Source of the DNA: a virus
Virus record (IMG/VR): IMGVR_UViG_3300044959_000303
Location: 43,129 to 107,128 of that record
DNA length: 64,000 bases
Strand: one strand, 5' to 3'
In this document: piece after piece, positions 1-64,000 of the stretch
Layout of the letters: the number at the start of each line of letters is the position of its first letter
How positions within the stretch are numbered: the first letter of the stretch is position 1
Position numbers and translations under genes: made by a program
Notes under the pieces: generated by a model
What the model saw: only the letters and a program-made list of their open reading frames with translations
Told to the model about the DNA's origin: nothing
The model's database searches: none

Positions 1-66
1 ATGAATTTTTTTTTTCGATTATCGAAAAATTTTTTTTTTCAAAATAACGACAAAAAAGGTCGGAAA

Positions 67-837
67 ATGGATAGAAAAAATGACAATTTTCGAAACAGGA
101 GAAAAAGAAAAACAAGAAATTATCTCAACAACAACGATCTGCTCGAAGAAATTTCCAAAAGCAAATACACTTTTTGTTCCGTGAAAAATGACAATGAAAA
201 TTACAAAAAATATGATATTGTTCTCGAAAAAAAGGAACAACTTTGTTCGGCAATTTTTTTCGAGGTTCTGGAAGAAAAAGAAAAACTTCATGGAAAAAAA
301 TTTCAAAGAAGTTCCATAGTCATAAGAGTCATGACCGATGAACATATTCCCGAAGAATATTCTTTCGAACATCGAGGAAGAAAAAACAAAGAAAAAAAAT
401 TGAATTTCGATCCATTCAAACATTACATCCTGAATGATGAAGGAGAAATAGAAGAAGTATTGAGATCACATTGGAAGGGTACAATAGAAGATGGTGAATT
501 CAGTATGACACATGGATACATTACGGAAAATCTCGGAAAAATGATAATTCTTCTCGTGGACAGATTTGCACAGAAATCCTCTTTTCGAGGATATTCTTGG
601 GTAGAAGACATAAAAGGAAAAGCAACATTGCATCTTCTGGAATCTGTTTTGAAATTTCGGGAAGTGAAATCGGAAAATCCCTTTGCCTATTTTACTACAA
701 TAATAACAAATTCGTTTCGTCATACATTGAATCAGGAACATAGAAACATAGAAATCAAGACAAAGTTGTCACAACAACAGAACCCGGCATTTCAAACATA
801 CGAACAACAAGCCAAGCAAGATGTCAGTGGAAATTGA
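67..837 (+). CDS. 55: Late-transcription sigma factor, T4 gp55-like
   Basis: Predicted 256-residue phage sigma factor that would direct host RNA polymerase to late promoters. The C-terminal part carries ENPFAYFTTIITNSF, matching the core of T4 gp55-type sigma factors, followed by a polar tail. The N-terminal half is K/R/N-rich and makes the protein longer than T4 gp55. The frame is open to base 1, where there is also an ATG, but the ATG at 67 follows an AAGGT ribosome-binding site at good spacing, so I start there. The stop lies 3 nt before the gp47 ATG. The order 55-47-46 is that of T4, and the ATAAATA late-type boxes elsewhere in the window fit a functioning gp55 system. Confidence 0.8.
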   Translation: MDRKNDNFRNRRKRKTRNYLNNNDLLEEISKSKYTFCSVKNDNENYKKYDIVLEKKEQLCSAIFFEVLEEKEKLHGKKFQRSSIVIRVMTDEHIPEEYSFEHRGRKNKEKKLNFDPFKHYILNDEGEIEEVLRSHWKGTIEDGEFSMTHGYITENLGKMIILLVDRFAQKSSFRGYSWVEDIKGKATLHLLESVLKFREVKSENPFAYFTTIITNSFRHTLNQEHRNIEIKTKLSQQQNPAFQTYEQQAKQDVSGN

Positions 838-840
838 CAA

Positions 841-1887
841 ATGAAAAGATTATTCGATAGAGCAATTGTTTTCGGAGATATACACTTCGGTAACAAGAAC
901 AACAGTTCCATATTCAATGATGATTGTGAAGAATATATCGATTGGCTTCTGAAAGTAAAAGACAAGGTAAAAGCAGACACGTGCATATTTTTGGGAGATT
1001 GGTTTCACAACAGAAGATTCGTAAACGTACAGACGCTCGATTACAGTATGAGAAATCTCGAAAAATTGAATTCCGCTTTCGATCAGATTTTCATGTTGAT
1101 GGGAAATCACGATCTGTATTACAAGGAAAGAAGAGATATAAGTTCTCTCAATCTTGCAAAAAATTATTCGAATGTTGTATTGTTCGACGAAATTCGGGAA
1201 ATTGGTGATTGTCTTTTTGTTCCTTGGCTGATAAACGACGAATGGAAGAAAATCAAGGAATATTCCAAAAAATATGTTTTCGGACATTTCGAGATTCCAA
1301 GATTTCTGATGAATTCCTATGTCGAAATGCCAGATAAGAATGAACTCAACGAAGAGCATTTTTCCCGAAACGAATTCGTTTTTTCCGGACATTTTCACAA
1401 AAGGCAAAGAAGAGGAAACATTCTATACATCGGAAATTGTTTTCCGCACAATTATTCGGACATGGATGATACGGAAAGAGGATTGGTAATTCTGGAGTGG
1501 AACAAGGAACCAAAATTCGTAAATTGGAAAAACATGCCATTTTATACCAAAATCAATCTGTCGGAAGCATTGAACAAAGAATTCGCAAATATTGTCAGAA
1601 AAAAGACTTATATGAAACTTCTGATAGATATCGATCTGTCTTTCGAAGAATCTCTGTATCTGAAAGAAAAATTGATGGAAGATTACAAATGCAGAGAGGT
1701 TCAGTTGATACCAATGAATTTGAAAACAGATGAATTGAATTTCGAAAATTTCGAAGTGAAAACGGTAGATCAGGTTGTAATCGAAGGATTGAAAAATCTG
1801 AAAAACGTCGAATCGAATTACAATGTGGATTTTCTGATAGAAATATATGAAGAATTGAATATAGATGATGAAAGAAAAAATGTATAG
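841..1887 (+). CDS. 47: Recombination endonuclease subunit gp47 (SbcD/Mre11-like)
   Basis: 348-residue calcineurin-like metallophosphoesterase, the nuclease half of the gp46/gp47 complex that resects double-strand ends for recombination-dependent replication. Visible metal motifs in order: GDIHFG (residues 12-17), GDWFHNRR, GNHDLY, GHF and SGHFHK, the Mre11/SbcD set. Length is close to T4 gp47. It begins 3 nt after the gp55 stop and is followed after about 45 nt by its ATPase partner gp46, which supports a co-transcribed operon. Only the C-terminal capping region is poorly recognisable. Confidence 0.95.
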   Translation: MKRLFDRAIVFGDIHFGNKNNSSIFNDDCEEYIDWLLKVKDKVKADTCIFLGDWFHNRRFVNVQTLDYSMRNLEKLNSAFDQIFMLMGNHDLYYKERRDISSLNLAKNYSNVVLFDEIREIGDCLFVPWLINDEWKKIKEYSKKYVFGHFEIPRFLMNSYVEMPDKNELNEEHFSRNEFVFSGHFHKRQRRGNILYIGNCFPHNYSDMDDTERGLVILEWNKEPKFVNWKNMPFYTKINLSEALNKEFANIVRKKTYMKLLIDIDLSFEESLYLKEKLMEDYKCREVQLIPMNLKTDELNFENFEVKTVDQVVIEGLKNLKNVESNYNVDFLIEIYEELNIDDERKNV

Positions 1888-1932
1888 AATTCATCGAAGA
1901 ACATATTCGAAAAAAATATGGATGAATAAATT

Positions 1933-3741
1933 ATGATAAAATTCAAGAAAATGACTCTGAAAAATTTTCTGAGTATAGGTAACAGAGAACAGGTCGTTTT
2001 TCTGGATAACAATTCCTTGACCTTGATTTTGGGAGAAAATGCCGATATTGGTTCGGGTATTGGATCAGGTGCTAGAAACGGAGTTGGAAAATCTGCAATA
2101 ATTCAAGCATTGTGTTATGCAATATACGGAATTCCACTTACTCAGATAAAAAGAGACAATCTGATAAACAAGATCAACAGAAAAAATATGGTGGTAACAT
2201 TGGAATTCGAAAAAAATGGAGTCGAATATTTCATAGAAAGAGGAAGAAAACCGAACTTTCTGAATTTCTATATCGACAAAAGAAAAATAAACAATGTACC
2301 TGAAACCGAAGATGATGAAAATTTCAATTCGAATTCTTCGGAAGAAACCGAAGGTGATTTTCGCTGGACTCAAAAAGAAATTCAGAAAGTTATCGGTATA
2401 AGTATCAATCTGTTTCGTCATTTGATTGCTCTCAATACTTTCACCACGCCTTTTCTATCCATGCCGGTATCTCAACAAAGACAGATTGTGGAAGAACTGT
2501 TCGGAATTACCCGATTGTCGGAAAAAGCAGAACTTCTGAAATTGAAAATCAAGGAAACAAAAGATCGAATAAGAGAAGAGGAAATAAAAATCGAGTCGAT
2601 AAAGACAAGTAACGAAAGAATTCGAAAATCGATAATGGAATTGGAAAACAGATCGAGAATCTGGCAGAAAAATCTGAGTGAAACGTTGAAAAATCTCGAA
2701 AAAGAAATTTCTCTGATGGAAAATTTGAATATAGAAGAAGAAATACGAATTCACGAAGAAAAGCAGAAGTATTTGAAAAATCGGGAATTGTTGGAAAAAA
2801 CAAAAAGCAATTTGAATCATGTCGAAAAAAATATTCTCGAAAATGAAAAAAGATTGAAAAAATCGGAAAATTACAGAAACAGAATTTGTGAAGAAAAATG
2901 TCCCATGTGTGGTCAGAAACTTCACAACAAGGATACCTTGCTCGAAAATCTGGATAGGGAAATTTTCGAACTGAAGAAAAATCTCGAAGAAAATTACAGC
3001 AAAAAAAGAAAATATGAAAAAGAAATCGAGCAATTGTTCATGGATGAAAATATTCTCAATGAAAAAACATTCTACAAGGAAATTTCCGATGCATACAATC
3101 ACAGAATAATATTGCAGAAATTGAAAGAAAGTATGAAAGAAAAAATGAATCAGAAAAATCCTTACGAAGAACAGATAAAAAGTCTCGAAGAAACAGGAAT
3201 ACAGGAAATCGATTTCACGACTTTGAACAATTTGACATATCGAAAAAATCATCAGGAACTTCTGTTGAAACTTCTGATGAACAAAGATTCTTTCATAAGA
3301 AAGAAAATAATGGATCAAAGCCTGAATTATCTGAATTCGAGATTGAAATATTACACAGAATCACTTCAACTTCCGCATCAGGTCAAATTTCTCAATGATT
3401 TGAGTGTGGAAATCAACGAGCTTGGAGTAGACTTCGATTTCGACAATTTGAGTCGTGGTGAAAAAACCCGTTTGATACTTGCTTTGAGTTGGGCATTTCG
3501 TGATGTTTACGAAAGTATGAATGACAATATCAACATCATGTTTATCGACGAATTGATAGACAATGGTCTCGATCAGTTGGGAGTCGAGTCTGCTGTTCTT
3601 CAACTCAAGAAAATATCGACAGAAAACAGAAAAAATATTTTTCTGATTTCGCATCGTGAAGATCTGACAAATCAGGTCGAAAACATATTGTATGTGATCA
3701 AGGAAAATGGATTTACGAATATCTTGACGGAAGAAACATGA
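1933..3741 (+). CDS. 46: Recombination endonuclease subunit gp46 (SbcC/Rad50-like ATPase)
   Basis: 602-residue SMC-type ATPase partner of gp47. The Walker A motif is ARNGVGKS (residues 47-54). Two long coiled coils flank a zinc hook CPMCGQ (near residue 322). The ABC signature LSRGEKTRL is near residue 506 and Walker B IMFIDEL near 538. A loop rich in G/S sits just before Walker A. The stop codon overlaps the start of a 22-codon reading frame (ATGA), suggesting translational coupling. Length and domain order match T4 gp46. Confidence 0.95.
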   Translation: MIKFKKMTLKNFLSIGNREQVVFLDNNSLTLILGENADIGSGIGSGARNGVGKSAIIQALCYAIYGIPLTQIKRDNLINKINRKNMVVTLEFEKNGVEYFIERGRKPNFLNFYIDKRKINNVPETEDDENFNSNSSEETEGDFRWTQKEIQKVIGISINLFRHLIALNTFTTPFLSMPVSQQRQIVEELFGITRLSEKAELLKLKIKETKDRIREEEIKIESIKTSNERIRKSIMELENRSRIWQKNLSETLKNLEKEISLMENLNIEEEIRIHEEKQKYLKNRELLEKTKSNLNHVEKNILENEKRLKKSENYRNRICEEKCPMCGQKLHNKDTLLENLDREIFELKKNLEENYSKKRKYEKEIEQLFMDENILNEKTFYKEISDAYNHRIILQKLKESMKEKMNQKNPYEEQIKSLEETGIQEIDFTTLNNLTYRKNHQELLLKLLMNKDSFIRKKIMDQSLNYLNSRLKYYTESLQLPHQVKFLNDLSVEINELGVDFDFDNLSRGEKTRLILALSWAFRDVYESMNDNINIMFIDELIDNGLDQLGVESAVLQLKKISTENRKNIFLISHREDLTNQVENILYVIKENGFTNILTEET

Positions 3742-3806
3742 GTAGAGAAAATTTCAATCGAAAATCGAAAGGTAAAAAATACAGAAAAAGGAAAAACATG
3801 AAATGA
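3738..3806 (+). CDS. Possible 22-residue basic peptide coupled between gp46 and the next gene
   Basis: A tiny reading frame whose ATG overlaps the gp46 stop (ATGA) and whose TGA overlaps the ATG of the next gene (again ATGA). The product would be about half K/R with no acidic residues except one Glu near the start. The double ATGA arrangement is typical of coupled phage genes, but 22 codons is short and it may simply carry ribosomes from gp46 to the downstream gene. No family recognised. Confidence 0.4.
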   Translation: MSRENFNRKSKGKKYRKRKNMK

Positions 3807-4096
3807 CAGACATAACATTTCTGGAAATACAAAGAAACGAACCTTTTCACAAAATTTACAATTACAAGATTTATACGAATGTAAAAGTATATTGGACTCC
3901 AGAATACGAAAACTGGCATAGCGAAGAAGACAGAAAATGGATGAAAAAAATCGAGTGTCATCTCAAGGCCAAATTTGGAAACAATATCAAATTTCAAGGT
4001 GCAGTAATTTACTGTAAAGATCTTGACGAAGCTTTTCTCGCAAGACTTCTGTGTGGCGAAAAAATTGTCAAAGTGGAAAAGGCAATCATGATATAG
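3803..4096 (+). CDS. Small conserved-looking hypothetical protein
   Basis: 97-residue soluble protein with no recognised family. It begins inside the stop of the upstream 22-codon frame, so it is the last gene of the 55-47-46 operon. The sequence has an aromatic N-terminal half (YNYKIYTNVKVYW) and an alternating hydrophobic middle, with no membrane segment or signal peptide. Its 3' end overlaps the convergent nuclease gene by 11 nt. Position suggests a recombination/replication accessory role, but nothing in the sequence proves this. Confidence 0.7.
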   Translation: MTDITFLEIQRNEPFHKIYNYKIYTNVKVYWTPEYENWHSEEDRKWMKKIECHLKAKFGNNIKFQGAVIYCKDLDEAFLARLLCGEKIVKVEKAIMI

Positions 4097-4610
4097 ATGA
4101 AAGTTTCTGTTCTATGATTTTTCTGTGTGTTTCGAGAAAAGAAGAGAGAGAAACAATGATGTATTTTTCCTGATTGTATTTGTAAATCATGTAATTTCCA
4201 GAAAAAATTTCGAAAGAAAAAAATTTTTCCGGAACTATCGAAAACCAACCCCGATTTGTTATCTTGAAACATATGAACCAGACATTTTTTTCATGTACGA
4301 TATCGAGACATTGTCGAATCCATGAATCGATCGTGGAATTGTTGCCATTGAAAATTTTGAGAAAATTGATGTTTTTGTAATTTTTGCATTCTATGAGAAG
4401 ATTTTCGAATTTATCGGGAGGAATGATATCTCCCTTGAGAACAACTTTCTGTGAATCGTCGATTTTCTTTTCTCTTTTGATGTTTTTTCCACCGAGAAAA
4501 GATCCGCTGTTCGGAACTCGAAGAAAAGGTTTTTCGAAAAAATTCGTCAAAAGAGAACAAAGTTCTCTTTCTCCTCTTTTTCCTTTTTCTTTACTTTTTC
4601 TTCCAGTCAT
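4086..4610 (-). CDS. PD-(D/E)XK nuclease, Holliday-junction-resolvase-like
   Basis: 174 residues. The basic N-terminus (KSKEKGKRGERE) contains the helix-borne Glu typical of archaeal Hjc-like and phage resolvases. The core KGDIIP followed by LLIECK gives the Asp and E-x-K of the PD-(D/E)XK active site. The middle W-I-R-Q-C helix and later beta strands fit the fold. It lies downstream of the baseplate hub genes and converges on the gp46 operon with an 11-nt overlap. I infer a structure-selective or junction endonuclease; a VRR-NUC-type nuclease is the alternative. Confidence 0.65.
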   Translation of the reverse strand: MTGRKSKEKGKRGERELCSLLTNFFEKPFLRVPNSGSFLGGKNIKREKKIDDSQKVVLKGDIIPPDKFENLLIECKNYKNINFLKIFNGNNSTIDSWIRQCLDIVHEKNVWFICFKITNRGWFSIVPEKFFSFEIFSGNYMIYKYNQEKYIIVSLSSFLETHRKIIEQKLSSIS

Positions 4611-4637
4611 TTTTCGATCTTCTGTCTTTTTTTTTTT

Positions 4638-4919
4638 TCATATGAGAGGCATTCCTGTTTTCTTTACCAATTCTATGTGTTCTTTTATGTGTTTTCTTAT
4701 ATTTTTCAATGTCGAGTATGATAAATTCAATGCTTCATTGTAAGAAATCGAACCTCTCATGAACCAGCATATTTCTATAATCTGTTTTTCGATTTTATCA
4801 ACTTCGTTTCTCATCGAATTGACAAGTTCGACAATGGTTTCGGAATTGGAATTCAGGATTTTGTGTCGAAAAAATTTGCGGGATCGTATTGCACCTCCAC
4901 GTCGTATTTTTTGTCGCAT
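4638..4919 (-). CDS. Baseplate hub assembly protein, gp51-like (tentative)
   Basis: Up to 93 residues. The C-terminal half contains EICWFMRGSISYNEALNLS and HIEXXKKTG-like residues, a pattern I associate with small T4-like baseplate-hub assembly or chaperone proteins encoded beside gp26. The annotated start overlaps the gp26-like gene by 67 nt. An internal ATG at 4814, just beyond the gp26 stop, would give a 58-residue protein starting MRNEVDKIEKQ and may be the true start, though neither has a clear ribosome-binding site. Function rests mainly on gene order (26 then 51). Confidence 0.5.
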   Translation of the reverse strand: MRQKIRRGGAIRSRKFFRHKILNSNSETIVELVNSMRNEVDKIEKQIIEICWFMRGSISYNEALNLSYSTLKNIRKHIKEHIELVKKTGMPLI

Positions 4920-5965
4920 TTGTTACATGTTGCTTCCCATTTCGTGGGAACACCAATTTGTAGAACATTTTCGAATTCTTTTTGCACCTTCCTGAATATC
5001 GATGTCGGACAATTCACGAGAAATTCATAAATGAAATCCTTGTCGAAAACTCTCTCTTTTTCCGGTGTAATTATTTCCTTGATTCCTTGTGTCAGAAGAT
5101 ATATGTTCATATCGGCAATTTTTGTCACTGTTTCCTGTATGATTTTCTTTTTTTCTTCATCATTCATTTTTTCATTGTTCAATACCTGTAGAACTTTGGC
5201 TTCTTCGAACATGAGAAGTTCGAAATAAACCATATTTTCATAAGTGATGGGTTCGAATATCAATGTCAGAGAATCGATTTGTGCACAAGGTATGTCTTCG
5301 AAAAATGTCATATTGCTCAAAATTATGTCCAGATCTATGACAAAATTGTTCATCGTTCCACAATGTGGACATGTCGAGGTCATTTTCATTTGTGATCCAT
5401 AGCTGCAATTTCTTATCGCTACAAGAATTGCATTTACATCGTTGATTACGATTTTTCTCAAATCTTTTATCGACGGACAACAGCTTTTGAATACTTCTTC
5501 CAAAGCTTTTCCATTCAGTAATGCATCCGGATTTCTCAACCAGATTTCGTCTCTGGCAGTCAATGGAAAAATCTGAACTTCTCCATTGATCGAAAAATCG
5601 ACCATATCAGGCTCGTAGAAAATTCCCATTGTCGGAAGTTTTATGGAGATACCGGGTTTTCGAAAGTATTTTTGCAAAGGATTGGAATTTTTCTTTTCTT
5701 CGAAAGAATCGTTTCGAGGAAAAAATTTTGTCGGTGGCATTCGAAAATTTTCGATTTTCTTTTTCGGTTCTATGAATGACAAATCTTCTGCGTGTGTATT
5801 TTCAGCATTTTCATCGAAATTTTCAGAATTTTCAATATCATCGAGAGAAATATCTTTTCTTTCGATTTGCCCGACTTTTTTATTCAATGAATTTTTTCCA
5901 ATTCTTTCTGCCTGTTCTTGCAAAAATCTCTTCAGATTTTCCGCCGTTTCTCTTTCTCTGTCCAT
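4853..5965 (-). CDS. 26: Baseplate hub subunit, T4 gp26-like
   Basis: 370 residues. The first 110 are charged and disordered. The remainder matches the T4 baseplate hub family: LPTMGIFY, then a GEVQIFPLTARDEIWL-type block and DALLNGKALEEV, followed by a CPHCG zinc-ribbon half and a second C-x-x-C near the C-terminus (CNKCDKKY). The protein would sit in the hub of the contractile-tail baseplate. It is longer than T4 gp26 (208 residues) because of the N-terminal extension. Spacing to the divergent 704-residue gene is about 130 nt, leaving room for divergent promoters. Confidence 0.8.
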   Translation of the reverse strand: MDRERETAENLKRFLQEQAERIGKNSLNKKVGQIERKDISLDDIENSENFDENAENTHAEDLSFIEPKKKIENFRMPPTKFFPRNDSFEEKKNSNPLQKYFRKPGISIKLPTMGIFYEPDMVDFSINGEVQIFPLTARDEIWLRNPDALLNGKALEEVFKSCCPSIKDLRKIVINDVNAILVAIRNCSYGSQMKMTSTCPHCGTMNNFVIDLDIILSNMTFFEDIPCAQIDSLTLIFEPITYENMVYFELLMFEEAKVLQVLNNEKMNDEEKKKIIQETVTKIADMNIYLLTQGIKEIITPEKERVFDKDFIYEFLVNCPTSIFRKVQKEFENVLQIGVPTKWEATCNKCDKKYDVEVQYDPANFFDTKS

Positions 5966-6098
5966 ATTTGCTCCTTTATGTGATTTTTCACGAATCGTAA
6001 AATGATGAAATCATTTTTCATAAAATGATATTATTATGTTTCGGCATTAAATATATATTGAATTATTTGAAAAAAATTTACAAAAAAGAAAAAAACCA

Positions 6099-8213
6099 AT
6101 GTCGGATCAGAATCTGGACAGAATCATAGATATTCTGGAAAAATTGAAAGAAATTCCTCGTATCAAGGAAGAACAGAAAAAATTGCTCGAAGATATAAAA
6201 AAATCTCTGGTTTCCGAAAGTCAGGACATTCATGAAAATTTCGAAAATGCAAATCGTTCCGTAGAGGAAACTCGAAAAAATCTGAACTCTTTGTTGAGAA
6301 TCAGTTTTTCTTTTGTAAACGTGATTCGAAATGTCATTCGAAAATTCACCAATCTCAAAGAAAGTTTGGATCAATTTTCGAGATCGGTAGCAAGATATTC
6401 GGAAAAAACACAAAGTTTGGTAGAAAGTCCGTTCGAAAATTTCAAATCATTTACGGAAAGTTTGCCGATCATAGGAGGATTTTCGATTGCATTTTTCAAA
6501 ATTTACGAAATGTTCGACGATCTTGCGAACGCTTATTCGAATGCGGCAAAAAGCGGTGTGATTTTTTCCAAAACCATTGAACAGATTTATGCCGATTCGA
6601 GAGATTTGGTAATGACTCTACCAGAATTTGCAAATTTTCTGGCGAAATATGCGAACATAGTCAATCGAGGTAACAGAGAATTCATCAATTATCTCGATAT
6701 TTCGATGAAAACATCGGACAGATTGTTGAGTTTTGGTTACGATCTGGAAACTCTGAGAGAAAGTGCAGCACAATTTCTGGTCATTCAGAGAAATCTTGGA
6801 TTTTTGAGAAGAATCAATGCCGAAGAACAATCGAAACTTTTTTCGACAACAATCGAAAATTTTTATTCTGCATCGAAACGACTTGGCATAGCGGCTACTG
6901 AAATTCTGCAAAGTCTGGAAAAACTTTCAGAAGATCCGGAAGCAAGAGTTGCTTTGCGAAAATTGGGACAGAGAGGACAGGAAATATTGGCGGTACTGGA
7001 AAAAGAAGCTCCCAATTTGCAAAAACTTCTGACTCAAGCCATAGTGAGAGGTGGTTTGGAAAGAGCGGATGATTATGCTCTTTTTGCCACTACAGAAATA
7101 TCCCCCATGATAGCTGAAATATATTCGATGATATTGTCCAATCGAGGATCCTTGAATTCACTTCTGGACCTGATAAGAAGCAATTCCGATGTTCTCAGTA
7201 GAAATATGCAATTGTTCGCATTGATGGGACAGGATCATATCGTGAACATTTTGAACGAACTCGATATTTTTTCGAAAAAGACTCTCGATACAATTGAATC
7301 TTCCGAAGAAAACATGGGCGAAGAATTTGCAAAACAGGTTGTTCTGGCAAGAAATCGTGTTCGGGCAACAATCGCAGATGTAAGTTCCGAAATCATAAGA
7401 AGACTTTCGGAAATAGGAAATGTTTCCGAACTGATTTCGAATTATCTCATAAAAATTACAAAAATTACGACAGATATGGCGAAAAGTACTTTGTGGCTGG
7501 ATTTGTTGGAAGGTTTTTCACAGGCTGCAACGAAACTCGTTTCTGCAATAGTGAATCTTTCAGATAAAATTGCCGGAATTTTCGGTTTGAACGGTACCAT
7601 ATATCAAGCCATAGTCGCGGGAATTCTTCTGTTTCTGCCAAAAGGACTGAACAGAATTTTTCAATCTCTTGGTGGTGCTTTTCTGGCAAATTATTCTTCT
7701 TCTTTCGGTTCTGCAATTTTGAGACCTATCATGAATTTAATGAATTATATTCTGTCGAGTACGAAAAGAACTTTTCTCGCTCTTGTCACTGGCATGTTTG
7801 CAGCATCGGGTTTGAGTAATCTTTTTGGCAATCTTTTTCCGGAAGAAAATTCGGAGCAAGCAACCGAAACGAAATCATTGTCACAAAACATTCCGTCAAC
7901 TTCGACGGAACCGACCACAATTCCGAATATCTCGAATCCGTCTGTAGCCGGTTCTCCTGTCACTGGTGCCGAAATTGCAAAAACTCCATTGATCACACCA
8001 TCTGTAACAAAAACTCTGGAATCCGAAAGCAGTGTAAATCCCGAGGCTTCTTTGGCAAAAAGCATGGAAGAGCTTTCGAACATAATGAAACAGATCAATT
8101 CGATGCACGAAAGAATCAAGGAAGCCAATGAAAGAAAGCTCCAGTTGTTGCAGAAAATGACAAAAACACAAGAATCTGTGAACGAAAGTATTTCCAATAT
8201 GATTTCACCGTAG
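6099..8213 (+). CDS. Large virion structural protein, tape-measure-like (paralog of next gene)
   Basis: 704 residues, largely alpha-helical. Residues 1-100 form a charged coiled coil starting LDRIIDILEKLKE. The centre has hydrophobic segments (GGFSIAFFKIYEMF; IYQAIVAGILLFLPKG) and the C-terminal quarter is S/T/P-rich before a final helix. It shares an N-terminal pattern (LDRI..LEK..E) and a central block (L..YG/FGY..ETL....F) with the 797-residue protein that follows 15 nt later, so the two are paralogs. Position between hub genes and portal, size and hydrophobic middle suggest a tape-measure or internal virion protein. No catalytic motif seen. Confidence 0.55.
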   Translation: MSDQNLDRIIDILEKLKEIPRIKEEQKKLLEDIKKSLVSESQDIHENFENANRSVEETRKNLNSLLRISFSFVNVIRNVIRKFTNLKESLDQFSRSVARYSEKTQSLVESPFENFKSFTESLPIIGGFSIAFFKIYEMFDDLANAYSNAAKSGVIFSKTIEQIYADSRDLVMTLPEFANFLAKYANIVNRGNREFINYLDISMKTSDRLLSFGYDLETLRESAAQFLVIQRNLGFLRRINAEEQSKLFSTTIENFYSASKRLGIAATEILQSLEKLSEDPEARVALRKLGQRGQEILAVLEKEAPNLQKLLTQAIVRGGLERADDYALFATTEISPMIAEIYSMILSNRGSLNSLLDLIRSNSDVLSRNMQLFALMGQDHIVNILNELDIFSKKTLDTIESSEENMGEEFAKQVVLARNRVRATIADVSSEIIRRLSEIGNVSELISNYLIKITKITTDMAKSTLWLDLLEGFSQAATKLVSAIVNLSDKIAGIFGLNGTIYQAIVAGILLFLPKGLNRIFQSLGGAFLANYSSSFGSAILRPIMNLMNYILSSTKRTFLALVTGMFAASGLSNLFGNLFPEENSEQATETKSLSQNIPSTSTEPTTIPNISNPSVAGSPVTGAEIAKTPLITPSVTKTLESESSVNPEASLAKSMEELSNIMKQINSMHERIKEANERKLQLLQKMTKTQESVNESISNMISP

Positions 8214-8228
8214 AAATGTGAGTGGAAA

Positions 8229-10622
8229 ATGTTAAATCTTTCTCAACTGGACAGAATCAAAAAAGAATTGGAAAAATATCCAGAACTCGAAAAAGAATTT
8301 CTGGATATTCTCAAGGACTTGAGAAATTCGATTTCGAAAGATCGAAAAAATATGAGAAAAATTTCCGAAAACATGGAATTGTTCCTGAGAAATCAAGGCG
8401 AATTTTCTTCCGATATGAAAAAAACCATTGAAGATATAACATATCACATTCACAATGCTTTCATTTTTTCTCTGGATTATGCCGGTATGATAAACACCTA
8501 CGAAAAATTGAGAAAAAACATTCTGCAACTTTCCGAAAGTATCAATGAAAATTACAAATTGTTCAGAAACATCACGAAAGGTTTCGTTGGTGTAATTTCG
8601 AGAAATTCGAAATATTTCGCGGCTTTCATTGGTGCTGTCGATGGCATGGCAAAAGTCTATTCGAGATTTTTTCAGATCGGTTTCAGTTTTTCGAAATCTG
8701 TCGAAGATTTTGTTCTGTTGAGTTCCCGTTTGAGCATGACATTTTCTGAAATTATCGATGTTTTGCAGGAAAATTTCACGGTTACCAAAGGAATTGGCAT
8801 AAACGAACTGGCAAATTTCATTACGAATATTCGAAAATCACAAGACAATCTTGCAGTTTATGGTATCAATGCCGAAACTCTTTCCAGATTTGTCATAAGA
8901 TATTTTCAAACATTGGAATTGTTGAATACCGAAAACATGAAAATTACAGATGTCAGTGAAAAAAGAATTGTCGAACTTGTTCGACAAATGTCGAAATTCA
9001 GTACAATGACAAACGTCGATATGGAAGATTTGTTGTATTCCATTCGAAAAAGAATCGAAGATCCATTTGTGAGAATCGCCTATCGCATGATTCCGGAAGA
9101 ATCGGCGAGAAATCTCGATTTTCTGAGTACGAGATTTCCAGAGGTTGCAAATGCGATCATGGAATCTCTCTATCGAGGAAATCTGGCTTTTTCTCAGGAA
9201 TTCGATTTGTTGTTGAGAGCAAATCTTCTCGAAGTTGTACAGCAAGCGACAAATCAGGTCAGGGAAGGAACCTTCGAATCGACGAAATTCATTCGAATAT
9301 TGAGTTCGAAAGTGAATGAAATCGAAAATATCTCCGAAGATTTGATAAAAAGAGGAGAAATCGATCTGGGCAAAAGATTGTCGGATCTGGCGCTTCGTTT
9401 GAGAACCGTAAATTCGACAGTAGGAAATGTCACACAAACCACGAAAGGTGTCATTCCCGAAATGATCAAGATCATGGATTCTACGAAAGCTGAAATTATC
9501 GGAAATGCAGCCGAAACTTTCAAAAGCATGTTGGAACTTGTACAAAAAGAAGATTTGAATCGAAAAGCCGCGAACATTATCGAAAATTTCAATGAAATGA
9601 CAAAAATCGTGACGAATTTTTCTCCTTCGGTAATCGAAAATGCTGCAAAAACTTCTTTTTTCATTGTAAGCGAAGCGGCTGAAACAATATATTCGATAAT
9701 AAAGAAAATCGATGTTATCGATGCTCTGATTTCATCCGGTGTTGTTGCGGGGTCGATTTTTGCTATCAGAAAATTTGGAATTTCGAGTTTTCTCGAAATT
9801 GGTGCAACTTTGTTGCGTAATATCGAAAACATTGCCATCAAATTCATGAGCAGCATAAAAGTTCCACAGAGACTTATCGAATCTTCGGTAATGAACAATC
9901 TGTTTTCCGTTTTGAAAAGTACTTTTTCCATAATACAAACAATGACAAGATACGCAATTTCATCTTCATTGCTTTTATCGAAATATGTAATACCTTCGTT
10001 TATCGGAAAATCTGCAAGAATTGCAGGTGCGGGAATTCAATCCACGGCAAAAGCAGCAAAAGCAGCAGGAAGCACGGCTTTTTCAGCATCCAAAAGATTT
10101 CTGACAAAAACTCTTGGTGCACCTTTGGCAATTTTTCTCGAATCCATAGGAGCATCGGTAGAAATTTACGACTTGTACAATCGTTATCAGAATGGAGAAA
10201 TTTCAGAAGAAGAACTCAAAAAAAGAATTTCGATTGTCATAGGATCTTCCATTGGTGGAATTGGTGGTGCAACGGCAGGAGCAACAGCCGGTTCTCTCGT
10301 GTTTCCGGGAATTGGAACATTGGCAGGTGCCGGCATGGGATATTTTGCCGGAAGCTCGATTGGAGAAATAATTTCGGAAAAAATATATGAAAGTATTGCA
10401 ACAGAAAGCATAAAGGAAGAAATTTCGAAACAGGCTTTACCTTCGAATGAAATGTCGGATCATGTTCAGAGTATTCTGAAAGAAGCAGAGCAGATGAAAA
10501 AAATCGTTTCTTCTGAACTGGAAAACATGCAAAAGGAATTGAGTCAGACCGAAAGACTTCTGCTCGAAAAATTGAAAACCATAAATTCTTCGGAAACTGC
10601 AAGATCCTTGATGCCGGATTGA
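8229..10622 (+). CDS. Large virion structural protein with glycine-zipper segment (paralog of previous gene)
   Basis: 797 residues, predominantly helical, paralogous to the upstream 704-residue protein (LDRIKKELEKYPE start; central AVYGINAETLSRF block). Several hydrophobic stretches occur around residues 100-150 and 480-620. Near residues 671-715 is a striking Gly/Ala-rich run (GSSIGGIGGATAGATAG, then GTLAGAGMGYFAG) resembling glycine-zipper membrane inserts, followed by a C-terminal coiled coil. Such segments occur in tape-measure and ejected proteins that insert in host membranes, so I infer a role in tail structure or DNA delivery. Possibly co-transcribed with the upstream gene. Confidence 0.55.
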   Translation: MLNLSQLDRIKKELEKYPELEKEFLDILKDLRNSISKDRKNMRKISENMELFLRNQGEFSSDMKKTIEDITYHIHNAFIFSLDYAGMINTYEKLRKNILQLSESINENYKLFRNITKGFVGVISRNSKYFAAFIGAVDGMAKVYSRFFQIGFSFSKSVEDFVLLSSRLSMTFSEIIDVLQENFTVTKGIGINELANFITNIRKSQDNLAVYGINAETLSRFVIRYFQTLELLNTENMKITDVSEKRIVELVRQMSKFSTMTNVDMEDLLYSIRKRIEDPFVRIAYRMIPEESARNLDFLSTRFPEVANAIMESLYRGNLAFSQEFDLLLRANLLEVVQQATNQVREGTFESTKFIRILSSKVNEIENISEDLIKRGEIDLGKRLSDLALRLRTVNSTVGNVTQTTKGVIPEMIKIMDSTKAEIIGNAAETFKSMLELVQKEDLNRKAANIIENFNEMTKIVTNFSPSVIENAAKTSFFIVSEAAETIYSIIKKIDVIDALISSGVVAGSIFAIRKFGISSFLEIGATLLRNIENIAIKFMSSIKVPQRLIESSVMNNLFSVLKSTFSIIQTMTRYAISSSLLLSKYVIPSFIGKSARIAGAGIQSTAKAAKAAGSTAFSASKRFLTKTLGAPLAIFLESIGASVEIYDLYNRYQNGEISEEELKKRISIVIGSSIGGIGGATAGATAGSLVFPGIGTLAGAGMGYFAGSSIGEIISEKIYESIATESIKEEISKQALPSNEMSDHVQSILKEAEQMKKIVSSELENMQKELSQTERLLLEKLKTINSSETARSLMPD

Positions 10623-10689
10623 AATTGACAATTTTCGTGCAAATTCGAATTATTCGAAAAAAAAGTTCGAAAACTGTCGAAAGTCGAAA

Positions 10690-10696
10690 ATAAATA
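10690..10696 (+). promoter_or_regulatory. Late promoter box before the portal gene
   Basis: ATAAATA, 28 nt before the gp20 ATG. A TTGACA-N17-AATTAT arrangement at 10625-10653 could add a weaker sigma-70-type start. Confidence 0.55.
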
Positions 10697-10723
10697 TTTT
10701 TCGATAACAGGAAAAAAGGTTCC

Positions 10724-12415
10724 ATGGTAAAATACAGAAAAAAAATTCAAGGAAATTACATTCAACAGGCAAAAAATTTTTCACGGACAAATTTTTTGAA
10801 TGCAAGCAATGATCTTGGTTTCAAATGGCAGAGTTATCTGCCTCTCATATATGCCGGACAACCTAAAAGAAGAGAAAGATACAATCAATACGATATAATG
10901 GATGCCGATCCGGAAATCAATGCTTCTCTCGATATCATTGCCGAATTCTGTACACAAACAGATCAACCGAACAATTTGCCATTTCGTATAAACACTTTCG
11001 AGTCCATGTCGGACACCGAAATGGAAATTATCAGAAGAAATTTGATAAAATGGACCAGAATCAACGAATTCGAAAGAAGATTGTTCAATATTTTTCGAAA
11101 TACCATAAAATATGGCGACCAGATATTCATAAAACATCCGAAAACCAAAAAATGGTTATGGATAGATCCGGCAAGAGTAGCATCGATAATTGTCAATTCG
11201 GCAAAAGGAAAAAAGCCCGAGTTTTATGTTGTCGAAGGGCTCGATGTAAATCTCGAAACTCTTGTAGCAACAACTCCTCCGCCTGCATATCAGCAGACGA
11301 CCGGCCTGGTGGCAAGATCTCCCGGTCCGGTAACTTACTCTTATCCCAGAATGGATTCGACATTGGGAAGATATACTGCACAAGCTACGCAACCAGCATT
11401 TATTGCAGCAGAAAACATCGTTCATATTTCATTGTCGGATGGCATGGACAACAATTGGCCTTTTGGCAATTCCATTCTCGAATCAGTGTACAAAGTTTTC
11501 AAACAGAAGGAACTTCTGGAAGACTCGATAATAATATATCGTGTACAAAGAGCACCGGAAAGAAGAGTTTTCTATATCGATGTCGGTGATATGTCACCGG
11601 CAATGGCAAATCAATATATCAATCGAATCAAAAATCAGATACATCAGAGAAGAATTCCTACCTTCAATGGTGGTGGTGAAAGTGTAATGTCAACGGCTTA
11701 CAATCCATTGTCGATACTCGAAGATTACTTTTTCGCACAAAGTGCAGACGGTAGAGGATCCAAGGTCGAAGTTCTTCCGGGCGGAGATCAACTTGGACAA
11801 ATCGACGATCTGATCTATTTCGACAGAAAATTGAGAAGAGGATTGAGAATTCCAAACGCCTATCTTCCCGGATCGACAGAAGAAGGCGGATCTTATAGTG
11901 ATGGCAAAGTCGGAACAGCATTCATACAGGAATTTCGTTTCAACAAATACTGTATGAGATTACAACAGGCAATAATTCAAAAATTCGATGAGGAATTCAA
12001 AAACTATATGAAAAGTTCCGGTGTAGAATTGAATTTCGATTCTTTTGAAATTCAATTTCACGAACCACAGAATTTCTCTCGTTATCGTCAAATTGAAATC
12101 GATAGTGCACAAGCTTCCGTGTTTACGTCACTTGCAGATATTCCGTATTTGAGCAAGAGATTTCTTATGAAAAGATTTCTGAATCTTTCCGATGAAGAAA
12201 TTTTCGAAAACGAGAGACTTTGGGAAGAAGAAAATGAAATCAAGGATGAAGATGATATCGACGATTTGAATGTGAATTTGCCGGACGTAGGTATACATTC
12301 GACAGATATGAATTATTCTGACAATCTGGAAACAGAAGAACCGGAAGAAGACGTAGAAGAAGTTCCCGAAGAAGAAAAAGTCGAAGAAGAAATAAAAAGT
12401 TCTTTTGAAAAATGA
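10724..12415 (+). CDS. 20: Portal vertex protein gp20
   Basis: 563-residue portal of the T4 family. Diagnostic blocks in order: LPLIYAGQPKRRERYNQYD near the N-terminus, DADPEINASLDIIAEF, IFIKHPKTKKWLWIDPARV, the DYFFAQSADGRGSKVE block, LPGGDQLGQIDDL, then FDRKLRRGLRIPNAYL and the adjacent RFNKYCMRLQ. The C-terminal 80 residues are very acidic (many E/D), a tail facing the prohead core. It forms the dodecameric ring through which DNA is packaged. An ATAAATA box at 10690-10696 lies 28 nt before the start, fitting late expression. Length close to T4 gp20. Confidence 0.97.
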   Translation: MVKYRKKIQGNYIQQAKNFSRTNFLNASNDLGFKWQSYLPLIYAGQPKRRERYNQYDIMDADPEINASLDIIAEFCTQTDQPNNLPFRINTFESMSDTEMEIIRRNLIKWTRINEFERRLFNIFRNTIKYGDQIFIKHPKTKKWLWIDPARVASIIVNSAKGKKPEFYVVEGLDVNLETLVATTPPPAYQQTTGLVARSPGPVTYSYPRMDSTLGRYTAQATQPAFIAAENIVHISLSDGMDNNWPFGNSILESVYKVFKQKELLEDSIIIYRVQRAPERRVFYIDVGDMSPAMANQYINRIKNQIHQRRIPTFNGGGESVMSTAYNPLSILEDYFFAQSADGRGSKVEVLPGGDQLGQIDDLIYFDRKLRRGLRIPNAYLPGSTEEGGSYSDGKVGTAFIQEFRFNKYCMRLQQAIIQKFDEEFKNYMKSSGVELNFDSFEIQFHEPQNFSRYRQIEIDSAQASVFTSLADIPYLSKRFLMKRFLNLSDEEIFENERLWEEENEIKDEDDIDDLNVNLPDVGIHSTDMNYSDNLETEEPEEDVEEVPEEEKVEEEIKSSFEK

Positions 12416-12571
12416 ACATGACAAAAAAACATTTCAATTGAATTCGACGAGTTCATGATTCGATTCGAAAAACAATAATTTTGTCATTTACGAAAATGTC
12501 TGTAATGTAATTTCTTTCGTAATTCGATCTGAAAAGTTTTCTCATGACAAATTCGGCAAAAAACAGAGACG

Positions 12572-12578
12572 ATAAATA
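12572..12578 (+). promoter_or_regulatory. Late promoter box before the gp68-like gene
   Basis: ATAAATA, 32 nt before the ATG at 12610; would also transcribe the lipase. Confidence 0.55.
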
Positions 12579-12609
12579 ATAATACAATGATTTCAAAGGA
12601 TTTTTTTCA

Positions 12610-12807
12610 ATGAAAAACAAAAAGAATCTGAATGAATCTTTTTTCGATTTCAATATCGACATAAACTCGTCGAAATATTATTCGAATTTGACTTTGAGAA
12701 AAATAAACCGTTTGAGAAAAATTTCAATACTCAAAAAAGTCGAATTCAAGAAAAGAAGTAAACTTTTGAGAAAAATGTACGGCAAAGAGAGCGAAAATGC
12801 CTTATGA
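12610..12807 (+). CDS. Small basic prohead core protein, gp68-like (tentative)
   Basis: 65 residues, strongly basic, with TLRKINRLRKISILKKVEFKKRSKLLRKMYG: repeated Leu/Arg/Lys heptad-like spacing. T4-like phages encode small basic prohead core proteins directly after the portal gene, and the position and K/R/L pattern fit that role. AAAGGA precedes the ATG. The last 11 nt overlap the lipase gene. The assignment rests on synteny and composition, not on a diagnostic motif. Confidence 0.5.
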   Translation: MKNKKNLNESFFDFNIDINSSKYYSNLTLRKINRLRKISILKKVEFKKRSKLLRKMYGKESENAL

Positions 12808-13663
12808 TACACTTGAAATTTCGAACAACAACATATCGATACTCAATTATGATCTGATTTACATATGTTCTGCTTTATGTCTTCTTTCGTACAAAGAAAA
12901 GAAGAACATGGAAGAAATAGAAGAAAAATTGAAAGAATTCGACGTGAAATTGTTGAAAATAATCGATAGAAAATCTTCGGAAGCATTCATTTTCGAAAAC
13001 AAAGATTATTATTTTCTGATTTTCACCGGAACAGAACTGAATGAAATCAATGACATATTGGCAGATTTGAAATTCGATTTCGTGAAAACGAAAGAAGGAA
13101 GAATTCATCGAGGAATTTACAAATACTATTCTTTATTGTCTTTTTCGATTTTGAAATATATGTTGAAACTACTGAAAGAAAACAGAAAACCGGTTGTGAT
13201 TGGTGGTCATAGTCTGGGGGGAGCCATGGCAGTTCTTGCTGCCATCGAAATTTCGAAAATTGCAGATTGTTATGTTGTCACTTTCGGGCAACCAAAACTT
13301 GGAGATTTGAGATTTGCCGAATATTATGAACAGAAATTGAATTATATCAGAATAGTAATAGATCGGGACATGATTCCAAAATTGCCTCCTTCTCTTTTTG
13401 GTTATTGTCATTTCGGTTTCAAGATGATTCTCGACACGAGAGAAGATTTGATGAATAAACATTTTCACAACTGTGTTGTCAATCTGAAAAATGATTTTTT
13501 GAATTTGATGATGTTTTTTTTATTCAATCTGAAATATTTCATGAAAAATTTGTTTTTCGACAAATTTCTTTTTCTGAAAAATCACAAAATGTCTTCTTAT
13601 CATTATTTCATCAAAAAGATGCAAAATCTTTTTCTGGTAATAAGAAAAAGTGATCTGGAGTAA
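12797..13663 (+). CDS. Class-3 (alpha/beta-hydrolase) lipase
   Basis: 288-residue fungal-lipase-like (lipase class 3) hydrolase. The oxyanion-hole strand FTGTE is followed by IHRGIYKYY, then the nucleophile elbow GHSLGG with Ser139, the FGQPKLGD block, an acid-containing RIVIDRDMIPKLPP loop (Asp189 or Asp191) and a candidate catalytic His269 (SSYHYF). All three triad elements are therefore present. No signal peptide; a hydrophobic stretch (residues ~230-260) could favour membrane association. It overlaps the upstream head gene by 11 nt, so it is expressed with the late head operon. A phospholipase acting in lysis, virion or membrane remodelling is plausible. T4 has nothing similar at this locus. 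Confidence 0.85.
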   Translation: MPYDTLEISNNNISILNYDLIYICSALCLLSYKEKKNMEEIEEKLKEFDVKLLKIIDRKSSEAFIFENKDYYFLIFTGTELNEINDILADLKFDFVKTKEGRIHRGIYKYYSLLSFSILKYMLKLLKENRKPVVIGGHSLGGAMAVLAAIEISKIADCYVVTFGQPKLGDLRFAEYYEQKLNYIRIVIDRDMIPKLPPSLFGYCHFGFKMILDTREDLMNKHFHNCVVNLKNDFLNLMMFFLFNLKYFMKNLFFDKFLFLKNHKMSSYHYFIKKMQNLFLVIRKSDLE

Positions 13664-13738
13664 AATAAAAGTACAAGAACATTATTATTTTTGAAAAAAT
13701 AAGTAAAAAATATACTTTTTTTGACGAAAAACATTAAA

Positions 13739-13746
13739 TATAAATG
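13739..13746 (+). promoter_or_regulatory. Late promoter box before the gp67-like gene
   Basis: TATAAATG, one base from the T4 late consensus, 32 nt before the ATG at 13778; would drive gp67-21-22-23. Confidence 0.6.
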
Positions 13747-13777
13747 TATAAAACCATATTCACTAGCGGAGTAAAAA

Positions 13778-14860
13778 ATGAGTAAAAGCAAATTAGAAAC
13801 AATCATGAATCTTTTAGCTGAAGGCAGGGAAGACGAAGCATCCACCATACTACACGAGTGGATAGTTGAAAAAAGCAGGGAAATTCACAAAAAATTGATC
13901 GAAGAAGACGAATCGATGGAAGAACATGATTATGATGATATCGATGAAAAAATCGAAAATCTCAGAGCTGAGATGCACGATGAAATAGAAAAATTGAAAG
14001 ATGAGTTGGAAGATATTCTTGCAAAAGATCATGATGAAGAAATGAATTCCGAAGAAGGAGAAGAAGTTGAAGGCGAAGAAGTTGAAGGCGAAGAAGATTA
14101 TTCTGATGTCGACGATATTGCAGACAAAATGACTTCCGATGATGAAGAAATGAATTCCGAAGAAGGCGAAGAAGGCGAAGAAGGCGAAGAAGTTGAAGAC
14201 GAAGAAGATTATTCTGATGTCGACGATATTGCAGACAAAATGACTTCCGATGATGAAGGAATGGATTCCGAAGAAGATGAACGTGAAGAAGATGAACGTG
14301 AAGAAGATAAAGAAGATGAAAAACGTAATATGGTGGAACGTGTTCACAAACATGAAAAAGAAATGAAAAATATCGAAGAAACAACAAAAAAACCTGAAGA
14401 AGACGAAATCGACGAACTTTTGAAAACGATAGAAAAAGAATTGAATGAAAAAGATGACGATGAAAGTGAAGTCGATACTTCATCTCTTACTCCGGAAGAA
14501 ATGGAAAAATTCCTGAAAGAATTGAATATTTCCGAACTGGAGGAAGCTTATGAAATGTTGAATGTAAATTTTCATCCAACCGAGGGTGAAGTTGGAAGCG
14601 GAAAAAAGAATGCCGTTGGAAATACACAAAGTCCTCTTCCTCATATGAGTGCCGATGAAAGATTGAATGTATCGAATCGTGGAATTCGGTACAAACAATC
14701 TTCTCACGTTGGTTTCAACAGAGAACCTGCACCAAAAGCAGAGATTTTCAGTCAGGCGAAGAAATCGAAAAGTGTAGTCAAAAGTGCCTCTGAATTTTAC
14801 AGTCCGACAAAAGGCAATTCAGATGCCATTTTGACAAAAGATTATTCTGACGAAAAATAA
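13778..14860 (+). CDS. 67: Prohead core protein, gp67-like, with long acidic repeat region
   Basis: 360 residues. The N-terminus (LETIMNLLAEGREDEASTILHEW) resembles the helical start of T4 gp67-type core proteins, followed as in gp67 by an extremely acidic region (residues ~75-200) built from E/D runs and a duplicated DYSDVDDIADKMTSDDE block. A helical middle and a polar C-terminal ~90 residues (NRGIRYKQSSHVGFN) make it much longer than the 80-residue T4 protein. A TATAAATG late-promoter-like box lies 32 nt upstream. It sits just before protease gp21 and scaffold gp22, the expected place, and is probably cleaved by gp21 during head maturation. Confidence 0.6.
   Translation: MSKSKLETIMNLLAEGREDEASTILHEWIVEKSREIHKKLIEEDESMEEHDYDDIDEKIENLRAEMHDEIEKLKDELEDILAKDHDEEMNSEEGEEVEGEEVEGEEDYSDVDDIADKMTSDDEEMNSEEGEEGEEGEEVEDEEDYSDVDDIADKMTSDDEGMDSEEDEREEDEREEDKEDEKRNMVERVHKHEKEMKNIEETTKKPEEDEIDELLKTIEKELNEKDDDESEVDTSSLTPEEMEKFLKELNISELEEAYEMLNVNFHPTEGEVGSGKKNAVGNTQSPLPHMSADERLNVSNRGIRYKQSSHVGFNREPAPKAEIFSQAKKSKSVVKSASEFYSPTKGNSDAILTKDYSDEK
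14089..14275 (+). repeat. Duplicated ~75-bp block in the acidic core protein gene
   Basis: The sequence encoding DYSDVDDIADKMTSDDE occurs twice (about 14089-14164 and 14200-14275) with few changes, separated by GGCGAAGAA-type triplet-rich sequence; a recent in-frame duplication. Confidence 0.8.
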
Positions 14861-14880
14861 TAAAGTAAAAAATAACAAAA

Positions 14881-14908
14881 GAGTGTCGGGGAAATTTCCC
14901 CGACACTC
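14881..14908 (+). promoter_or_regulatory. Perfect 28-bp palindrome in the leader of gp21
   Basis: GAGTGTCGGGGAAA and TTTCCCCGACACTC are perfectly complementary with no spacer, followed by a second small stem CCCT-GAAA-AGGG (14911-14922) that touches the AAAGGAG of gp21. There is no T-run, so it is not a standard terminator. An RNA processing site or translational control of the protease is possible. Confidence 0.6.
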
Positions 14909-14936
14909 GGCCCTGAAAAGGGAAAGGAGTTGAATT

Positions 14937-15587
14937 ATGAACAATATGATACTTACAGAAAGAATCAATTGGAACGATGCCAGAATACAAATTGAAAACA
15001 CAGATGAAAATGGTAAGAAAAATCTTTTTCTGAAAGGAATTTGCATACAGGGAGATGTCAAAAATCACAATGGCAGAATATATCCTTCCGAAGAAATAAG
15101 AAAAGCAGTCAAACAGATCAACGATCTGGTTTCTCGTGGTGAATCGGTTTTCGGAGAAGCAGATCATCCTGACACATTGAATATAAATCTCGACAGAATT
15201 TCACATATGGTTGTCGAAATGTGGATGGATGGTTCCAACGGTTGCGGAAAACTGAAAATTATCGATACACCTATGGGAAATATAGTGAAAGCAATAATAA
15301 GTAGCGGTGGAAAACTTGGTGTTTCCTCACGAGGAAGTGGCAACGTCGATTCATATACCGGAAGAGTAAGCGATTTCGAGATAGTCACGATAGATATCGT
15401 TGCCAGACCAAGTGCTCCAGATGCTTTTCCGACCCCTGTATATGAAAGAAGAATCATAGATTTGTTGAATTCCAGAAGAGGAAATATCATCGAAGATTTG
15501 TCTTTCAACTACGAGAAAGATAAAAGAGCCAAAGAATTATTGAAAAAAGAGATAAAAAATTGGTTATCGAAAATTATCGATAAATAA
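14937..15587 (+). CDS. 21: Prohead core maturation protease gp21
   Basis: 216-residue serine protease of the herpesvirus-assemblin-like phage family. The motif EADHPD carries catalytic His77, and GVSSRG carries the catalytic Ser (130 or 131). The surrounding KGICIQGDVKNHNGRIYP and IVARPSAPDAFP blocks are typical of gp21. It processes scaffold, core and capsid proteins in the prohead. AAAGGAG at good spacing defines the start, and a long perfect palindrome sits immediately upstream (14881-14908). Length matches T4 gp21. Confidence 0.95.
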   Translation: MNNMILTERINWNDARIQIENTDENGKKNLFLKGICIQGDVKNHNGRIYPSEEIRKAVKQINDLVSRGESVFGEADHPDTLNINLDRISHMVVEMWMDGSNGCGKLKIIDTPMGNIVKAIISSGGKLGVSSRGSGNVDSYTGRVSDFEIVTIDIVARPSAPDAFPTPVYERRIIDLLNSRRGNIIEDLSFNYEKDKRAKELLKKEIKNWLSKIIDK

Positions 15588-15628
15588 AGGTAAAGCAAAG
15601 GTAAAGCAAAGGTAATGCAAAGGCAAAG
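15586..15628 (+). repeat. Four ~11-bp repeats between gp21 and gp22
   Basis: AAAGGTAAAGC twice, then AAAGGTAATGC and AAAGGCAAAG, directly after the gp21 stop. Each contains AAAGG, a partial ribosome-binding sequence. Confidence 0.7.
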
Positions 15629-15667
15629 TAAATGCGGTATCAAAAATGAATACAAGGAGATAATAAT

Positions 15668-17014
15668 ATGAGTGATTTGAAATCATTATTAGAAAATACC
15701 GCGCTGAAGGGTATAGACAAAAATCTTCAAGATGCCCTGTTAGAAGCGTGGGAAGAAACAAAAAGAGAAGCAGAAGAAAAAGTAAGAAAGGAACTTGTCG
15801 AAAGATACGAGCACGATAAAGCACAACTCATAGAAACAATGGACAAGTTCTTTTCACAAGCTCTTGAGAAAGAAGTAGCAACTTTCGAAAATACAAAGAA
15901 ACAATTGAAAGAAGATTACAAGAATACAATTTTGGAACTTTCGAGAAAAGTCGACGAAGCAAAATCATTTGTTCGGGAAACTCTTCGAAAAGAGATCGAC
16001 GAACTGAAAAAAGAAAAAGAAAATCTTGCCAAAGAGAGAGTTCTTCTGCAAAAGAAAATAATGAATGCAAAGAAAGAAGTAAGGGAACAGTTCGACAGAA
16101 ATGTCGAAACATTGGAAAATTTTGTCAAAGAAAAACTTGCCAGGGAAATTGAAGAATTTGTCGAAGACAAGAAGAAATTGAAAGAACAATACGAAAACCT
16201 GAAAAGAAAAATGTATGAAAAAGAGAAGAAATTGAAAGAAGATCATTTCAGAAGAATTTCCACACTGGAGAAATTTGTAGTTGAAAATCTCGAAAAAGAA
16301 CTGAAAGAGTTTCAACGGGACAAAAAACTTCTCGAAAGAAGAAGAGTTGAACTCGAAGCTCATGCTGCCAGAAAACTTCATGAAACAAGAAAAATGTTCA
16401 TTGCCAAGGCAGCATCGGCTGTCGATAGAGTTGTGTCGGAACATGTCGAAAATGAATTGAGACAATTGAAAGAAGATTTGAAAGTTGCAAGAGAAAACAA
16501 TTTTGGTAGAAAAATCTTCGAAGCTTTCGCTCATGAGTATATGGCTTCCTATCTTTCGGAAGGAAGCAAAGTCAAAGAATTGACGAAAAATCTCGAAGAA
16601 ATGAACCGAAAGCTCGCCGAGGCTTACAATTCATTGAAAGAAAAAGAAAAGAAATCGAACATTCTTGAACATAAATTACAGAAACTTGAAGAATCTCTGA
16701 AAAGAGAGAAAACAATCAATCGATTGATTGCACCACTTTCTGTAAAACAGAAGAAAATCATGAGAAATCTTCTCGAAGAAGTCGAAACTTCGAGACTCGA
16801 AGAAGCTTTTTCGAGATATCTCGATACTGTTTTACAGGAAACTTCCGACAAAGATGAGAAAATTACCAGCAAAGCATTGTTCGAAAATTCTTTCGATGAA
16901 AGAAAGAATTTGATCACCGGTGACAAGGAAACATCTTTGTTGGAAGGAAACGAAACCAACGATTCGAATATAATCGAGGTAATTACACTCAAAAAACTAG
17001 CAGGTATCAACTGA
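15668..17014 (+). CDS. 22: Prohead core scaffold protein gp22
   Basis: 448 residues, almost entirely K/E-rich coiled coil from about residue 25 to 360, the hallmark of the gp22 scaffold that fills the prohead and is degraded by gp21. The region VKQKKIMRNLLEEVETSRLEE near the C-terminus fits conserved gp22 sequence. Located between protease and capsid genes as in T4, but longer than T4 gp22 (269 residues). An AAGGAG site precedes the ATG, and short tandem repeats lie in the leader. Confidence 0.9.
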   Translation: MSDLKSLLENTALKGIDKNLQDALLEAWEETKREAEEKVRKELVERYEHDKAQLIETMDKFFSQALEKEVATFENTKKQLKEDYKNTILELSRKVDEAKSFVRETLRKEIDELKKEKENLAKERVLLQKKIMNAKKEVREQFDRNVETLENFVKEKLAREIEEFVEDKKKLKEQYENLKRKMYEKEKKLKEDHFRRISTLEKFVVENLEKELKEFQRDKKLLERRRVELEAHAARKLHETRKMFIAKAASAVDRVVSEHVENELRQLKEDLKVARENNFGRKIFEAFAHEYMASYLSEGSKVKELTKNLEEMNRKLAEAYNSLKEKEKKSNILEHKLQKLEESLKREKTINRLIAPLSVKQKKIMRNLLEEVETSRLEEAFSRYLDTVLQETSDKDEKITSKALFENSFDERKNLITGDKETSLLEGNETNDSNIIEVITLKKLAGIN

Positions 17015-17047
17015 TTTCAGTTGAAAAAAAAGAAGGAGAACAATTAA

Positions 17048-18268
17048 ATGCGAGAACTATTATCTGAATCGAAATGGAAAGCCACGAAAGAAGCACTTCT
17101 CGATGGCTTGACCGGAAACAGAAGAAAAGTTATGGACGTCTGCCTTGAAAATACAAGAAAAGATATGATTTCTCGGGCAGCTCTTTATGGTGCTGGTGTT
17201 CCTCTTATGGAAACAGCAACTGCTGGTGCAACAGCATCGGGCAATATCGCAACATTGAACAAGGTCATTCTACCAGTCATTCGACGCGTCATGCCTACGG
17301 TCATTGCCAATGAAATCATTGGTGTTCAACCAATGACCGGACCTGTTGCCCAGATTCACACACTCAGAGTTCGTTATGCCGATACCGTTCCAGCAGCTGG
17401 TGGTGGTGTAACGGCAGGTACCGAAGCTCTTGGACCATTCGACATAGCACGTTACTACTCGGGTAACGAAAATCCCGCAAGTCCAAAAGCTGCACCAACA
17501 TCTACACTTGAAGGTACACCCGGCAATCGTCTGAGCATTCAGATTCTGAAAGAAACCGTCGAAGCCAGAAGCCGTCGTCTTTCTGCTCGTTGGACTTTCG
17601 AAGCAGCACAAGATGCCATGGCACAGCAGGGTATCGACATAGAGGCTGAGATCATGGCAGCCCTTGCTCAGGAAATTACGGCAGAAATCGATCAGGAAAT
17701 TCTGACTTCGCTTCGTGCTCTTCCAACCACGGCATTGACCTATGATCAGGGTCTGGTCAGTGGTACAGCAACATTCGTTGGTGACGAACATGCTGCTTTA
17801 GCAGTTCTCATCAACAGACAGGCCAACCTGATTGCAGCCCGTACCCGTAGAGGTGCTGGTAACTGGGTAATTGTCAGCCCGACAGCTCTCACGATACTGC
17901 AGAGCGCAACAACTTCGACATTCGCACGTACAACCGAAGGTGTTTTCGAAGCACCAACAAACACCAAGTTCGTAGGTGTTTTGAACAGCAGCATGAGAGT
18001 CTATGTCGACCAATATGCTTCGGACAATACTCCAGTTCTGGTTGGTTATAAAGGTCCCGGTGAAGTAGATGCGGCTGCCTACTACTGCCCATACATTCCT
18101 CTGACAAGCAGCGGTATCGTACCAGATCCAAGAACCTTCGAGCTCGTTGTATCCTTCCTTACACGTTATGGATACATCGAACTCAAAAACACTGCATCAT
18201 CGCTCGGTAATGCAGCTGACTATCTTGGATTGATCAATATCAATACCGCAAATCTGAAGTTCTTGTAA
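17048..18268 (+). CDS. 23: Major capsid protein gp23
   Basis: 406 residues. It starts ELLSESKWKATKEALLDG, continues with NIATLNKVILPVIRRVMPT and GVQPMTGPVAQIHTLRVRY, and has the C-terminal VSFLTRYGYIEL region, all diagnostic of T4-like gp23. It is shorter than T4 gp23 (521), lacking most of an inserted domain. The N-terminal ~60 residues are probably the gp21-cleaved propeptide. Codon use is visibly less TTCGAA-biased than the neighbours, as expected for the most highly expressed gene. AAGGAG precedes the ATG, and a strong intrinsic terminator follows the stop. Confidence 0.97.
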   Translation: MRELLSESKWKATKEALLDGLTGNRRKVMDVCLENTRKDMISRAALYGAGVPLMETATAGATASGNIATLNKVILPVIRRVMPTVIANEIIGVQPMTGPVAQIHTLRVRYADTVPAAGGGVTAGTEALGPFDIARYYSGNENPASPKAAPTSTLEGTPGNRLSIQILKETVEARSRRLSARWTFEAAQDAMAQQGIDIEAEIMAALAQEITAEIDQEILTSLRALPTTALTYDQGLVSGTATFVGDEHAALAVLINRQANLIAARTRRGAGNWVIVSPTALTILQSATTSTFARTTEGVFEAPTNTKFVGVLNSSMRVYVDQYASDNTPVLVGYKGPGEVDAAAYYCPYIPLTSSGIVPDPRTFELVVSFLTRYGYIELKNTASSLGNAADYLGLININTANLKFL

Positions 18269-18298
18269 CAAAGTTCCAGAACTCTTCTTCACACACAG

Positions 18299-18330
18299 AA
18301 AGCCCGGAAATTTTCCGGGCTTTCTTTTTT
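18299..18330 (+). terminator. Intrinsic terminator after the capsid gene
   Basis: Arms AAAGCCCGGAAA (18299-18310) and TTTCCGGGCTTT (18312-18323), perfectly complementary, followed by C and six T. It ends the head operon and separates it from the oppositely oriented homing-endonuclease genes. Confidence 0.9.
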
Positions 18331-18351
18331 GCTTTTTCTGTTTGTATTTTT

Positions 18352-19629
18352 TCACTTTTTTACCCATAATTCGTATCCTGCATCGAAAATGACATCTTTG
18401 CAATTCCCGAACTTTCTTCTTTTTCTCGTTACATAATCCGTATACCATTTTTTCGGGGGAATTTCGGCAAGTTTCACAAAATCATTTTGCCGAAGAAATT
18501 CATCCCCGGGATGAAATCGGTTATCGATGAGAAGTTTTTCCGATTTCATGTTCAGGAAGAAAAAATTTCGATCCAGAAATCCTCGAATTGTTTTTTTCAT
18601 TCGTTTTTTCGAAAAATTCCATTCGTCTTCGAATATTTGCAGAAGAAGAATGTTTCGATTTTTTGCCTCGATATATTTTTTGTAATGGTACAATTCGTCT
18701 TTCTGATTACAGCAGGAATGCCAGTACAAACCATGAAATTCGATTCCGATACCATATTCCGGAATCAGTATGTCTATTTCGTGTTTTTCGAGAATGTTTC
18801 TTTTTCTCGATTCTGTTTTCAGATTTCTTTCGGAAAGAAATTTACGAATTTCCACTTCGTACGAAGAAAAATATTTTTTTCTGAGATTGTATTCGACGGC
18901 TCTTCTTTGAACGGAACATATGTTGACATTGAAATATTTCGAAATTTCTCTTTCATTTCCATGAAATTTTTCATATATTTCCGGAAAGAAATTTTCCCAA
19001 TCATCGAGGTTCGAAATGTGTTTTTTTGCCGTATTGTATACACCATATTTTTTCAGATTTGTCGATTTTATTCTGTTTTTTATTTTTTCACTTTTTGTCG
19101 GATTGTCCACTCCATATTTTTCCAGAATTTTTTTTCTTGCCCGATTTCTTATTTCCTCGCTTTTCATTGGATTGTCGATACCATATCGTTTCAACCATGT
19201 TTTTTTCTTTTTGTCATGAACATTTCTGTTTTGTGATGGATTTTCGACACCATATTTCTTCATCAATGTTTCTTTTATTCTGCTTTTTACAATATCCGAA
19301 GAAAAAGGATTGGCAACTCCGTATTTTTTCAAATTCGTGTTCTTTATTTTTTCTTTTATGATCTGTTTGCATTCTTCACAGTTGTTCACGTTTTCCGAAT
19401 GGTAACCTTTCGGCAAACTCAGGAATTTTCTTTTGTAACCATGCGAACAGTAGGGATTTTCTTCGAAAAGATAGTAGTGAATTTTTTCGACGAAATCGAC
19501 GTGTTCTGGAAATTTCCAGAAATCTTGAATATCTTTTCTGTACTCTTCCATATTTTTCATTTTTGTCACAAAAACATTGACTCGATATTTCGAATAAAAT
19601 TCATGTATTTCCCGATAATATTTTTTCAT
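18352..19629 (-). CDS. Free-standing homing endonuclease, EDxHD/Vsr-like nuclease with YGxxNP repeats
   Basis: 425 residues. After a WKFPEH/YCSHGYKRK N-terminal domain and a CEECK half zinc site come five ~22-residue repeats centred on KKYGVxNP, probably DNA-binding. The nuclease core is EIDILIPEYGIGIEFHGLYW then LLQIFEDEW, the PD-(D/E)XK-derived Vsr/EDxHD arrangement of I-Bth0305I-type enzymes. The C-terminus (WYTDYVTRK..., then VIFDAGYELW) matches the tail of three other proteins in this window but lacks their intervening domain. It is a tandem paralog of the next gene, with 3' ends almost identical in DNA. Lies between gp23 and gp19; probably a selfish element. Confidence 0.8.
   Translation of the reverse strand: MKKYYREIHEFYSKYRVNVFVTKMKNMEEYRKDIQDFWKFPEHVDFVEKIHYYLFEENPYCSHGYKRKFLSLPKGYHSENVNNCEECKQIIKEKIKNTNLKKYGVANPFSSDIVKSRIKETLMKKYGVENPSQNRNVHDKKKKTWLKRYGIDNPMKSEEIRNRARKKILEKYGVDNPTKSEKIKNRIKSTNLKKYGVYNTAKKHISNLDDWENFFPEIYEKFHGNEREISKYFNVNICSVQRRAVEYNLRKKYFSSYEVEIRKFLSERNLKTESRKRNILEKHEIDILIPEYGIGIEFHGLYWHSCCNQKDELYHYKKYIEAKNRNILLLQIFEDEWNFSKKRMKKTIRGFLDRNFFFLNMKSEKLLIDNRFHPGDEFLRQNDFVKLAEIPPKKWYTDYVTRKRRKFGNCKDVIFDAGYELWVKK
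18368..18538 (-). repeat. Near-identical 3' block of homing endonuclease (copy 1)
   Basis: About 171 bp encoding the C-terminus of the 425-residue endonuclease. Comparing by eye with 19724-19894 I see a single substitution (G versus C at 18391). The rest of the two genes has diverged much more, so this block looks recently duplicated or homogenised by gene conversion. Confidence 0.9.
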
Positions 19630-19660
19630 GTTTCTTCGATTTTTTTTCGATTCATTGTAA

Positions 19661-19698
19661 AAACAATTCGAAAAAACAACAATTTTTTCGAATTGTTT
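19661..19698 (-). terminator. Terminator between the two tandem homing endonucleases
   Basis: Arms of 16 bp (AAACAATTCGAAAAAA and its complement) around a six-base CAACAA loop, flanked by T-runs on both strands. It lies just downstream of the 454-residue endonuclease stop (19705) and upstream of the 425-residue gene start, so it would end the upstream minus-strand transcript. Confidence 0.7.
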
Positions 19699-19704
19699 TT
19701 TTTT

Positions 19705-21069
19705 TCAGAATTTTCGAATCCACAATTCGTATCCTGCATCGAAAATCACATCTTTGCAATTCCCGAACTTTCTTCTTTTTCTCGTTACATAATCCGTATA
19801 CCATTTTTTCGGGGGAATTTCGGCAAGTTTCACAAAATCATTTTGCCGAAGAAATTCATCCCCGGGATGAAATCGGTTATCGATGAGAAGTTTTTTCGAG
19901 GTTGTATCGATCGTATCGATGAAGAAGAAATTTCGATAGAGAAACGCTTTCAATATTTCCCGAATTTTTTCCCGAGAAAAATTCCATTCGTCTTCGAATA
20001 TTTGCAGAAGAACAATATTTCGATTTTTTGCTTCCATATATTTCCTGTAATGATAGAATTTGTCTTTTTTGTTGTTGAAAGAATGCCAGTACAATCCGTG
20101 AAACTCGATTCCGATACCATATTCCGGAATCAGTATGTCTATTTCGCTTCCATTCAGAATATTCCGGTTTCGAAATTCGAAACTTATTTCGTTTTCAGCG
20201 AGAAATTCACCAATTTCTTTTTCATAGGAAGAAAACGAAACAAATTTTTCCCTGAGACCACATTTCAAAGCTCTTTTGCGAATCGTGGAAATATCGACAG
20301 AGAAATATTTCGAAATTTCTCTTTCGTTACCATGAAATTTCTCGTAAATTTCCGAAAAAGAATTTTCCCAATCATCGAGATTCGAAATGTGTTTTTTCAC
20401 GTGATTGTCAGTTCCGTATTTCTGCAACCATGTTTTTTTTCTTTTTTCGAGAATTTCGATACAAGAAAAAGGATGTTCCGTTCCGTATTTTTTCAACCAT
20501 GTTTCTTTTCTTTTCTTTCGAAAGAATTCGAAACACGAAGGATTTTCGACTCCATATCTTTCTTTTGTCGTTTTCGTTTTCCTGTTTTTCACAGTGTCCA
20601 GAAGAGAAGGATTTTCGACTCCATATTTTTTTTGTAATGTTTCTCTTATTCTTTTTTTCACGATTTCCGAAGAAAATGGATTTTTACAACCGTATTTTCG
20701 AATATTCGTTTTTTCTTTTCTGTTTTTCACTTCCTGTGAAGAAGCCGGATTTTTGCAACCATATTTTTTCAAATTTGTCCTTTCTCTTTTTTCTTCGATG
20801 ATTTTCTTGCATTTTTCACATTTTTTGACCTGTTCCGACAGATAACCTTTTTTCAAACCATGAAAGGTTCTTTTGAAACCATGAAGACAATATGGATTTT
20901 CTTCGAACAGATAATAATGAACTTTTTCGACAAATTCGACATTTTCCGGAAATTTCCAGAAATTCTCGATTTCTTTTCTGAATTTTTCGTTGTTTTTTAC
21001 TTTTCTTACAAAAATTGCGGTTTTACAATTCGAATATATGTCATGTATTTCTTCATGATATTTTTTCAT
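19705..21069 (-). CDS. Free-standing homing endonuclease, EDxHD/Vsr-like, six YGxxNP repeats
   Basis: 454 residues, paralog of the 425-residue protein just downstream. Same architecture: WKFPENVEFVEK N-terminal domain, CEKCKK half zinc site, then six ~22-residue repeats (YGCKNP, YGCKNP, YGVENP, YGVENP, YGTEHP, YGTDNH) versus five in its neighbour. The nuclease core is SEIDILIPEYGIGIEF then LLQIFEDEW, with the tail VIFDAGYELW. The difference in repeat number may change DNA target specificity. Probably a mobile endonuclease that duplicated in situ. Confidence 0.8.
   Translation of the reverse strand: MKKYHEEIHDIYSNCKTAIFVRKVKNNEKFRKEIENFWKFPENVEFVEKVHYYLFEENPYCLHGFKRTFHGLKKGYLSEQVKKCEKCKKIIEEKRERTNLKKYGCKNPASSQEVKNRKEKTNIRKYGCKNPFSSEIVKKRIRETLQKKYGVENPSLLDTVKNRKTKTTKERYGVENPSCFEFFRKKRKETWLKKYGTEHPFSCIEILEKRKKTWLQKYGTDNHVKKHISNLDDWENSFSEIYEKFHGNEREISKYFSVDISTIRKRALKCGLREKFVSFSSYEKEIGEFLAENEISFEFRNRNILNGSEIDILIPEYGIGIEFHGLYWHSFNNKKDKFYHYRKYMEAKNRNIVLLQIFEDEWNFSREKIREILKAFLYRNFFFIDTIDTTSKKLLIDNRFHPGDEFLRQNDFVKLAEIPPKKWYTDYVTRKRRKFGNCKDVIFDAGYELWIRKF
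19724..19894 (-). repeat. Near-identical 3' block of homing endonuclease (copy 2)
   Basis: Counterpart of 18368-18538 with one visible mismatch over about 171 bp. Confidence 0.9.
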
Positions 21070-21197
21070 GATGTTTTTCGAAAAATTTTTGAATGATTTT
21101 TTTCGGTGATTTCGAAGTTCCCGATCTTTCCGATATACATTGTAAACGAAAATGTAATTTTTCGAACAAAAAAATTCGAATTTCGATTTTCCAAAAG

Positions 21198-21225
21198 AAA
21201 AGGCGGTAAGAAATTACCGCCTTTT
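21198..21225 (-). terminator. Terminator of the tail tube gene
   Basis: Arms AAAAGGCGGTAA (21198-21209) and TTACCGCCTTTT (21214-21225) with a four-base loop. Read on the minus strand it ends in TTTTCTTTT. It lies 22 nt beyond the gp19 stop. Confidence 0.85.
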
Positions 21226-21246
21226 CCGTATAAACCATATTCACTA

Positions 21247-21879
21247 TCAGGCAATAGTCTTTCCTGTAGTTCCTGCAATATTGTTGAATGGAACGAGCGG
21301 GAAAACGCTTCGATCCACACCATCTTCTCCTGCATATTGAGCGTTTTGTGCTCGAATTGTAAGAGAAATCTGAATTGGATCACTTGCAGAGTAATCCAAA
21401 GAATCCCAATCTATATCGGTGAGAAAACATCCTTCGAGAAACCACTCTTCGAGAACTTTGACATTTCCACCATCCAGTATTTCGATATACATGTCGAAGG
21501 TATAATTTACACCTGCAACAAATCCTGTTTGTTCGAAATGATTGAATTGTTTCTGTACCTGCTGACCTACCAATCGCGTTGCCCTGTTGCTTATGTCATC
21601 TCTCAATACCAGATTTATGGTAGACCATTGATGTTTGCCAGCATAGTATCCTATGCTGTTATACGAATGAAATTCCTGTGTATTGAAAGACAACTTCGGT
21701 TTACTGACACTGACAACCTGTCTCGTCAAATCTTCTACATTCTGATTGTCACCAAAATTTATGACGCGAACACGAAAACGATATTTTGGTTTTGGTTGTA
21801 ACAGACCAATTTTACCCGGATCCCCGCCCGTGGAAAATACGGGAACTCCGAACTTGGTAACGGTTTTCAATCCAGCCAT
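21247..21879 (-). CDS. 19: Tail tube protein gp19
   Basis: 210 residues. The pattern PKPKYRFRVRVINFG near the N-terminus, VSVSKPKLSFNTQEFHSYN and KHQWSTINLVLRDDISN, then the beta-rich C-terminal half are typical of T4-like tail tube subunits, which stack inside the contractile sheath. Length is near the T4 protein (163) with a modest extension. A perfect TATAAATA late-promoter box (21908-21915, minus) lies 29 nt before the start, and a hairpin terminator follows, so it is a single-gene late transcript. Confidence 0.85.
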   Translation of the reverse strand: MAGLKTVTKFGVPVFSTGGDPGKIGLLQPKPKYRFRVRVINFGDNQNVEDLTRQVVSVSKPKLSFNTQEFHSYNSIGYYAGKHQWSTINLVLRDDISNRATRLVGQQVQKQFNHFEQTGFVAGVNYTFDMYIEILDGGNVKVLEEWFLEGCFLTDIDWDSLDYSASDPIQISLTIRAQNAQYAGEDGVDRSVFPLVPFNNIAGTTGKTIA

Positions 21880-21907
21880 TTTTTCCGATTCCTTTCCTTT
21901 CTGAAAT

Positions 21908-21915
21908 TATTTATA
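21908..21915 (-). promoter_or_regulatory. Late promoter for gp19 (TATAAATA)
   Basis: Exact match on the minus strand to the T4 late consensus TATAAATA, 29 nt upstream of the gp19 ATG. Confidence 0.75.
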
Positions 21916-21968
21916 TTATTTCGAAAAAAATATACTTTTGAAGAAAAATCGAAAAATGAAATTTATTC

Positions 21969-21975
21969 ATAAATA
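21969..21975 (+). promoter_or_regulatory. Candidate late promoter box before the neck protein gene
   Basis: ATAAATA, 46 nt upstream of the ATG at 22021. Confidence 0.5.
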
Positions 21976-22020
21976 TTCGTGTCGACAAATATTTATCGAA
22001 ATCGTATCGAGGATTTTTTC

Positions 22021-23187
22021 ATGCCGAGAATCAGCTTGTGGAAAGACAAAAAGTCGCTGAATTACAAATTCTTCGACAATCATGCAAGACAAGCCATCAA
22101 CATTGGCGGAACATTGGTGTATGTTCACAAGTATCTTGGACCAAAAGAAAAAAATGTAGTAAATCTGAATCTGGAAGAATCTCCATATGACAAAATTTCC
22201 GAAAATTTGAACGAAGAAGAACAGATTCCGGATGTTTTTCTGAATTCTTCGGAATCTTCGGAAATCACCGAAATGGATATTCAGGATATTTTCTATCTCG
22301 AAAATCGTGATCGAAAATACGATCCGAATATTTACGAGATAAAAGCACATTACAATCCGACAGATGTCGAATTCGATTTGAGACAATTTGGCTTGATGTT
22401 GGCAAACGATACATTGAATGTGACATTTCATTACAATGACATGGTGGAAAGAATCGGCAGAAGAATCATTCCCGGCGATGTTCTGGAATTTCCTCATTTG
22501 AGACAGGAACAACTGGATGAAAGAAAAATGGCAATTAACAAATATTATGTTGTCGAAGATGCTCACAGACCTTCCAATGGTTACGATGTGAATTGGTGGA
22601 ATCATTTGTGGGCAGTAAGAGCTGTTCCCATTCACAATCAACAGGAATATTTCGATATTCTGGAAAAAGAAATGGAGAATTTCTACGGCGAAGGAACCGG
22701 AGAAACTCTTGCAGATCAAATCTCGATTCTGGACAGGGAATTGGAAATTACCGACAACATATCGAAAGCGGCAAGAGAAGAAGTCGGAAGAAGAAAATTC
22801 ATTCACAAACACATATATATAGTACCACGTATAGATGAACAGGGAAGAGAATATCCATTCGATCCCAGAATCGACGAATATCCGGTTCTGGCTTTTGGTG
22901 ATGGTATTCCACCAAACGGAACAGAAGTGAAAAAAGGTACGGTTTTTCCAGAAAATCCAGTGGAAGGTGAATATTTTCTTCGAACGGATTACAATCCCGC
23001 AATTCTGTTTCAAAGAAAAGGAAATGTCTGGAAAAGAATCGAGGCGAACTGGAGAACACCTTGGGTTCCTGCTCATGATTCATTGAAGAGATTCATAAAT
23101 CAGGAAGGAGAAATGAAACATGAAAACACTGGAAAAGTTTTGAAGAAAAGACAGTTTGTTTCTCGTGCTCTGAAGCCGGATCTTTGA
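22021..23187 (+). CDS. 14: Neck protein, gp14-like (head completion)
   Basis: 388 residues from the ATG at 22021, which has GAGGA eight nt upstream; an in-frame GTG at 21979 would add 14 residues. Early HARQAINIGGTLVYVHKYLG resembles the gp14 region that ends in a conserved YxxR/VPR strand. The central block DVEFDLRQFGLMLANDTLN, then IPGDVLEFPHLR and YYVVEDAHRP, resembles gp14 homologs of marine T4-like phages. The C-terminal PPNGTEVKKGTVFP/WKRIEANWRTPW part is an extension. It is followed 14 nt later by gp15, consistent with the 13-14-15 neck/tail-completion group. Confidence 0.6.
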   Translation: MPRISLWKDKKSLNYKFFDNHARQAINIGGTLVYVHKYLGPKEKNVVNLNLEESPYDKISENLNEEEQIPDVFLNSSESSEITEMDIQDIFYLENRDRKYDPNIYEIKAHYNPTDVEFDLRQFGLMLANDTLNVTFHYNDMVERIGRRIIPGDVLEFPHLRQEQLDERKMAINKYYVVEDAHRPSNGYDVNWWNHLWAVRAVPIHNQQEYFDILEKEMENFYGEGTGETLADQISILDRELEITDNISKAAREEVGRRKFIHKHIYIVPRIDEQGREYPFDPRIDEYPVLAFGDGIPPNGTEVKKGTVFPENPVEGEYFLRTDYNPAILFQRKGNVWKRIEANWRTPWVPAHDSLKRFINQEGEMKHENTGKVLKKRQFVSRALKPDL

Positions 23188-23201
23188 GAAAGGTGAAGTG
23201 A

Positions 23202-24581
23202 ATGTCGGACAACAGATTCGATCTTTCGTATTTCTACGACGGTCAGATAAGAAGAATGAACATTCAGTTCACTCGAATTTTTACAAATTTTCATTATTCG
23301 ATTGGAAAAAATCGAAACGGCGAGCCTTTGTTGAGAAGAGTTCCAGCGAGATATGCTTCGACAAATCGGCAGGTTGCTTATGTTCTGAGAAACAATTCGG
23401 AAAACGTGATGTTGTCCGTACCAATGTTCACCGTATATCTGACAGGTCTGACATATGACAGAAATCGAGTGCAGGATCCTCTCTTTTCGGAAAAAATTCG
23501 CTTCAACGAAAAAAAATTCGATTCGATTTCCGGTGAGTTCATTCAAGAACCGGGACAAAGATTCACTGTCGAAAGATACATGCCAGTTCCTTACACGATG
23601 AGATGGAACGTGGATTTGTGGGTGAGCAACGAAAGCCAGAAAGAACAGTTGGTGGAACAGATAATAGTTCTTTTCAATCCTTCCATACAATTGCAATTCA
23701 CCGAAAATCCTCTGGATTGGACAAGCCTGACAGAATTGACTCTGGAAGAAATCAACTGGAGTAACAATTCGATTCCGATAGGAACGGGTGGTGAAATAGA
23801 AATCATAACCTTTACGTTTTCCGCTCCGGTATGGATAAATCCGCCAGCAATAGTCGAAAGACAGAAAATAATAAAAACAATCATTACAAATGTTCTGGAA
23901 GCAGAAAAATACGAAGATTACGAAACAGAAGCAAGTTACGGTGTACAGTTCGACAAAATCGATCTGTTGAGCAGAACGGTGACAACTTTCAATGATCATA
24001 CAATCGTGATAAATCAGAATGTCGTAAAATTGACAGGTCCGGGAGGAATCGAAGTCAATGAGAATGGCAAACCGTTTTCTTGGAAAACAATCTTTTCGAA
24101 ATGCGGAGGTTTTCGTCCCGGAATTACACAACTTGTGATCAATCCGACCGACAATATCGAAGACGAAGAACATTTGATTTCTGGTATACTCGATTATGGT
24201 TCGAGTGAAAATGAACTTTTGTGGTTTCCAAATCCATCTACACTTCCATTGAATACCATTCGGGAAATAAATGCCATCATAGATCCTGTGAAAACTTTTC
24301 CCGAAAGAGGTCTTTCGATTCCAGTGATCGGAACCAGATATCTTTTATTGTCAGATATAGGAAATTCCATTGCCTGGGGAAACATTCAGGCAAAAAAACA
24401 TGAAATAATAGAATGGGACGGATCGAAATGGGTTGTCGCATTCAATGTAGAACTGGAGAAAGAAAAAATTCATTATGTCAAGAATCTCTATGACAACAAT
24501 CAATTGATATGGAATGGAAAGGAATGGAAATATCTTGTGAATGGATTGTATGAACAAGGTTTCTGGAGAATTATTCTGTAA
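23202..24581 (+). CDS. 15: Tail sheath stabiliser and completion protein, gp15-like
   Basis: 459 residues. The N-terminus FDLSYFYDGQIRRMNIQFTR and FTNFHYSIGKNRNG match the gp15 pattern (YFY..FRRY...LFSNI), with VPARYA and VPYTMRWNVDLWVSN and the FSAPVWINPP segment further on. The last ~170 residues (LLSDIGNSIAWGNIQ...WDGSKWVVA) look like an added beta-rich domain with a repeated WDG/WNGKEW motif. The protein caps the tail and connects it to the neck. Co-transcribed with the gp14-like gene. Confidence 0.75.
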   Translation: MSDNRFDLSYFYDGQIRRMNIQFTRIFTNFHYSIGKNRNGEPLLRRVPARYASTNRQVAYVLRNNSENVMLSVPMFTVYLTGLTYDRNRVQDPLFSEKIRFNEKKFDSISGEFIQEPGQRFTVERYMPVPYTMRWNVDLWVSNESQKEQLVEQIIVLFNPSIQLQFTENPLDWTSLTELTLEEINWSNNSIPIGTGGEIEIITFTFSAPVWINPPAIVERQKIIKTIITNVLEAEKYEDYETEASYGVQFDKIDLLSRTVTTFNDHTIVINQNVVKLTGPGGIEVNENGKPFSWKTIFSKCGGFRPGITQLVINPTDNIEDEEHLISGILDYGSSENELLWFPNPSTLPLNTIREINAIIDPVKTFPERGLSIPVIGTRYLLLSDIGNSIAWGNIQAKKHEIIEWDGSKWVVAFNVELEKEKIHYVKNLYDNNQLIWNGKEWKYLVNGLYEQGFWRIIL

Positions 24582-24589
24582 AAAAGAAA

Positions 24590-24615
24590 AAAGCTGCCCG
24601 ATACCGGGCAGCTTT
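24590..24615 (-). terminator. Terminator of the adhesin operon, possibly bidirectional
   Basis: Arms AAAGCTGCCCG (24590-24600) and CGGGCAGCTTT (24605-24615) with ATAC loop. On the minus strand it is followed by TTTCTTTTTT, so it primarily ends the 27.3-24.7 kb operon; it may also stop gp14-gp15 transcription from the other side. Confidence 0.85.
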
Positions 24616-24655
24616 GAAAAAAGTTGCAATTTTTTCGATCTGTTTTACGATCTTG

Positions 24656-25249
24656 TCATGGTCGCACAACAGTGTTGTTCAGATTGATGTTGTTGCCAAC
24701 GGCAGTAGCATTGACTTCGATGTTGCCACGAACGACGTTGTTACGAACTTCGGCAACGGCAGTGACATTGCTTCCGACAACAGCCTGACCAAGATTTCCA
24801 AGACGATTGTTGGTTCCATTCAGATTGACATTGTTACCGACAGATGTTGCTTCCACAGTAAGTGGACCATTGAGATTGCTGTTGGTAACCAAAGAAAATG
24901 ACTGAACGTTGCTGAACAACACCGCCTGATTTACCGCATCGTTATTCAGAACTCTGACATTTTCACCAGCAAGATTGTTTCCAACAGCAGTCGAACGAAC
25001 TTCCGGGTCGGAAGTATTCGAAACATTGGCAATGACAGCTGTTGCGGTTACATTGCTGTTTTTGACCAACTGACCATTGATATCGACATTCACATTCACT
25101 TCGATGTTGTCGATCTCGTTCAAATAACGACAATCGATACTGGTGCCCGGGTGTGTCAGATCACAACTCGTGGCATGTCCAGTACTTGCAAAAGTCAGAA
25201 GACCAATTGCAGTTGCGATGGAAGCAAGATAACGAATACTGACAGTCAT
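24656..25249 (-). CDS. Secreted repeat protein, HfaD/curlin-like adhesin candidate
   Basis: 197 residues with a clear Sec signal peptide (cleavage after GHA near residue 26). Two Cys follow (SCDL, DCRY). The mature part is N/V/A/T-rich with recurring ATAVGNN-type motifs (STAVGNN, ATSVGNN, ATAVGNN) spaced through alternating-hydrophobic beta-like sequence, the sort seen in amyloid-like surface adhesins. It is the last gene of the operon that encodes a CsgG/HfaB-type pore, which suggests it is the exported substrate. Composition is less AT-rich and less TTCGAA-biased than the phage core, a sign of acquisition. A structured 5' leader (25250-25398) and AGGAGG precede it. Homology to HfaD is my inference. 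Confidence 0.55.
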   Translation of the reverse strand: MTVSIRYLASIATAIGLLTFASTGHATSCDLTHPGTSIDCRYLNEIDNIEVNVNVDINGQLVKNSNVTATAVIANVSNTSDPEVRSTAVGNNLAGENVRVLNNDAVNQAVLFSNVQSFSLVTNSNLNGPLTVEATSVGNNVNLNGTNNRLGNLGQAVVGSNVTAVAEVRNNVVRGNIEVNATAVGNNINLNNTVVRP

Positions 25250-25398
25250 GTTTTCCTCCTTTGGTTGTCAGTTCTGATTCATATTGGTAAATTGCATCAA
25301 TTTACCAATACTTCCGGAGAATCCGGCATGACTTCCCGATAACCAGAAATCGGTAGGCCCAGTTTTTGAATTGGATTGGCAGCCAATATTCGAAAAAC
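25250..25398 (-). promoter_or_regulatory. Structured leader RNA upstream of the adhesin gene
   Basis: The 149-nt gap between the pore gene and the adhesin gene can form four hairpins on the minus strand: ATTGGC/GCCAAT (25374-25386), CCGAT/ATCGG (about 25335-25353), CCGGA/TCCGG (about 25313-25326), and a 13-bp TATTGGTAAATTG/CAATTTACCAATA stem (25282-25310) 22 nt before the AGGAGG. No T-run follows the last stem, so it is not an ordinary terminator. It may be an RNA processing or stability element, an attenuator or a riboswitch; I could not fit it to a known riboswitch core. Confidence 0.5.
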
Positions 25399-26286
25399 TC
25401 ATTGCATACCAAAAATTCGTACGCGATCACTTTCAATGTTTCTGTCCACATACCTTTTGTATCCTCCCGGATACAATTCGGTATTTTCGTATCTGTTCAG
25501 ATAAATGATATCATTGTTGTTGCAATTCAACTCTATTCCATAGATATCGGCCAGCAACAACGCCACCGAAGTTTCTATCACATCTCTCACACCAACATTC
25601 AGAGGTTCCTGAACCTTGAAACCACTGTTCACATCGATGAGTACATTTCCGAAAAAGGAGAAAATACCACTTTTCACCTCTTTTCCGGTAATTCTTTTTT
25701 TCAGGGAAATTGCCTTTACGATTTCAGTGGTTCGAGTGTTGACAACTCTGAAATCTGCTGCAATTTCCATTATATATTCTCTTGTTCCACCACCGATTCC
25801 GTTGATATAGAATTCAGAGCCACCAGAAATCAGATAATTGATTTCTGTAATACCACCTGCAATATAATAATCCGAACCCAGAACCTGTCCGGGAAAAATT
25901 TTTCTATATCCCGGTTCGTCATCACCAAGAACCTTGTTGTTCGAGAGATTGAGTTCGACATCGAATACGGAACGATCGATTCTTTCCACAACTCGAACAA
26001 CATTTGTTTTTGCCAAAGCAGTCGTAACCATATGTGAAATACCGGAAGAAACCTTTTTTCCATCTACCAGAGAAATTTTACCGCTGTAATCATCTACATT
26101 TCCGACGGAAATTGTAATCACACCTTTGTTGTTTTTCAAGGAATTCAGTGCTTTCGACTCGAAACATTTCAGATAATTCTGATATTCCGTGACGTTTTGT
26201 TCTACCGGATATCTGTTCAAGGTAGTAACAGAACATCCAGACAGTAAACTTGCCAGAAAAATCGCAGAAAAAAGTTTCTTTTTCAT
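25399..26286 (-). CDS. CsgG/HfaB-family outer-membrane secretion lipoprotein
   Basis: 295-residue lipoprotein with lipobox LLSGC (Cys18). The body matches CsgG-type pores, closest in pattern to holdfast-anchor protein HfaB: VITISVGNVDDYSG, a VSSGISHMVTTALAKT helix, VVRVVERIDRSVFDVE, then GSDYYIAGGITEINY and the beta-hairpin ADFRVVNTRTTEIV, and a C-terminal QEPLNVGVRDVIETSVALLL helix. Family members form nonameric outer-membrane channels that export curlin or holdfast-anchor subunits. Neighbours are small signal-peptide proteins, the expected substrates. No CsgE/F or HfaE equivalent recognised. Phage coding of such a pore is unusual. Confidence 0.85.
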   Translation of the reverse strand: MKKKLFSAIFLASLLSGCSVTTLNRYPVEQNVTEYQNYLKCFESKALNSLKNNKGVITISVGNVDDYSGKISLVDGKKVSSGISHMVTTALAKTNVVRVVERIDRSVFDVELNLSNNKVLGDDEPGYRKIFPGQVLGSDYYIAGGITEINYLISGGSEFYINGIGGGTREYIMEIAADFRVVNTRTTEIVKAISLKKRITGKEVKSGIFSFFGNVLIDVNSGFKVQEPLNVGVRDVIETSVALLLADIYGIELNCNNNDIIYLNRYENTELYPGGYKRYVDRNIESDRVRIFGMQ

Positions 26287-26299
26287 GATATGATTTCCG

Positions 26300-26665
26300 T
26301 CAATAATTGATGCTTCCGTTCAATTCTGTTTCAATATTACTGTCTTCTATTTCTTGTGTCAAGTTGAAATTTGGATTGTTCGAAATCGTTCCGTTTCTAT
26401 TGTGAAGAGAAATATTACTGTTTGTTATGTTTCCCACAGTACCGCCGTAAATTGAAATTCCACCATGAGGAATATTGCTACCATTCGAATTTTTTTCGAA
26501 CATGTTTCCTTTTTTCATTTCAATTGCCGTGGCTTGATTGACAAGATCTTCGAGTTTTCTTTCCCGAAAATTCCAAATGTCATTCTGTCCAAATTCTGCA
26601 TGTGCAGAATAGTTGAAAATAATGATCGAAAAACCTGAAAACAATGTAATCAGATGTTTTCTCAT
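26300..26665 (-). CDS. Secreted small protein, HfaA-like candidate
   Basis: 121 residues from the ATG at 26665, which has GGAGG at 10-nt spacing; an ATG 9 nt earlier is too close to that site. Sec signal peptide ending YSAHA then EFG. The mature protein has a charged helix (NFRERKLEDLVNQATAIEM) and then an N/S/G-rich region with strand-like repeats (GISIYGGTVGNI, SNISLHNRNGTIS). Ends 14 nt before the CsgG/HfaB-like start. Size, export signal and position suggest the HfaA-type anchor subunit or a curlin-like fibre subunit, but no diagnostic motif proves it. Confidence 0.5.
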   Translation of the reverse strand: MRKHLITLFSGFSIIIFNYSAHAEFGQNDIWNFRERKLEDLVNQATAIEMKKGNMFEKNSNGSNIPHGGISIYGGTVGNITNSNISLHNRNGTISNNPNFNLTQEIEDSNIETELNGSINY

Positions 26666-26688
26666 GATTTTCATTCCTCCATTGTTTT

Positions 26689-27324
26689 TTATCTTGGTCC
26701 TACACTGCTCATATCTGGTCCGATACTGTCAGTATTTGCTCCGATACTGCCATTGTCCGGTCCAATTCCATCATTCACACCATCTTTACCGTTTTTTCCA
26801 TCCTTACCATTTTCATTGTCTTTTCCATTGTTGTCATTTCTGGAATTGTTGGAATTGTCATTATACTCGTCAGTGAAACAAAGAGTTATCTTTTTTTCTT
26901 CATCTTTTTCACAGATCTGTTGATTCATGACAATTTCTTTTTCTTTTCTTCGAATTTCGATAAACACGAATTCTTTTTCAGAACTTTTTTTGGCAATTTC
27001 GATTCTTTTTCCACTTTTGTCAAAAGAAGATATATTTTCAGAAAAATAAGTGTTTTCCAATTTCTGTCTTTCCCTTTCTTTGTTCAAAATATGACTTTTG
27101 ATGAAATTCAAGGAATAGCATTCCTGATTTGGTTCGGGTTCATCATATTCTTTCGGCCAAAGATAACATTCATCTTTCGAATTTTCGATTTTGTGTTCTG
27201 TTTCCGAAAACATGAAAATTTTTTGATTGTCTAAAAATCTTTTGGATTCGAAATTGACATGATATACATAAGAGCAAGAAGTCGAAAGAAAAGAAGCAAG
27301 AACGACAAAAGAAAATTTTTTCAT
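26689..27324 (-). CDS. Lipoprotein with DEYND module and Gly-rich collagen-like tail
   Basis: 211 residues, lipobox LSTSC (Cys17). The middle is charged. Two Cys bracket the module CEKDEEKKITLCFTDEYND, which recurs as CDDES...ICYVDEYND in the other secreted protein of the island (27576-28223). After it comes a N/G/D-rich tail with G-x-y triplets (GKDGKNGKDG) and then SIGPD/SIGAN-type repeats. First gene of the operon, about 40 nt downstream of a sigma-70-like promoter. Function unknown; a surface-displayed stalk or adhesin is plausible. Confidence 0.55.
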   Translation of the reverse strand: MKKFSFVVLASFLSTSCSYVYHVNFESKRFLDNQKIFMFSETEHKIENSKDECYLWPKEYDEPEPNQECYSLNFIKSHILNKERERQKLENTYFSENISSFDKSGKRIEIAKKSSEKEFVFIEIRRKEKEIVMNQQICEKDEEKKITLCFTDEYNDNSNNSRNDNNGKDNENGKDGKNGKDGVNDGIGPDNGSIGANTDSIGPDMSSVGPR

Positions 27325-27363
27325 AAATTGTCTCCATTTTTTCGAAATTTCAAGTCAAATGAT

Positions 27364-27391
27364 ATTTTACATACGAAATCGAAATTGTCAA
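27364..27391 (-). promoter_or_regulatory. Sigma-70-like promoter of the secretion operon
   Basis: Minus strand TTGACA (27386-27391), 16-bp spacer, TAAAAT (27364-27369); 40 nt upstream of the lipoprotein start. Perfect -35, near-consensus -10, unlike the ATAAATA boxes of virion genes. Confidence 0.7.
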
Positions 27392-27462
27392 TTTTTATTT
27401 TAATTTTTATTTACCAAAAAAGTTCATATCGATCATATGTAAACCGAAATTAAAAAAAAAAT

Positions 27463-27490
27463 AATCCGGTTGAACAGGTTCAACCGGATT
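27463..27490 (-). terminator. Terminator of the repeat-protein gene
   Basis: Arms AATCCGGTTGAA (27463-27474) and TTCAACCGGATT (27479-27490), loop CAGG; on the minus strand a run of T follows directly (27452-27461). Confidence 0.9.
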
Positions 27491-27575
27491 GAATTTGTTC
27501 AAGTTACTTTTTCAATTTTTATCTTGTTCTTGTCATTTTTACTTTATCCAGATTTTGGTTTACATTACCAGAAAC

Positions 27576-28223
27576 TTAGCCATCCGAATCACCGACATCC
27601 GAATCACCGGCATCCGAATCACCGACATCCGAATCACCGACATCCGAATCACCGACATCCGAATCACCGACATCCGAATCACCGACATCCGAATCACCGG
27701 CACCCGGTTCATCAGCAACCGGTTCATCAGCAACCGGTTCATCAGCAACCGGTTCATCAGCACCCGGTTTATCAGCAACCGGTTCATCAGCACCCGGTTC
27801 ATCAGCAACCGGTTCATCAGCACCCGGTTTATCAGCAACCGGTTCATCAGCACCCGGTTCATCAGCAACCGGTTCATCAGCACCCGGTTCATCAGCAACC
27901 GGTTCATCAGCACCCGGTTCATCAGCACCCGGTTCATCAGCAACCGGTTCATCAGCACCCGGTTCATCAGCAACCGGTTCATCAGCACCCGGTTCATCAG
28001 CAACCGGATCGATTGGATCATCCACTCTCATGAAGTAGTTAGGTTGTTCACTATCATTATATTCATCGACATAACAAATGGATTTTCCTCTGTCACTTTC
28101 ATCATCGCAAACAAAAGTTTCCCGAACGCTGGAAACTCTTCTGTTTTCTGCGTTGACATCAGATGAATAAGAAAACACAGTCAAAAGAAGACCACTGACA
28201 ATAAACATTGGTACTTTTTTCAT
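27576..28223 (-). CDS. Secreted acidic repeat protein ([10 protein letters not shown] and GDSDV repeats)
   Basis: 215 residues from the ATG at 28223 (GGGGCAAGG upstream; a GTG one codon earlier is the alternative). Signal peptide ends near SDVNA. A two-Cys module ICYVDEYND matches that in the lipoprotein at 26689-27324. The rest is repeats: 20 five-residue units of the form (V/G)ADEP or VADKP, then eight GDSDx units, giving a strongly acidic Pro/Ala stalk. It has its own sigma-70-like promoter and terminator, so it is a self-contained transcription unit. Likely surface-exposed or released; function unknown. Confidence 0.65.
27579..28010. repeat. 15-bp tandem repeats coding the acidic stalk
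   Basis: Two adjoining arrays: about eight copies of a 15-mer of the type CATCCGAATCACCGA, then about twenty of the type GGTTCATCAGCAACC or GGTTCATCAGCACCC. All units are in frame with the minus-strand gene, so copy number can change without breaking the frame. Confidence 0.9.
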
Positions 28224-28274
28224 CACCTTGCCCCTTTCCTTTGGTCTTGTTCGAATTCATTGCTGAATTCGAGA

Positions 28275-29312
28275 TCATATTAAATCCAAAAAACAGACTT
28301 TGTCAACAAAATTTTTCGACCTTTTTTTCGAATTTCTTCGTATATCTTCGTTTACCATCATTCGAACAAGTTCGTCGAAAGAAACTTTTGGCGACCAACC
28401 AAGTTTTTCTTTGGCTTTCTTCGGATTGCCTCTCAGATATGGTACTTCCGCGGGACGCATATGAAGAGGATTGATTTTGACATAGGAAACATAATCTTCC
28501 CGGCGTTTTGTCAAACCGGAAAACAAAAAGGCTTTTTCCAGAAATTCACGTAAACTGTGAGACTCTCCGGTCGCAATAACGTAATCTTCCGGTGTCGATT
28601 GCTGTAACATCAACCACATTGCTTCGACAAAATCCCCCGCATATCCCCAATCTCGATAAACATCGAGATTTCCAAGTTCGATGAATTTCTGTTCTCCAGA
28701 AATTATTCTTGCAATTCCGTTTGTGATTTTTCTCGTGACAAATTCTTTTCCTCGAAGTGGAGATTCATGATTCATGAGTATTCCGGAACAGGCGAAAATA
28801 CCATAAGATTCCCTGTAGTTCACCGTTATCCAATGAGCTGCCAGCTTCGAAACTCCATATGGCGAACGGGGATGAAAAGGAGTATTTTCGTCTTGAGTCT
28901 TGTTACTGTTCAGAGAAATACCGAACATTTCCGATGTGGATGCCTGATAGAATCTGCTTTTCGGACTATTGGAAATTATCGCTTCCAGAATGTTCAATGC
29001 TCCCATGAAATTCGTTTCCAAAGTATACTTTGGATTTTCCCACGATATTCCGACAAAGGATTGTGCAGCCAGATTGTAAACTTCATTTGGTTTGATCTGT
29101 TTCATGATTTTCATGATGGAAATTTCGTCGGTAACATCACCAACAAGATATTCGATTTCGTTTGTTATACCGAAATAATCCAGATTTTCGAAATTCGGGT
29201 TACTTTTTCTTCTTACCAGACCGTAAATTCTGTAATCTTTTTCCAGAAGAAATTTCGAAAGATAAGCGCCATCCTGACCAAGAATTCCGGTAATGAAAGC
29301 TGTTCTTTTCAC
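28275..29312 (-). CDS. gmd: GDP-mannose 4,6-dehydratase
   Basis: 345-residue short-chain dehydratase that converts GDP-mannose to GDP-4-keto-6-deoxymannose, the precursor of GDP-fucose, rhamnose and perosamine for surface polysaccharides. N-terminal NADP site ITGILGQDG (residues 7-15); VYNLAAQSFVGISW; STSEMFG with the catalytic Ser/Thr and Glu; SPYGVSKLAAHW with the Tyr-Lys pair; NHESPLRG; and the C-terminal LHMRPAEVPYLRGN block. All Gmd landmarks are intact and length is normal. The start codon appears to be GTG after GGGGG. A sigma-70-like promoter lies 28 nt upstream. Phage Gmd enzymes are known in large myoviruses; here it may alter host O-antigen or capsule. Confidence 0.95.
   Translation of the reverse strand: MKRTAFITGILGQDGAYLSKFLLEKDYRIYGLVRRKSNPNFENLDYFGITNEIEYLVGDVTDEISIMKIMKQIKPNEVYNLAAQSFVGISWENPKYTLETNFMGALNILEAIISNSPKSRFYQASTSEMFGISLNSNKTQDENTPFHPRSPYGVSKLAAHWITVNYRESYGIFACSGILMNHESPLRGKEFVTRKITNGIARIISGEQKFIELGNLDVYRDWGYAGDFVEAMWLMLQQSTPEDYVIATGESHSLREFLEKAFLFSGLTKRREDYVSYVKINPLHMRPAEVPYLRGNPKKAKEKLGWSPKVSFDELVRMMVNEDIRRNSKKRSKNFVDKVCFLDLI
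28277..28306 (-). promoter_or_regulatory. Sigma-70-like promoter of the repeat-protein gene
   Basis: Minus strand TTGACA (28301-28306) followed at 16-18 bp by TTTAAT/TAATAT (28277-28284), overlapping the end of gmd. A small hairpin (TCGAATTCA/TGAATTCGA, about 28250-28271) lies in the leader. Confidence 0.6.
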
Positions 29313-29339
29313 TTTTTTTCCCCCGAGATACCGAAAAAC

Positions 29340-29368
29340 ATTATAGTGAACGAAAATTGAAAATTCAA
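29340..29368 (-). promoter_or_regulatory. Sigma-70-like promoter of gmd with overlapping palindrome
   Basis: Minus strand TTGAAT (29363-29368), 17-bp spacer, perfect TATAAT (29340-29345). An 11-bp inverted repeat CGAAAATTGAA/TTCAATTTTCG (29351-29374) overlaps the -35 and could be an operator or a weak terminator for the upstream gene. Confidence 0.65.
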
Positions 29369-29381
29369 TTTTCGCAAAAAA

Positions 29382-29780
29382 TCATCTTACAAGAAGAATC
29401 TTGTTTATGATTCCCAAAGAACTCCACTCTTCTCTGGGAGGAACGACGGACAGATTGCTTCTGTCGAATTTTGCCCGAAACCACAGAAAATTGCCTTCGA
29501 TATTGAAAATGAACGTATCGGTAATTCCTTCGTTCAAGGGTGCATTGAAAATCAATTCGGGCCGATCGATGTTCAACCATATCGGAAACCAATCGTCTTC
29601 TTTCGGATTTCTTGCCAACGATGCTTCCAGAGTTATTGTTCCTATGTATTTCGAAATTGTTATCTGTACGGTATGAATCGGGTTGAAAGCACCGAACCAG
29701 GCGTTTCCTTTTCTGGGTTCTCCGACTCCTTCCAGTTGTCCGGTAGTATTTGTCAAAAGTAATTCGATTCTCGATGTCAT
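29382..29780 (-). CDS. Small beta-rich virion-like protein
   Basis: 132 residues, no signal peptide or membrane segment. Alternating beta-type sequence with HTVQITISKYIGTITLEASL and a FIFNIEGNFLWFRAKF strand pair, a pattern I associate with small jelly-roll or fibre-associated domains in phage virions. A CATAAATA late box lies 29 nt upstream (29809-29816), grouping it with structural genes rather than with the adjacent gmd. Specific role unknown. Confidence 0.6.
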   Translation of the reverse strand: MTSRIELLLTNTTGQLEGVGEPRKGNAWFGAFNPIHTVQITISKYIGTITLEASLARNPKEDDWFPIWLNIDRPELIFNAPLNEGITDTFIFNIEGNFLWFRAKFDRSNLSVVPPREEWSSLGIINKILLVR

Positions 29781-29808
29781 CTGTAATTTTCTTTTCTGAA
29801 ATCGAAAT

Positions 29809-29816
29809 TATTTATG
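29809..29816 (-). promoter_or_regulatory. Late promoter box before the 132-residue virion-like gene
   Basis: Minus-strand CATAAATA, 29 nt upstream of the ATG. Confidence 0.6.
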
Positions 29817-29849
29817 ATACGAAGAAAATTTTTCTGTCCGTTCGAAAAA

Positions 29850-29877
29850 GAAGGAGAGATTCGAAAATCTCTCCTTC
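29850..29877 (-). terminator. Terminator of the tail sheath gene
   Basis: Arms GAAGGAGAGATT (29850-29861) and AATCTCTCCTTC (29866-29877), loop CGAA; on the minus strand followed by TTTTTC. Confidence 0.9.
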
Positions 29878-29920
29878 CTGAAAAAATGAACTCACTTTCT
29901 GTTTTTCACTTTCCGTTTTT

Positions 29921-32900
29921 TCATGTCGATGGTAATGAAACGATGTTCTGCAGATTTTCTCCGGTATTTGTAATTCTTATCGGTATGTAGATGAATTCTA
30001 TGGCTTTTGCCGGTTGAATTGCCACATCGATCCAGAGTTCGTTTCGATCGATTCTTTCCGGAGTATTGTTCGACTCGTCGACAACTACCAGAAAATCGAA
30101 CAACGCTCTCAGACTTACGAGATTCGACAGAAATCTGTCGAAAGCCGATTTGACCTGATCTCTGGTGGTTTTGTCATTGAATTCGAAAAGAAATGGTTTT
30201 GCCAATATTTCGAAATTGTATCTCAGGAAGTTCACCAATCTTGCAACATTGACCCGACTCATTGCAGAATCTACGGCATTCAATGTTTTCTGTCCGAATA
30301 CAACTATGCCTCTTCCGGGAATGAAGGCAATCGGATTGATTCTGTTCTGATAGAGAACATCTCTTTGTCCCTGATTCAGTGTGACTGGCAGAAATTCGTT
30401 TTCATTCGTAATATAACCTACAGTAGATACGTTCGATACCAATCCCCGATTGTAACCTGCGGGAGCAAACCAAGGAAATGCTACGAGATCATTGTAAGCA
30501 ATCGTTCGAAGAACAATTCCGCTCGGTGGTATGATGACTTCGTTACCATCGAGATTCGTGGTCAATCCCCATGGATAGTACAAACCGATGTTCGGACTCG
30601 ATATTGTCAGACCTTCTTCGCCTGTTCTGAAGGAATTGTTTGCATTTGTCGCCCATTCTCTTATCGAAGTTCCGTCCGGTTTCAATCTGCAGGGAGTATC
30701 ACCGACAATGAAGGCAATTTCTTTTTTGTCAATATTCAGATTTACAAGTTCTTCGAGCACTTCGGGATATCCCGGACATGCAATCAGATTGAAGTAGACG
30801 CTTTCGCTTCTTATATCCTGATTGCTGCTTATCATGCTTTGCAGGCTGGTGACAATGACTTCACGCTGAGCTTTTCTTCCCATGAACGGTGAACCATCCG
30901 GTTTCGATCCCGAAATCGTGACCCATCTTCCCTGATTTCTTTTCGTGATTGTATTTGTCGGAAACGACACCGATCCGACAGTGTACTGTACACCCGGGGA
31001 AACTTCCTTGTCGACAAATTCTGCAAAGTGATTCGGTCTCCATTCTTTTACATTGAATGTCGATGCACGGGTATTGAACAGAAGAATTCCTGCCGGATAG
31101 ACTCTTGGATCCGGTGCATCCGGATCGACAAAATCGCTGAGAACAAGATCTGCCGAATTCGTGCTTCCCTCTCTGGTTCCATCATTCGTGTATCTTGCAT
31201 CTGCGAAAACTATACCAAGAGGAGTTGTCTGATCGGTATTGTCGATTGGTTCCCATGTTCGTGTCGCAGAACGATATCTGTATATGCGAGGATAATTTTC
31301 GATATCGGAACTGTCTATCCACAAATCGTTTTCCACCAGAGGAGTTCCGTCGCTTTGTGTCAGTGGTTGTGAGCCTCTTATGATTACGCCATTCGGATCG
31401 GTTGTCGGGAAGTAATTTCTGTATCCCCACCATTTGCTTCCGTCGCTCACCATTATGTCGGCTTTCAGATCATCGTTGAACCAAAGTCTTTTTTCTTCAG
31501 CTTCCGATCTTGGTTCGCTTTCACTGGCTATATAAGAAAGTTCTTCGAAGTTGCTGAATGTCTGACCATCGGTAAATCCGAGGCTCTGTAATGGATCGTC
31601 ACTGTTTGTTGTCGAATAATCGATCAATGTTACGGGATCCGTATATGTGAACGTCAGAGTAAATCCTGCCGTGTTCACGACTCTCAGATAACCACCGGCA
31701 ACATCCGCGACAACATTCGAAAAACCGGCATTGTTTATGGCAATTGCCAGATCTTCCAAAGATGTGCTCGGAATCGTTATCACGTTCACTTCCTGATTTC
31801 CAAGTGTATTTCCGGCAACAATTACAAAATTGTCTCCGGGAACGAGTGCCGGAGTCGATACGCCGGGTTGTTCTGTCGACAATGCGACAACTTCGGTAAA
31901 TCCATTGTATTTTCTGATCATATGTGATGCAATTGGTCGAGTCGAAGTACCATAGAGATTGTACTGTACATACAGTGTTCCCGGTGCGATTCCCGTTCCG
32001 AGTTTGTGCAGAGCCTTGTCATCGTCCTCATGGAAAGGAGCATCTTTTATCAACCATGTATCATTCTCTCTGAATTTGACAACATAATTCGCTCCAGCAT
32101 TCGGTTTGGTAATTTTTATCCATATGTCTCCGGACACGGAATTTGCAGGAATCTGATAATGTGGTGCATAGAACAACCTGTTTCCTCTCGAACTCGAAAT
32201 CTGCAATGAAGTCAATACGTTGCCCGTATTACCCGGACCATTGGTCAGAAACAGATCTTCGCCTTTGAAATTCGATATCACCAATCGATTCGTTGTCGTT
32301 ACTTTTGCACCAAATGTATTCGACAAACCGGCAGAATTGATTGCGGTATTGATTTTGTTGACAACGGTTGTCAAGGTTGCAATATCTGCGGCCGCAAATG
32401 TGACATTCACGGTGTTCGTGCCGTCGCTTATGACCAGCGTATCGTTTGCTATAATTGGATTCAGAAGATAATTCGTGGTCGTGACACCGAAAACAGCAGT
32501 CGGTGTTGCAGCTTTCCAGATTTCCGAACCGATCAGAAACCAGAAATCTGTCGCATCCGGATCGTATTCTCCGAATTCGTTCGTCGGTCTTATTTTTTCG
32601 AAATACAGATTGTCCGTGTTCGCTGCAACGACTCCCGTATCTCCGACAACGCCCTTGATCAGCGGCAACTGAGTAATTTGTGTGGTATTCGAAAAACCTA
32701 AAGAACCTGCCAAGGTTCCACCAACAACGATATCTTCGCTTGCGGTATTTCTCAGAACGAGCCAGCTTCTTCCTCGATATCGCAAAATCATGGCCTTTAT
32801 GTTCGGTATCGATGCGGAATTGATCTTGTCTCTTATCTGTATCAGGGTATCCGTTACAGCTATATTCACGGTCGTTCCGTTGACAATCAATGTTCCGGCA

Positions 32901-33472
32901 AATCCGGGAACGGTTGTGTTCGAAGCAAATCCGACATTACCGACAATGACGGTTTCCGTTTCGGACAGTGAAGAAGCCACCAGAGGCTCGACTGCATTCC
33001 ATGCCGTCACCAGATTCGAAGAACCGTTCGACCGAAAAATTCCCCATACCGTGCTCGATGTATCGAACCAATAGGTTCCGTTCGGAACATCTCTTGTCGG
33101 TTCGAAACTGGAAGGAACCAACTGATCCAGAGGCACAGAAGCTCTCAATATCCAGCAATTGCTTGCGATTCCCAAGAACTGATAAGCAGCCAACAGGCCA
33201 TATTCATTCAACTCGTTTGCCGGATCGGAATGAAAAATCGGAACACCGAAAGTATTGATCAGTTCATTCTGGCTTGTTACGAGCCAAAGATTGTCGATAT
33301 TGTTCACGGTAGTTCCGGGAGCAATCAACGAAGCATTGGTCGAAGAATTGACCGGAGCATTTTTGTTCTGTGCAGTTGCTATTATTATCAAAGGTAAAGT
33401 GGTGGAACCGCCATTTGTGGCGAGGCTCTGATCTGTTACTGTTACTTGAATACCGGGAGAAACTAGTGCCAT
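29921..33472 (-). CDS. 18: Tail sheath protein gp18 (enlarged)
   Basis: 1183 residues. The N-terminus MALVSPGIQVTVTDQSL and ending IFHSDPANELNEYGLLAAYQ, and the C-terminal third (MSRVNVARLVNFLRYNFE, DKTTRDQVKSAFDRFL, AKAIEFIYIPIRI) are typical of contractile sheath subunits. The middle is greatly expanded (T4 gp18 has 659 residues) with repeated beta-rich units rich in T/V/N/G, e.g. two YRSRSWLV/ITLGN-like segments and repeated ELWI/DIWI motifs, probably surface-exposed decorations. CATAAATA box 31 nt upstream, hairpin terminator downstream: a monocistronic late unit. Composition is more balanced than in neighbours, as for gp23. Confidence 0.93.
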   Translation of the reverse strand: MALVSPGIQVTVTDQSLATNGGSTTLPLIIIATAQNKNAPVNSSTNASLIAPGTTVNNIDNLWLVTSQNELINTFGVPIFHSDPANELNEYGLLAAYQFLGIASNCWILRASVPLDQLVPSSFEPTRDVPNGTYWFDTSSTVWGIFRSNGSSNLVTAWNAVEPLVASSLSETETVIVGNVGFASNTTVPGFAGTLIVNGTTVNIAVTDTLIQIRDKINSASIPNIKAMILRYRGRSWLVLRNTASEDIVVGGTLAGSLGFSNTTQITQLPLIKGVVGDTGVVAANTDNLYFEKIRPTNEFGEYDPDATDFWFLIGSEIWKAATPTAVFGVTTTNYLLNPIIANDTLVISDGTNTVNVTFAAADIATLTTVVNKINTAINSAGLSNTFGAKVTTTNRLVISNFKGEDLFLTNGPGNTGNVLTSLQISSSRGNRLFYAPHYQIPANSVSGDIWIKITKPNAGANYVVKFRENDTWLIKDAPFHEDDDKALHKLGTGIAPGTLYVQYNLYGTSTRPIASHMIRKYNGFTEVVALSTEQPGVSTPALVPGDNFVIVAGNTLGNQEVNVITIPSTSLEDLAIAINNAGFSNVVADVAGGYLRVVNTAGFTLTFTYTDPVTLIDYSTTNSDDPLQSLGFTDGQTFSNFEELSYIASESEPRSEAEEKRLWFNDDLKADIMVSDGSKWWGYRNYFPTTDPNGVIIRGSQPLTQSDGTPLVENDLWIDSSDIENYPRIYRYRSATRTWEPIDNTDQTTPLGIVFADARYTNDGTREGSTNSADLVLSDFVDPDAPDPRVYPAGILLFNTRASTFNVKEWRPNHFAEFVDKEVSPGVQYTVGSVSFPTNTITKRNQGRWVTISGSKPDGSPFMGRKAQREVIVTSLQSMISSNQDIRSESVYFNLIACPGYPEVLEELVNLNIDKKEIAFIVGDTPCRLKPDGTSIREWATNANNSFRTGEEGLTISSPNIGLYYPWGLTTNLDGNEVIIPPSGIVLRTIAYNDLVAFPWFAPAGYNRGLVSNVSTVGYITNENEFLPVTLNQGQRDVLYQNRINPIAFIPGRGIVVFGQKTLNAVDSAMSRVNVARLVNFLRYNFEILAKPFLFEFNDKTTRDQVKSAFDRFLSNLVSLRALFDFLVVVDESNNTPERIDRNELWIDVAIQPAKAIEFIYIPIRITNTGENLQNIVSLPST

Positions 33473-33502
33473 TTTTCATAATTCCTCGTTCTGTTTCGAT
33501 AT

Positions 33503-33510
33503 TATTTATG
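33503..33510 (-). promoter_or_regulatory. Late promoter of the tail sheath gene
   Basis: Minus-strand CATAAATA, 31 nt before the gp18 ATG. Confidence 0.65.
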
Positions 33511-33614
33511 GTAAACGAACAAGTTCGAACGTTTTGAATATTTATGATTCTATTTATTTCATACGTATTTTCAAGATTCGAATTTTTCGGAAATTTTTCG
33601 AAATCGCAAAAGAA

Positions 33615-34238
33615 CTACAGATTGAAGAATTTTTCGTGATTTCTGATTGTGTTTTCCAGTTCTTCGAGAGTCGAGGAAAAATGAATTTCGAGATCGTAAT
33701 CGAAAGACAACCATTCGAACTCGGTTCGATGAATGTTTTTTTCTTTCATTTTTTCGAGACTTTCCCTGTCACCGAAAGCGGCTTTTTTTGCAATATCGAA
33801 CCACTCCGGTCTGTTTTTCTTCACCAGAATTATTCTGCCATGATTTCTTTTTATCCATTCGTATTCACTTCTCAGACGCAGATCCGAAATTACAACTTTT
33901 TCGAAATTGTTTTTGCGAATTCGATGTTCGATAATGTTGATCCAGAGATTTTCGGAAAATTTTTCCTTGAGTGTTTCACCAATTATTATCATCGTATCTC
34001 TCACCGACAAATCTTTTTCACATATTCGACTCAGAAATTCGTTTCTGTTTTCTTTTTTCTCTCTGTCGGACAGATGACTGCCGATCATGATGTTTCTGTC
34101 CAGATCGAAGATGGAAGACATGATATCCTTGATCGGATCGGAAAAACTCAGAATTTCGAAACCGTAATGTTTTCGAATGAAATGCGAAGTCCAGTTTTTT
34201 CCGCTGCCCTTGAAACCACACAATGCCACAAGTTTCAT
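33615..34238 (-). CDS. 1: Deoxynucleoside monophosphate kinase, T4 gp1-like
   Basis: 207-residue P-loop kinase that phosphorylates dNMPs for phage DNA synthesis. It starts KLVALCGFKGSGKN (Walker A, residues 8-15), then SFSDPIKDIMS, the TMIIIGETLKEKF helix, VVISDLRLRSEYEWI (base/phosphate binding Arg residues) and an IILVKKNRPEW strand. The order is that of T4 gene 1 and related phage dNMP kinases, and length is near the T4 protein (241). Downstream of gp13 in the same minus-strand unit. Confidence 0.85.
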   Translation of the reverse strand: MKLVALCGFKGSGKNWTSHFIRKHYGFEILSFSDPIKDIMSSIFDLDRNIMIGSHLSDREKKENRNEFLSRICEKDLSVRDTMIIIGETLKEKFSENLWINIIEHRIRKNNFEKVVISDLRLRSEYEWIKRNHGRIILVKKNRPEWFDIAKKAAFGDRESLEKMKEKNIHRTEFEWLSFDYDLEIHFSSTLEELENTIRNHEKFFNL

Positions 34239-34307
34239 TTTTTCTCTCTTTCTCTCTTTTCACGTCTGTTTTCGAATTTCAGCCGAATTTTTCCCGGAAA
34301 AATTCGA

Positions 34308-35111
34308 TCATCCAATGACAAAACCATAACCTTCGGACGGACCGTCCTTGTATCTCATCAACTCTTCTTCGAGCCTTTGCATTTCTGCAGTTGCTTCGTT
34401 TTTCAGACTTTCTCCGTTAAGTGTGACACTTCCTCCCGGAGATGGAATTCCACTGATATAGGATCGTGCTTCGCCCAACATGTATTTTGCCTGTGCTATT
34501 GCATAATCTCTTATCCAGATTCTCGATGAAGGATCCGAAAGAAGAACATTTTCGGGCTTCATCATGTAAACCCACAACAGAACCGTTTCCACAGTAACGA
34601 AATGACGATGAAATGTCAATTTTTTGGTTACCCTGTCGAAATGGAATATCAATTCACGACCAAAAAGTCTTCCGACAAGTTCCTGATATTGCCATGCAAA
34701 ATCATAAGTGATCAGATCACCAGAAGTTCCCGAAGCATAAGGTATGGCATATATCGAATTTATGATACCGGCAGTGAAGGGATCGAAAAAGGTGCCGCCG
34801 GGAGTATTTCCGGTCGATCCTCTTCTGTAGACATTTTTCACGATCATGACTTCTTTCGGCAAAGCATATTCGTTCACATCCGGTTGCAGTTCCAGAAATA
34901 TGAAAGCTTCCTGTAATGCGTTCGTCGATCTTGTTCTGTATCTGTCCAGTGCGCGATTGATGGCAAGATGATAATGTTCCGGATCCAATTCGATATCTAT
35001 CATTCCTCCACCGAGAGAAAGATATATTTCTTTTTGCAGATTTTCTCTCGCTTCTTTCGAAGAAGGAATATTCGCCGGTACGAGATAGTTTTCCATATTC
35101 GGTATGGACAT
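34308..35111 (-). CDS. 13: Neck protein gp13
   Basis: 267 residues. The motif LGGGMIDIELDPEHYHLAI near the N-terminus, LDRYRTRSTNALQE, LQPDVNEYALPKEVM, the FDPFTAGIINSIYA region, YQELVGRLFGRELIFHFD, and the C-terminal RDYAIAQAKYMLGEARS and SLKNEATAEMQRLEEEL followed by GYGFVIG are typical of T4-like gp13 head-completion (neck) proteins. AATAAATA late box 34 nt upstream (35145-35152). Encoded opposite to gp14/gp15, so the neck genes are split, unlike T4. Confidence 0.88.
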   Translation of the reverse strand: MSIPNMENYLVPANIPSSKEARENLQKEIYLSLGGGMIDIELDPEHYHLAINRALDRYRTRSTNALQEAFIFLELQPDVNEYALPKEVMIVKNVYRRGSTGNTPGGTFFDPFTAGIINSIYAIPYASGTSGDLITYDFAWQYQELVGRLFGRELIFHFDRVTKKLTFHRHFVTVETVLLWVYMMKPENVLLSDPSSRIWIRDYAIAQAKYMLGEARSYISGIPSPGGSVTLNGESLKNEATAEMQRLEEELMRYKDGPSEGYGFVIG

Positions 35112-35144
35112 TTCTTTTCTTCCAGAAAAGTGAATTTCGAAATA

Positions 35145-35152
35145 TATTTATT
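35145..35152 (-). promoter_or_regulatory. Late promoter of the gp13-gp1 unit
   Basis: Minus-strand AATAAATA, 34 nt before the gp13 ATG. Confidence 0.6.
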
Positions 35153-35200
35153 TCTAACGATATTTCGTGGTAGAGAATTTTTTTCGGGATTTTTTTTTCG

Positions 35201-35208
35201 AATAAATA
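35201..35208 (+). promoter_or_regulatory. Late promoter box before ART-like paralog 1
   Basis: AATAAATA, 50 nt before the ATG at 35258. Confidence 0.5.
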
Positions 35209-35257
35209 ATCGTGAAACACGAAAAAAAAATTCTTTTTTTCACGAAGGCGAAAATAA

Positions 35258-36196
35258 ATGAAAATATTCGAAATCGCGGGTCGACGATCTTCTTTTGGAA
35301 AAAAATACGAAGAATTCATCGAAGAAATGGCGAAAAACACGAATTCGGAAATTGTGAAATTTCTTTTCGAAAATCCACTTTACAGAGCTTTGACACCGGA
35401 TGAAAACAAATGGACGAAGAATTATGGAATTCTGAGTATAAGAAAAGATCGTAAACCATTGAGTTTCTCACCGGCCATACAGAAAATTATCGATAATTAT
35501 CTGAAGAATATGGGTTTTCGGGCTTTGAGATCGAACAGCGTGTTCGTAACGAGACAGAAATCCATATCGGAGTTCTACAAATCGAATTCCAGAATTCTTG
35601 CAGTTGTTTTTCCTCCGAAAAAATTTTTTTTCACATGGAATCGAATTTCCGAAGATCTTTATGCAACTTTTTTCTACGAGGATTTCATCTTTTTCGATTT
35701 CGATGAATTGAGAAAATCGAAAAAAGAAACATTGAAAAAAATTCTGGAAATATTCACGAAAATCATTCCGGATGAATTCTATTCGAAAGAAAAAGAAGAC
35801 ATTCTGAAACTGGTCGAAAATCGCAATTGGTCGAGAGCCTTGAATCTTTTCGAAAAAATCATGAAGAAAATTTTCGATGAAAAGAGAAAAAACAAGGAAT
35901 TCATTCAAAAATTTTTTCATCTCGTGAACAATTACAAAGATTTCGATTTTGCTTCGGAAGAAGAAATGACGAGAATTTTCACCGTCGATACGAACAGTCG
36001 TCTGGCAAAAGAATTCAGAAACGAAAATTTTCAGGAAGCGGTTCGATCCCGAAAAGAAATCATGATTACAGATGATGTATATTTCTACATCGAAGAAAGT
36101 TTCTTCGTCGAACACAAAAACAGATTGTGGAAAGATCTGCAAAAGAAATATTCGTCTCTTGAAGAAAAAGAATCGAAAAAAACGAACGAAGAATGA
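35258..36196 (+). CDS. ADP-ribosyltransferase-like paralog 1
   Basis: 312 residues; one of four paralogs (others at 36209, 40249 and 55246). Shared landmarks in order: EEMAKNTNSEIVKF, then PLYRA (Arg43), RKDRKPLSFSP, FRALRSNSVFVT (near residues 88-98), a PPKKFFFTWN strand, and near the C-terminus EAVRSRKEIMITDD (Glu267) before a final F/Y-rich stretch. The spaced Arg, Ser-x-F-x-T and Glu elements resemble the R-S-E active site of mono-ADP-ribosyltransferases such as phage Alt/Mod. Here the usual SxFVTG is VFVTRQ and SGNE is SRKE, so this copy may be altered. Function is inferred. Confidence 0.5.
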   Translation: MKIFEIAGRRSSFGKKYEEFIEEMAKNTNSEIVKFLFENPLYRALTPDENKWTKNYGILSIRKDRKPLSFSPAIQKIIDNYLKNMGFRALRSNSVFVTRQKSISEFYKSNSRILAVVFPPKKFFFTWNRISEDLYATFFYEDFIFFDFDELRKSKKETLKKILEIFTKIIPDEFYSKEKEDILKLVENRNWSRALNLFEKIMKKIFDEKRKNKEFIQKFFHLVNNYKDFDFASEEEMTRIFTVDTNSRLAKEFRNENFQEAVRSRKEIMITDDVYFYIEESFFVEHKNRLWKDLQKKYSSLEEKESKKTNEE

Positions 36197-36208
36197 TTTC
36201 GAATCGTT

Positions 36209-37222
36209 TTACGAAATATTGTAGAATTCTTTCAATTTTTCGGTGATGAATTTTCTTTTCGAAAAAAAGAACTGTTTGTCGAAATAATAGAAAATATCAT
36301 TCGTGATCATGATTTCGTTACCGGATTTGACAGCTTCTTCGAAATTTCGATCGGTAAAGGCATTGGTAACTTCGTTGTTCGGAATTTTCAGAATTTTTTC
36401 CAATGAAGATTCCGTAAAATGTTCTTCCATGATTTTCAGAAAATCACCGTAAATTTCGTCCGATACGAGAGAACTCGTGCTGAAAATCGTATCGTGAAGT
36501 TCTTTCATGATTTTTTCGAGAATTCGGGTTCTTTTTTTCGAATTTTTTTCGAGAAGAAATTTCGACAACAAATCATGTATTTTTTCCTGTTCGTCTTCCT
36601 CGTTGTCGTGTTCGTCGTATTCGTCGTATTCGTCGTATTCATCTCCAGTCAGATTTTTCATATTGTACTTTTCGATGAAATCTTCCACGACTTTGTAAGT
36701 TTCCTTCGGATACTTTGTCATTTCTTCGTATGAAATGCTCAAAACCTTTTCGATGAGATCGGACATTACAAGTTTTGGAAAGTAGAAATCTTTTATGTAA
36801 GGATTCCACGAAAAGTAAAATTTTCTGGAAGGAAAAATCACCAGAGATTTTCTCTCTTTACCGGAAGTTTTACTGAAAAATATGGTGATGAATTTTTCGT
36901 CACCGGTCGCGAAAATGCTGTTGAGTCTTCCTGCCCGAATTCCTTTGGAACTCAGAAATTCGTCGAGAATTTTCGAATAATACAATGGAGTATCGACAGG
37001 AGTGCGATTTTTTCTTATGGGTTTGATTCCGAAAAAATTTCCGAATTTGCCTTCACTGTAGGAATCTGCTCTGTACAAAGGATGTTCCAGAAGAAACATC
37101 GTAATTTTGGGATTTGTATTTTTTGCCATTTCTCGAAGAAAATTTTCGAACTCTTTTCGAAAATTCTCCGAATTGTCAATGTTTTTCTCTTTTTTCGAAG
37201 AAACAATTTCATTGATTTTCAT
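36209..37222 (-). CDS. ADP-ribosyltransferase-like paralog 2
   Basis: 337 residues. REMAKNTNPKITMFLLEHPLYR-like start (Arg within PLYRA), RKNRTPVDTPLYYSKILDEF, GRLNSIFATGDEKF (the S-x-F-x-T-G element), FPSRKFYFSWN, an acidic DEYDEYDEYDEHDNEEDE insert in the middle, and EAVKSGNEIMITND near the C-terminus (candidate catalytic Glu). It faces paralog 1 tail to tail with 12 nt between the stops. ATAAATAG box and GGAG precede the start. A degraded copy of part of this gene lies just upstream at about 37481-37640. Confidence 0.5.
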   Translation of the reverse strand: MKINEIVSSKKEKNIDNSENFRKEFENFLREMAKNTNPKITMFLLEHPLYRADSYSEGKFGNFFGIKPIRKNRTPVDTPLYYSKILDEFLSSKGIRAGRLNSIFATGDEKFITIFFSKTSGKERKSLVIFPSRKFYFSWNPYIKDFYFPKLVMSDLIEKVLSISYEEMTKYPKETYKVVEDFIEKYNMKNLTGDEYDEYDEYDEHDNEEDEQEKIHDLLSKFLLEKNSKKRTRILEKIMKELHDTIFSTSSLVSDEIYGDFLKIMEEHFTESSLEKILKIPNNEVTNAFTDRNFEEAVKSGNEIMITNDIFYYFDKQFFFSKRKFITEKLKEFYNIS

Positions 37223-37241
37223 GATAAAATCTCCTTTTTTT

Positions 37242-37249
37242 CTATTTAT
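37242..37249 (-). promoter_or_regulatory. Late promoter box before ART-like paralog 2
   Basis: Minus-strand ATAAATAG, 20 nt upstream of the ATG, just before a GGAG ribosome-binding site. Confidence 0.45.
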
Positions 37250-37378
37250 CTGTCGAAATTTTTTTTTTCGAAAAGCGTGACAAACATGCGATTGTTTTCG
37301 CTTCGTTTTCCGGTTTTCGATTTTTTCATGTTCGAAAAAAAATCATTCGATATTTTCGAATTTCGCAAAATACGATCG

Positions 37379-37480
37379 TTTCGAATGTCCGCAATCGTAA
37401 ATTTTCGAAAATCCGAGTTCGCCAGTTATCATTTTTTCCGACCAGCTTTCGATATTGTCGATCAGATGCCCGTATTTTCG
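37379..37480 (-). pseudogene. Relic: 3' fragment of a homing endonuclease gene
   Basis: 102 bp that match 38994-39095 (3' part of the 357-residue endonuclease gene) with two mismatches by eye. The copied part encodes the SWSEKMITGELGFSKIYDCG region. No open frame of useful length continues through it, so it is a fragment left by duplication or recombination. Upstream sequence is only loosely similar. Confidence 0.85.
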
Positions 37481-37640
37481 TCGAATACGGAAGAACTCGT
37501 GCCGAAAATTTCATTGTGAATTTCTTTCATGATTTTTTTTTTCGAAAATTCGAGTTTTTTTCTTTTCGAATCTTTTTTCGAAAAAAAGTTCGGCGACAAT
37601 TCATACGTTTTTTCATGTTCGTTCTTCTTTTCATCATATT
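37481..37640 (-). pseudogene. Relic: degraded internal fragment of an ART-like gene
   Basis: Resembles about 36457-36620 inside ART-like paralog 2: shared AGAACTCGTGCCGAAAAT-like and TTCTTTCATGATTTTTT stretches followed by similar TTCGAA-rich sequence and TTTTTTC(C/A)TGTTCGT, but with indels and many substitutions. It abuts the endonuclease relic at 37379-37480. The rest of 37641-38030 is TTCGAA-rich with no gene I can support. Confidence 0.6.
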
Positions 37641-38037
37641 CGTTTCGAATCGAATTTTTTCAATTCATGATCTGAAAAATTCCGAAAAAATATGAAAATT
37701 TTTCGGAATTTTTTCGAATTGTCCATCCAGACAGACAATTCGAATTCGAAACGGAGATCATTTCTTGTGTGATACTAGTATAATTATTGATGAATTTTCT
37801 TTCGACTGTCGAAACTTTTCAGAGTAATTTTTTCGAATCGAGAAAAATTGTTCCCAATTTTTTTCGAATTTTTTCGATTCGACACGAATATTCGAAAAAC
37901 ATCGAAAGAAAAATCTGTTTCGAATTTTTTCTGTCGAAAAAATTATCTTCGTTTTTTTTTTTCGGTATTCGAGGTGAAATATTTTCATGAAACGGACTTT
38001 CCACTGGACCATACACGATTACTGATTGTAAAACAGG

Positions 38038-38045
38038 CATAAATA
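38038..38045 (+). promoter_or_regulatory. Late promoter box before the small beta-propeller gene
   Basis: CATAAATA, 22 nt before the ATG at 38067. Confidence 0.5.
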
Positions 38046-38066
38046 CGAACAAAAAGGAGAAATTCG

Positions 38067-38468
38067 ATGCCAACGATATCATTTCAGATAAGAAAAGGTG
38101 AATATGTCATACCAGTTGCGGGTGTTTCGTCCGGCGATGAACTGAATGTATTCGATTTGAAAAATCTTGTGAAAAATGATGCCGTTGTACGTTCTTTTTC
38201 CGTGAGTTCTCAGGATTCAGCACCACGAGACATATTTTTCAAACCGGATGGTACGAAAATGTATGTGGTTGGATCTACCAATGATAGAGTATATTCCTAT
38301 ACGTTGAGTACTCCATGGAACATCGGTACGGTAACCTATGACAATGTGAGCTTTTTTGTAGGTTCTCAGGATGGTACTCCTACAGGTATATTCTTTCGAC
38401 CGGACGGTACGAAAATGTACATGGTTGGAGCTGGCACTGATAGAGTATATTCGTATACTTTGATCTGA
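38067..38468 (+). CDS. Small beta-propeller-repeat protein, probably fibre-associated
   Basis: 133 residues. After a short N-terminal MPTISFQIRKGEY segment there are two ~45-residue repeats of the type FFKPDGTKMYVVGS..DRVYSYTLSTPWNI, the phage/bacterial beta-propeller repeat also seen about eleven times in the 571-residue protein at 62100-63815. Two blades cannot close a propeller alone, so it may oligomerise or be a truncated copy; the second repeat stops right after VYSYTLI. AAGGAG precedes the ATG. Related degraded sequence follows at about 38636-38735. Confidence 0.6.
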   Translation: MPTISFQIRKGEYVIPVAGVSSGDELNVFDLKNLVKNDAVVRSFSVSSQDSAPRDIFFKPDGTKMYVVGSTNDRVYSYTLSTPWNIGTVTYDNVSFFVGSQDGTPTGIFFRPDGTKMYMVGAGTDRVYSYTLI

Positions 38469-38635
38469 TTACAGAAAATACGGTATTTTCTGTCAGAAAA
38501 TTTTTTCTTATGGCAAGTATCATTTCGAAACAATCTGAACGGAAATTTCTTTCGAATTTCTTTTTCGACAGAATTGTCCCGGATGTCTGACAGATATACG
38601 GGACATGATGTTTTCACAAGAGAAATGTCATATTC

Positions 38636-38735
38636 ACCATACATGATTGCAAAACAGGCACAATTACGGACAAAAAAATACTTCGATATCAATATCATTT
38701 CGAACAGGAACAGATGAACATGTCACGGTCTGAAA
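38636..38735 (+). pseudogene. Relic of the 5' end of the small beta-propeller gene
   Basis: Aligns by eye with about 38010-38115: ACCATACATGATTGCAAAAC, then GGACAAAAAAATACTTCG, ATATCATTTCGAACAGG and ATGAACATGTCA, against the leader and first codons of the 133-residue gene, with small indels. The start codon is lost. Shows tandem duplication and decay. Confidence 0.65.
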
Positions 38736-38776
38736 AAATTCTGTAAAAATACGAAAATTTTTCTTTGCTTTTTCGA

Positions 38777-38807
38777 AAGCAATTTCGGGTTGAACCCGAA
38801 ATTGCTT
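38777..38807. terminator. Inverted repeat, probable terminator
   Basis: Arms AAGCAATTTCGGGTT and AACCCGAAATTGCTT (15 bp, one central base). It lies between the beta-propeller gene/relic and the convergent endonuclease gene (stop at 38970), where a bidirectional terminator would be expected. T content after the stem is modest on both strands. Nothing else is supported in 38808-38969. Confidence 0.55.
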
Positions 38808-38969
38808 CATTTATTCGAATGTTGCGGACAGAATGTCCAGTACCGCTCGAATATGCTTTCATGATCATTTCAATCGAGAATTTTCTTTTTTCGGCATGTC
38901 ACGAGTTCGAAAATTCCAATTGCCAACAGATATACGATCTTTTCCATGAAAAAAATCAACCGTCATTTT

Positions 38970-40043
38970 TCACGAATTCACGAAATACCACCATTTCGAA
39001 TGTCCGCAATCGTAAATTTTCGAAAATCCGAGTTCGCCGGTTATCATTTTTTCCGACCAGCTTTCGATATTGTCGATCAGATGCCCGTATCTTCGAATCA
39101 AAAGATCCTTTCGAAAACTGAAACGATGTTTTCGGGTATAGAAATCTTTCGTATACCAGTAACCGGGACCATAGTAATCGTATTCCTTGACAAAATTCGA
39201 TCTTTCCAATGATTCGCCGGTGAACCATCGATTGTCGATGAACGTGTATATCGAATTCGGGAAATTCATTTTGATGAAATTTTTCAGAATTTTTTCGAAT
39301 CCTCCGATGACACGAACATCACCCTTGATCGCATATCTTGTCAATTCCCATATATTGTTGTCTTTTGCCGGTTTCGAGCCGATTCCGAGACGTGATTTGC
39401 TGAAAGAAGCGATCGAAACGAGATCGTGAATGATCTCGTCTCCGTGATACAGACCAAGATGTACGATGGCCGGAGCAAAATCCTGCAAATGATGACGATT
39501 GTAGAATTTTCGGGCTTCGGAAGGCTCGACAATCGACACGAAGCATTTTCTTGCCGGTATCGGTTTGCTCGTAGGTTTCAGAACGTTCTTCAGAATTTTC
39601 TTGCATATGTCTTTTCTGAACAGCCATTCATCCGAAAAAATCTGTATCAATCGAACGTTCCTGCTTTTTGCAATCAACCATTTGTTCAGAAGATAATGTG
39701 ACGGATTGGAAATACCTCTTTTTCGCAGAGCATTTTCGGAAAAACATTCCAGACTGTGAAAATCGATGGCAAAACCGATGTCCGGAAAATACAGATCCAC
39801 GATATCTTTCCTGTCGTAAAGTTCATTGTAATGACGAACAATTCTGCCATGATAGATTTCTTTCACGAATTGAAATATTTCTTCTTCTCCGGTATGTTCC
39901 AGATTCGAAATGTCGAATTTTATCGGAACTTCCACATATATCGACTGTTCCTCGGGAAAATTCAGAAAACTTTCGTATTTTTTCTCGATTTCGTTTTTCA
40001 TTCTGTTTTTCCGGAATTTCATGAATCGAAATTTTTTTTTCAT
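38970..40043 (-). CDS. EDxHD-type homing endonuclease with acyltransferase-like central domain
   Basis: 357 residues from the ATG at 40043 (an in-frame TTG at 40070 is possible). Nuclease core: DIVDLYFPDIGFAIDFHSLE and, after KWLIAKSRN, RLIQIFSDEW, the Vsr/EDxHD pattern. The central ~110 residues (PARKCFVSIVEPSEARKFY, HLGLYHGDEIIHDLVSIASF, ELTRYAIKGDVRVIGGFEK) look like a GNAT-fold-type domain found fused to such nucleases. The tail IDNRWFTGESLERSNF and KIYDCGHSKWWYF is shared with the proteins at 18352, 19705 and 57737. A 102-bp copy of its 3' end lies at 37379-37480. Confidence 0.75.
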   Translation of the reverse strand: MKKKFRFMKFRKNRMKNEIEKKYESFLNFPEEQSIYVEVPIKFDISNLEHTGEEEIFQFVKEIYHGRIVRHYNELYDRKDIVDLYFPDIGFAIDFHSLECFSENALRKRGISNPSHYLLNKWLIAKSRNVRLIQIFSDEWLFRKDICKKILKNVLKPTSKPIPARKCFVSIVEPSEARKFYNRHHLQDFAPAIVHLGLYHGDEIIHDLVSIASFSKSRLGIGSKPAKDNNIWELTRYAIKGDVRVIGGFEKILKNFIKMNFPNSIYTFIDNRWFTGESLERSNFVKEYDYYGPGYWYTKDFYTRKHRFSFRKDLLIRRYGHLIDNIESWSEKMITGELGFSKIYDCGHSKWWYFVNS

Positions 40044-40248
40044 ACTATGGTTTTTTTTCTCGAATTTCAATATTTTCGACGGAACGAGATTTCGAAATCA
40101 TTATGTACCGAAAAGCAACAGATACGAACAAAAAAATCGAAAAAAAAGTGAAAAGAATTGTCGATTTCACGATTCGAAAAAAATCGATCGAAAAATATTT
40201 CGCGACGTGTCGAAAATTTTCTTCGAAACAAATGAAAAAAATCAGAGT

Positions 40249-41187
40249 TCAACGTGAAGTTTTCAGATTGTAGAATTCTCTCAGTTTTTTCTCGACAAGT
40301 TCTTTGTTGTACGAAAAGAAATCTTCTTCGAAATAATAGAAAACATCGTCTGTGATCATGATTTCGTTACCGGATTTCACCGCTTCTTCGAAATATCTGT
40401 TCTCGAAGTCTTCGGTAATTTCATTTCGCGGAATTCGAAGAATTTTACGAATCTTCTGTTCTGGAAAAATTTTCAGAATCAGTTTCATCAAACTGAAATG
40501 GAAACTGCTTTTTGTCATTCCACTTTTCGAAATCAGTTCTTTCATGATTTTCTTCGCTGTTTCGGATCTTTTCTGCAAATTCTTTTCATAGAAAATATTT
40601 TCCATGATTTCCGAAATTTCATTCTTATCCAGTTTCACCCAGTTCATGTTCATCAACAGATTGTAGAAATCCAATGATTTTTTCACAATTTCTTCGTAGG
40701 AAAAATCGACCAGTTTGTCCATCATGTCGTCTTCGACAAATTTGTCCAGATGAAAATCCACGATATGTGAATTCCATGTAAAGGAAAAATTTTTCGGAGG
40801 AAAAATTACGAACAGATTCCTTTTCGTGTCACTCGAAATATCGAGAAATTCGGAAGCAAGTTCCTTGCTTCCTGTCACGAATATGCTATTTTTTCTCAAA
40901 GCTTTCAAACCTCTGGTTCGAAGAAAATCGTCCAGTATTTCCGAATAGATTTTCGGTGTATCCAGAGGTTCACGATTTTTTCGAATTTTCTTGATTCCGA
41001 AATATTTCGAATATTCCGGATTGTGTCGATCTGCCCTGTACAATGGATGTTTCATCAGAAACAGAGTGGTATACGAATCGGTGTTCGAAGCCATTTCCCG
41101 AAGAAAAATGTGCAGAATTCTGTCGAATTCATTCGACTCGACAATTCTTTTTTCTTTTTCCGGAGAAAAAATTTCATTCATTTTCAT
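40249..41187 (-). CDS. ADP-ribosyltransferase-like paralog 3
   Basis: 312 residues, same family as the genes at 35258, 36209 and 55246: REMASNTDSYTTLFLMKHPLYR-type start (candidate catalytic Arg in PLYRA), RKNREPLDTPKIYSEILDDF, ALRKNSIFVTGSKEL (S-x-F-x-T-G), FPPKNFSFTWN, and EAVKSGNEIMITDD (candidate Glu) followed by FYYFEEDFF. No signal peptide. ATAAATAG box and GGAG at the 5' end. Adjacent to a homing endonuclease, as are the other copies, which may explain its spread. Confidence 0.5.
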   Translation of the reverse strand: MKMNEIFSPEKEKRIVESNEFDRILHIFLREMASNTDSYTTLFLMKHPLYRADRHNPEYSKYFGIKKIRKNREPLDTPKIYSEILDDFLRTRGLKALRKNSIFVTGSKELASEFLDISSDTKRNLFVIFPPKNFSFTWNSHIVDFHLDKFVEDDMMDKLVDFSYEEIVKKSLDFYNLLMNMNWVKLDKNEISEIMENIFYEKNLQKRSETAKKIMKELISKSGMTKSSFHFSLMKLILKIFPEQKIRKILRIPRNEITEDFENRYFEEAVKSGNEIMITDDVFYYFEEDFFSYNKELVEKKLREFYNLKTSR

Positions 41188-41208
41188 GAAAAAAAATCTC
41201 CTTTTTTC

Positions 41209-41216
41209 CTATTTAT
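41209..41216 (-). promoter_or_regulatory. Late promoter box before ART-like paralog 3
   Basis: Minus-strand ATAAATAG, 22 nt before the ATG; same arrangement as paralog 2. Confidence 0.45.
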
Positions 41217-41453
41217 CGAAGTTTTCTGCAGATATGTCCGAAAAAACAGACAGTATTCCGTTTTCATGAACTTCGATCATTTTTTCGAAGAATTTCTTTT
41301 TTTACATGTTCTTGCTTTCTACGACGAATGTATTCTTTTTTCTGTTTTTTCCGAATTCGATTATCGGAACAATATCGAATTTCACGACAAACCGAAATCG
41401 TTTTTTCGGAAAGTCGAAAAGAAATTTTCATGTCGTTTTTTTTTTTTTCGATT

Positions 41454-42071
41454 CTAGAAAATGAACCTGTTCGTCAGATTGTATTTCCCGATAATGTTTC
41501 TTATTCTTCTGTAATTTCCACCATGTGGATTCATTCCCAATTTTTTCATGGCCTTGTATATGCTGTCACATTCTTCGAGTGCTTTCAGAATTTCTTCTTC
41601 TTCGTATATCGTTTTTCCGGGTTTCGAAATGTTTCTGTTTTTGTAGTTGTTGGTTTGACTATGACAATTCGGACATATCAGACGAAGATTTTCCCTTCTG
41701 TTGTCATTTCTGTTTCCATTCATGTGATCCAATTCGAATTTCAGTGGTTTGTTGTTCCATTCTTGTGAAATTCCACATGAAATGCACTTTCCATTCTGTT
41801 CCATCAAAATTCTTTCTCTTTTTTCCCGATTCGTAAGTTCCGACCAGTTTGCGTTCCGTATTTTTCTTTCTCTGTTTTCGAGATATTTTTCGTGTTTCGA
41901 CAATGCTGCCTTTCTGGCTATTTCCTTTCTTCTTTGCGAATCTTCCATACGAAAGAGTTTTTTTCCTTCTTTTCTGCAATTTCGACAGACGAATCTGCCT
42001 GCATGAATCGATCTTTCTTCTTTTTCTTTACATATTTCACAGGCCAGTATTTTCGTCGATTCTTTTTTCAT
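41454..42071 (-). CDS. HNH homing endonuclease
   Basis: 205 residues. An N-terminal zinc site (CEICKEK then CRNCRKEG) is followed by a basic linker, and an HNH core CISCG, FELDHMNGNRNDN, RRENLRLICPNCHSQT. The C-terminal EEEILKALEECDSIYKAMKK, LGMNPHGGNYRRI is a helix-turn-helix-like DNA-binding part common in free-standing HNH homing enzymes. It sits immediately beside tRNA-Lys, a typical intergenic site for such elements. Confidence 0.85.
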   Translation of the reverse strand: MKKESTKILACEICKEKEERSIHAGRFVCRNCRKEGKKLFRMEDSQRRKEIARKAALSKHEKYLENRERKIRNANWSELTNREKRERILMEQNGKCISCGISQEWNNKPLKFELDHMNGNRNDNRRENLRLICPNCHSQTNNYKNRNISKPGKTIYEEEEILKALEECDSIYKAMKKLGMNPHGGNYRRIRNIIGKYNLTNRFIF

Positions 42072-42087
42072 TTTCTGTTTTTGTTCA

Positions 42088-42163
<76 letters not shown>

Positions 42164-42326
42164 ATGAAAATTTCGATCCGATTTCATCTTCATTCGGGTA
42201 AATACGAGTAACAGAAAAATTCGAGCATGTCAATCTTTTTTTTCGAAGAAGAGAATTTTCGTGAATTTTTTTCTTTTTTACAAAGTTTTTTTTTCGTCGA
42301 TCGATTCGTATCGAAATTTTTTCGGA

Positions 42327-42355
42327 ATTGACAAAAAAAGAAAGATATGACATAT
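42327..42355 (+). promoter_or_regulatory. Candidate sigma-70-like promoter before an HNH gene
   Basis: TTGACA (42327-42332), 17-bp spacer, CATATT (42350-42355). It would drive the HNH gene at 42440. The -10 is weak. Confidence 0.4.
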
Positions 42356-42439
42356 TTTCCGGTGAAAATATATGATTGCTCGTTTTTTATTGCAAATTTT
42401 TTTTCGAAAGGTAAATAAACACAGGGAAGCATCGAAAAA

Positions 42440-43000
42440 ATGAAAAATTATCGTTGTGTTCTTCTACTGAATTCGGATGTTCAACCACTCAGTCTGGTTC
42501 CATTGTCCATTGTATCGTGGCAATTTGCCATAAAAAACATTTTTCTCGGAAGATTGATCGTTCTCGAATCATACGACGAAGTTCTGAGAAGTCAGAGACA
42601 TGAAATCAGAATACCATCCGTTGTAATGTTGAATTCTTATTCCTATCGGGAAAGAAAAGTAAAACTGACCAAACACAATCTCTTTTTGAGAGACGAATAT
42701 CGTTGTCAATATTGCAACAAGGAATTTTTCGGAAGCCAGAATCTGACTTTCGATCATGTAATACCGAAAAGCAAAGGCGGAAAAACTGTTTGGGAAAATA
42801 TCGTGACTTCCTGTGAAATCTGTAATATGAAAAAAAAGGATACATATGTGGAACCATTGAAAAGACCACATGTTCCTTCTTATTACGAACTTGCCGAAAA
42901 ACGTAGAAAATTTCCAATTACGATTTTTCACGAAACATGGAATCTGTATCTGTGTTGGGACGAAGACAAAACAATTCACAAAAAAATTCGATTTCGATGA
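42440..43000 (+). CDS. HNH endonuclease
   Basis: 186 residues. The N-terminal part CVLLLNSDVQPLSLVPLSIV and SWQFAIKNIFLGRLIVLE is the conserved lead-in of a widespread HNH family. Core: FLRDEYRCQYCNKEF, LTFDHVIPKSKGG, WENIVTSCEICNMKK (Cys-x-x-Cys pairs around the His). The C-terminus WNLYLCWDED is also family-typical. These proteins occur widely in phages and bacteria and may be DNA-processing enzymes rather than homing elements. No tRNA or intron remnant inside. Confidence 0.88.
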   Translation: MKNYRCVLLLNSDVQPLSLVPLSIVSWQFAIKNIFLGRLIVLESYDEVLRSQRHEIRIPSVVMLNSYSYRERKVKLTKHNLFLRDEYRCQYCNKEFFGSQNLTFDHVIPKSKGGKTVWENIVTSCEICNMKKKDTYVEPLKRPHVPSYYELAEKRRKFPITIFHETWNLYLCWDEDKTIHKKIRFR

Positions 43001-43130
43001 TTTTTTTTTTTCGAAATCGAAATTTTCGAATTCGAAAAAATTCGATGAAAAAATGATAAATTAATATTGAATTATTTCGAAAGAAAAATTATTCTTATTA
43101 CAAAATCAGAAAATGAAGGAGAAAGTAATT

Positions 43131-43448
43131 ATGGAAAACACATCGTCACTCAGCATCAAGGATCTGGTAGATCTGTTGAATCTTGTCGAATATGCGGAGA
43201 AAAACGGAGCCTATTCGGAATTTACCTTTATCAGTGAAAAGGTTACCGAATTGAAAAAAAAGGTTGTAAATTTCGTAAACAGTGCATCGGCTAATGCAGC
43301 TTCGGCAAACAATACGAACAGACAGGAAAATACGAGTTCGGTAAATACCACCAATACAACAAATACAACAAATATGGCAAATACAACCAATATTGAAAAA
43401 GTTCAGGAAAACGAAACGGGCAGGGAACGAAAAAACAGAAGAAAATAG
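43131..43448 (+). CDS. Small protein with Asn/Thr-rich linker
   Basis: 105 residues from the ATG at 43131, which follows AAGGAG; an in-frame ATG at 43113 precedes that site and is unlikely. Residues 1-45 form a helix (SIKDLVDLLNLVEYAEKNGA, EKVTELKKKV); the rest is low-complexity N/T/A with repeated NTTNTTN units and a basic end. No family recognised. Precedes the 278-residue gene by 83 nt, same strand. Confidence 0.65.
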   Translation: MENTSSLSIKDLVDLLNLVEYAEKNGAYSEFTFISEKVTELKKKVVNFVNSASANAASANNTNRQENTSSVNTTNTTNTTNMANTTNIEKVQENETGRERKNRRK

Positions 43449-43531
43449 AAGAAAATAAAACATTTCGAAATTTCGAATGTTTTTTCCTGTAAATTTTTTG
43501 AAGAAAATTTTTCGAAAAAAGGAGATACATA

Positions 43532-44368
43532 ATGTTCAAACATGTTGGAGTCATAAAAAACACCGGAAAAAAGTGTGTCATTCTGTTTCTCGAAATTCCG
43601 GGAAGAGAAACTCACGCACTTGTTGTAGAACCTGACAGTTTACCCGACATGCTACATGATCATGTCATGAGTTTGCTCGAAAGTGCGGAAGGGCAAGCTG
43701 CAACGAATTTCGGAGAAGTGCTCGGCAGAAGATTTCTCGCAGACAAAAATACTACAGTTCTGGAGGAACTTCACAATCGAAGATATCTTCAACCCGTGCC
43801 GCATACCAATATTGTCATGATGCCCGGGGGTAACAACAGAGTGGAAATGGCAGAAGTCATGAATGCCTTGAGAAAAATGAGACAAGGTCAGAACTTTGCA
43901 GAAACGAACTTTGCAAATGAACATATGTCGGGAAGATTCGGAACCGACGAATCATACATGAACGATTCATATACGAATCGAACCATGCCAAGTACCATGC
44001 CAAATGACATGTTTCAGGAAACATCGAATTTGCAACATGTTTCGCAAGAAAATTCGAATTTGGAAAATCTGTTCAGAGAACATATGGAAATGATAAAATT
44101 GTTGTACAATGACTTGTCGAATCGAGTTCGTCAACTGGAGGAAATTGCCAATGAAAATTCAAAATTGATGAGTATGGTCGAAAATATGAAAAAAGAACTT
44201 GGCATGAATTCGAATTCCGATTCGATTTCGGTTTTGTCTCGAAGCAATGAAAAAATCGATTCGAATCATTCGAACGAATCGAATCATTCGAATGAATATG
44301 AATCGAATGAATCGAATGAATCGAGAATGACAAATAAAAAAATGAAAAAAGTAAAAGAAAATCAATGA
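43532..44368 (+). CDS. Hypothetical protein with low-complexity C-terminus
   Basis: 278 residues. The N-terminal ~110 residues look globular and conserved (HVGVIKNTGKKCVILFLEIP, HALVVEPDSLPDML, LGRRFLADKNTTVLEELHNR). The middle is M/N/T-rich, then comes a coiled coil (LFREHMEMIKLLYNDLSNRV), and the tail consists of NHSNES/EYESNES repeats ending in lysines. AAGGAG before the start. No signal peptide. Function not recognised; position at the head of a virion-like gene series suggests an assembly or structural role. Confidence 0.65.
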   Translation: MFKHVGVIKNTGKKCVILFLEIPGRETHALVVEPDSLPDMLHDHVMSLLESAEGQAATNFGEVLGRRFLADKNTTVLEELHNRRYLQPVPHTNIVMMPGGNNRVEMAEVMNALRKMRQGQNFAETNFANEHMSGRFGTDESYMNDSYTNRTMPSTMPNDMFQETSNLQHVSQENSNLENLFREHMEMIKLLYNDLSNRVRQLEEIANENSKLMSMVENMKKELGMNSNSDSISVLSRSNEKIDSNHSNESNHSNEYESNESNESRMTNKKMKKVKENQ

Positions 44369-44613
44369 ATCGAAAACGAAAAAGGGTGGAAAGAGACGAT
44401 AATCGGAAAAAAAAATGAAATCGACTCGAATTCGACAAAATGAAAAAAATGATAAATAACATTAGATACTTGAAATTCGAATGATATGAAAAAATCGAAT
44501 TCGTCGATCGTGAAAACATCATGATGAAATCGATTTTTTTCCGGAAAAAAAATTCAATTGGAAATTTTATTGTAATTCATTTCAAAATTCATTCTTAAAG
44601 AAAACAGGAATTC

Positions 44614-45297
44614 ATGAGCAAGATAAACATCAGTCAGATTAAAAATTTGCCTAAGGCTTCACCGAGATCTTTCATCATTTTCGACGGTTCCGACAATGTA
44701 TGGAGCAATAGCGCAAATTCTTCTTTTGTTCTTCCGGCGGGTACAAGTGCAAACAGACCATCTTCTCCTGTCCGAGGAGAATTCCGTTACAATACCGGTT
44801 CCAATTTTCTCGAATTTTTCAACGGAAGTCAATGGACAGCCGTACCCGTATCAGCCGGCACGAATGTAAATCAAACATATATTCTGTTTTCGAACAACGG
44901 TGGTTATGCAGAAACCATAACCACAACGTGGACAAACATTGCCGTCTTTGCAACCGTTTCGATAATCGACAGTATCTACGAAATTCTGTCACCTTACATT
45001 CTTCAAATCAACAGCAGTGGTACTTATAGAATCAGATATCATGGAACTGCATTTCACAACGTAAATACACAGACAACTTCCGAATGGTCTCTGGTCATTG
45101 GTGGAACTGCTTTTCAAACTTCCTATTCTTATGGTATTCACAGAGGTACTCCCAATTCACAAGACACGGCTTCGAAAGAAGTCATTGCACAGATAACAGG
45201 TGGGCAGCAGGTAAGTTTGCGAGCAAGAGTGTACAGTGGTGAAAATCTGATAGCCACGACATACGAATGTACGATCATTGTGGAGAAAATCAGATAA
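44614..45297 (+). CDS. Tail-fibre-like structural protein
   Basis: 227 residues. The N-terminus INISQIKNLPKASPRSFI leads into VLPAGTSANRPSSPVRGEFRY-type sequence followed by NTGSNFLEFFNGSQW, a segment found repeatedly in phage fibre/baseplate-associated proteins. The C-terminal ~130 residues form a beta-sandwich-like domain (TYILFSNNGGYAETITTTW, SGTYRIRYHGTAFHN, TYECTIIVEKI) resembling C1q/TNF-type trimer heads. Probably a trimeric receptor-binding or decoration fibre. First of four consecutive virion-like genes. Confidence 0.65.
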   Translation: MSKINISQIKNLPKASPRSFIIFDGSDNVWSNSANSSFVLPAGTSANRPSSPVRGEFRYNTGSNFLEFFNGSQWTAVPVSAGTNVNQTYILFSNNGGYAETITTTWTNIAVFATVSIIDSIYEILSPYILQINSSGTYRIRYHGTAFHNVNTQTTSEWSLVIGGTAFQTSYSYGIHRGTPNSQDTASKEVIAQITGGQQVSLRARVYSGENLIATTYECTIIVEKIR

Positions 45298-45308
45298 AAA
45301 AAAACTCG

Positions 45309-45316
45309 AATAAATA
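45309..45316 (+). promoter_or_regulatory. Candidate late promoter box
   Basis: AATAAATA, 65 nt before the ATG of the 221-residue gene. Confidence 0.4.
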
Positions 45317-45380
45317 GAAGCAAAAAAATGTTTTTTTCAAAAAATTTTTCACGGAAACATCATATGAAGGAATATGAAAA

Positions 45381-46046
45381 ATGGAATATGAATTTGTATT
45401 GAACAATCATGAAAATCCCTGTCACGATATACTGATTCAGTACATCAATACGAATTATTCCTGGGGTTCCAAGATTTTCAAGATAATTGTCGATTATTCG
45501 ACACATCGAACAATAATATTGTCGAATGCTCCTTTGACGAATGATGAAAAAAATCAGATACAGAATCTCGTGAATGTCTGGAGTTGTGATCTGAATTTCA
45601 CCGATCCGAATACAAATTCGACTCCACCAGTATTTGTCGATGAAGATTTTCTGAATAGTCTGAAAGGACCTTATCTGTTTTCACACAATACTGTCAATGT
45701 GAAAAACAAATGGTTGTTGATCGATGACATGACAAGTGACAAAACATCTTACAATATTCCTTTCAAAGGAAAACTCGCAGTAATAACATTCGACAACAAC
45801 GAAACGAATCTGTATTTCAAACTCAACATATATCGAAACGATGACAAGGTTCTCACCAGAATCATTACTCACAGAAAAATAACAATTTTCGACATTCCAC
45901 CGAATATCGAATTCGAACCTAACGACGGTCTGAGTGTTTTTGTCGAAAAGATGAATGAACATCAGAATCCAAGTTATCCGAGTGTATGCATATATTTCGA
46001 AATGAATTCGAATTTCGAAAGAAAAAATTACTTTCAGAATACATAA
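45381..46046 (+). CDS. Virion-like hypothetical protein
   Basis: 221 residues with no recognised family. N-terminal half mixed alpha/beta (HDILIQYINTNYSWGSKIFK), C-terminal half beta-rich with FKGKLAVITFDNNETNLYFK and an LTRIITHRKITIFDIPPNIE stretch. No signal peptide, membrane segment or catalytic motif. Lies in a run of beta-rich, same-strand genes after a fibre-like gene, so a tail-fibre or baseplate appendage role is likely but unproven. Confidence 0.55.
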   Translation: MEYEFVLNNHENPCHDILIQYINTNYSWGSKIFKIIVDYSTHRTIILSNAPLTNDEKNQIQNLVNVWSCDLNFTDPNTNSTPPVFVDEDFLNSLKGPYLFSHNTVNVKNKWLLIDDMTSDKTSYNIPFKGKLAVITFDNNETNLYFKLNIYRNDDKVLTRIITHRKITIFDIPPNIEFEPNDGLSVFVEKMNEHQNPSYPSVCIYFEMNSNFERKNYFQNT

Positions 46047-46049
46047 ATA
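46042..46049 (+). promoter_or_regulatory. Candidate late promoter box
   Basis: CATAAATA at the end of the upstream gene, 75 nt before the ATG at 46124. Confidence 0.35.
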
Positions 46050-46123
46050 TATGAAGAATATGCAAAGAAAAGATCGACAAACGGAAAATTCGTGAATCAA
46101 CGAAAAATACAGGAACAGAAGTC

Positions 46124-47080
46124 ATGCCGATTTACAGAGTCAAAAATACCGGAGTTTCAGGCATAACTGTTGTCGGACAGTATATATCGGCAATGAAATA
46201 CCATGAAATTCAAAGTATCGAATTGAACAGATGGGCCAATGATCCGGAAGTCATGAATCTCATATCGAATGGTATTCTTGTTGTCAACAAAGGTCAGGAT
46301 GATGTCGATGATATAACGAATCCGGTGGAAGGATGGAAATATCTTCAGGGAGACATAAAACCACCGACAGATACATTGGGAAGATGGACCATTGTCATCG
46401 GTAATCCGTCGGAAGATCCTGCAAAAAGGCCGTTTCTTCTTACAGCGAGTGTATTTCTGGACAGTTTTTCCGAATACAGGGAAAACATTTTTTTCGATGA
46501 CGAAGAAGAAAAATCCATATATATCGAGCAGATCATAGCAACAAGTCCGGAAGTGAATTACAGAGTGAGTCTGGAAAAAATTCGAACGCTTTCTTCTGGC
46601 AAGGAAATTGTTTTCAATGATTTCATGAACATGAAAAATACATGGCAAATGAAAGTGGATGAAAATTTCGTAAGTGCGAACAGAACTTCTTTTGTCGTAA
46701 GTGCTGCCAGAGGACTCAAATTCGAATATTTTCCTTCGAGTGCTTACTATATTTTCGAGGGTGACACAATCGGTCGGCAGTTGTCCGGAAAAACCATATA
46801 TGTAGAAAAAATCATCGATATCGATAGTTCTTCGAAAATCGTCACATTGGAAAATCCCCTGACCGTAAATCTGGATCGTGAAGTAAAAATCATCTTTGCA
46901 GAAAGACCTATAGTGACATTGACCGGAGACAAAAATACTTCGGTTGTCAAAACAGACTATCCTTTCAAGGTGAATTCCAGAAATATCGAAAATTCATATC
47001 TGTCGTTGAAGATCGAAAATCTCGATGATCAGCAGGCAGGATTGATTTCCGTGACAGTTTATGGTTATCAGGATTCGTGA
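46124..47080 (+). CDS. Virion-like beta-rich protein
   Basis: 318 residues. The opening MPIYRVKNTGVSGITVVGQY, then ALNRWANDPEV-like and NGILVVN, resembles short N-terminal domains of phage structural proteins; the remainder is beta-rich (LGRWTIVIGNPSEDP; SKIVTLENPLTVNLDREVKI). It ends SVTVYGYQDS. No enzymatic motif. Part of the 44.6-48.2 kb fibre-like series; exact role unknown. Confidence 0.55.
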   Translation: MPIYRVKNTGVSGITVVGQYISAMKYHEIQSIELNRWANDPEVMNLISNGILVVNKGQDDVDDITNPVEGWKYLQGDIKPPTDTLGRWTIVIGNPSEDPAKRPFLLTASVFLDSFSEYRENIFFDDEEEKSIYIEQIIATSPEVNYRVSLEKIRTLSSGKEIVFNDFMNMKNTWQMKVDENFVSANRTSFVVSAARGLKFEYFPSSAYYIFEGDTIGRQLSGKTIYVEKIIDIDSSSKIVTLENPLTVNLDREVKIIFAERPIVTLTGDKNTSVVKTDYPFKVNSRNIENSYLSLKIENLDDQQAGLISVTVYGYQDS

Positions 47081-47107
47081 TAAATTTTTTTCGGGAAGAT
47101 ATGGCGA

Positions 47108-47140
47108 ATATCTGGCAGATATCTGGTAAATATCTGGTAA
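47108..47140 (+). repeat. Three tandem 11-bp repeats
   Basis: ATATCTGGCAG, ATATCTGGTAA, ATATCTGGTAA directly in line in the leader of the 326-residue gene; a looser fourth copy precedes them. Confidence 0.7.
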
Positions 47141-47235
47141 ATATATGAAAAAAGATGCGAAAAAAATTGTAAAAATGTTTTTTTCGGAAAAAAAGAGATT
47201 ATAGAGTTTTCGGAAAAGAGGAATCGGGGAAAAAA

Positions 47236-48216
47236 ATGCAGAATGTAACACTGGGACTGGTGAAAAAATCAGATTGGGAAACCATAAAAAACATACATCT
47301 GACAAAAAATGCGCCTTTGGATTATATCGAATTCAAGAAATATTACAACGTTTTCGTTGTCTGGAACACGACGAAATTCGTCACGAATCTTTTCAAACCC
47401 GAATATTCGAAAGAAGTTATCGGCAAAAAATCGACGAACAACGATGATTATTGGGATTTTGTTCATCATTTCAAATCGAAAATCGATTCAAATCCTCCCG
47501 ATACCAATCCTGTCAATATTTCGGGTGTGATGAAAACCGGAGCAAAACTGCAGATACACGAAAGCAGCAGACCGGACAGAACCGACAAGAAATATGTTTC
47601 TTGTTGGTCGGGCGTCGGTGACGATGTAGAAAATCACGTAATATGGGGCGGCCCGAAATTGGTAATACAGAACGAGCCGGGAATTGCCACGAAAACCGTG
47701 GATTTCAGTTTCGATCCTCTGTTCGGTGAAGTCTGGATTCACGAAGGTTATGCAATGTGGGAGGGTGCAGGTTTCGGTGATGCCATAAGTGTTCATGTCA
47801 TGGCTCCCGGTGTTCAGTTGCAGACACTTTCGAATCTCGATCTCGTTCTGTCTGCAAATACGGTGAAATACAGTTCTTCCGGTCCGGGAACAGGAACGCA
47901 TGGTTTTGCTTCGATACCTGCTCCCGTACCGGTGTACGATTCCACCGGTGACTGGAATATCGACGAAAACAACAATCTGATTCCCGACTTTTCCGGAAAT
48001 GGAAAGTACAAAATATATACCGAAGAAAAAACGGTATTTCGATTTTTGGAAAAAATTCCCATCGGTGGAACAACATATTCGTACACGATGTTACAATCGG
48101 CAGATTCGTCCCAGTTGATTCATCCATATTTCGTGAGACTGATATCTCACAATACCTCGAATTCTTCATGGAAAATATGGTTCTTTGTCACTCTCTATCG
48201 TGAAAGAACAACATGA
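47236..48216 (+). CDS. Virion-like protein, possible fibre tip
   Basis: 326 residues. The beginning (TLGLVKKSDWETIKNIHLT) is helical; from residue ~95 it is beta-rich with a Gly/Pro/Trp-rich surface (VWIHEGYAMWEGAGFGDAIS, SSGPGTGTHGFASIP, DSTGDWNIDENNNLIPD). The composition suits a carbohydrate- or receptor-binding tip, but no named domain was recognised. Good ribosome-binding site (AGAGG/GGGG). Last of the fibre-like series. Confidence 0.55.
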   Translation: MQNVTLGLVKKSDWETIKNIHLTKNAPLDYIEFKKYYNVFVVWNTTKFVTNLFKPEYSKEVIGKKSTNNDDYWDFVHHFKSKIDSNPPDTNPVNISGVMKTGAKLQIHESSRPDRTDKKYVSCWSGVGDDVENHVIWGGPKLVIQNEPGIATKTVDFSFDPLFGEVWIHEGYAMWEGAGFGDAISVHVMAPGVQLQTLSNLDLVLSANTVKYSSSGPGTGTHGFASIPAPVPVYDSTGDWNIDENNNLIPDFSGNGKYKIYTEEKTVFRFLEKIPIGGTTYSYTMLQSADSSQLIHPYFVRLISHNTSNSSWKIWFFVTLYRERTT

Positions 48217-48262
48217 TTTTTCGATTCGAAAAAAAAAAATTGAGTTTTTTTTCTTTTTGTCT

Positions 48263-48290
48263 AATATTGCAATATGAATATTGCAATATG
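48263..48290 (+). promoter_or_regulatory. Two tandem palindromic 14-mers, operator-like
   Basis: AATATTGCAATATG occurs twice in direct succession (48263-48276 and 48277-48290). Each contains the perfect 12-bp palindrome ATATTGCAATAT. They lie 77 nt before the 209-residue gene. Paired palindromes of this kind often bind dimeric repressors. Confidence 0.5.
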
Positions 48291-48366
48291 AAGTAACAAC
48301 GAAAACTGGAAAAAATTTTCTTCGATTGTAAAAAAATTCGAATATGAAACAGATTCAAGGCATGAA

Positions 48367-48996
48367 ATGAAAAAATTTCTCAAAAAAATCATACCTTTCT
48401 GGGCTGTTCCCGCTCATTGGGGGCTGGAAGGAGATTTGCTCGAAAGAGCAAAAATTCATTGGAACGAAAATGACGAATATGAAAAAAACAGGAAACTGCT
48501 CGAACTCGAATTGAAAAATTTTCCCGACAAATTGAAACTGAAATTGCTCGAACTGGATTACAATTTCGGTAAAATCGATTCGGAAACATATGAAATACAG
48601 ACGATAGAAATGAATTCTTCCTTGACGAAAGAAGAAAAAAGTCGAAAACTTCTCGAATTGAATTACAGACATGGAAAAATGAGCAAAGACGAATATGAAA
48701 AAGAAATTGCAAATATCGAAAAAAGGCCTTGGGTGAAAGTCATCGGAGAAAATCTGAATTCGAACGATTCGAATGTTTCGTTGGAAATGGAACTCGACTG
48801 GAATTCGTATTTCATAGAAGAATTGAAGAAAAGAGGCTATCGTGGAAGAAACGATACCGAAATTGTCGATCAATGGTTGCACGATCTTTTCAAGACGACT
48901 CTGCTGGAGGCAGGATATTTCGAATTCGATGAAAATTACGATGGTTCTCTGGTACATCGCAGAGTTCTCGAAAATGATATCGAAGAATACGAGTAA
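48367..48996 (+). CDS. Hypothetical charged helical protein
   Basis: 209 residues. The N-terminus FLKKIIPFWAVPAHWGLEGD is followed by long K/E/L helices with two copies of a KLLELxxxxGK(I/M)xxxxYE unit (LKLLELDYNFGKIDSETYE; RKLLELNYRHGKMSKDEYE), then a WVKVIGENL/MELDWNSYF domain and an acidic end. No catalytic motif. The stop lies in the first of five 12-bp repeats (48985-49044), which continue the same frame, so a longer acidic tail appears to have been cut off. Confidence 0.65.
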   Translation: MKKFLKKIIPFWAVPAHWGLEGDLLERAKIHWNENDEYEKNRKLLELELKNFPDKLKLKLLELDYNFGKIDSETYEIQTIEMNSSLTKEEKSRKLLELNYRHGKMSKDEYEKEIANIEKRPWVKVIGENLNSNDSNVSLEMELDWNSYFIEELKKRGYRGRNDTEIVDQWLHDLFKTTLLEAGYFEFDENYDGSLVHRRVLENDIEEYE

Positions 48997-49044
48997 GAAT
49001 ACGAACAGGAATACGAACAGGAATACGAACAAGAATACGAGTAA
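48985..49044 (+). repeat. Five 12-bp repeats spanning the end of the 209-residue gene
   Basis: Units GAATACGAGTAA, GAATACGAACAG twice, GAATACGAACAA, GAATACGAGTAA. In frame they would encode EYEQ repeats, but the first unit ends in TAA where others have CAG/CAA. Confidence 0.9.
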
Positions 49045-49103
49045 AAGAATTTTTTCGAAAAAATTCTTCGAAAATTCTTTCGTTCCGTAGCAGGTTTTTT
49101 TCG

Positions 49104-50108
49104 ATGAACAAATATGATACTCTTGTTTTCGATCTGAATTCGATTTTCTACAGAAGTCGTCATGTCACGAAAGGTTCATTGGAAATGAAAACTTCCCTTG
49201 CTTTGCATGTAACCTTCAGAATCATCGAAAGACTGATTTCCGAATTTTCCTCTTCGAATACGAAAATGATTTTTGCTCTGGATGGAAAATCGTGGAGATA
49301 CGAAATTTACAAGAATTACAAACTCGACAGAAGAATTGCAAAAGCAAAGAAAAGTCACGAAGAAAGAAAAGAAGATCGAAAATTCGAAGAAGTTTTTTTC
49401 GATTTTGTGAATTTTCTCGAAAAATTCACGAATTCGATCGTTCTTCGGCACGAATTTCTGGAAGCCGACGATCTGATATCGGTTCTGTGCAGAAAATTCG
49501 ATGTTCGAAAAACGCTCATAATTACAAACGACAATGATTTCGTACAATTGATAAATGAAAACGTGAATCTCTATCTTGCACACAAAGATGTGATTCTGAC
49601 AAAAAATTTCGCATTCACATTCGACGGCAAACCGGTTCACGTTTCGATCACGAACAAGGGAAAAATAAAAATCGACAGAAACAGGGAACCGAACATTCTG
49701 AATGAAGACTGGACGGATTGGGCTCTGTTTCTGAAAATCTGCAGAGGTGATGCTTCCGATGGAATTTTTCCGATCTGTCCGGGAACGAGAACAAATTCTC
49801 TGGAAAAAGTTTTTTTCGACAGGAAAAACAAGGGTTTTCACTGGAACAATTTCATGCTTTCCACATGGACGAATTCTCGTGGAGACACTTTTCGTGTTCT
49901 CGATCGATATCGTGAAAATCAATTGTTGATAAATCTTCGGGAATTACCGAAAGAAATAGAAGAAGAAGCGAAAAAATGCATTTCGAATCGATTGAACAAG
50001 CCGAAAATAAATAATATCGGCATTCATTTTCTGAAATTTTGTGGAAAATACAATCTGATCGAAATTTCCCGAAGAGAAAATTTCTGGGCAAGAGTTTTTT
50101 CGAAATGA
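49104..50108 (+). CDS. rnh: 5'-3' exonuclease / flap endonuclease (T4 RNase H-like)
   Basis: 334 residues of the FEN/PIN superfamily: removes RNA primers and flaps during lagging-strand synthesis. Motifs in order: LVFDLNSIFYRSR (first Asp), MIFALDGKSWRYEIY, an R/K-rich arch helix, EFLEADDLISVL (Glu-Ala-Asp-Asp), IITNDNDFVQL, and RGDASDGIF (helix-hairpin region Asp residues). Length is near T4 RNase H (305). First gene of a plus-strand run ending with the c-di-GMP protein. Confidence 0.9.
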   Translation: MNKYDTLVFDLNSIFYRSRHVTKGSLEMKTSLALHVTFRIIERLISEFSSSNTKMIFALDGKSWRYEIYKNYKLDRRIAKAKKSHEERKEDRKFEEVFFDFVNFLEKFTNSIVLRHEFLEADDLISVLCRKFDVRKTLIITNDNDFVQLINENVNLYLAHKDVILTKNFAFTFDGKPVHVSITNKGKIKIDRNREPNILNEDWTDWALFLKICRGDASDGIFPICPGTRTNSLEKVFFDRKNKGFHWNNFMLSTWTNSRGDTFRVLDRYRENQLLINLRELPKEIEEEAKKCISNRLNKPKINNIGIHFLKFCGKYNLIEISRRENFWARVFSK

Positions 50109-50166
50109 TTTTTTTTCGACAATAGAATTTTTCAGTGAAATTTTTTTCGATTTCACGAGTACGAAA

Positions 50167-50391
50167 ATGAGCATAGAAAGCCTGATTCGAAAACACAGAG
50201 AAGCTCTGAGAAAGAAACAGAAAAATATTCTTCTTTCGATGGAAGAAGCCGATATTCTGTTGAACGAACTGATTTCCCTGATGAAAAAAGTTCACGAGAA
50301 AAATTTCGACAACCCGGACAATCGGGAGAGCGAAGTCATAAGTATCGATTTCGATTCCGGATTCTTTCCGTCTTCCGAAAAGAAAAAATGA
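50167..50391 (+). CDS. Small hypothetical helical protein
   Basis: 74 residues, helical first two thirds (IESLIRKHREALRKKQKNIL, EADILLNELISLMKKVHEK), then an acidic/aromatic end SIDFDSGFFPSSEKKK. Looks like a small dimerising or partner protein. Encoded between the flap endonuclease and two further small genes on the same strand. No family recognised. Confidence 0.6.
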   Translation: MSIESLIRKHREALRKKQKNILLSMEEADILLNELISLMKKVHEKNFDNPDNRESEVISIDFDSGFFPSSEKKK

Positions 50392-50447
50392 TATTTTTTT
50401 CCTGAAAAACAAGAAAAAAAAAGCAAAAACATGAAAATGGAGGAAAA

Positions 50448-50744
50448 ATGATTCGGCTCTTTTTGAAAAAGAACTGTGTTCACAATGTTGTTCTCATAAA
50501 TATTTTCGATAATCATGAAATCGACTATGCCATAGTATACAGTGAAAATGAAAAATGCCCATATGTTTCGATTCGAACAGATCGTGAAAATGTGGAAATA
50601 TCCGGTTTCGATGTCATTGTCAAGAGAATCGAATACATAAAGAATATTCTGGAAAAGGGTGCGGAAACAGATGAAGAAAAAACCGAAAATTCTACTATCG
50701 AAAACAGATTCGAACTATTTCGTGAAAGAAATCATTCAGTCTGA
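50448..50744 (+). CDS. Small hypothetical protein
   Basis: 98 residues, mixed alpha/beta (HNVVLINIFDNHEIDYAIVY, ISGFDVIVKRIEYIKNIL), good GGAGG site before the ATG. Its last 74 nt overlap the next gene in another frame, so its C-terminal ~25 residues (E/T/N-rich) are constrained by both. Function unknown. Confidence 0.6.
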   Translation: MIRLFLKKNCVHNVVLINIFDNHEIDYAIVYSENEKCPYVSIRTDRENVEISGFDVIVKRIEYIKNILEKGAETDEEKTENSTIENRFELFRERNHSV

Positions 50745-50934
50745 CAGAATCTATGTTGTTCTCTACGACAACAAACCGTTCAACTACAAGATATCGAACA
50801 AGCTTCTGGACAATCATGTTCCGAAATACAGGAAAACGGTATTTCCCAATCCCGGATTTGCAAAAAATCTGGCGAAAAAATTGAACAGAATGTTCCACAC
50901 GGACAAATTCACCGTAAAGGAAATTCAATTCTGA
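50671..50934 (+). CDS. Small basic hypothetical protein
   Basis: 87 residues from ATG 50671 (GAAAAGGG upstream); a GTG four codons earlier is too close to that site. Sequence KILLSKTDSNYFVKEI, RIYVVLYDNKPFNYKI, PKYRKTVFPNPGFAKNLAKK, LNRMFHTDKFTVKEIQF looks like a compact conserved phage protein, with a helix after NPG and a final strand. I do not know its function. It overlaps the upstream gene by 74 nt and ends 16 nt before the PAS-GGDEF-EAL gene. Confidence 0.65.
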   Translation: MKKKPKILLSKTDSNYFVKEIIQSDRIYVVLYDNKPFNYKISNKLLDNHVPKYRKTVFPNPGFAKNLAKKLNRMFHTDKFTVKEIQF

Positions 50935-50950
50935 GAAAGTTTTTTCGAAA

Positions 50951-52786
50951 ATGTTTCGATATTCCGGAACTCTGAAATTTCGAAACAGAAAATACGAAAT
51001 TGTCAGTTTCGATTCGAACGAATCGAACAATATTCTGAATTTTCTCGAACTTCGAAAAAATCTGCAGATTCCGATTTTCGATGCGTTGAAAAATCTTCGA
51101 CCGGATCTGTTGAAAGTTTCTTTCGGGGAAAAAAAATATCTTCTGTCGATAATTCCCTCGTCGGGTGTCTGTTGTGATATTCATGTTTTTCTTTCTCTGG
51201 AAGAATACGAATCTGGTTTTTCGACGAATTTCACAAATGAAAACAGTATTCTGAAACAGATTCTGGATCTGAACGACTACGGCATCGTGATCATACGAAA
51301 TCAGAAAGTGATTTTCATCAACAGAACAATGGAAAAAATCGGTGGTTACAGTCTGGAAGAAGTTGTCGGAAAAAATTTCATCGATTTTTTCGATGAAAAG
51401 GAAAAAAGAAAAATTCTCGAAATACACCGCAAAAGAGCATCCATGGAGAACGAAGAACCGGAAAGAACATGGAAATCGGTTCTGGTGAAGAAAAATGGCG
51501 AAAAAATGTATGTCGAATGTAATGTTGCAAGAACGATTTTCGACAATGAAGATGCAGTGATCGCAATCGTGAAAGACATGACTCATTATCGAAAATTGTT
51601 GAATGTGCATCATGAAAGATATTATTACGACGACATGACGAAGACGATGAACCGGAACAGGCTCGTTGCCGATTTTCCGAAAATTCACAGAAAATATGTC
51701 GGCATATGTGATCTGATTCGTTTCAAGTTCGTCAACGACAAATTCGGTTACATGTACGGAGACAATCTCATAAGAAAATTCGCAAATTTTCTGAAAGAAC
51801 AGAAAATTGTCGAAAAAGTCTATCGATTGGGAGGAGACGAATTTTTTCTCGTTTTTTCGAAGAACGACATTTGCGAAATTCGAAAATTTTTCGAGTTTGC
51901 AAACGAAATTTCGAAAGAAATTCGTTTTCGTCTGGTGATTGCAGAAAAAAGAAAAAGTTTTCGAACCACGATGGAAATTCTGGATTTCTGTCTGACGGAA
52001 TCGAAAGAAAAATTCGTGAATTTCGTTTTTTTCGACAAGGAAAAAGAGACGATCTTCCGAAATCGTAAAAAACTGTTTTCTGCGAAAAACGAAGAAATTC
52101 TCGATGACATTCACATTTTCTTCCAGAAGATTTTCGACAGGAATTCCAATTCGAAAGGTTTCGAAATTCTTTCCGGTTTTCGAAGTTTCTTCCTGAACAA
52201 GGAAGATGTGTTCCGGGAAATATACAAAAACGGACTGTCGATCGAATTCATGAATCGAATTCTGGAAAAGATTTCGTTGTTCGTTTCCGGAAAAAATTTG
52301 CAGAACGAAAGAATTCACATCAATATCGACCATTCTCTTCTGGGAAATCAGTTCGAAGATTTTTTTCTCCTGTTGAAAAATTACGAAAGAATTCTGAATT
52401 CGAGTCGATTGATTCTGGAAATTACGGAAGAATACAATATTCTGACAGAAAAGGAATATGTTTCCAATCTTCTGAAGCTTCGTGAAAATTCCTTTCGTCT
52501 CGCTCTGGATGACATGGGCAGAAAATACAGTTCACTCGAATATGTTCTGAATATTCCTTTCGACATGATCAAATTCGATCGAAAATTTTCCTTCGAACTG
52601 GAAAAAGAAAATTCGAAAGTCGAAAATCTCTTTTCGAAACTGGTATCGGTTCTGAAAGACGATCATATTCTCGTACTCGAAGGAATCGAAAATGAAAAGT
52701 CGTATGAAAAAGCACTGAAATACGATATCGACGAATTGCAGGGTTTCTTTCTACACAGACCGGAAAATTGCGATTTTTCCCGATAG
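50951..52786 (+). CDS. PAS-GGDEF-EAL protein (c-di-GMP turnover)
   Basis: 611 residues. Residues 1-95 unknown; PAS domain ~100-212 (YGIVIIRNQKVIFINRTME, VGKNFIDFF, KNGEKMYVEC); GGDEF domain ~215-345 with FKFVNDKFG, GD271 and an intact RLGGDEFF (294-298), though the usual DxD is DLI and no RxxD inhibitory site is seen; EAL domain ~385-611 with EIL in place of EAL (Glu405), Asn458, ITE (Glu490/493), DD 520-521, Lys541, Glu577 and Gln597, i.e. the metal and catalytic residues of c-di-GMP phosphodiesterases. It could make or degrade c-di-GMP; the retained EAL residues favour degradation. Encoded in a phage replication-side operon with small genes. Its phage-like TTCGAA-rich composition argues for long residence. 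Confidence 0.88.
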   Translation: MFRYSGTLKFRNRKYEIVSFDSNESNNILNFLELRKNLQIPIFDALKNLRPDLLKVSFGEKKYLLSIIPSSGVCCDIHVFLSLEEYESGFSTNFTNENSILKQILDLNDYGIVIIRNQKVIFINRTMEKIGGYSLEEVVGKNFIDFFDEKEKRKILEIHRKRASMENEEPERTWKSVLVKKNGEKMYVECNVARTIFDNEDAVIAIVKDMTHYRKLLNVHHERYYYDDMTKTMNRNRLVADFPKIHRKYVGICDLIRFKFVNDKFGYMYGDNLIRKFANFLKEQKIVEKVYRLGGDEFFLVFSKNDICEIRKFFEFANEISKEIRFRLVIAEKRKSFRTTMEILDFCLTESKEKFVNFVFFDKEKETIFRNRKKLFSAKNEEILDDIHIFFQKIFDRNSNSKGFEILSGFRSFFLNKEDVFREIYKNGLSIEFMNRILEKISLFVSGKNLQNERIHINIDHSLLGNQFEDFFLLLKNYERILNSSRLILEITEEYNILTEKEYVSNLLKLRENSFRLALDDMGRKYSSLEYVLNIPFDMIKFDRKFSFELEKENSKVENLFSKLVSVLKDDHILVLEGIENEKSYEKALKYDIDELQGFFLHRPENCDFSR

Positions 52787-52802
52787 TTTCATGTTCGGAA
52801 TT

Positions 52803-53144
52803 TCATTCGGAAAGCAATTCAGGCTCCACGGTATAGACACCACATTCCCACAAACCGTCGCTTATCTTGTAAGTTTCGAAATTCGAAGTCGATATGATCT
52901 GAAAGGATACTCCGCTGATGTCGAGAGTAAACGAAGAATGAAAATTCACAAGAGTCGAAATTTCGGTATCGACCGTAACTGTCAGGGAACTTTCCGAAAT
53001 TTCCAGATCAATCGTTCTTCCATTTTCCAGAACGATACTGGCCGAAGTTCGAACTTTTCTCGTCATGAAATTTCTTCGGGAGGAATTCGGAATCGAAACG
53101 ACGGTTCCCGAATTTGTAAGAATTTCCACAGGAATTCTCGACAT
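52803..53144 (-). CDS. Small beta-rich virion-like protein
   Basis: 113 residues, alternating beta sequence (VEILTNSGTVVSIPNSSRRN, SASIVLENGRTIDLEIS, LTVTVDTEISTL). No signal peptide or catalytic motif. AATAAATA late box 35 nt upstream (53179-53186) suggests late expression with the virion genes. Converges on the c-di-GMP gene (16 nt between stops). Role unknown. Confidence 0.65.
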   Translation of the reverse strand: MSRIPVEILTNSGTVVSIPNSSRRNFMTRKVRTSASIVLENGRTIDLEISESSLTVTVDTEISTLVNFHSSFTLDISGVSFQIISTSNFETYKISDGLWECGVYTVEPELLSE

Positions 53145-53178
53145 TTTTTTTCTTTCGAAAAAAATTTTTTTTCAAGAT

Positions 53179-53186
53179 TATTTATT
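53179..53186 (-). promoter_or_regulatory. Late promoter box before the 113-residue gene
   Basis: Minus-strand AATAAATA, 35 nt before the ATG. Confidence 0.55.
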
Positions 53187-53229
53187 TTTTTCGAAGAAAA
53201 AATTTCGGAAAATTTTTCGCTTTCGATTG

Positions 53230-53237
53230 CATAAATA
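53230..53237 (+). promoter_or_regulatory. Possible late promoter box
   Basis: CATAAATA, only 12 nt before the ATG at 53249; might serve that gene or the following ones. Confidence 0.3.
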
Positions 53238-53248
53238 AAATAAAAAAC

Positions 53249-53476
53249 ATGAGAAAAAATTCAATTACCGGTCCGAATGTTCTCTTTTCGTTTTCCCTGA
53301 ATGAAAAAACGCAAAATTTCGATATCGTCGAAAATCCGGATCTGTCCGCCCTGAAAGGAATTCGAAGAAAAAAGACTTTCGACAATTTCTGGATCTTTTC
53401 CGGAAAATTCACGAGGAACAGGTATACCCGACAGAAGGAAAAATATCTGGAGCAGGTTTTTCCTCTTGTCGATTGA
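53249..53476 (+). CDS. Small basic hypothetical protein
   Basis: 75 residues, basic, aromatic (NVLFSFSLNEKTQNFDIVEN, RRKKTFDNFWIFSGKFTRNR). No good ribosome-binding site is visible before the ATG, which lowers confidence, but codon choice is phage-like and the frame lies cleanly between neighbours. No family recognised. Confidence 0.45.
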   Translation: MRKNSITGPNVLFSFSLNEKTQNFDIVENPDLSALKGIRRKKTFDNFWIFSGKFTRNRYTRQKEKYLEQVFPLVD

Positions 53477-53542
53477 TTTGTTATTTTGTCGAAAAAAAAA
53501 TATTCTGTTATTATCGATATGCAACAGGGAGAAAAAAACGAA

Positions 53543-53779
53543 ATGGTAAAATTTACGAAAGTCAGAATTCTGGACAGAAATCGATTGCTGGGAATGCTCG
53601 AAGAAGAACTTGGTCACGATGACGAACTGGTGAGAATTCTGAAAAAAGAATTTTTCGATTCGAAGGAAAGTTCGAAGAACGATTTTTCGTCGAATTTTCT
53701 GGAGAATCTCTGGAATTCTTACGATTTCGAAAAAAGAAAAAAAATCGAAAACATCATATTGACATGGTTGTTCGAATGA
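53543..53779 (+). CDS. Small hypothetical helical protein
   Basis: 78 residues from the ATG at 53543 (AGGGAG upstream); the frame extends upstream to an ATG at 53519 and a TTG at 53486. Acidic helical sequence (RLLGMLEEELGHDDELVRIL, NFLENLWNSYDFEKRKKIEN). Ends 26 nt before the ATG of the secreted protein. The pattern suggests a small adaptor or regulator, but nothing diagnostic is seen. Confidence 0.55.
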   Translation: MVKFTKVRILDRNRLLGMLEEELGHDDELVRILKKEFFDSKESSKNDFSSNFLENLWNSYDFEKRKKIENIILTWLFE

Positions 53780-53805
53780 AATTTCTCATCGGGGAAAAAA
53801 CGATC

Positions 53806-55218
53806 ATGAAGACAGGAATTTCTTCCCGAATTTTCGTATATTTCTTTTTGTTTCCGTTTCTTCTGTTTTCCTTTTCCGTTCATGGCATGGACTGGAATTC
53901 GAAATTTTCCGAAAAAAATTTCGTGAAACTGGAAGAAAATTCGACTCTGGCTTTCGAAACGAGAAAAAGCGACCTGCATCCGTATTACAGAAACAAGAAA
54001 GATATTTTCGTCAGAAAAATTCGTGAAAACGACAACAAGGTGTTTTCGAGGGAAATATATGTCAGCAGCGAAGATCAAAGTGAAGAATACTGTTCGATCT
54101 ACATTCGGTACGAAAATGTCGTCATTGCTCTTCGAGATTTGTTGTACATATACAAAATCGCCGACAGAACGGTATGGTTCAATCGAATGAATTCAGGTTC
54201 CAACTGGAACAATTTCGAAGAAAATATCGAAGAAAATACCAGAGAAAATGTCGAAATGACCGAGAATTCGAACGAAGTGTTGATAACAACGAAAGTCGAT
54301 CTGACTCCTACGATAGAATTCTATGTATCCAGAAAACTTTTTCCCGAAGAAAAACTGAAATACAGGGGAGCTTACATTGTTCTGGAAATGAAGAAGAAAG
54401 TCGGCGAAAATGATCTGGAATACAGAAAAATTCTTCTCGAAGATTATCAATATTATTACGAAGTCAATGAAAGATTTGCCGTAATTCGAAGAAATTTCAT
54501 TTCTTTTCAGGAAATGGTCACACAGCTCGAAAAAAATGCGAAAATTGAAATTCAGGTGACTTTGTTCCATGAAAAATCGAACGAAGGTCGAAATTCGAAC
54601 GAAAATTCGATTCGAAACAAAAATGGCGTATCGGACAGAAATTCCGTAAACGAAAAAATTTCATTGAAATTCTCCCCGGAAGAGTCGAATGAAATTCTGA
54701 AATGCATTGGTAAAAAAACGAAAAAGGAAGCCATCGAAAATTTTGCCAGAAAGGAAGAAATTCGAAAACAGACCGTTGTTCGAACGACGAATTCGTATTT
54801 CGATATCGAAAAATTGAACAATGAAACGAATCGAAGCAATTATCTTCATCTGAAGGATGTTGTCCGAAATCTCGATATTCGATCTGTTCTCTTCGAAAAA
54901 GAACCCGTTTTTGTCGACGAAAACAAAAAATATGCAATTTTTTCGAATCCTTCGGCAAATTCTCATGTTCTGGTTTTCGTGACGAACGACGATGAAGGAA
55001 ATTCACTTTTCGATTATTCCTGTTCCCTGATTACAGAACAGAAAATTCATGAAAAAAACGACAATCGGCTTCTGGTATGTGAAAAAGAAGATCGAAGAAT
55101 TTTTCTGTACAGAAAAATCAAAAATCGAATGACATATCACTTCGTGTTTTTCGCGAATTCTTCGAATATCAGCGAAGAAGAATCCAGAAAACTCTACGAT
55201 TTTCTTCTCTACAACTGA
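53806..55218 (+). CDS. Secreted/periplasmic protein of unknown function
   Basis: 470 residues from the ATG at 53806, which gives a clean Sec signal peptide (KTGISSRIFVYFFLF core, cleavage after VHG near residue 27); the longer frame from 53764 would bury it. The mature protein is highly charged, mixed alpha/beta, with blocks such as CSIYIRYENVVIALRDLLYI and KLKYRGAYIVLEMKKK, a K/N-rich linker and two late Cys (YSCSLI; LLVCEKED). No lipobox or membrane anchor. Being exported, it may act on the host envelope, e.g. in superinfection exclusion, or in surface remodelling. No family recognised. Confidence 0.65.
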   Translation: MKTGISSRIFVYFFLFPFLLFSFSVHGMDWNSKFSEKNFVKLEENSTLAFETRKSDLHPYYRNKKDIFVRKIRENDNKVFSREIYVSSEDQSEEYCSIYIRYENVVIALRDLLYIYKIADRTVWFNRMNSGSNWNNFEENIEENTRENVEMTENSNEVLITTKVDLTPTIEFYVSRKLFPEEKLKYRGAYIVLEMKKKVGENDLEYRKILLEDYQYYYEVNERFAVIRRNFISFQEMVTQLEKNAKIEIQVTLFHEKSNEGRNSNENSIRNKNGVSDRNSVNEKISLKFSPEESNEILKCIGKKTKKEAIENFARKEEIRKQTVVRTTNSYFDIEKLNNETNRSNYLHLKDVVRNLDIRSVLFEKEPVFVDENKKYAIFSNPSANSHVLVFVTNDDEGNSLFDYSCSLITEQKIHEKNDNRLLVCEKEDRRIFLYRKIKNRMTYHFVFFANSSNISEEESRKLYDFLLYN

Positions 55219-55245
55219 AAAAAAAAATTTTTTTCGCACGAATGT

Positions 55246-56163
55246 TCAGTTTTTCATCGAGAAATATTCTTTTTTCAGAATTTTCCACAATCTGTTCCGA
55301 TTTTTTCGAAACCAGATTTCTTCGATATAGAAAAAGACATCATTCGTGATCATGATTTCATTGCCGGATTTCACTGCCTCTTCGAAATTTTCGTTCGTGA
55401 AATTTCGTAACAGAGAATTTTTTCTGTTCAGAACGATGATTTTTTTCAATTCTTCTTCCGAATCGAAATCGAATTTCCGATGATTGTCGGCAATTTCGTT
55501 GATGATTGTCATGTAATCCGTTTGAAAACGATCTTCCTGAAAATGTCTTTTCACGATTGTTTCCAACAGGTTCAGAGCTTCTTTCGTATGGCCTTTCTTC
55601 ATCAGAAGTTCGATATTTTCTTTTTCTTCGTGAAAAATTTCCGATGGAAGATGAAACATGATCGAATCTGTCAGTGCATGAACAATTTCTTTTTTCAATT
55701 TTCGAATTTCGGCAAAATTCAACAGAAAAATTCTGTGACTGTAAAGACTGGTGAAAAAATCGTGAGATACCGGATTCCATGTGAAGAAAAATTTTTTCGA
55801 AGGAAAAACGACTGCCAGAATTCTGTCGTTTTTTCGATAGTTCAATGCCGTTGTTCTTTCTCCTGTCACAAATATGCTGTTCGATCTCAATGCTCGAAAA
55901 CCGGAATTTTTCAGATAGTCGTCGATGAGTTTCTGTACGAACGGTGATGAACTCAATGGTTTACGATTCTTTTCTATACTCGAAATTCCATAATTTGTCG
56001 TCCATTCACTTCTGTTCGGAGTCAAGGCTCTGTACAATGAATTTTCGAACAGAAATTTCACAATTTCCGGATTCGTGTTTCTTGCCATTTCCCGAACAAA
56101 TTTTTCGAATTTTTCGTCGAAGAAAAAATTCTTGTCCGTGTTCGTGACTTCGATGATTTTCAT
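55246..56163 (-). CDS. ADP-ribosyltransferase-like paralog 4
   Basis: 305 residues. REMARNTNPEIVKFLFENSLYR start (candidate Arg in SLYRA), EKNRKPLSSSPFVQKLIDDY, ALRSNSIFVTGERTT (S-x-F-x-T-G), FPSKKFFFTWN, EAVKSGNEIMITND (candidate Glu) and VFFYIEEIWF near the end. Closest to paralog 1 (35258) in the first 130 residues. AATAAATA box 28 nt upstream (56191-56198). Converges on the secreted-protein gene and lies next to a frameshifted gene and a homing endonuclease. Confidence 0.5.
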   Translation of the reverse strand: MKIIEVTNTDKNFFFDEKFEKFVREMARNTNPEIVKFLFENSLYRALTPNRSEWTTNYGISSIEKNRKPLSSSPFVQKLIDDYLKNSGFRALRSNSIFVTGERTTALNYRKNDRILAVVFPSKKFFFTWNPVSHDFFTSLYSHRIFLLNFAEIRKLKKEIVHALTDSIMFHLPSEIFHEEKENIELLMKKGHTKEALNLLETIVKRHFQEDRFQTDYMTIINEIADNHRKFDFDSEEELKKIIVLNRKNSLLRNFTNENFEEAVKSGNEIMITNDVFFYIEEIWFRKNRNRLWKILKKEYFSMKN

Positions 56164-56190
56164 TTCTGTTCCGAAAAAAATTTCCGATTT

Positions 56191-56198
56191 TATTTATT
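56191..56198 (-). promoter_or_regulatory. Late promoter box before ART-like paralog 4
   Basis: Minus-strand AATAAATA, 28 nt before the ATG. Confidence 0.5.
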
Positions 56199-56252
56199 CG
56201 AAAAATGTCGATTTCTGTCTGGAATGTTTTTCGATGTTTTTCTGGAGAAAAA

Positions 56253-57161
56253 ATGCATGATAGAAGCGATTTTCATACGAATTTGCAGAATTCGTACAAT
56301 CGACGAATTCGCGACATATTCGAAATGTACGAAAAAATTCTTCTCCATGTTTTTCATTGTCATGCTCGTCGTTTCACTTCTTTCTGTCCGAAAGAAGATT
56401 TGCCGGAATTTCGTTTTTTCGACGAATTGTTCGAAGAAATTGGAAAATCATCTTCTTCTACCGGAAAAAAAACGATAAATTGTTTTTTTCCGAATATCAT
56501 GCGAAAAAAGAAATTCGACCTTTTTTCGAAAACAGGAATCTGTACATTGTATCTTCGAAGTTGTCGTATCTGTTTCGAAATTCGAAAAATTCGAAAAAAT
56601 TCGATGAAATTGTCGTGAAAATCGAAGAATTTCAGAACTCGCGAAACACATATACGAAGAAAATTCGAAAAAGAACAGAAAAGTCATTCTGTTTTTTCAC
56701 GAAAGTGGAAGATTTGGAATATTCGGAAGCTTTTTCACTGTATTCGAAAAATACGATCGGACTTCTGCACGACATGAACATATTGCAGACAATTTCGACG
56801 GGAATTCGTATTCGAATTTACGGGAATGTCGAAAAATGCTCTCGTAAATTTCCTCTGCAAAAAATTGTCGTTGATTTTTGGCACAAGTTCGGTGAAATCG
56901 ACTTCCTGTTTTCACGACAGTGCCAAAAAGATCATTATTCGTCATCTTCTGTCGAAAATGATCGATATACCGATTTTCGATGAAACGAAATCGATCGGGC
57001 AGAAAAAAAGAATGAAAAATTCGTGTTTTTCGATTTCGGCTCTTTCGAACGAATTTCGATTCCGAAATTTGTTCGAATTCAGAAAACGAAAGAAAAAACG
57101 GACAAAAGAAATACGAGAAGAAAAATCGAAGGAAGATATTTCAGAACGAAGAAATATTTGA
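56253..57161 (+). pseudogene. Frameshifted gene, unknown family
   Basis: Three successive coding-like segments on the plus strand read as one ~300-residue protein only with two compensating shifts: frame of 56253 (HDRSDFHTNLQNSYNRRI ... FDELFEEIGKSSSSTG) to about 56465, then the -1 frame (NDKLFFSEYHAKKEIRPFF ... LQKIVVDFWHKFGEIDFLFS) to about 56925, then the first frame again (AKKIIIRHLLSKMIDIPIFD ... K/R-rich end). Breaks fall at homopolymers (A8 at ~56463, A5 at ~56934), so either assembly error or genuine decay is possible. No family recognised. Confidence 0.5.
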
Positions 57162-57736
57162 GAAAAACAATTGTCAATCTGTGAGAAGTCTCCGGTGGAA
57201 GCAGATGCATCAATCTCATATACCATGGCAAACGCATTTTTCTTTCTCTCCTTTTCTTCGAAATGAATTTATTCTTTTTTTCTTTTCTTTTTTCGAAAAT
57301 CGAAAAAAATTTCGAATTTTTTCATGTCGACTTCCGAATTCCGATTTTCATTTCTTCTGCAGAATTTTTTTCTCGAAAAAATGATCGTTTTCGGAAATTT
57401 TTTCGATTCGGTTCACCGTTTTCGCCCTCGAACGAAAATATCGTAATCGATTTCACGAAAAATTTCGAGAAAAATTTCACGATGAAAGTCACGAAAATTT
57501 CTTTTCGCCATTTCGTGACATGTTTCGATTCACTGTTTTCTCTTCGGAAATTTTTTCTTTGTGAAGTCGACGATGAATTTCGAATTGTACGAAAAAAAAA
57601 ATTTCGTTCGATGTACGAACATTTTTTTTTCTGTGAAATCGAATTTTTTTTTTCGCATGATTTTCGGTTCGACATCATTTTCATCGACTTCGAACGAAAA
57701 TGTCGATCTTTTCTTCGAAAATTCGAATTTTTTCTG
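57162..57736. other. Intergenic region without a supported gene
   Basis: 575 bp. The first ~70 bp are of ordinary composition (CTCCGGTGGAAGCAGATG); the remainder is extremely TTCGAA/TTTTTC-rich. Frames on both strands are open by composition only (F-rich on one, K/R/N-rich on the other) and lack start signals or recognisable motifs. Possibly decayed sequence next to the homing endonuclease. Confidence 0.5.
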
Positions 57737-59590
57737 TCACGAAAAATTTTTCACGAATACGAGAGTTCCACAATCGTAGATTTTCGACAGATTTTTCTTT
57801 TGCGAATTTTCTGTCGAACGTCGATTTTCATGTACATACCAACGGCGAGGTTCGGTAATTTTCACGAGAACAAAGCCGTTTTTTTTCAGAGTCGAACCGG
57901 TGAACCATCTTCTGTCGACATTTGCCGTTATCGAAAGCGGACGATTTTCTTTCTCGAAATGTTTCAACATTCGGGAAAACAATCCTGCATGACATTTTCC
58001 GTTCGTGCAGAATCCTGTCATTTTCCATGAATTTTCGAAATTTCTTCTTTTCGAAAAAGACATGCATGCCACAAGTTCGTCATTGAAAAATGCACCATAA
58101 TGAAAAGTCGAACGAATTGCTTTCTGCAGAGAATGTTTTTCATGAAAATTTCGAGCCATCGAAAAGGAAATTTTTCGAATCGAAGTGATTTTTCTCGCAG
58201 GAACACCTTTTTCCGCTCTGTTCAGAACATACTTCAGTACATTTCGAACCGCATTTCGGTGAAATTTCCATTCGTCTTCGAAAATGTGAATCAGGCGATA
58301 ATTTCTTCTTTCGAGTTGTTCGGTTTTGTTCACATGATAATTTTTCGGAAGAAATTTCGAACTGTGAAAATACAATCCGTTGCATTCGATGGCAATTCTG
58401 GAATTCTTCACCAGAATATCGATTTCGAAATTGCCGAAAATTCTGCAATTTCTCGAAATTTCGATCTTCAGGGAAGAAACGAATTCCGCAACTTCGTTTT
58501 CCCAACCGGAACTCGTGAATTCGGTTCTTCTGCATTCCGGACATTTGTATCGTCTTCTGGTCACGTAAAGAAGAGAACTCGTGAAAAAAACATGATGTTT
58601 TCTGCAATGAAACAGAACCGGACTTTTTGTTCCGATTTTTTCGTCCGATTTCGGAAAGACGATTTCGATATCGAATTTTTTCAGAACTTCATTGTATTTT
58701 TCGACCGTATTTTTTCTTTTTTCGTTCTGGCATTCTGGACATTTCGTGTTTCTGAAAAGAAAATCGTACAACCATGGACGAAAAATTCCGTGTTTCGGAC
58801 ATTTCAGAATCAGTCGATGTCCTTCCACCGACAACAATTCGTAATTTTCTTCGCAAATTTTTTTTCTTGCCAATTGCAGTTTTTTCGAAAAGTTTTCCGG
58901 TGTGATTCGATATTTTTCGAAATTTTCCGAATTCGAAGAAAATTGCCCGAAAAGATTTTCGATTTCCTTTTTCGAATCTTCTTTCTCGCAGTTTCTGCAG
59001 AAAAATTTAAGATTTTTTCTTTTTCGAATTGCAATGCGAATTTTTTCGTTTCTGCATTTTCTGCACGAAAGTTCCAGAAAATTTCTTTCTTCCCGAATAT
59101 CGAAATTCGGATTGAGCATTTCTATCGTGTGAAGAAAAATTTTTCTTCGAAACGGTTCGTTGTTTTTGCAGGAATTGCATTTCACGTAGAAAAATTTTCT
59201 TTCGAATTCGGGAATTTCGAAGATTTTCGAGCAGGAATCACAACGAAAAACAAGAAAATTCTTTTCGTGTTTTTCGAAGCGAAGATTCGAATGTATGGAA
59301 AGCATGCCCCGAATGAATTCTTCTTCACTGTTTGCAAGAATTTCGAATCTGTTGATCGCGAAATTTCGAATTTTCGAATTTTTTCGATTTTTCCAACATT
59401 CGGGACAGGAAGTTCGACCTTTTTTCGAACGGAATTTCAGCTGTTCGTATGTCGAATTCCATGTGAAATCGTGCAAATTGCAATGCAGAACAATTTTGTT
59501 CGGATTTTCGATGCTTTTCAATTCAGTGGAAGAATAGTTCCTTTTTATTCTTTCGACACGTTTTTCTACGATGTTTCGAATATTTGTCAT
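57737..59590 (-). CDS. EDxHD-type homing endonuclease with multiple zinc ribbons
   Basis: 617 residues. The N-terminal ~370 residues contain a series of zinc-ribbon halves of the type CNLHDFTW/CPECWK, CDSCSK/CNSCKN, CRKCRN/CRNCEK, CPKHGIF/CPECQN and CRKHHVFF/CPECRR, presumably for DNA recognition. The nuclease core is FEIDILVKNSRIAIECNGLYF then RLIHIFEDEW. The central acyltransferase-like part (PARKITSIRKISFSMARNFH, AFFNDELVACMSFSKRRN) and the tail NVDRRWFTGSTLKKNGF ... KIYDCGTLVF match the enzyme at 38970. It sits beside tRNA-Arg, its likely insertion locus. Confidence 0.8.
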   Translation of the reverse strand: MTNIRNIVEKRVERIKRNYSSTELKSIENPNKIVLHCNLHDFTWNSTYEQLKFRSKKGRTSCPECWKNRKNSKIRNFAINRFEILANSEEEFIRGMLSIHSNLRFEKHEKNFLVFRCDSCSKIFEIPEFERKFFYVKCNSCKNNEPFRRKIFLHTIEMLNPNFDIREERNFLELSCRKCRNEKIRIAIRKRKNLKFFCRNCEKEDSKKEIENLFGQFSSNSENFEKYRITPENFSKKLQLARKKICEENYELLSVEGHRLILKCPKHGIFRPWLYDFLFRNTKCPECQNEKRKNTVEKYNEVLKKFDIEIVFPKSDEKIGTKSPVLFHCRKHHVFFTSSLLYVTRRRYKCPECRRTEFTSSGWENEVAEFVSSLKIEISRNCRIFGNFEIDILVKNSRIAIECNGLYFHSSKFLPKNYHVNKTEQLERRNYRLIHIFEDEWKFHRNAVRNVLKYVLNRAEKGVPARKITSIRKISFSMARNFHEKHSLQKAIRSTFHYGAFFNDELVACMSFSKRRNFENSWKMTGFCTNGKCHAGLFSRMLKHFEKENRPLSITANVDRRWFTGSTLKKNGFVLVKITEPRRWYVHENRRSTENSQKKNLSKIYDCGTLVFVKNFS

Positions 59591-59709
59591 TGTCGTGAAA
59601 AAGTAAAGAAGATTTTTTTCGAAATTTTTTTTTTCGACGATATTATTTACTTTTCGAAAATTCGAAGTTCGAAAAAAAAAAAAAAAGAAGAATTCGTGAC
59701 AAAAAAAAA

Positions 59710-59786
59710 TGGCGACCCCGAGTGGGCTCGAACCACCAACCCCCGGCTTAGAAGGCCGGTGCTCTATCCGGTTGAGCTACGGGGTC
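59710..59786 (-). tRNA. tRNA-Arg (anticodon TCT)
   Basis: Minus-strand cloverleaf: acceptor GACCCCG/CGGGGTC, D arm GCTC...GAGC, anticodon stem CCGGC/GCCGG with loop CTTCTAA (anticodon TCT), T arm with TTCGAGC loop, G discriminator and encoded CCA at 59710-59712. Reads AGA, which the phage uses heavily (R codons are mostly AGA or CGA), so it would help translation in a host with other preferences. Confidence 0.95.
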
Positions 59787-59880
59787 TTGCCTGTCATGCT
59801 GTCGAATTATGCAAGCATTCTTCGAATTTGTCAACTCCTTTTTTGCGGAAATTTTTCTTCACATGTACGAAAAAAAATTG

Positions 59881-60363
59881 TCAATTTTCCTGTTCTTCTT
59901 CATCTTCCTTTTTTTCGACAACATATTCGTACATGTACAGCACACATGCGAGACCGTAGACAATTGCAAGAATGTGTCCGAAAATTCCACCTTCCGCACC
60001 ATACAGTACGACACAGAAAATCAGGGTGGACCAGAACGAAACTCTGGTATTCCACGTGAAAAAGAGAATCACGAGAAAGAAAATCAGAGAAGAATGATAT
60101 TTCGTCATGTATGCAAGAACGACAAAAATGATCGATCCGTATTTCGGAAAATATGGAATCAGAAAAAGCGAGAAAAATGCAAAAATTTCCGGATGATTGT
60201 AAAGTGTGTCGTGAATTTTTTCGTGATTGTAAATGTAAATCAGAATTCCCAGATAAGTCAGATATTTGCTCAGAAGATACTTGATGTAGTTTCGAAAGAA
60301 CAGATCTCTTGCTTCTTTGGTCAGATTCGTCAAATCGAAGGTTTCTTCTTCCCTGTTCTGCAT
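59881..60363 (-). CDS. Multi-pass membrane protein
   Basis: 160 residues. Charged N-terminus (NREEETFDLTNLTKEARDLF), then about four hydrophobic helices: YLTYLGILIYIY, IFAFFSLFLIPYFP/IIFVVLAYM, LIFFLVILFFTW/FWSTLIFCVVLYG, and GIFGHILAIVYGLACVLYMY, ending in an acidic cytoplasmic-like tail. Immediately upstream of tRNA-Arg in the same direction. It might be a holin, an exclusion protein or a transporter; no family was recognised. Confidence 0.65.
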   Translation of the reverse strand: MQNREEETFDLTNLTKEARDLFFRNYIKYLLSKYLTYLGILIYIYNHEKIHDTLYNHPEIFAFFSLFLIPYFPKYGSIIFVVLAYMTKYHSSLIFFLVILFFTWNTRVSFWSTLIFCVVLYGAEGGIFGHILAIVYGLACVLYMYEYVVEKKEDEEEQEN

Positions 60364-60403
60364 TTTTTCGATTCCTTCACGATGTTCTTTCTGTCTTCGA
60401 CTT

Positions 60404-60856
60404 TCAGAATTCCAGAATCTCGTAGAACTTTCCGTTCATCTCGTCTTCGTCCAGACTGTAGATCACTCTGTCGATATCGAATTCCATGATCGCCGACTGG
60501 CAACCGGGACAAGGCTTCGAAAGTCCCCATATATATGAAGAATTCGGAGCGAATTTCTTGACACGGCACACATAGAGAGTCTTCTTCGCATCGACGAATT
60601 CATTGAGTCCCATGTTCGAAATTGCCTGCTTTATTGCACTGATTTCCGCATGAATATAGATATGATTCTTGTTTTTCGAAAATCTTTGCTGGAAGGGAGA
60701 AGTTTTCGACGAATTCAGTCCGATCGAAATCAGTCGATTCTTGACGTAAATGGCGGCGGCCAGCTTGGCATAGCTGTTCTTGCCAAGGCAGACACCTCTG
60801 TTCGCCTTGGCAATTTCCGACAAAAACATCAATCTTTGATGGTGCTTGTCGTTCAT
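60404..60856 (-). CDS. Cytidine/deoxycytidylate deaminase-like protein
   Basis: 150 residues with the zinc deaminase signature: IHAEISAIKQ (His-Ala-Glu) and SKPCPGCQSAI (Pro-Cys-x-x-Cys), separated by the usual ~40 residues. The N-terminal AYAKLAAAIYVKNRLISIG-like strands fit the fold (here SYAKLAAAIYVKNRLIS). The size is close to that of dCMP or single-domain cytidine deaminases; substrate cannot be told. Probably supplies dUMP for dTTP synthesis in an AT-rich phage. Upstream are two hairpin terminators that insulate it from the next gene. Confidence 0.85.
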   Translation of the reverse strand: MNDKHHQRLMFLSEIAKANRGVCLGKNSYAKLAAAIYVKNRLISIGLNSSKTSPFQQRFSKNKNHIYIHAEISAIKQAISNMGLNEFVDAKKTLYVCRVKKFAPNSSYIWGLSKPCPGCQSAIMEFDIDRVIYSLDEDEMNGKFYEILEF

Positions 60857-60987
60857 GCCCTTCTTGTAATCGATTTTTTCGCACTGTCAAGAAATTTTTT
60901 TTCACATTCGTTCGAAGAAAAATTTTTTTCGTTTTTTACGAAATTTTCATGTTCGAAAATTTTTTTCGAAATTTCGAAAAAATTCGA

Positions 60988-61012
60988 AAAAGAACAGAAT
61001 TTCTGTTCTTTT
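60988..61012 (-). terminator. Hairpin terminator, copy 1 of a shared stem
   Basis: Arms AAAAGAACAGAA (60988-60999) and TTCTGTTCTTTT (61001-61012), followed on the minus strand by T-rich sequence. The same 25-nt palindrome occurs at 62053-62077. Confidence 0.65.
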
Positions 61013-61073
61013 CCGAAGAAAAGTTTTTTCGAAAAGACAGATTGTTTTTCGCGTTTGTTTCTGGCAGAAACAA

Positions 61074-61110
61074 AATTCGGGGAAGGTGTTGTCGACACCT
61101 TCCCCGAATT
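61074..61110 (-). terminator. Terminator of the 197-residue gene
   Basis: Arms AATTCGGGGAAGGTGT (61074-61089) and ACACCTTCCCCGAATT (61095-61110), loop TGTCG; minus strand continues TTTGTTTC. It lies 15 nt beyond the stop codon. Confidence 0.85.
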
Positions 61111-61124
61111 CGGAATTCAGTATT

Positions 61125-61718
61125 TCAACTTTTTCTGTATCGAAGAGTTCCGACAATGGCCTGATGAATGATCTCTTCTGCCTTGATTTTCATCTTTTTT
61201 CTCTCGTATTCGTCCAATCCTTCCTTACGAATCTTCTCCAGAGCAATTTGGACAATTTCCTCCATCTTTCTGTCTTTGTAAGAAGGCATGAAACCGAGAC
61301 TCATAGCTCTTTTGGCAGCCAGGTCTTCGATCAGATTTTCTGCAAGCAGATTCGCAAGTTCTTCCACTTTCTCTTCGTAATTGAAGCAAGGTGGAAATCT
61401 GCGAACGTTTGTGGCATAAATTTTGAAAAGCCTGCCTTCGTAAATTTTTTTCCATCTTTTCATATTGGCATCTGCCAATACGATTTCACCGACATGAAAG
61501 TTACCACAATTTCGATCCGGAACAACAATGTCGGAAACAATTCTGCTTCCGACTGTTTTCTGATTGACTGGTCCGGAGTAGAAAGCCAGTTTGTTTCTGT
61601 TATTCTTGCCCTCTGTAATTCGGGCAATCTCCCATTCTTCGGAAACAGGAACAAATTGCTTGATATTCTCGATCCATGCCGGAAGGCTGACAGTCTTGCC
61701 TTCCACCGTGATCTGCAT
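61125..61718 (-). CDS. Hypothetical protein of unknown function
   Basis: 197 residues, soluble. N-terminal ITVEGKTVSLPAWIENIKQF and EEWEIARITEGKNNRNKLAF look like a small beta domain; middle FHVGEIVLADANMKRWKKIY; C-terminal half helical and charged (EEKVEELANLLAENLIEDLA, MEEIVQIALEKIRKEG). Codon use is noticeably less TTCGAA-rich than its neighbours and it has its own strong terminator, so it may be highly expressed or acquired. No family recognised. Confidence 0.65.
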   Translation of the reverse strand: MQITVEGKTVSLPAWIENIKQFVPVSEEWEIARITEGKNNRNKLAFYSGPVNQKTVGSRIVSDIVVPDRNCGNFHVGEIVLADANMKRWKKIYEGRLFKIYATNVRRFPPCFNYEEKVEELANLLAENLIEDLAAKRAMSLGFMPSYKDRKMEEIVQIALEKIRKEGLDEYERKKMKIKAEEIIHQAIVGTLRYRKS

Positions 61719-62099
61719 GTTTTTTCCCTCTCGTTGTGTCCGACTTTTTCATACACCGTATGAAAAAAAAATTCAACAGGAAAAAATTTCGGAAACGAAT
61801 TTTTCGTCGATGATCGACAGACAATCGACGAAGAATTGAAAAAACTGTTTCTCGAAAAAAGACAGTCTTTCTGTTTCCAGTCGATTTCGAATCGATTCGA
61901 AACGGCATTGTCGAGCCGTTTTTCGATTTTCATTTTCCTGCTTTCTACTTCTTCGAACACAGGCAATTTTTTCGGAAAGGTCGAAAGAAAAATTTTTTTT
62001 TTTCGGAAAAAATTTTCTGTTTTCGAAAAAATTCCACGTTCGAAAAAATTCGAAAAGAACAGAATTTCTGTTCTTTTTCGAAGAAAAGAGAAGTGAAAT
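61719..62099. other. Intergenic region with terminator, no supported gene
   Basis: 381 bp between minus-strand genes. It contains the hairpin at 62053-62077 and otherwise TTCGAA-rich sequence. A minus-strand frame from 61966 continues into the next gene in the wrong frame and has no start signal, so I do not annotate it. Confidence 0.5.
62053..62077 (-). terminator. Terminator after the large beta-propeller gene, copy 2 of a shared stem
   Basis: Arms AAAAGAACAGAA (62053-62064) and TTCTGTTCTTTT (62066-62077), T-rich afterwards on the minus strand; identical to the stem at 60988-61012. Located 23 nt beyond the stop at 62100. Confidence 0.7.
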
Positions 62100-63815
62100 T
62101 CATTTTTCGAGAAGATGGGAACTCAGAATTCTGCCATTCAGAATGAACAGTCTTTTTCCGTTGTTCTGAAGAAACATCGAGATTCCTTCGACCGGTTGCG
62201 TATGTCTCAGGGATGCAGTCGAAATTTTCCATGGAGACGAAAGTTCGTAACGGGAGTACATGTTTCTGTTCAGTACATGCATGGATTTTCCGGTTTTGTC
62301 GAAATACATTGCCTGTAATGGACCGGGATTGCAAATTGGAAAACTTTCCTTGCAAATTGCGGTCGAAGACGAAAGATTCCATGAAGAAGTCAGTTCGAAG
62401 GAAAATATTCTTTCGTTGTCCCTTCCGAGCAGATACATCATCGTTCCCCGGGAATTGAAAAATACTCCGCCCGGATTTCTGTCGTAAGAACTGGTGGAAA
62501 AATTCGAAGAATCAGGAATTGCGGTCGTAATGTCCCAAGGAATGCTCAGAGTATAGGAACATATACGATTTTCGTCTTTTCCGACAACGAACAGTTTTCT
62601 TCCATCGGAACGAAAGAAAATTCCCTGCAAATTGGTATTCATCGAACTTGCATCGAGAAATTCGAAATCATGACTTGCCGTGGCAATATTCCACGAAATG
62701 CGCAGACCGAACGAGAAGATCGTATTGCCGGAATTTTCGACAATGAACAGTTTTTTTCCATTCGAAGAGAAAAACATGCCTGTCGGATCGATTTTTTCGA
62801 CATTTCTACGAGAAACATCGAAGAATACATTGTCGTTTTTCGCGGTTGAAATCTCCCATGGAATTTCGAGTGTATAACGATACACCCGATTGTTGTCTCC
62901 ACTGACGAACATTTTCGTTCCGGTGGAATTGAAAAATATTCCTTTCGGAATATTCGGATTGTCGATTTCTCTCACATGTTCTTTCACGGGAGAAGAACCG
63001 AATTCGTATGCATTTTTCAACGAAAACGAGTGCACTTTTCTGTTCTTCCAGTTCAATACGTACATTTTCTTTCCATTCGGAGAAAAGAACAACGAATGTG
63101 GTTTCAGTTTCGTATTTCCATGAAAGAAAGTATCGTATTTTGCCGTGGAAATGTCCCACGGCACACTCAGCTCGTACGAAAATATTTTGTCGTAAGATCC
63201 GATCAGAAACATTTTCGTTCCTTCCGGATCGAAGAACAGACCTTTCAGAAAAATTCCCGTATCGTTGACATGCAGGAATTTTTCATCATGAATCGCGGAG
63301 GAAACATTCCACGAATTTTTCAATGTACAGGAATATACTCTGTTTTCGTATCGATCGAGTACGAACAGCTTCGTTCCATTCGAAGAAAAAAACATTTCGA
63401 CAATGAATTTTTTTCCGAAACGACTGACATCGAATTTTTCGTTATTGTAATTTGCTGTTGAAAGATTCCATGGACAGGTCAGATCATAGGAATATATCGT
63501 GTTGTCGTCTCCGAGTACGAACATTCGGGTTCCGTTCGAAGAGAAAAACAGTGTCTTCGGCCCTCTGACCTGATTTCCTACATGAAAACAGACATTCTCG
63601 TAACTTGCCGTAGTCAGATTCCATGGAGTGCTCATGGTGTACGAATAGATCCGTTTTTGCGACAAACCGAGCACGAACATTCTGTTTCCGTTCGAAGAAA
63701 AGAATATTGCTTCCGGATACGAATCCTGATCGGAAATCGAAATTTGCTCTTCTTCGACAATGGTTTCAACGTCGAAGAAACTGGTATTCTTTGTGTTTTC
63801 GGAAACTTTACGCAT
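62100..63815 (-). CDS. Beta-propeller repeat protein, probable receptor-binding/fibre protein
   Basis: 571 residues. After a ~30-residue lead the whole protein consists of about eleven ~47-residue repeats of the form FFSSNGTRMFVLG...(I/V)YSYTLS.PWN(L/I)(S/T)TA.Y. Each repeat supplies a strand pair and the array would form one large or two smaller beta-propellers. The same repeat occurs twice in the 133-residue protein at 38067. Such repeats are known in bacteria and as adhesive modules of large phages; here a fibre tip or surface-binding protein is likely. No signal peptide. No ATAAATA box is visible upstream. Confidence 0.7.
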   Translation of the reverse strand: MRKVSENTKNTSFFDVETIVEEEQISISDQDSYPEAIFFSSNGNRMFVLGLSQKRIYSYTMSTPWNLTTASYENVCFHVGNQVRGPKTLFFSSNGTRMFVLGDDNTIYSYDLTCPWNLSTANYNNEKFDVSRFGKKFIVEMFFSSNGTKLFVLDRYENRVYSCTLKNSWNVSSAIHDEKFLHVNDTGIFLKGLFFDPEGTKMFLIGSYDKIFSYELSVPWDISTAKYDTFFHGNTKLKPHSLFFSPNGKKMYVLNWKNRKVHSFSLKNAYEFGSSPVKEHVREIDNPNIPKGIFFNSTGTKMFVSGDNNRVYRYTLEIPWEISTAKNDNVFFDVSRRNVEKIDPTGMFFSSNGKKLFIVENSGNTIFSFGLRISWNIATASHDFEFLDASSMNTNLQGIFFRSDGRKLFVVGKDENRICSYTLSIPWDITTAIPDSSNFSTSSYDRNPGGVFFNSRGTMMYLLGRDNERIFSFELTSSWNLSSSTAICKESFPICNPGPLQAMYFDKTGKSMHVLNRNMYSRYELSSPWKISTASLRHTQPVEGISMFLQNNGKRLFILNGRILSSHLLEK

Positions 63816-63880
63816 AAGTTCGACCTTTTTACTTTCGAATTCGATATATCAGGTTCGCGAAGTGAATGCAAATTTTTTTT

Positions 63881-63914
63881 TCTGTTTTCCGAAAAACGGT
63901 TTTCGGAAAACAGA
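63881..63914. repeat. Perfect 15-bp inverted repeat near the window end
   Basis: Arms TCTGTTTTCCGAAAA (63881-63895) and TTTTCGGAAAACAGA (63900-63914), loop ACGG. It could terminate a minus-strand gene beyond the window, although no T-run follows on that strand. No gene is seen in 63816-64000. Confidence 0.6.
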
Positions 63915-64000
63915 TTCGAAAAAACGTATCGTGTCGGGCATGAAATCATTTCAGGAAACGAACGGGAAATGAAAAAGAAACACGAAACGAATTCGAAAAT

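Follow-up and report, generated by a model that had tools for sequence, protein, structure and literature searches.

What use does a phage have for a CsgG-family outer-membrane pore? The presence of such genes in phages has been puzzling: with no evident substrate, a pore would point to lysis or leakage. We analyzed a stretch of 64,000 nucleotides (the window; bases 43129 to 107128 of the 107,128-base IMG/VR record IMGVR_UViG_3300044959_000303, a fragment of a phage genome) in which a first-pass annotation had placed a complete CsgG/HfaB-type secretion cassette.

A four-gene operon between the sheath stabilizer and sheath genes

The source phage is a jumbo myophage of the T4-like kind, with Agrobacterium phage Atu_ph07 among its relatives. 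The window encodes a T4-type portal, major head protein, baseplate protein, tail sheath, and sheath stabilizer, and the closest relatives of the sheath belong to the jumbo myophages Sinorhizobium Phosso and Agrobacterium Atu_ph07 (45 to 46%). The cassette is a minus-strand operon encoding, in order, a 211-aa putative lipoprotein, a 121-aa protein (A), a 295-aa protein (B), and a 197-aa protein (D) (Table 1). Besides the operon, the stretch between the stabilizer and sheath genes holds genes for a 216-aa repeat protein, a GDP-mannose 4,6-dehydratase, and a small virion-type protein. No CsgG relative was found in the stretches surrounding the sheath gene in Atu_ph07, Phosso, and IMG/VR relatives; the operon therefore looks like an insertion in the window lineage.

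The first-pass claim of a single operon with its own promoter and terminator was borne out. The best promoter of the cassette, by sequence motif sigma70-like rather than T4-late-like, is the window's only perfect match to TTGACA-N16-TANAAT; promoter-like matches as a class are no commoner in the window than chance. Every reading frame of the cassette is uninterrupted, and a clear ribosome site precedes most of its genes. The B-D intergenic stretch contains a 14-bp perfect inverted repeat (ATATTGGTAAATTG/CAATTTACCAATAT; 25283 to 25312; z = -3.45) without a T-run, possibly an operator, processing, or stabilizing element. Rfam gave no match within the operon. GC content is 45% in D, 34% in A, 32% in the lipoprotein gene, and 38.5% in B, compared with 37% for the phage. 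The three small proteins accompanying B had been described as exported, and all of them, as judged from sequence, begin with hydrophobic, signal-like leaders.

Table 1. Features of the cassette and its flanks (window positions)
Feature	Position	Strand	Remarks
Tail-sheath stabilizer	23202-24581	+	One flank of the operon
Intrinsic terminator of the operon	24590-24615	-	Hairpin and T-run
D, 197-aa secreted protein (predicted), HfaD-like	24656-25249	-	Three ~47-aa repeats
B-D intergenic stretch, 149 nt	25250-25398	-	14-bp perfect hairpin; GGAGG ribosome site before D
B, HfaB-type CsgG-family outer-membrane pore lipoprotein (predicted)	25399-26286	-	Lipid Cys18
A, 121-aa secreted protein (predicted)	26300-26665	-	GGAGGA ribosome site
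211-aa exported putative lipoprotein	26689-27324	-	Imperfect lipobox LSTSC; D/N/G/K-rich tail
Promoter, sigma70-like TTGACA-16-TAAAAT	27364-27391	-	11/12 match; 40 bp upstream of the operon's first ATG
Terminator of the upstream 216-aa gene	27463-27490	-	Hairpin and T-run; separates that gene from the operon
Tail sheath	29921-33472	-	Other flank of the operon

No relatives of the 211-aa lipoprotein were found among phages. The upstream 216-aa exported protein (27576 to 28226, minus strand) consists mostly of ~28 tandem 15-bp units encoding pentapeptides such as GDSDV, and the length of this array could vary between phages. Weak Pfam matches of the 216-aa protein to Extensin and ASFV J13L were taken as low-complexity chance. 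Both proteins contain the motif C..DE....K...C[YF].DEYND (E = 2e-4), which suggests that they may be paralogous surface proteins. The GDP-mannose 4,6-dehydratase gene (28275 to 29312, minus strand) adjoins the cassette and could act in modifying the cell surface or the virion with sugars.

A predicted HfaB-type pore protein

B has, by sequence alone, a canonical lipobox (LLSGC) whose cysteine is nearly invariant in the alignment, and it matches the Pfam CsgG family (PF03783; 8.1e-19; 68.2 bits against a curated cut-off of 20.8). The first-pass annotation had called this gene a lipobox protein of the CsgG/HfaB pattern, and both the call and its coordinates were right. CsgG was the sole match in a PDB profile search with B (4e-17). 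An AlphaFold2 model was built from 26 sequences (pLDDT 70.8), and CsgG chains made up all top 25 Foldseek matches to it in the PDB (best 2.5e-15), placing B in the CsgG fold; TM-scores were moderate (0.36 to 0.49 by query, 0.45 to 0.70 by target).

Within the family, B resembles HfaB more than CsgG: the NCBIfam HfaB model (NF037935) scored 206.7 bits, compared to 48.8 bits for E. coli-type CsgG. The likeness to HfaB stops short of membership, however, since 206.7 bits falls below the equivalog cut-off of 300 and above-cut-off Caulobacterales HfaB sequences score 378 to 452, indicating that B is HfaB-type yet outside the equivalog. In a 115-sequence tree, the E. coli and Melnitz CsgG proteins separated from all HfaB-like sequences. 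Window B grouped as sister to holdfast-type HfaB of Alphaproteobacteria (97/89), and the phages of Caulobacter and Brevundimonas branched immediately outside this pair; the branch of window B is long (2.02), which makes this placement tentative. The aligned stretch corresponding to the CsgG constriction loop is shortened in B and in all other HfaB-like sequences. Identity to bacterial HfaB-like proteins is only 33 to 40%, and B as a single-sequence query found nothing in IMG/VR, where alignments were needed.

Two conserved partners in a fixed gene order

Genes for A, B, and D occur in one order in the window, in the Caulobacter phages CcrColossus (gp241 to gp243) and CcrPW (gp250 to gp252), in Brevundimonas vB_BpoS phages (Kabachok, Marchewka, and others; five by B match, of which two were inspected), in a 499,572-base IMG/VR contig, and in a Rhodospirillales chromosome, where the locus adjoins cytochrome bc1 genes. 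The proteins of the named phages are homologous to those of the window, B being 37 to 45% identical over the matched part. These phages are siphophages of the Dolichocephalovirinae and have a longer A and D than the window does, and the 211-aa lipoprotein is an extra of the window relative to CcrColossus-type cassettes. In GenBank, CcrColossus gp242 and CcrPW gp251 are annotated as CsgG-like and hfaB, and the partner genes only as lipoprotein or hypothetical. Neither the window sheath nor the CcrColossus tail-tube protein was found in the 499,572-base contig. That the contractile-tailed window phage and long-tailed siphophages both carry A-B-D points to phage-phage transfer or repeated capture.

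The N-terminal domain of A, G[EQ]N..W.F ... IE.KKG..F[ED], is shared with phage and bacterial proteins whose genes lie upstream of an HfaB-like gene. In these phage and chromosomal loci, a secreted protein with a GEN..WQF...IE.KKGGYYD-type domain directly precedes the pore gene; the window version reads FGQNDIWNF...AIEMKKGNMFEK. The start of A at 26665 was chosen for its GGAGGA ribosome site over a longer ATG at 26674. The mean local score of A against the family was 34.1 (shuffles, 19.7 ± 2.3; 0 of 3000 as good). A profile of relatives that excluded window A and drew on the 500-kb contig, both phage groups, and the locus in Rhodospirillales scored it at 22.1 bits (maximum of 14.4 in 9999 shuffles). 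A wider profile of 51 mostly bacterial sequences was weaker, with 86 of 9998 shuffles as good, and a short N-terminal HMM failed to register A (0.1 bits), a result that probably reflects a small deletion in the window protein. In tblastn searches, A, D, and the 211-aa protein, each used alone, found no phage relatives.

D contains three repeats of ~47 aa (score of 96 against a shuffle maximum of 64), each closed by a copy of a [TS][AS]VGNN-type motif. Its AF2 model is poor (pLDDT 53); a similar strand pattern appears in it three times. Against a profile of relatives built without it, window D scored 17.4 bits (maximum of 9.0 in 5000 shuffles). The HfaD model did not match window D significantly by itself (E = 0.038) but matched the D proteins of CcrColossus (1.5e-5) and the Brevundimonas phages (1.3e-7), to which window D is homologous. 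A weak Pfam match of D to FAD_oxidored was taken as low-complexity chance.

These results refine two first-pass statements. Both A and D had been described as beta-repeat proteins; this holds for the repeats of D, whereas A is N-rich and its repeat is not significant (141 of 1000 shuffles as good). HfaA and HfaD had been cited as the subunits that HfaB exports; A and D are indeed conserved partners elsewhere, but A is of a different family from canonical HfaA, whose model (NF037934) matches in Caulobacter and nowhere in the contig, and the link of D to HfaD runs through its phage relatives.

Chromosomal loci in Comamonadaceae, sphingomonads, Roseobacteraceae, and Halomonas likewise encode the GEN..WQF domain directly upstream of an HfaB-like gene; they differ from the window in that the third gene is often a 1000- to 1500-aa A.GN-repeat protein. 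Five such loci from several proteobacterial families (L011, L016, L037, L039, and L064), with A, an HfaB-like gene, and often the giant repeat protein, likely represent a sister system of the holdfast anchor. In a Caulobacter-related genome (G003, L094), canonical hfaAB lie at C3, and a second locus at C6 holds HfaA and two adjacent HfaB genes.

A proposed role at the surface of the infected cell

The holdfast anchor secures to the cell an adhesive that ranks among the strongest known in biology. In the HfaA-HfaB-HfaD anchor of Caulobacterales and their relatives, as in the window, a CsgG-family pore is preceded by a small secreted protein and followed by one with A.GN repeats; the anchor differs in that window A is not HfaA and window B is under the HfaB cut-off. 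No holdfast synthesis genes were seen in an unsystematic look at the immediate neighborhood of the cassette. Caulobacter HfaA and HfaD need HfaB to reach the surface, and HfaA multimers are SDS-resistant (PMC6707917); hfa genes are also named for Brevundimonas abyssalis (PMC3798453). By analogy with this dependence on HfaB, B would export A and D. We consider it probable that the operon is a phage-borne, self-contained export cassette, in which B exports A and D and these form a layer or short fiber on the infected cell. Both proteins would reach the periplasm via Sec, would then pass through the B pore, and would assemble at the cell surface in the manner of HfaA and HfaD with HfaB. The surface of the infected cell would probably be altered as a result, by masking of receptors against competing phages, by adhesion, or by replacing or disturbing the host anchor complex.

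Phage CsgG systems were already known. Published pelagiphage curli modules include CsgF, CsgG, CsgA/B, and FecR (PMC7029224, PMC9599517), and the CsgGF of Methylophilales phage Melnitz has been interpreted as a lysis timer (PMC9004378). Like the window, these type VIII secretion modules combine a phage-borne CsgG-family pore with exported repeat proteins; what sets them apart is the presence of CsgF, curlin repeats, FecR, and, in many cases, adenylate cyclase (PMC9599517). In the window contig, which is a fragment, searches for CsgF and for curlin repeats came back negative, also near the pore gene, while the Melnitz positive control matched both. New here is an HfaB-type variant with its own conserved partners in unrelated phage lineages; a literature search, with most subscription papers outside its coverage, yielded no paper describing hfa-type genes in phages.

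If the proposal made for phage CsgGF (PMC9004378) applied to the window, B would be a permeability or lysis pore opening the outer membrane late in infection, and A and D would be plugs, gates, or by-products. The position of the operon within the structural gene module is in line with this reading. Nevertheless, we regard a lysis pore as unlikely, given the missing CsgF, a best promoter that is apparently sigma70-like and not T4-late-like, and the retention of A and D alongside B in distant phages and one chromosome; such constancy favors surface building rather than a pore for mere leakage or lysis. It is similarly improbable that the phage proteins mix with a host anchor complex of the HfaABD type and block it or take its place, so that infected cells come free or lose a polar receptor. 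The known relatives do come from phages that infect holdfast producers (Caulobacter and Brevundimonas), and window B groups beside alphaproteobacterial holdfast HfaB; against this, identity to bacterial HfaB-like proteins is low, the tree placement is unsure, and A is not HfaA. That the operon is captured bacterial DNA without a present role for the phage, as the uneven GC content of D, A, and the lipoprotein gene and the missing CsgG relatives around other sheath genes might suggest, is very unlikely in view of the intact frames, the operon's own signals, the retention of A-B-D in distant phages, and a composition of B near that of the phage.

The export of A and D to the cell surface thus remains our preferred reading. 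It ties these phage genes to the holdfast anchor and offers a likely role for the uncharacterized A and D genes of these phages. More tentatively, an HfaB-type system of three dedicated parts may be kept by several unrelated giant-phage lineages, remodeling the surface of the infected cell either as a coat against other phages or as a takeover of the holdfast anchor at the pole of stalked and budding Alphaproteobacteria. Since the putative pore occurs with the same two partners, predicted to be exported, in contractile- and non-contractile-tailed phages, a surface-building role can be tested directly with CcrColossus in Caulobacter, a tractable host.

Elsewhere in the window, a borderline Rfam match to the HPnc0260 antisense RNA (59602 to 59748, plus strand) overlaps an opposite-strand tRNA-Arg gene and is probably due to chance. 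Two homing-endonuclease genes adjoin the major head protein gene (18352 to 21069), and three paralogues of the uncharacterized PHROG 11975 are clustered at 35258 to 41187.

Follow-up and report, generated by a model that had tools for sequence, protein, structure and literature searches.

GGDEF domains synthesise and EAL domains hydrolyse cyclic di-GMP (c-di-GMP), which governs motility versus attachment. A gene that joins both domains to a PAS domain lies in the window analysed here, a stretch of 64,000 nucleotides (bases 43129-107128 of the 107,128-base IMG/VR record IMGVR_UViG_3300044959_000303), and raises the question of what a phage would do with such a protein. Bacteria commonly have proteins of PAS-GGDEF-EAL architecture; the present one stands out in being encoded by a jumbo myophage, at a site common with a relative and with catalytic residues selectively kept.

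The initial annotation had assigned the gene to a T4-like phage, which can now be refined. The record encodes a T4-type portal, head protease, major head protein and tail sheath as well as an SbcC-like nuclease subunit, has gene blocks in common with relatives, and represents part of the genome of a jumbo T4-like myophage from the PA5oct/Phosso-related lineage. The nearest relative is a 543-kb contig (IMGVR_UViG_3300024239_000011, hereafter G001). BLAST links about 35 ORFs of the 107-kb record to this contig, many of them in the same local order and mostly with 25-59% identity. The major head protein (17048-18268) is 84% identical to that of G001 and 76% identical to that of the isolated 469-kb Sinorhizobium phage Phosso. 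Its conservation is unusual compared with the other proteins shared with G001 and may reflect odd conservation or recent exchange; endonuclease-like ORFs are found just downstream.

Domains and predicted fold

The following features were recognized in the gene and its product (P0001).

50951-52786, + strand: PAS-GGDEF-EAL protein P0001, 611 aa (intact ORF; Pfam; AlphaFold and Foldseek)
50951-51235, + strand: N-terminal ~95 aa, input region, predicted to be beta-rich at low confidence (AlphaFold of residues 1-222, pLDDT about 37-53)
51281-51583, + strand: PAS domain, residues 111-211 (PF13426, PAS_9; 8.6e-11, 43 bits)
51623-52060, + strand: GGDEF domain, residues 225-340 by Pfam, fold to about 370 (PF00990; 4.7e-10, 40 bits)
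51830-51844, + strand: GGDEF motif, residues 294-298
52103-52762, + strand: EAL domain, residues 385-604 (PF00563; 2.7e-26)

Each of the three domains scores above its curated Pfam cut-off (92.8 bits against 31.3 for EAL) and the predicted fold matches DosP and RbdA, so that profile search and structure prediction bear out the assignment that had been made from the letters alone. In the AlphaFold model the GGDEF-EAL unit (residues 220-605) has a pLDDT of mostly 85-95. The PAS part is poor in the full-length model and takes a PAS fold at mostly high pLDDT when modelled alone with PAS relatives. The top Foldseek matches in the PDB are DosP, RbdA (PA0861), RmcA (PA0575), MorA and LapD, and comparison of the EAL domain with single EAL domains in the PDB gave Z values of 23-26 and an rmsd of mostly 2.2-3 A. 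The order PAS, GGDEF, EAL with a matching fold is the architecture of RbdA and DosP.

The best match by both phmmer and Foldseek is DosP, the haem-PAS phosphodiesterase of E. coli (9CMF etc.). It has the same PAS-GGDEF-EAL architecture with a divergent GGDEF domain, although it differs from P0001 in having two PAS domains and a haem site. In the phmmer alignment H158 of P0001 falls one position away from the histidine that we take to be the axial haem ligand of DosP, and haem binding is unsupported. Foldseek ranks 2-4 (E about 4e-26) are occupied by RbdA, a PAS-GGDEF-EAL phosphodiesterase of P. aeruginosa (PDB 5XGB, 5XGD and 5XGE). P0001 resembles it in domain order and in keeping the GTP pocket and the EAL metal site, but is ~19% identical to it, has lost the Arg of ExLxR, has an altered loop 6 and is encoded by a phage.

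Catalytic residues of the EAL domain

When P0001 was compared with 18 other GGDEF-EAL proteins, the metal and catalytic positions were found to be all kept (E405, N458, E490, D520, D521, K541, E577 and Q597). These residues, together with ITE (E490/E493) and GGDEF at 294-298, lie exactly where the initial annotation had placed them. Moreover, of the 16 conserved EAL positions that have been probed by mutagenesis in ProE (PMC7290235), P0001 keeps 14, namely E405, L407, N458, E490, E493, D520, D521, K541, D543, E577, E580, Q597, G598 and Q392, whereas of 11 further conserved positions in this domain it keeps 5 (Fisher p = 0.03). Two of the 16 are changed: G409 takes the place of the ExLxR Arg and K393 that of a Pro, the latter equivalent to P315 of ProE, mutation of which leaves less than 10% of the activity (PMC7290235). 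The main departures are found in two short segments.

52163-52177, + strand: EILSG (residues 405-409), Glu and Leu of ExLxR kept and Arg replaced by Gly409 (Arg in 18 of 18 other sequences)
52508-52534, + strand: catalytic DD with altered loop 6, DDMGRKYSS (residues 520-528; residue alignment)

The EAL motif does read EIL, as had been noted, although this is not the sign of lost activity for which it had been taken, since aligned relatives have A, V, I or S at the middle residue; the active phosphodiesterase PA0285 carries ESL (PMC10874727). Two bigger departures had not been mentioned. Gly409 stands in place of the substrate-contacting Arg of ExLxR, and loop 6 has changed from DDFGTGYSS to DDMGRKYSS, with DMGRK instead of DFGTG, and so does not match the consensus DDFG(T/A)GYSS. 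Loop 6 is required in EAL enzymes for dimerisation and for metal and substrate binding (PMC7290235). Two residues past G409 there is an arginine, R411, which might act as a substitute.

That the metal site has stayed complete along a very long branch speaks for catalysis by the EAL domain, while the changes of the Arg, of loop 6 and of the Pro warn that its activity may be weak; G409, the altered loop and K393 could even leave it as a binder only. A non-catalytic receptor for c-di-GMP or GTP, in which a degenerate EAL domain would bind c-di-GMP and signal via protein contact as in LapD and FimX, would suit the lost Arg, the altered loop 6 and the P-to-K change, and both of those receptors are among the structural matches. 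We nevertheless consider it unlikely, as all metal ligands and the catalytic Glu and Lys have been kept despite great divergence and would be needless in a pure receptor. The reading that we prefer, with a probability of roughly 55%, is that P0001 is a regulated c-di-GMP phosphodiesterase which has its PAS and GGDEF domains as regulators and acts on the c-di-GMP of the host.

Possible effects on host c-di-GMP during infection

As such a phosphodiesterase P0001 would be cytoplasmic and its EAL barrel would hydrolyse host c-di-GMP to pGpG. The GGDEF domain would mainly bind GTP and exert allosteric control in the manner of RbdA and RmcA, its own cyclase activity being slight or absent, and the PAS and N-terminal regions may sense a cue or mediate dimerisation. 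Host c-di-GMP would be lowered or shaped during infection, cells would leave the sessile, matrix-making state and c-di-GMP-dependent surface structures would change; the initial annotation had likewise proposed a reset of the attachment state of the host. Catalysis, GTP control, expression and physiological purpose are in this scheme what we infer. Neither a PilZ effector nor a c-di-GMP riboswitch was found in the phage, so that the protein probably acts on host physiology. Its purpose may be one of three: exit from the sessile state, removal of c-di-GMP-dependent receptors or removal of a c-di-GMP immune signal.

The second of these would lead to superinfection exclusion, in which c-di-GMP is lowered by the phosphodiesterase, c-di-GMP-dependent receptors vanish and competing phages fail to adsorb. 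The E. coli phosphodiesterase PdeL, by lowering c-di-GMP, protects against phage N4 (PMC8669472), and the present phage has surface-related genes for a GDP-mannose dehydratase, a CsgG-family protein and a KdsA-like protein. This analogy is however indirect and offers a purpose for the same phosphodiesterase activity instead of a separate biochemistry; we give it a rather small chance.

Whether c-di-GMP could instead be raised depends on the GGDEF domain. It keeps D254, K259, N262, D271, the GGDEF motif and K352, the GTP-contacting residues having been assigned from what is established for PleD-type cyclases. DxD reads D254-L-I256, the DLI already reported, and the second Asp is present in 16 of the 18 other proteins. 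The RxxD I-site, which is not universal among cyclases, is replaced by K285/E288, the conserved G of the SIG strand falls in a gap, the domain is shortened and its score is 40 bits against 137-166 in G001. RbdA, in contrast to P0001, has the RxxD site, and both RbdA and RmcA, in which the two domains are present, are GTP-activated phosphodiesterases with no cyclase activity in vitro (PMC10874727). The P0001 domain most resembles GTP-responsive switches of this kind. The earlier suggestion that one activity may be lost can be kept to the extent that one is probably impaired; its pointer to EIL falls away, and the impaired activity is probably the cyclase, as indicated by DLI, the lack of RxxD and the shortened domain.

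These same features make it improbable that P0001 is an active or net diguanylate cyclase (i.e. bifunctional) which would raise host c-di-GMP for attachment or for a c-di-GMP-dependent receptor or surface polymer: Ile256 stands for the second Asp, the SIG-strand G is missing, a feedback site is lacking and the score is far below those of G001. Such a cyclase would be in keeping with the intact GGDEF motif and with D254, N262, D271 and K259, with the consensus GGDEF domain and the separate PAS-GGDEF protein of G001, with the lone GGDEF protein of Bacillus phage G and with the dependence of the phage N4 receptor on host c-di-GMP (PMC8669472).

A role in counter-defence would again require a phosphodiesterase, here removing the c-di-GMP of a CBASS or TIR-STING type defence and filling the gap left by Acb1 of T4, whose substrates must contain at least one AMP (PMC9117128). 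GGDEF domains in the polyvalent proteins of mobile elements were discussed by Iyer et al. 2017, and those of phages were proposed to disturb nucleotide-based host responses (PMC5512222). Against this, PADLOC found nothing meaningful, no anti-defence neighbours were recognised and the PAS-GGDEF sensor architecture is unlike that of known anti-CBASS proteins. Moreover, hosts in which c-di-GMP serves immunity are not known to have ordinary GGDEF signalling, which also counts against this role, and it seems to us quite improbable.

If the preferred phosphodiesterase is active, it would be direct evidence of a phage editing the c-di-GMP pool of its host and not merely depending on c-di-GMP. It would tie infection to the control of motility, biofilm and receptors, and offers a simple test case for phage c-di-GMP enzymes in lifestyle switching, superinfection exclusion or immune evasion. 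The open-licence full texts searched yielded no functional work on an EAL enzyme encoded by a phage.

The cargo site and related phage proteins

The gene follows a run of phage genes on the same strand.

48367-48996, + strand: virion structural protein, synteny anchor (phrog_13349, 1.8e-36; homologue adjoins the exonuclease in G001)
49104-50108, + strand: 5'-3' exonuclease, core phage gene and synteny anchor (PF02739; orthologue in 10 of 12 records searched)
50167-50391, + strand: conserved small gene of 74 aa, same gene run (37% identical to the gene at the same place in the relative G010)
50448-50744, + strand: ORF of 98 aa, same gene run (no homologue in compared relatives)
50671-50934, + strand: core-lineage gene of 87 aa (MSRPKPK family), synteny anchor, ending 16 bp upstream of the P0001 gene (45-51% identical in six relatives)

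The order in the window is structural protein, exonuclease, small genes, 87-aa gene and PAS-GGDEF-EAL gene. That of G001 is exonuclease, small genes, metallophosphatase, MSRPKPK gene, 129-aa gene, GGDEF-EAL gene and AAA ATPase, and its MSRPKPK gene has homologues in Phosso, PA5oct, Paride and Atu_ph07. In Phosso the genes are ordered as in G001, with no annotated gene between a 130-aa gene and the AAA ATPase, which represents an 'empty site', and no GGDEF-EAL gene was found downstream of the exonuclease in six other relatives that have the latter. The search for syntenic homologues in phage sequences thus placed a GGDEF-EAL gene at the same cargo position in G001, and a gene of this type occupies one cargo position in two phages. 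The G001 gene, in a partly collinear relative, lies on the same strand after the exonuclease and the MSRPKPK gene, but its product has consensus-intact EAL and GGDEF domains (226 and 137 bits), lacks a PAS domain and is ~24% identical to P0001. A PAS-GGDEF protein is also encoded in G001, near an HNH gene common to G001 and the window. The consensus-intact GGDEF domain and this separate protein indicate that phages of this lineage are not bound to lower c-di-GMP. It is possible, although we put it forward only tentatively, that this jumbo-phage lineage has one set cargo position, following a core replication gene, for catalytically maintained c-di-GMP enzymes with which it resets the host messenger (for lifestyle, superinfection exclusion or c-di-GMP immunity), the GGDEF domain being demoted to a GTP sensor.

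The P0001 gene is native to the phage. Its GC content (0.367) and codon usage (1.293 bits per codon) fall among the values seen for other genes of the phage. A family of four phage paralogues lies on both sides of it (35258-36196, 36209-37222, 40249-41187 and 55246-56163; 32-51% identical among themselves, the 55246 copy matching phrog_11975), and a second pair (38067 and 62100) likewise brackets it. Assembly chimerism or bacterial DNA, which the initial annotation had named as a concern, can be dismissed, for although GGDEF-EAL genes are typical of bacteria and several short viral-contig matches sit in prophage flanks (e.g. L141), the gene resembles phage genes in codon usage, is bracketed by paralogues and by core phage genes, and has its counterpart at the same site in the 543-kb relative.

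With the P0001 protein as query no close relatives were found in IMG/VR, and a scan of genome contigs gave weak relatives with 24-34% identity. GGDEF-EAL genes are also present in viral contigs of 543, 208 and 158 kb, that of 208 kb encoding another PAS-GGDEF-EAL protein together with terminase and sheath homologues. P0001 has the longest end branch of 19 in the tree (7.35 changes per site), and AU tests of its grouping gave p = 0.059 with G001, p = 0.34 with the 208-kb phage and p = 0.21 for all four. A single origin for the phage GGDEF-EAL proteins was considered and not adopted, in view of these tests and of a tree that is dominated by long branches and does not group P0001 with G001. At the shared site, one old acquisition and two insertions would both be compatible with such a tree.

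That a module of this kind is very unusual in a phage, as was first claimed, is overstated in the light of these contigs and of the phage GGDEF proteins already annotated in Bacillus phage G (gp350), Bacillus phage SP-15 and Bordetella phage CN1. The product of gp350 ('GGDEF motif diguanylate cyclase') is like P0001 a c-di-GMP-type enzyme of a giant phage, but it is a lone GGDEF domain of 254 aa without EAL or PAS. Moreover the phage protein library already holds a GGDEF-EAL family, PHROG 11823 (phrog_11823), listed as of unknown function. This is the best PHROG for P0001 (6.5e-29), covers both domains to judge by its match with G001, and scores 102 bits with P0001 versus 472 bits with G001.

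Several candidates were discarded. The apparent long relative L141 is a prophage end adjoining host DNA, the 'diguanylate cyclase' of Escherichia phage vB_EcoS-683R6 is the host DgcM next to an integrase, and several other 'phage' matches are evidently bacterial records. Further GGDEF or GGDEF-EAL proteins were seen in viral contigs of 158, 178 and 224 kb (L152, L156 and L166), and terminase and sheath searches of these three did not confirm their phage status. A further relative, a 523-kb phage (G009), encodes a protein with several PAS domains and without GGDEF or EAL (L095, 8721-10055).

Elsewhere in the phage, a marginal Rfam match to HPnc0260 (59602-59748, + strand; 60.4 bits versus a cut-off of 59) lies antisense to a tRNA-Arg (59710-59786), and a class-3 lipase (12797-13663, + strand; PF01764, 2.6e-26) with a homologue in G001 is encoded between the portal and head genes. 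A Kdo-8-phosphate synthase (KdsA)-like protein, judged by eye from its sequence, is encoded on the same contig upstream of the window (L002, 15308-16141, - strand) and a KdsD-like protein in G001 (L093, 12368-13420); the two suggest a Gram-negative host. A GDP-mannose 4,6-dehydratase (28275-29312, - strand; 413 bits) has counterparts of about 50% identity in cyanophages and archaeal viruses. The CsgG-family outer-membrane secretion protein (25399-26286; PF03783, 8e-19; phrog_20175) forms with small, apparently secreted companions a curli- or holdfast-like cluster (24656-27324, - strand), which is possibly tied to attachment.
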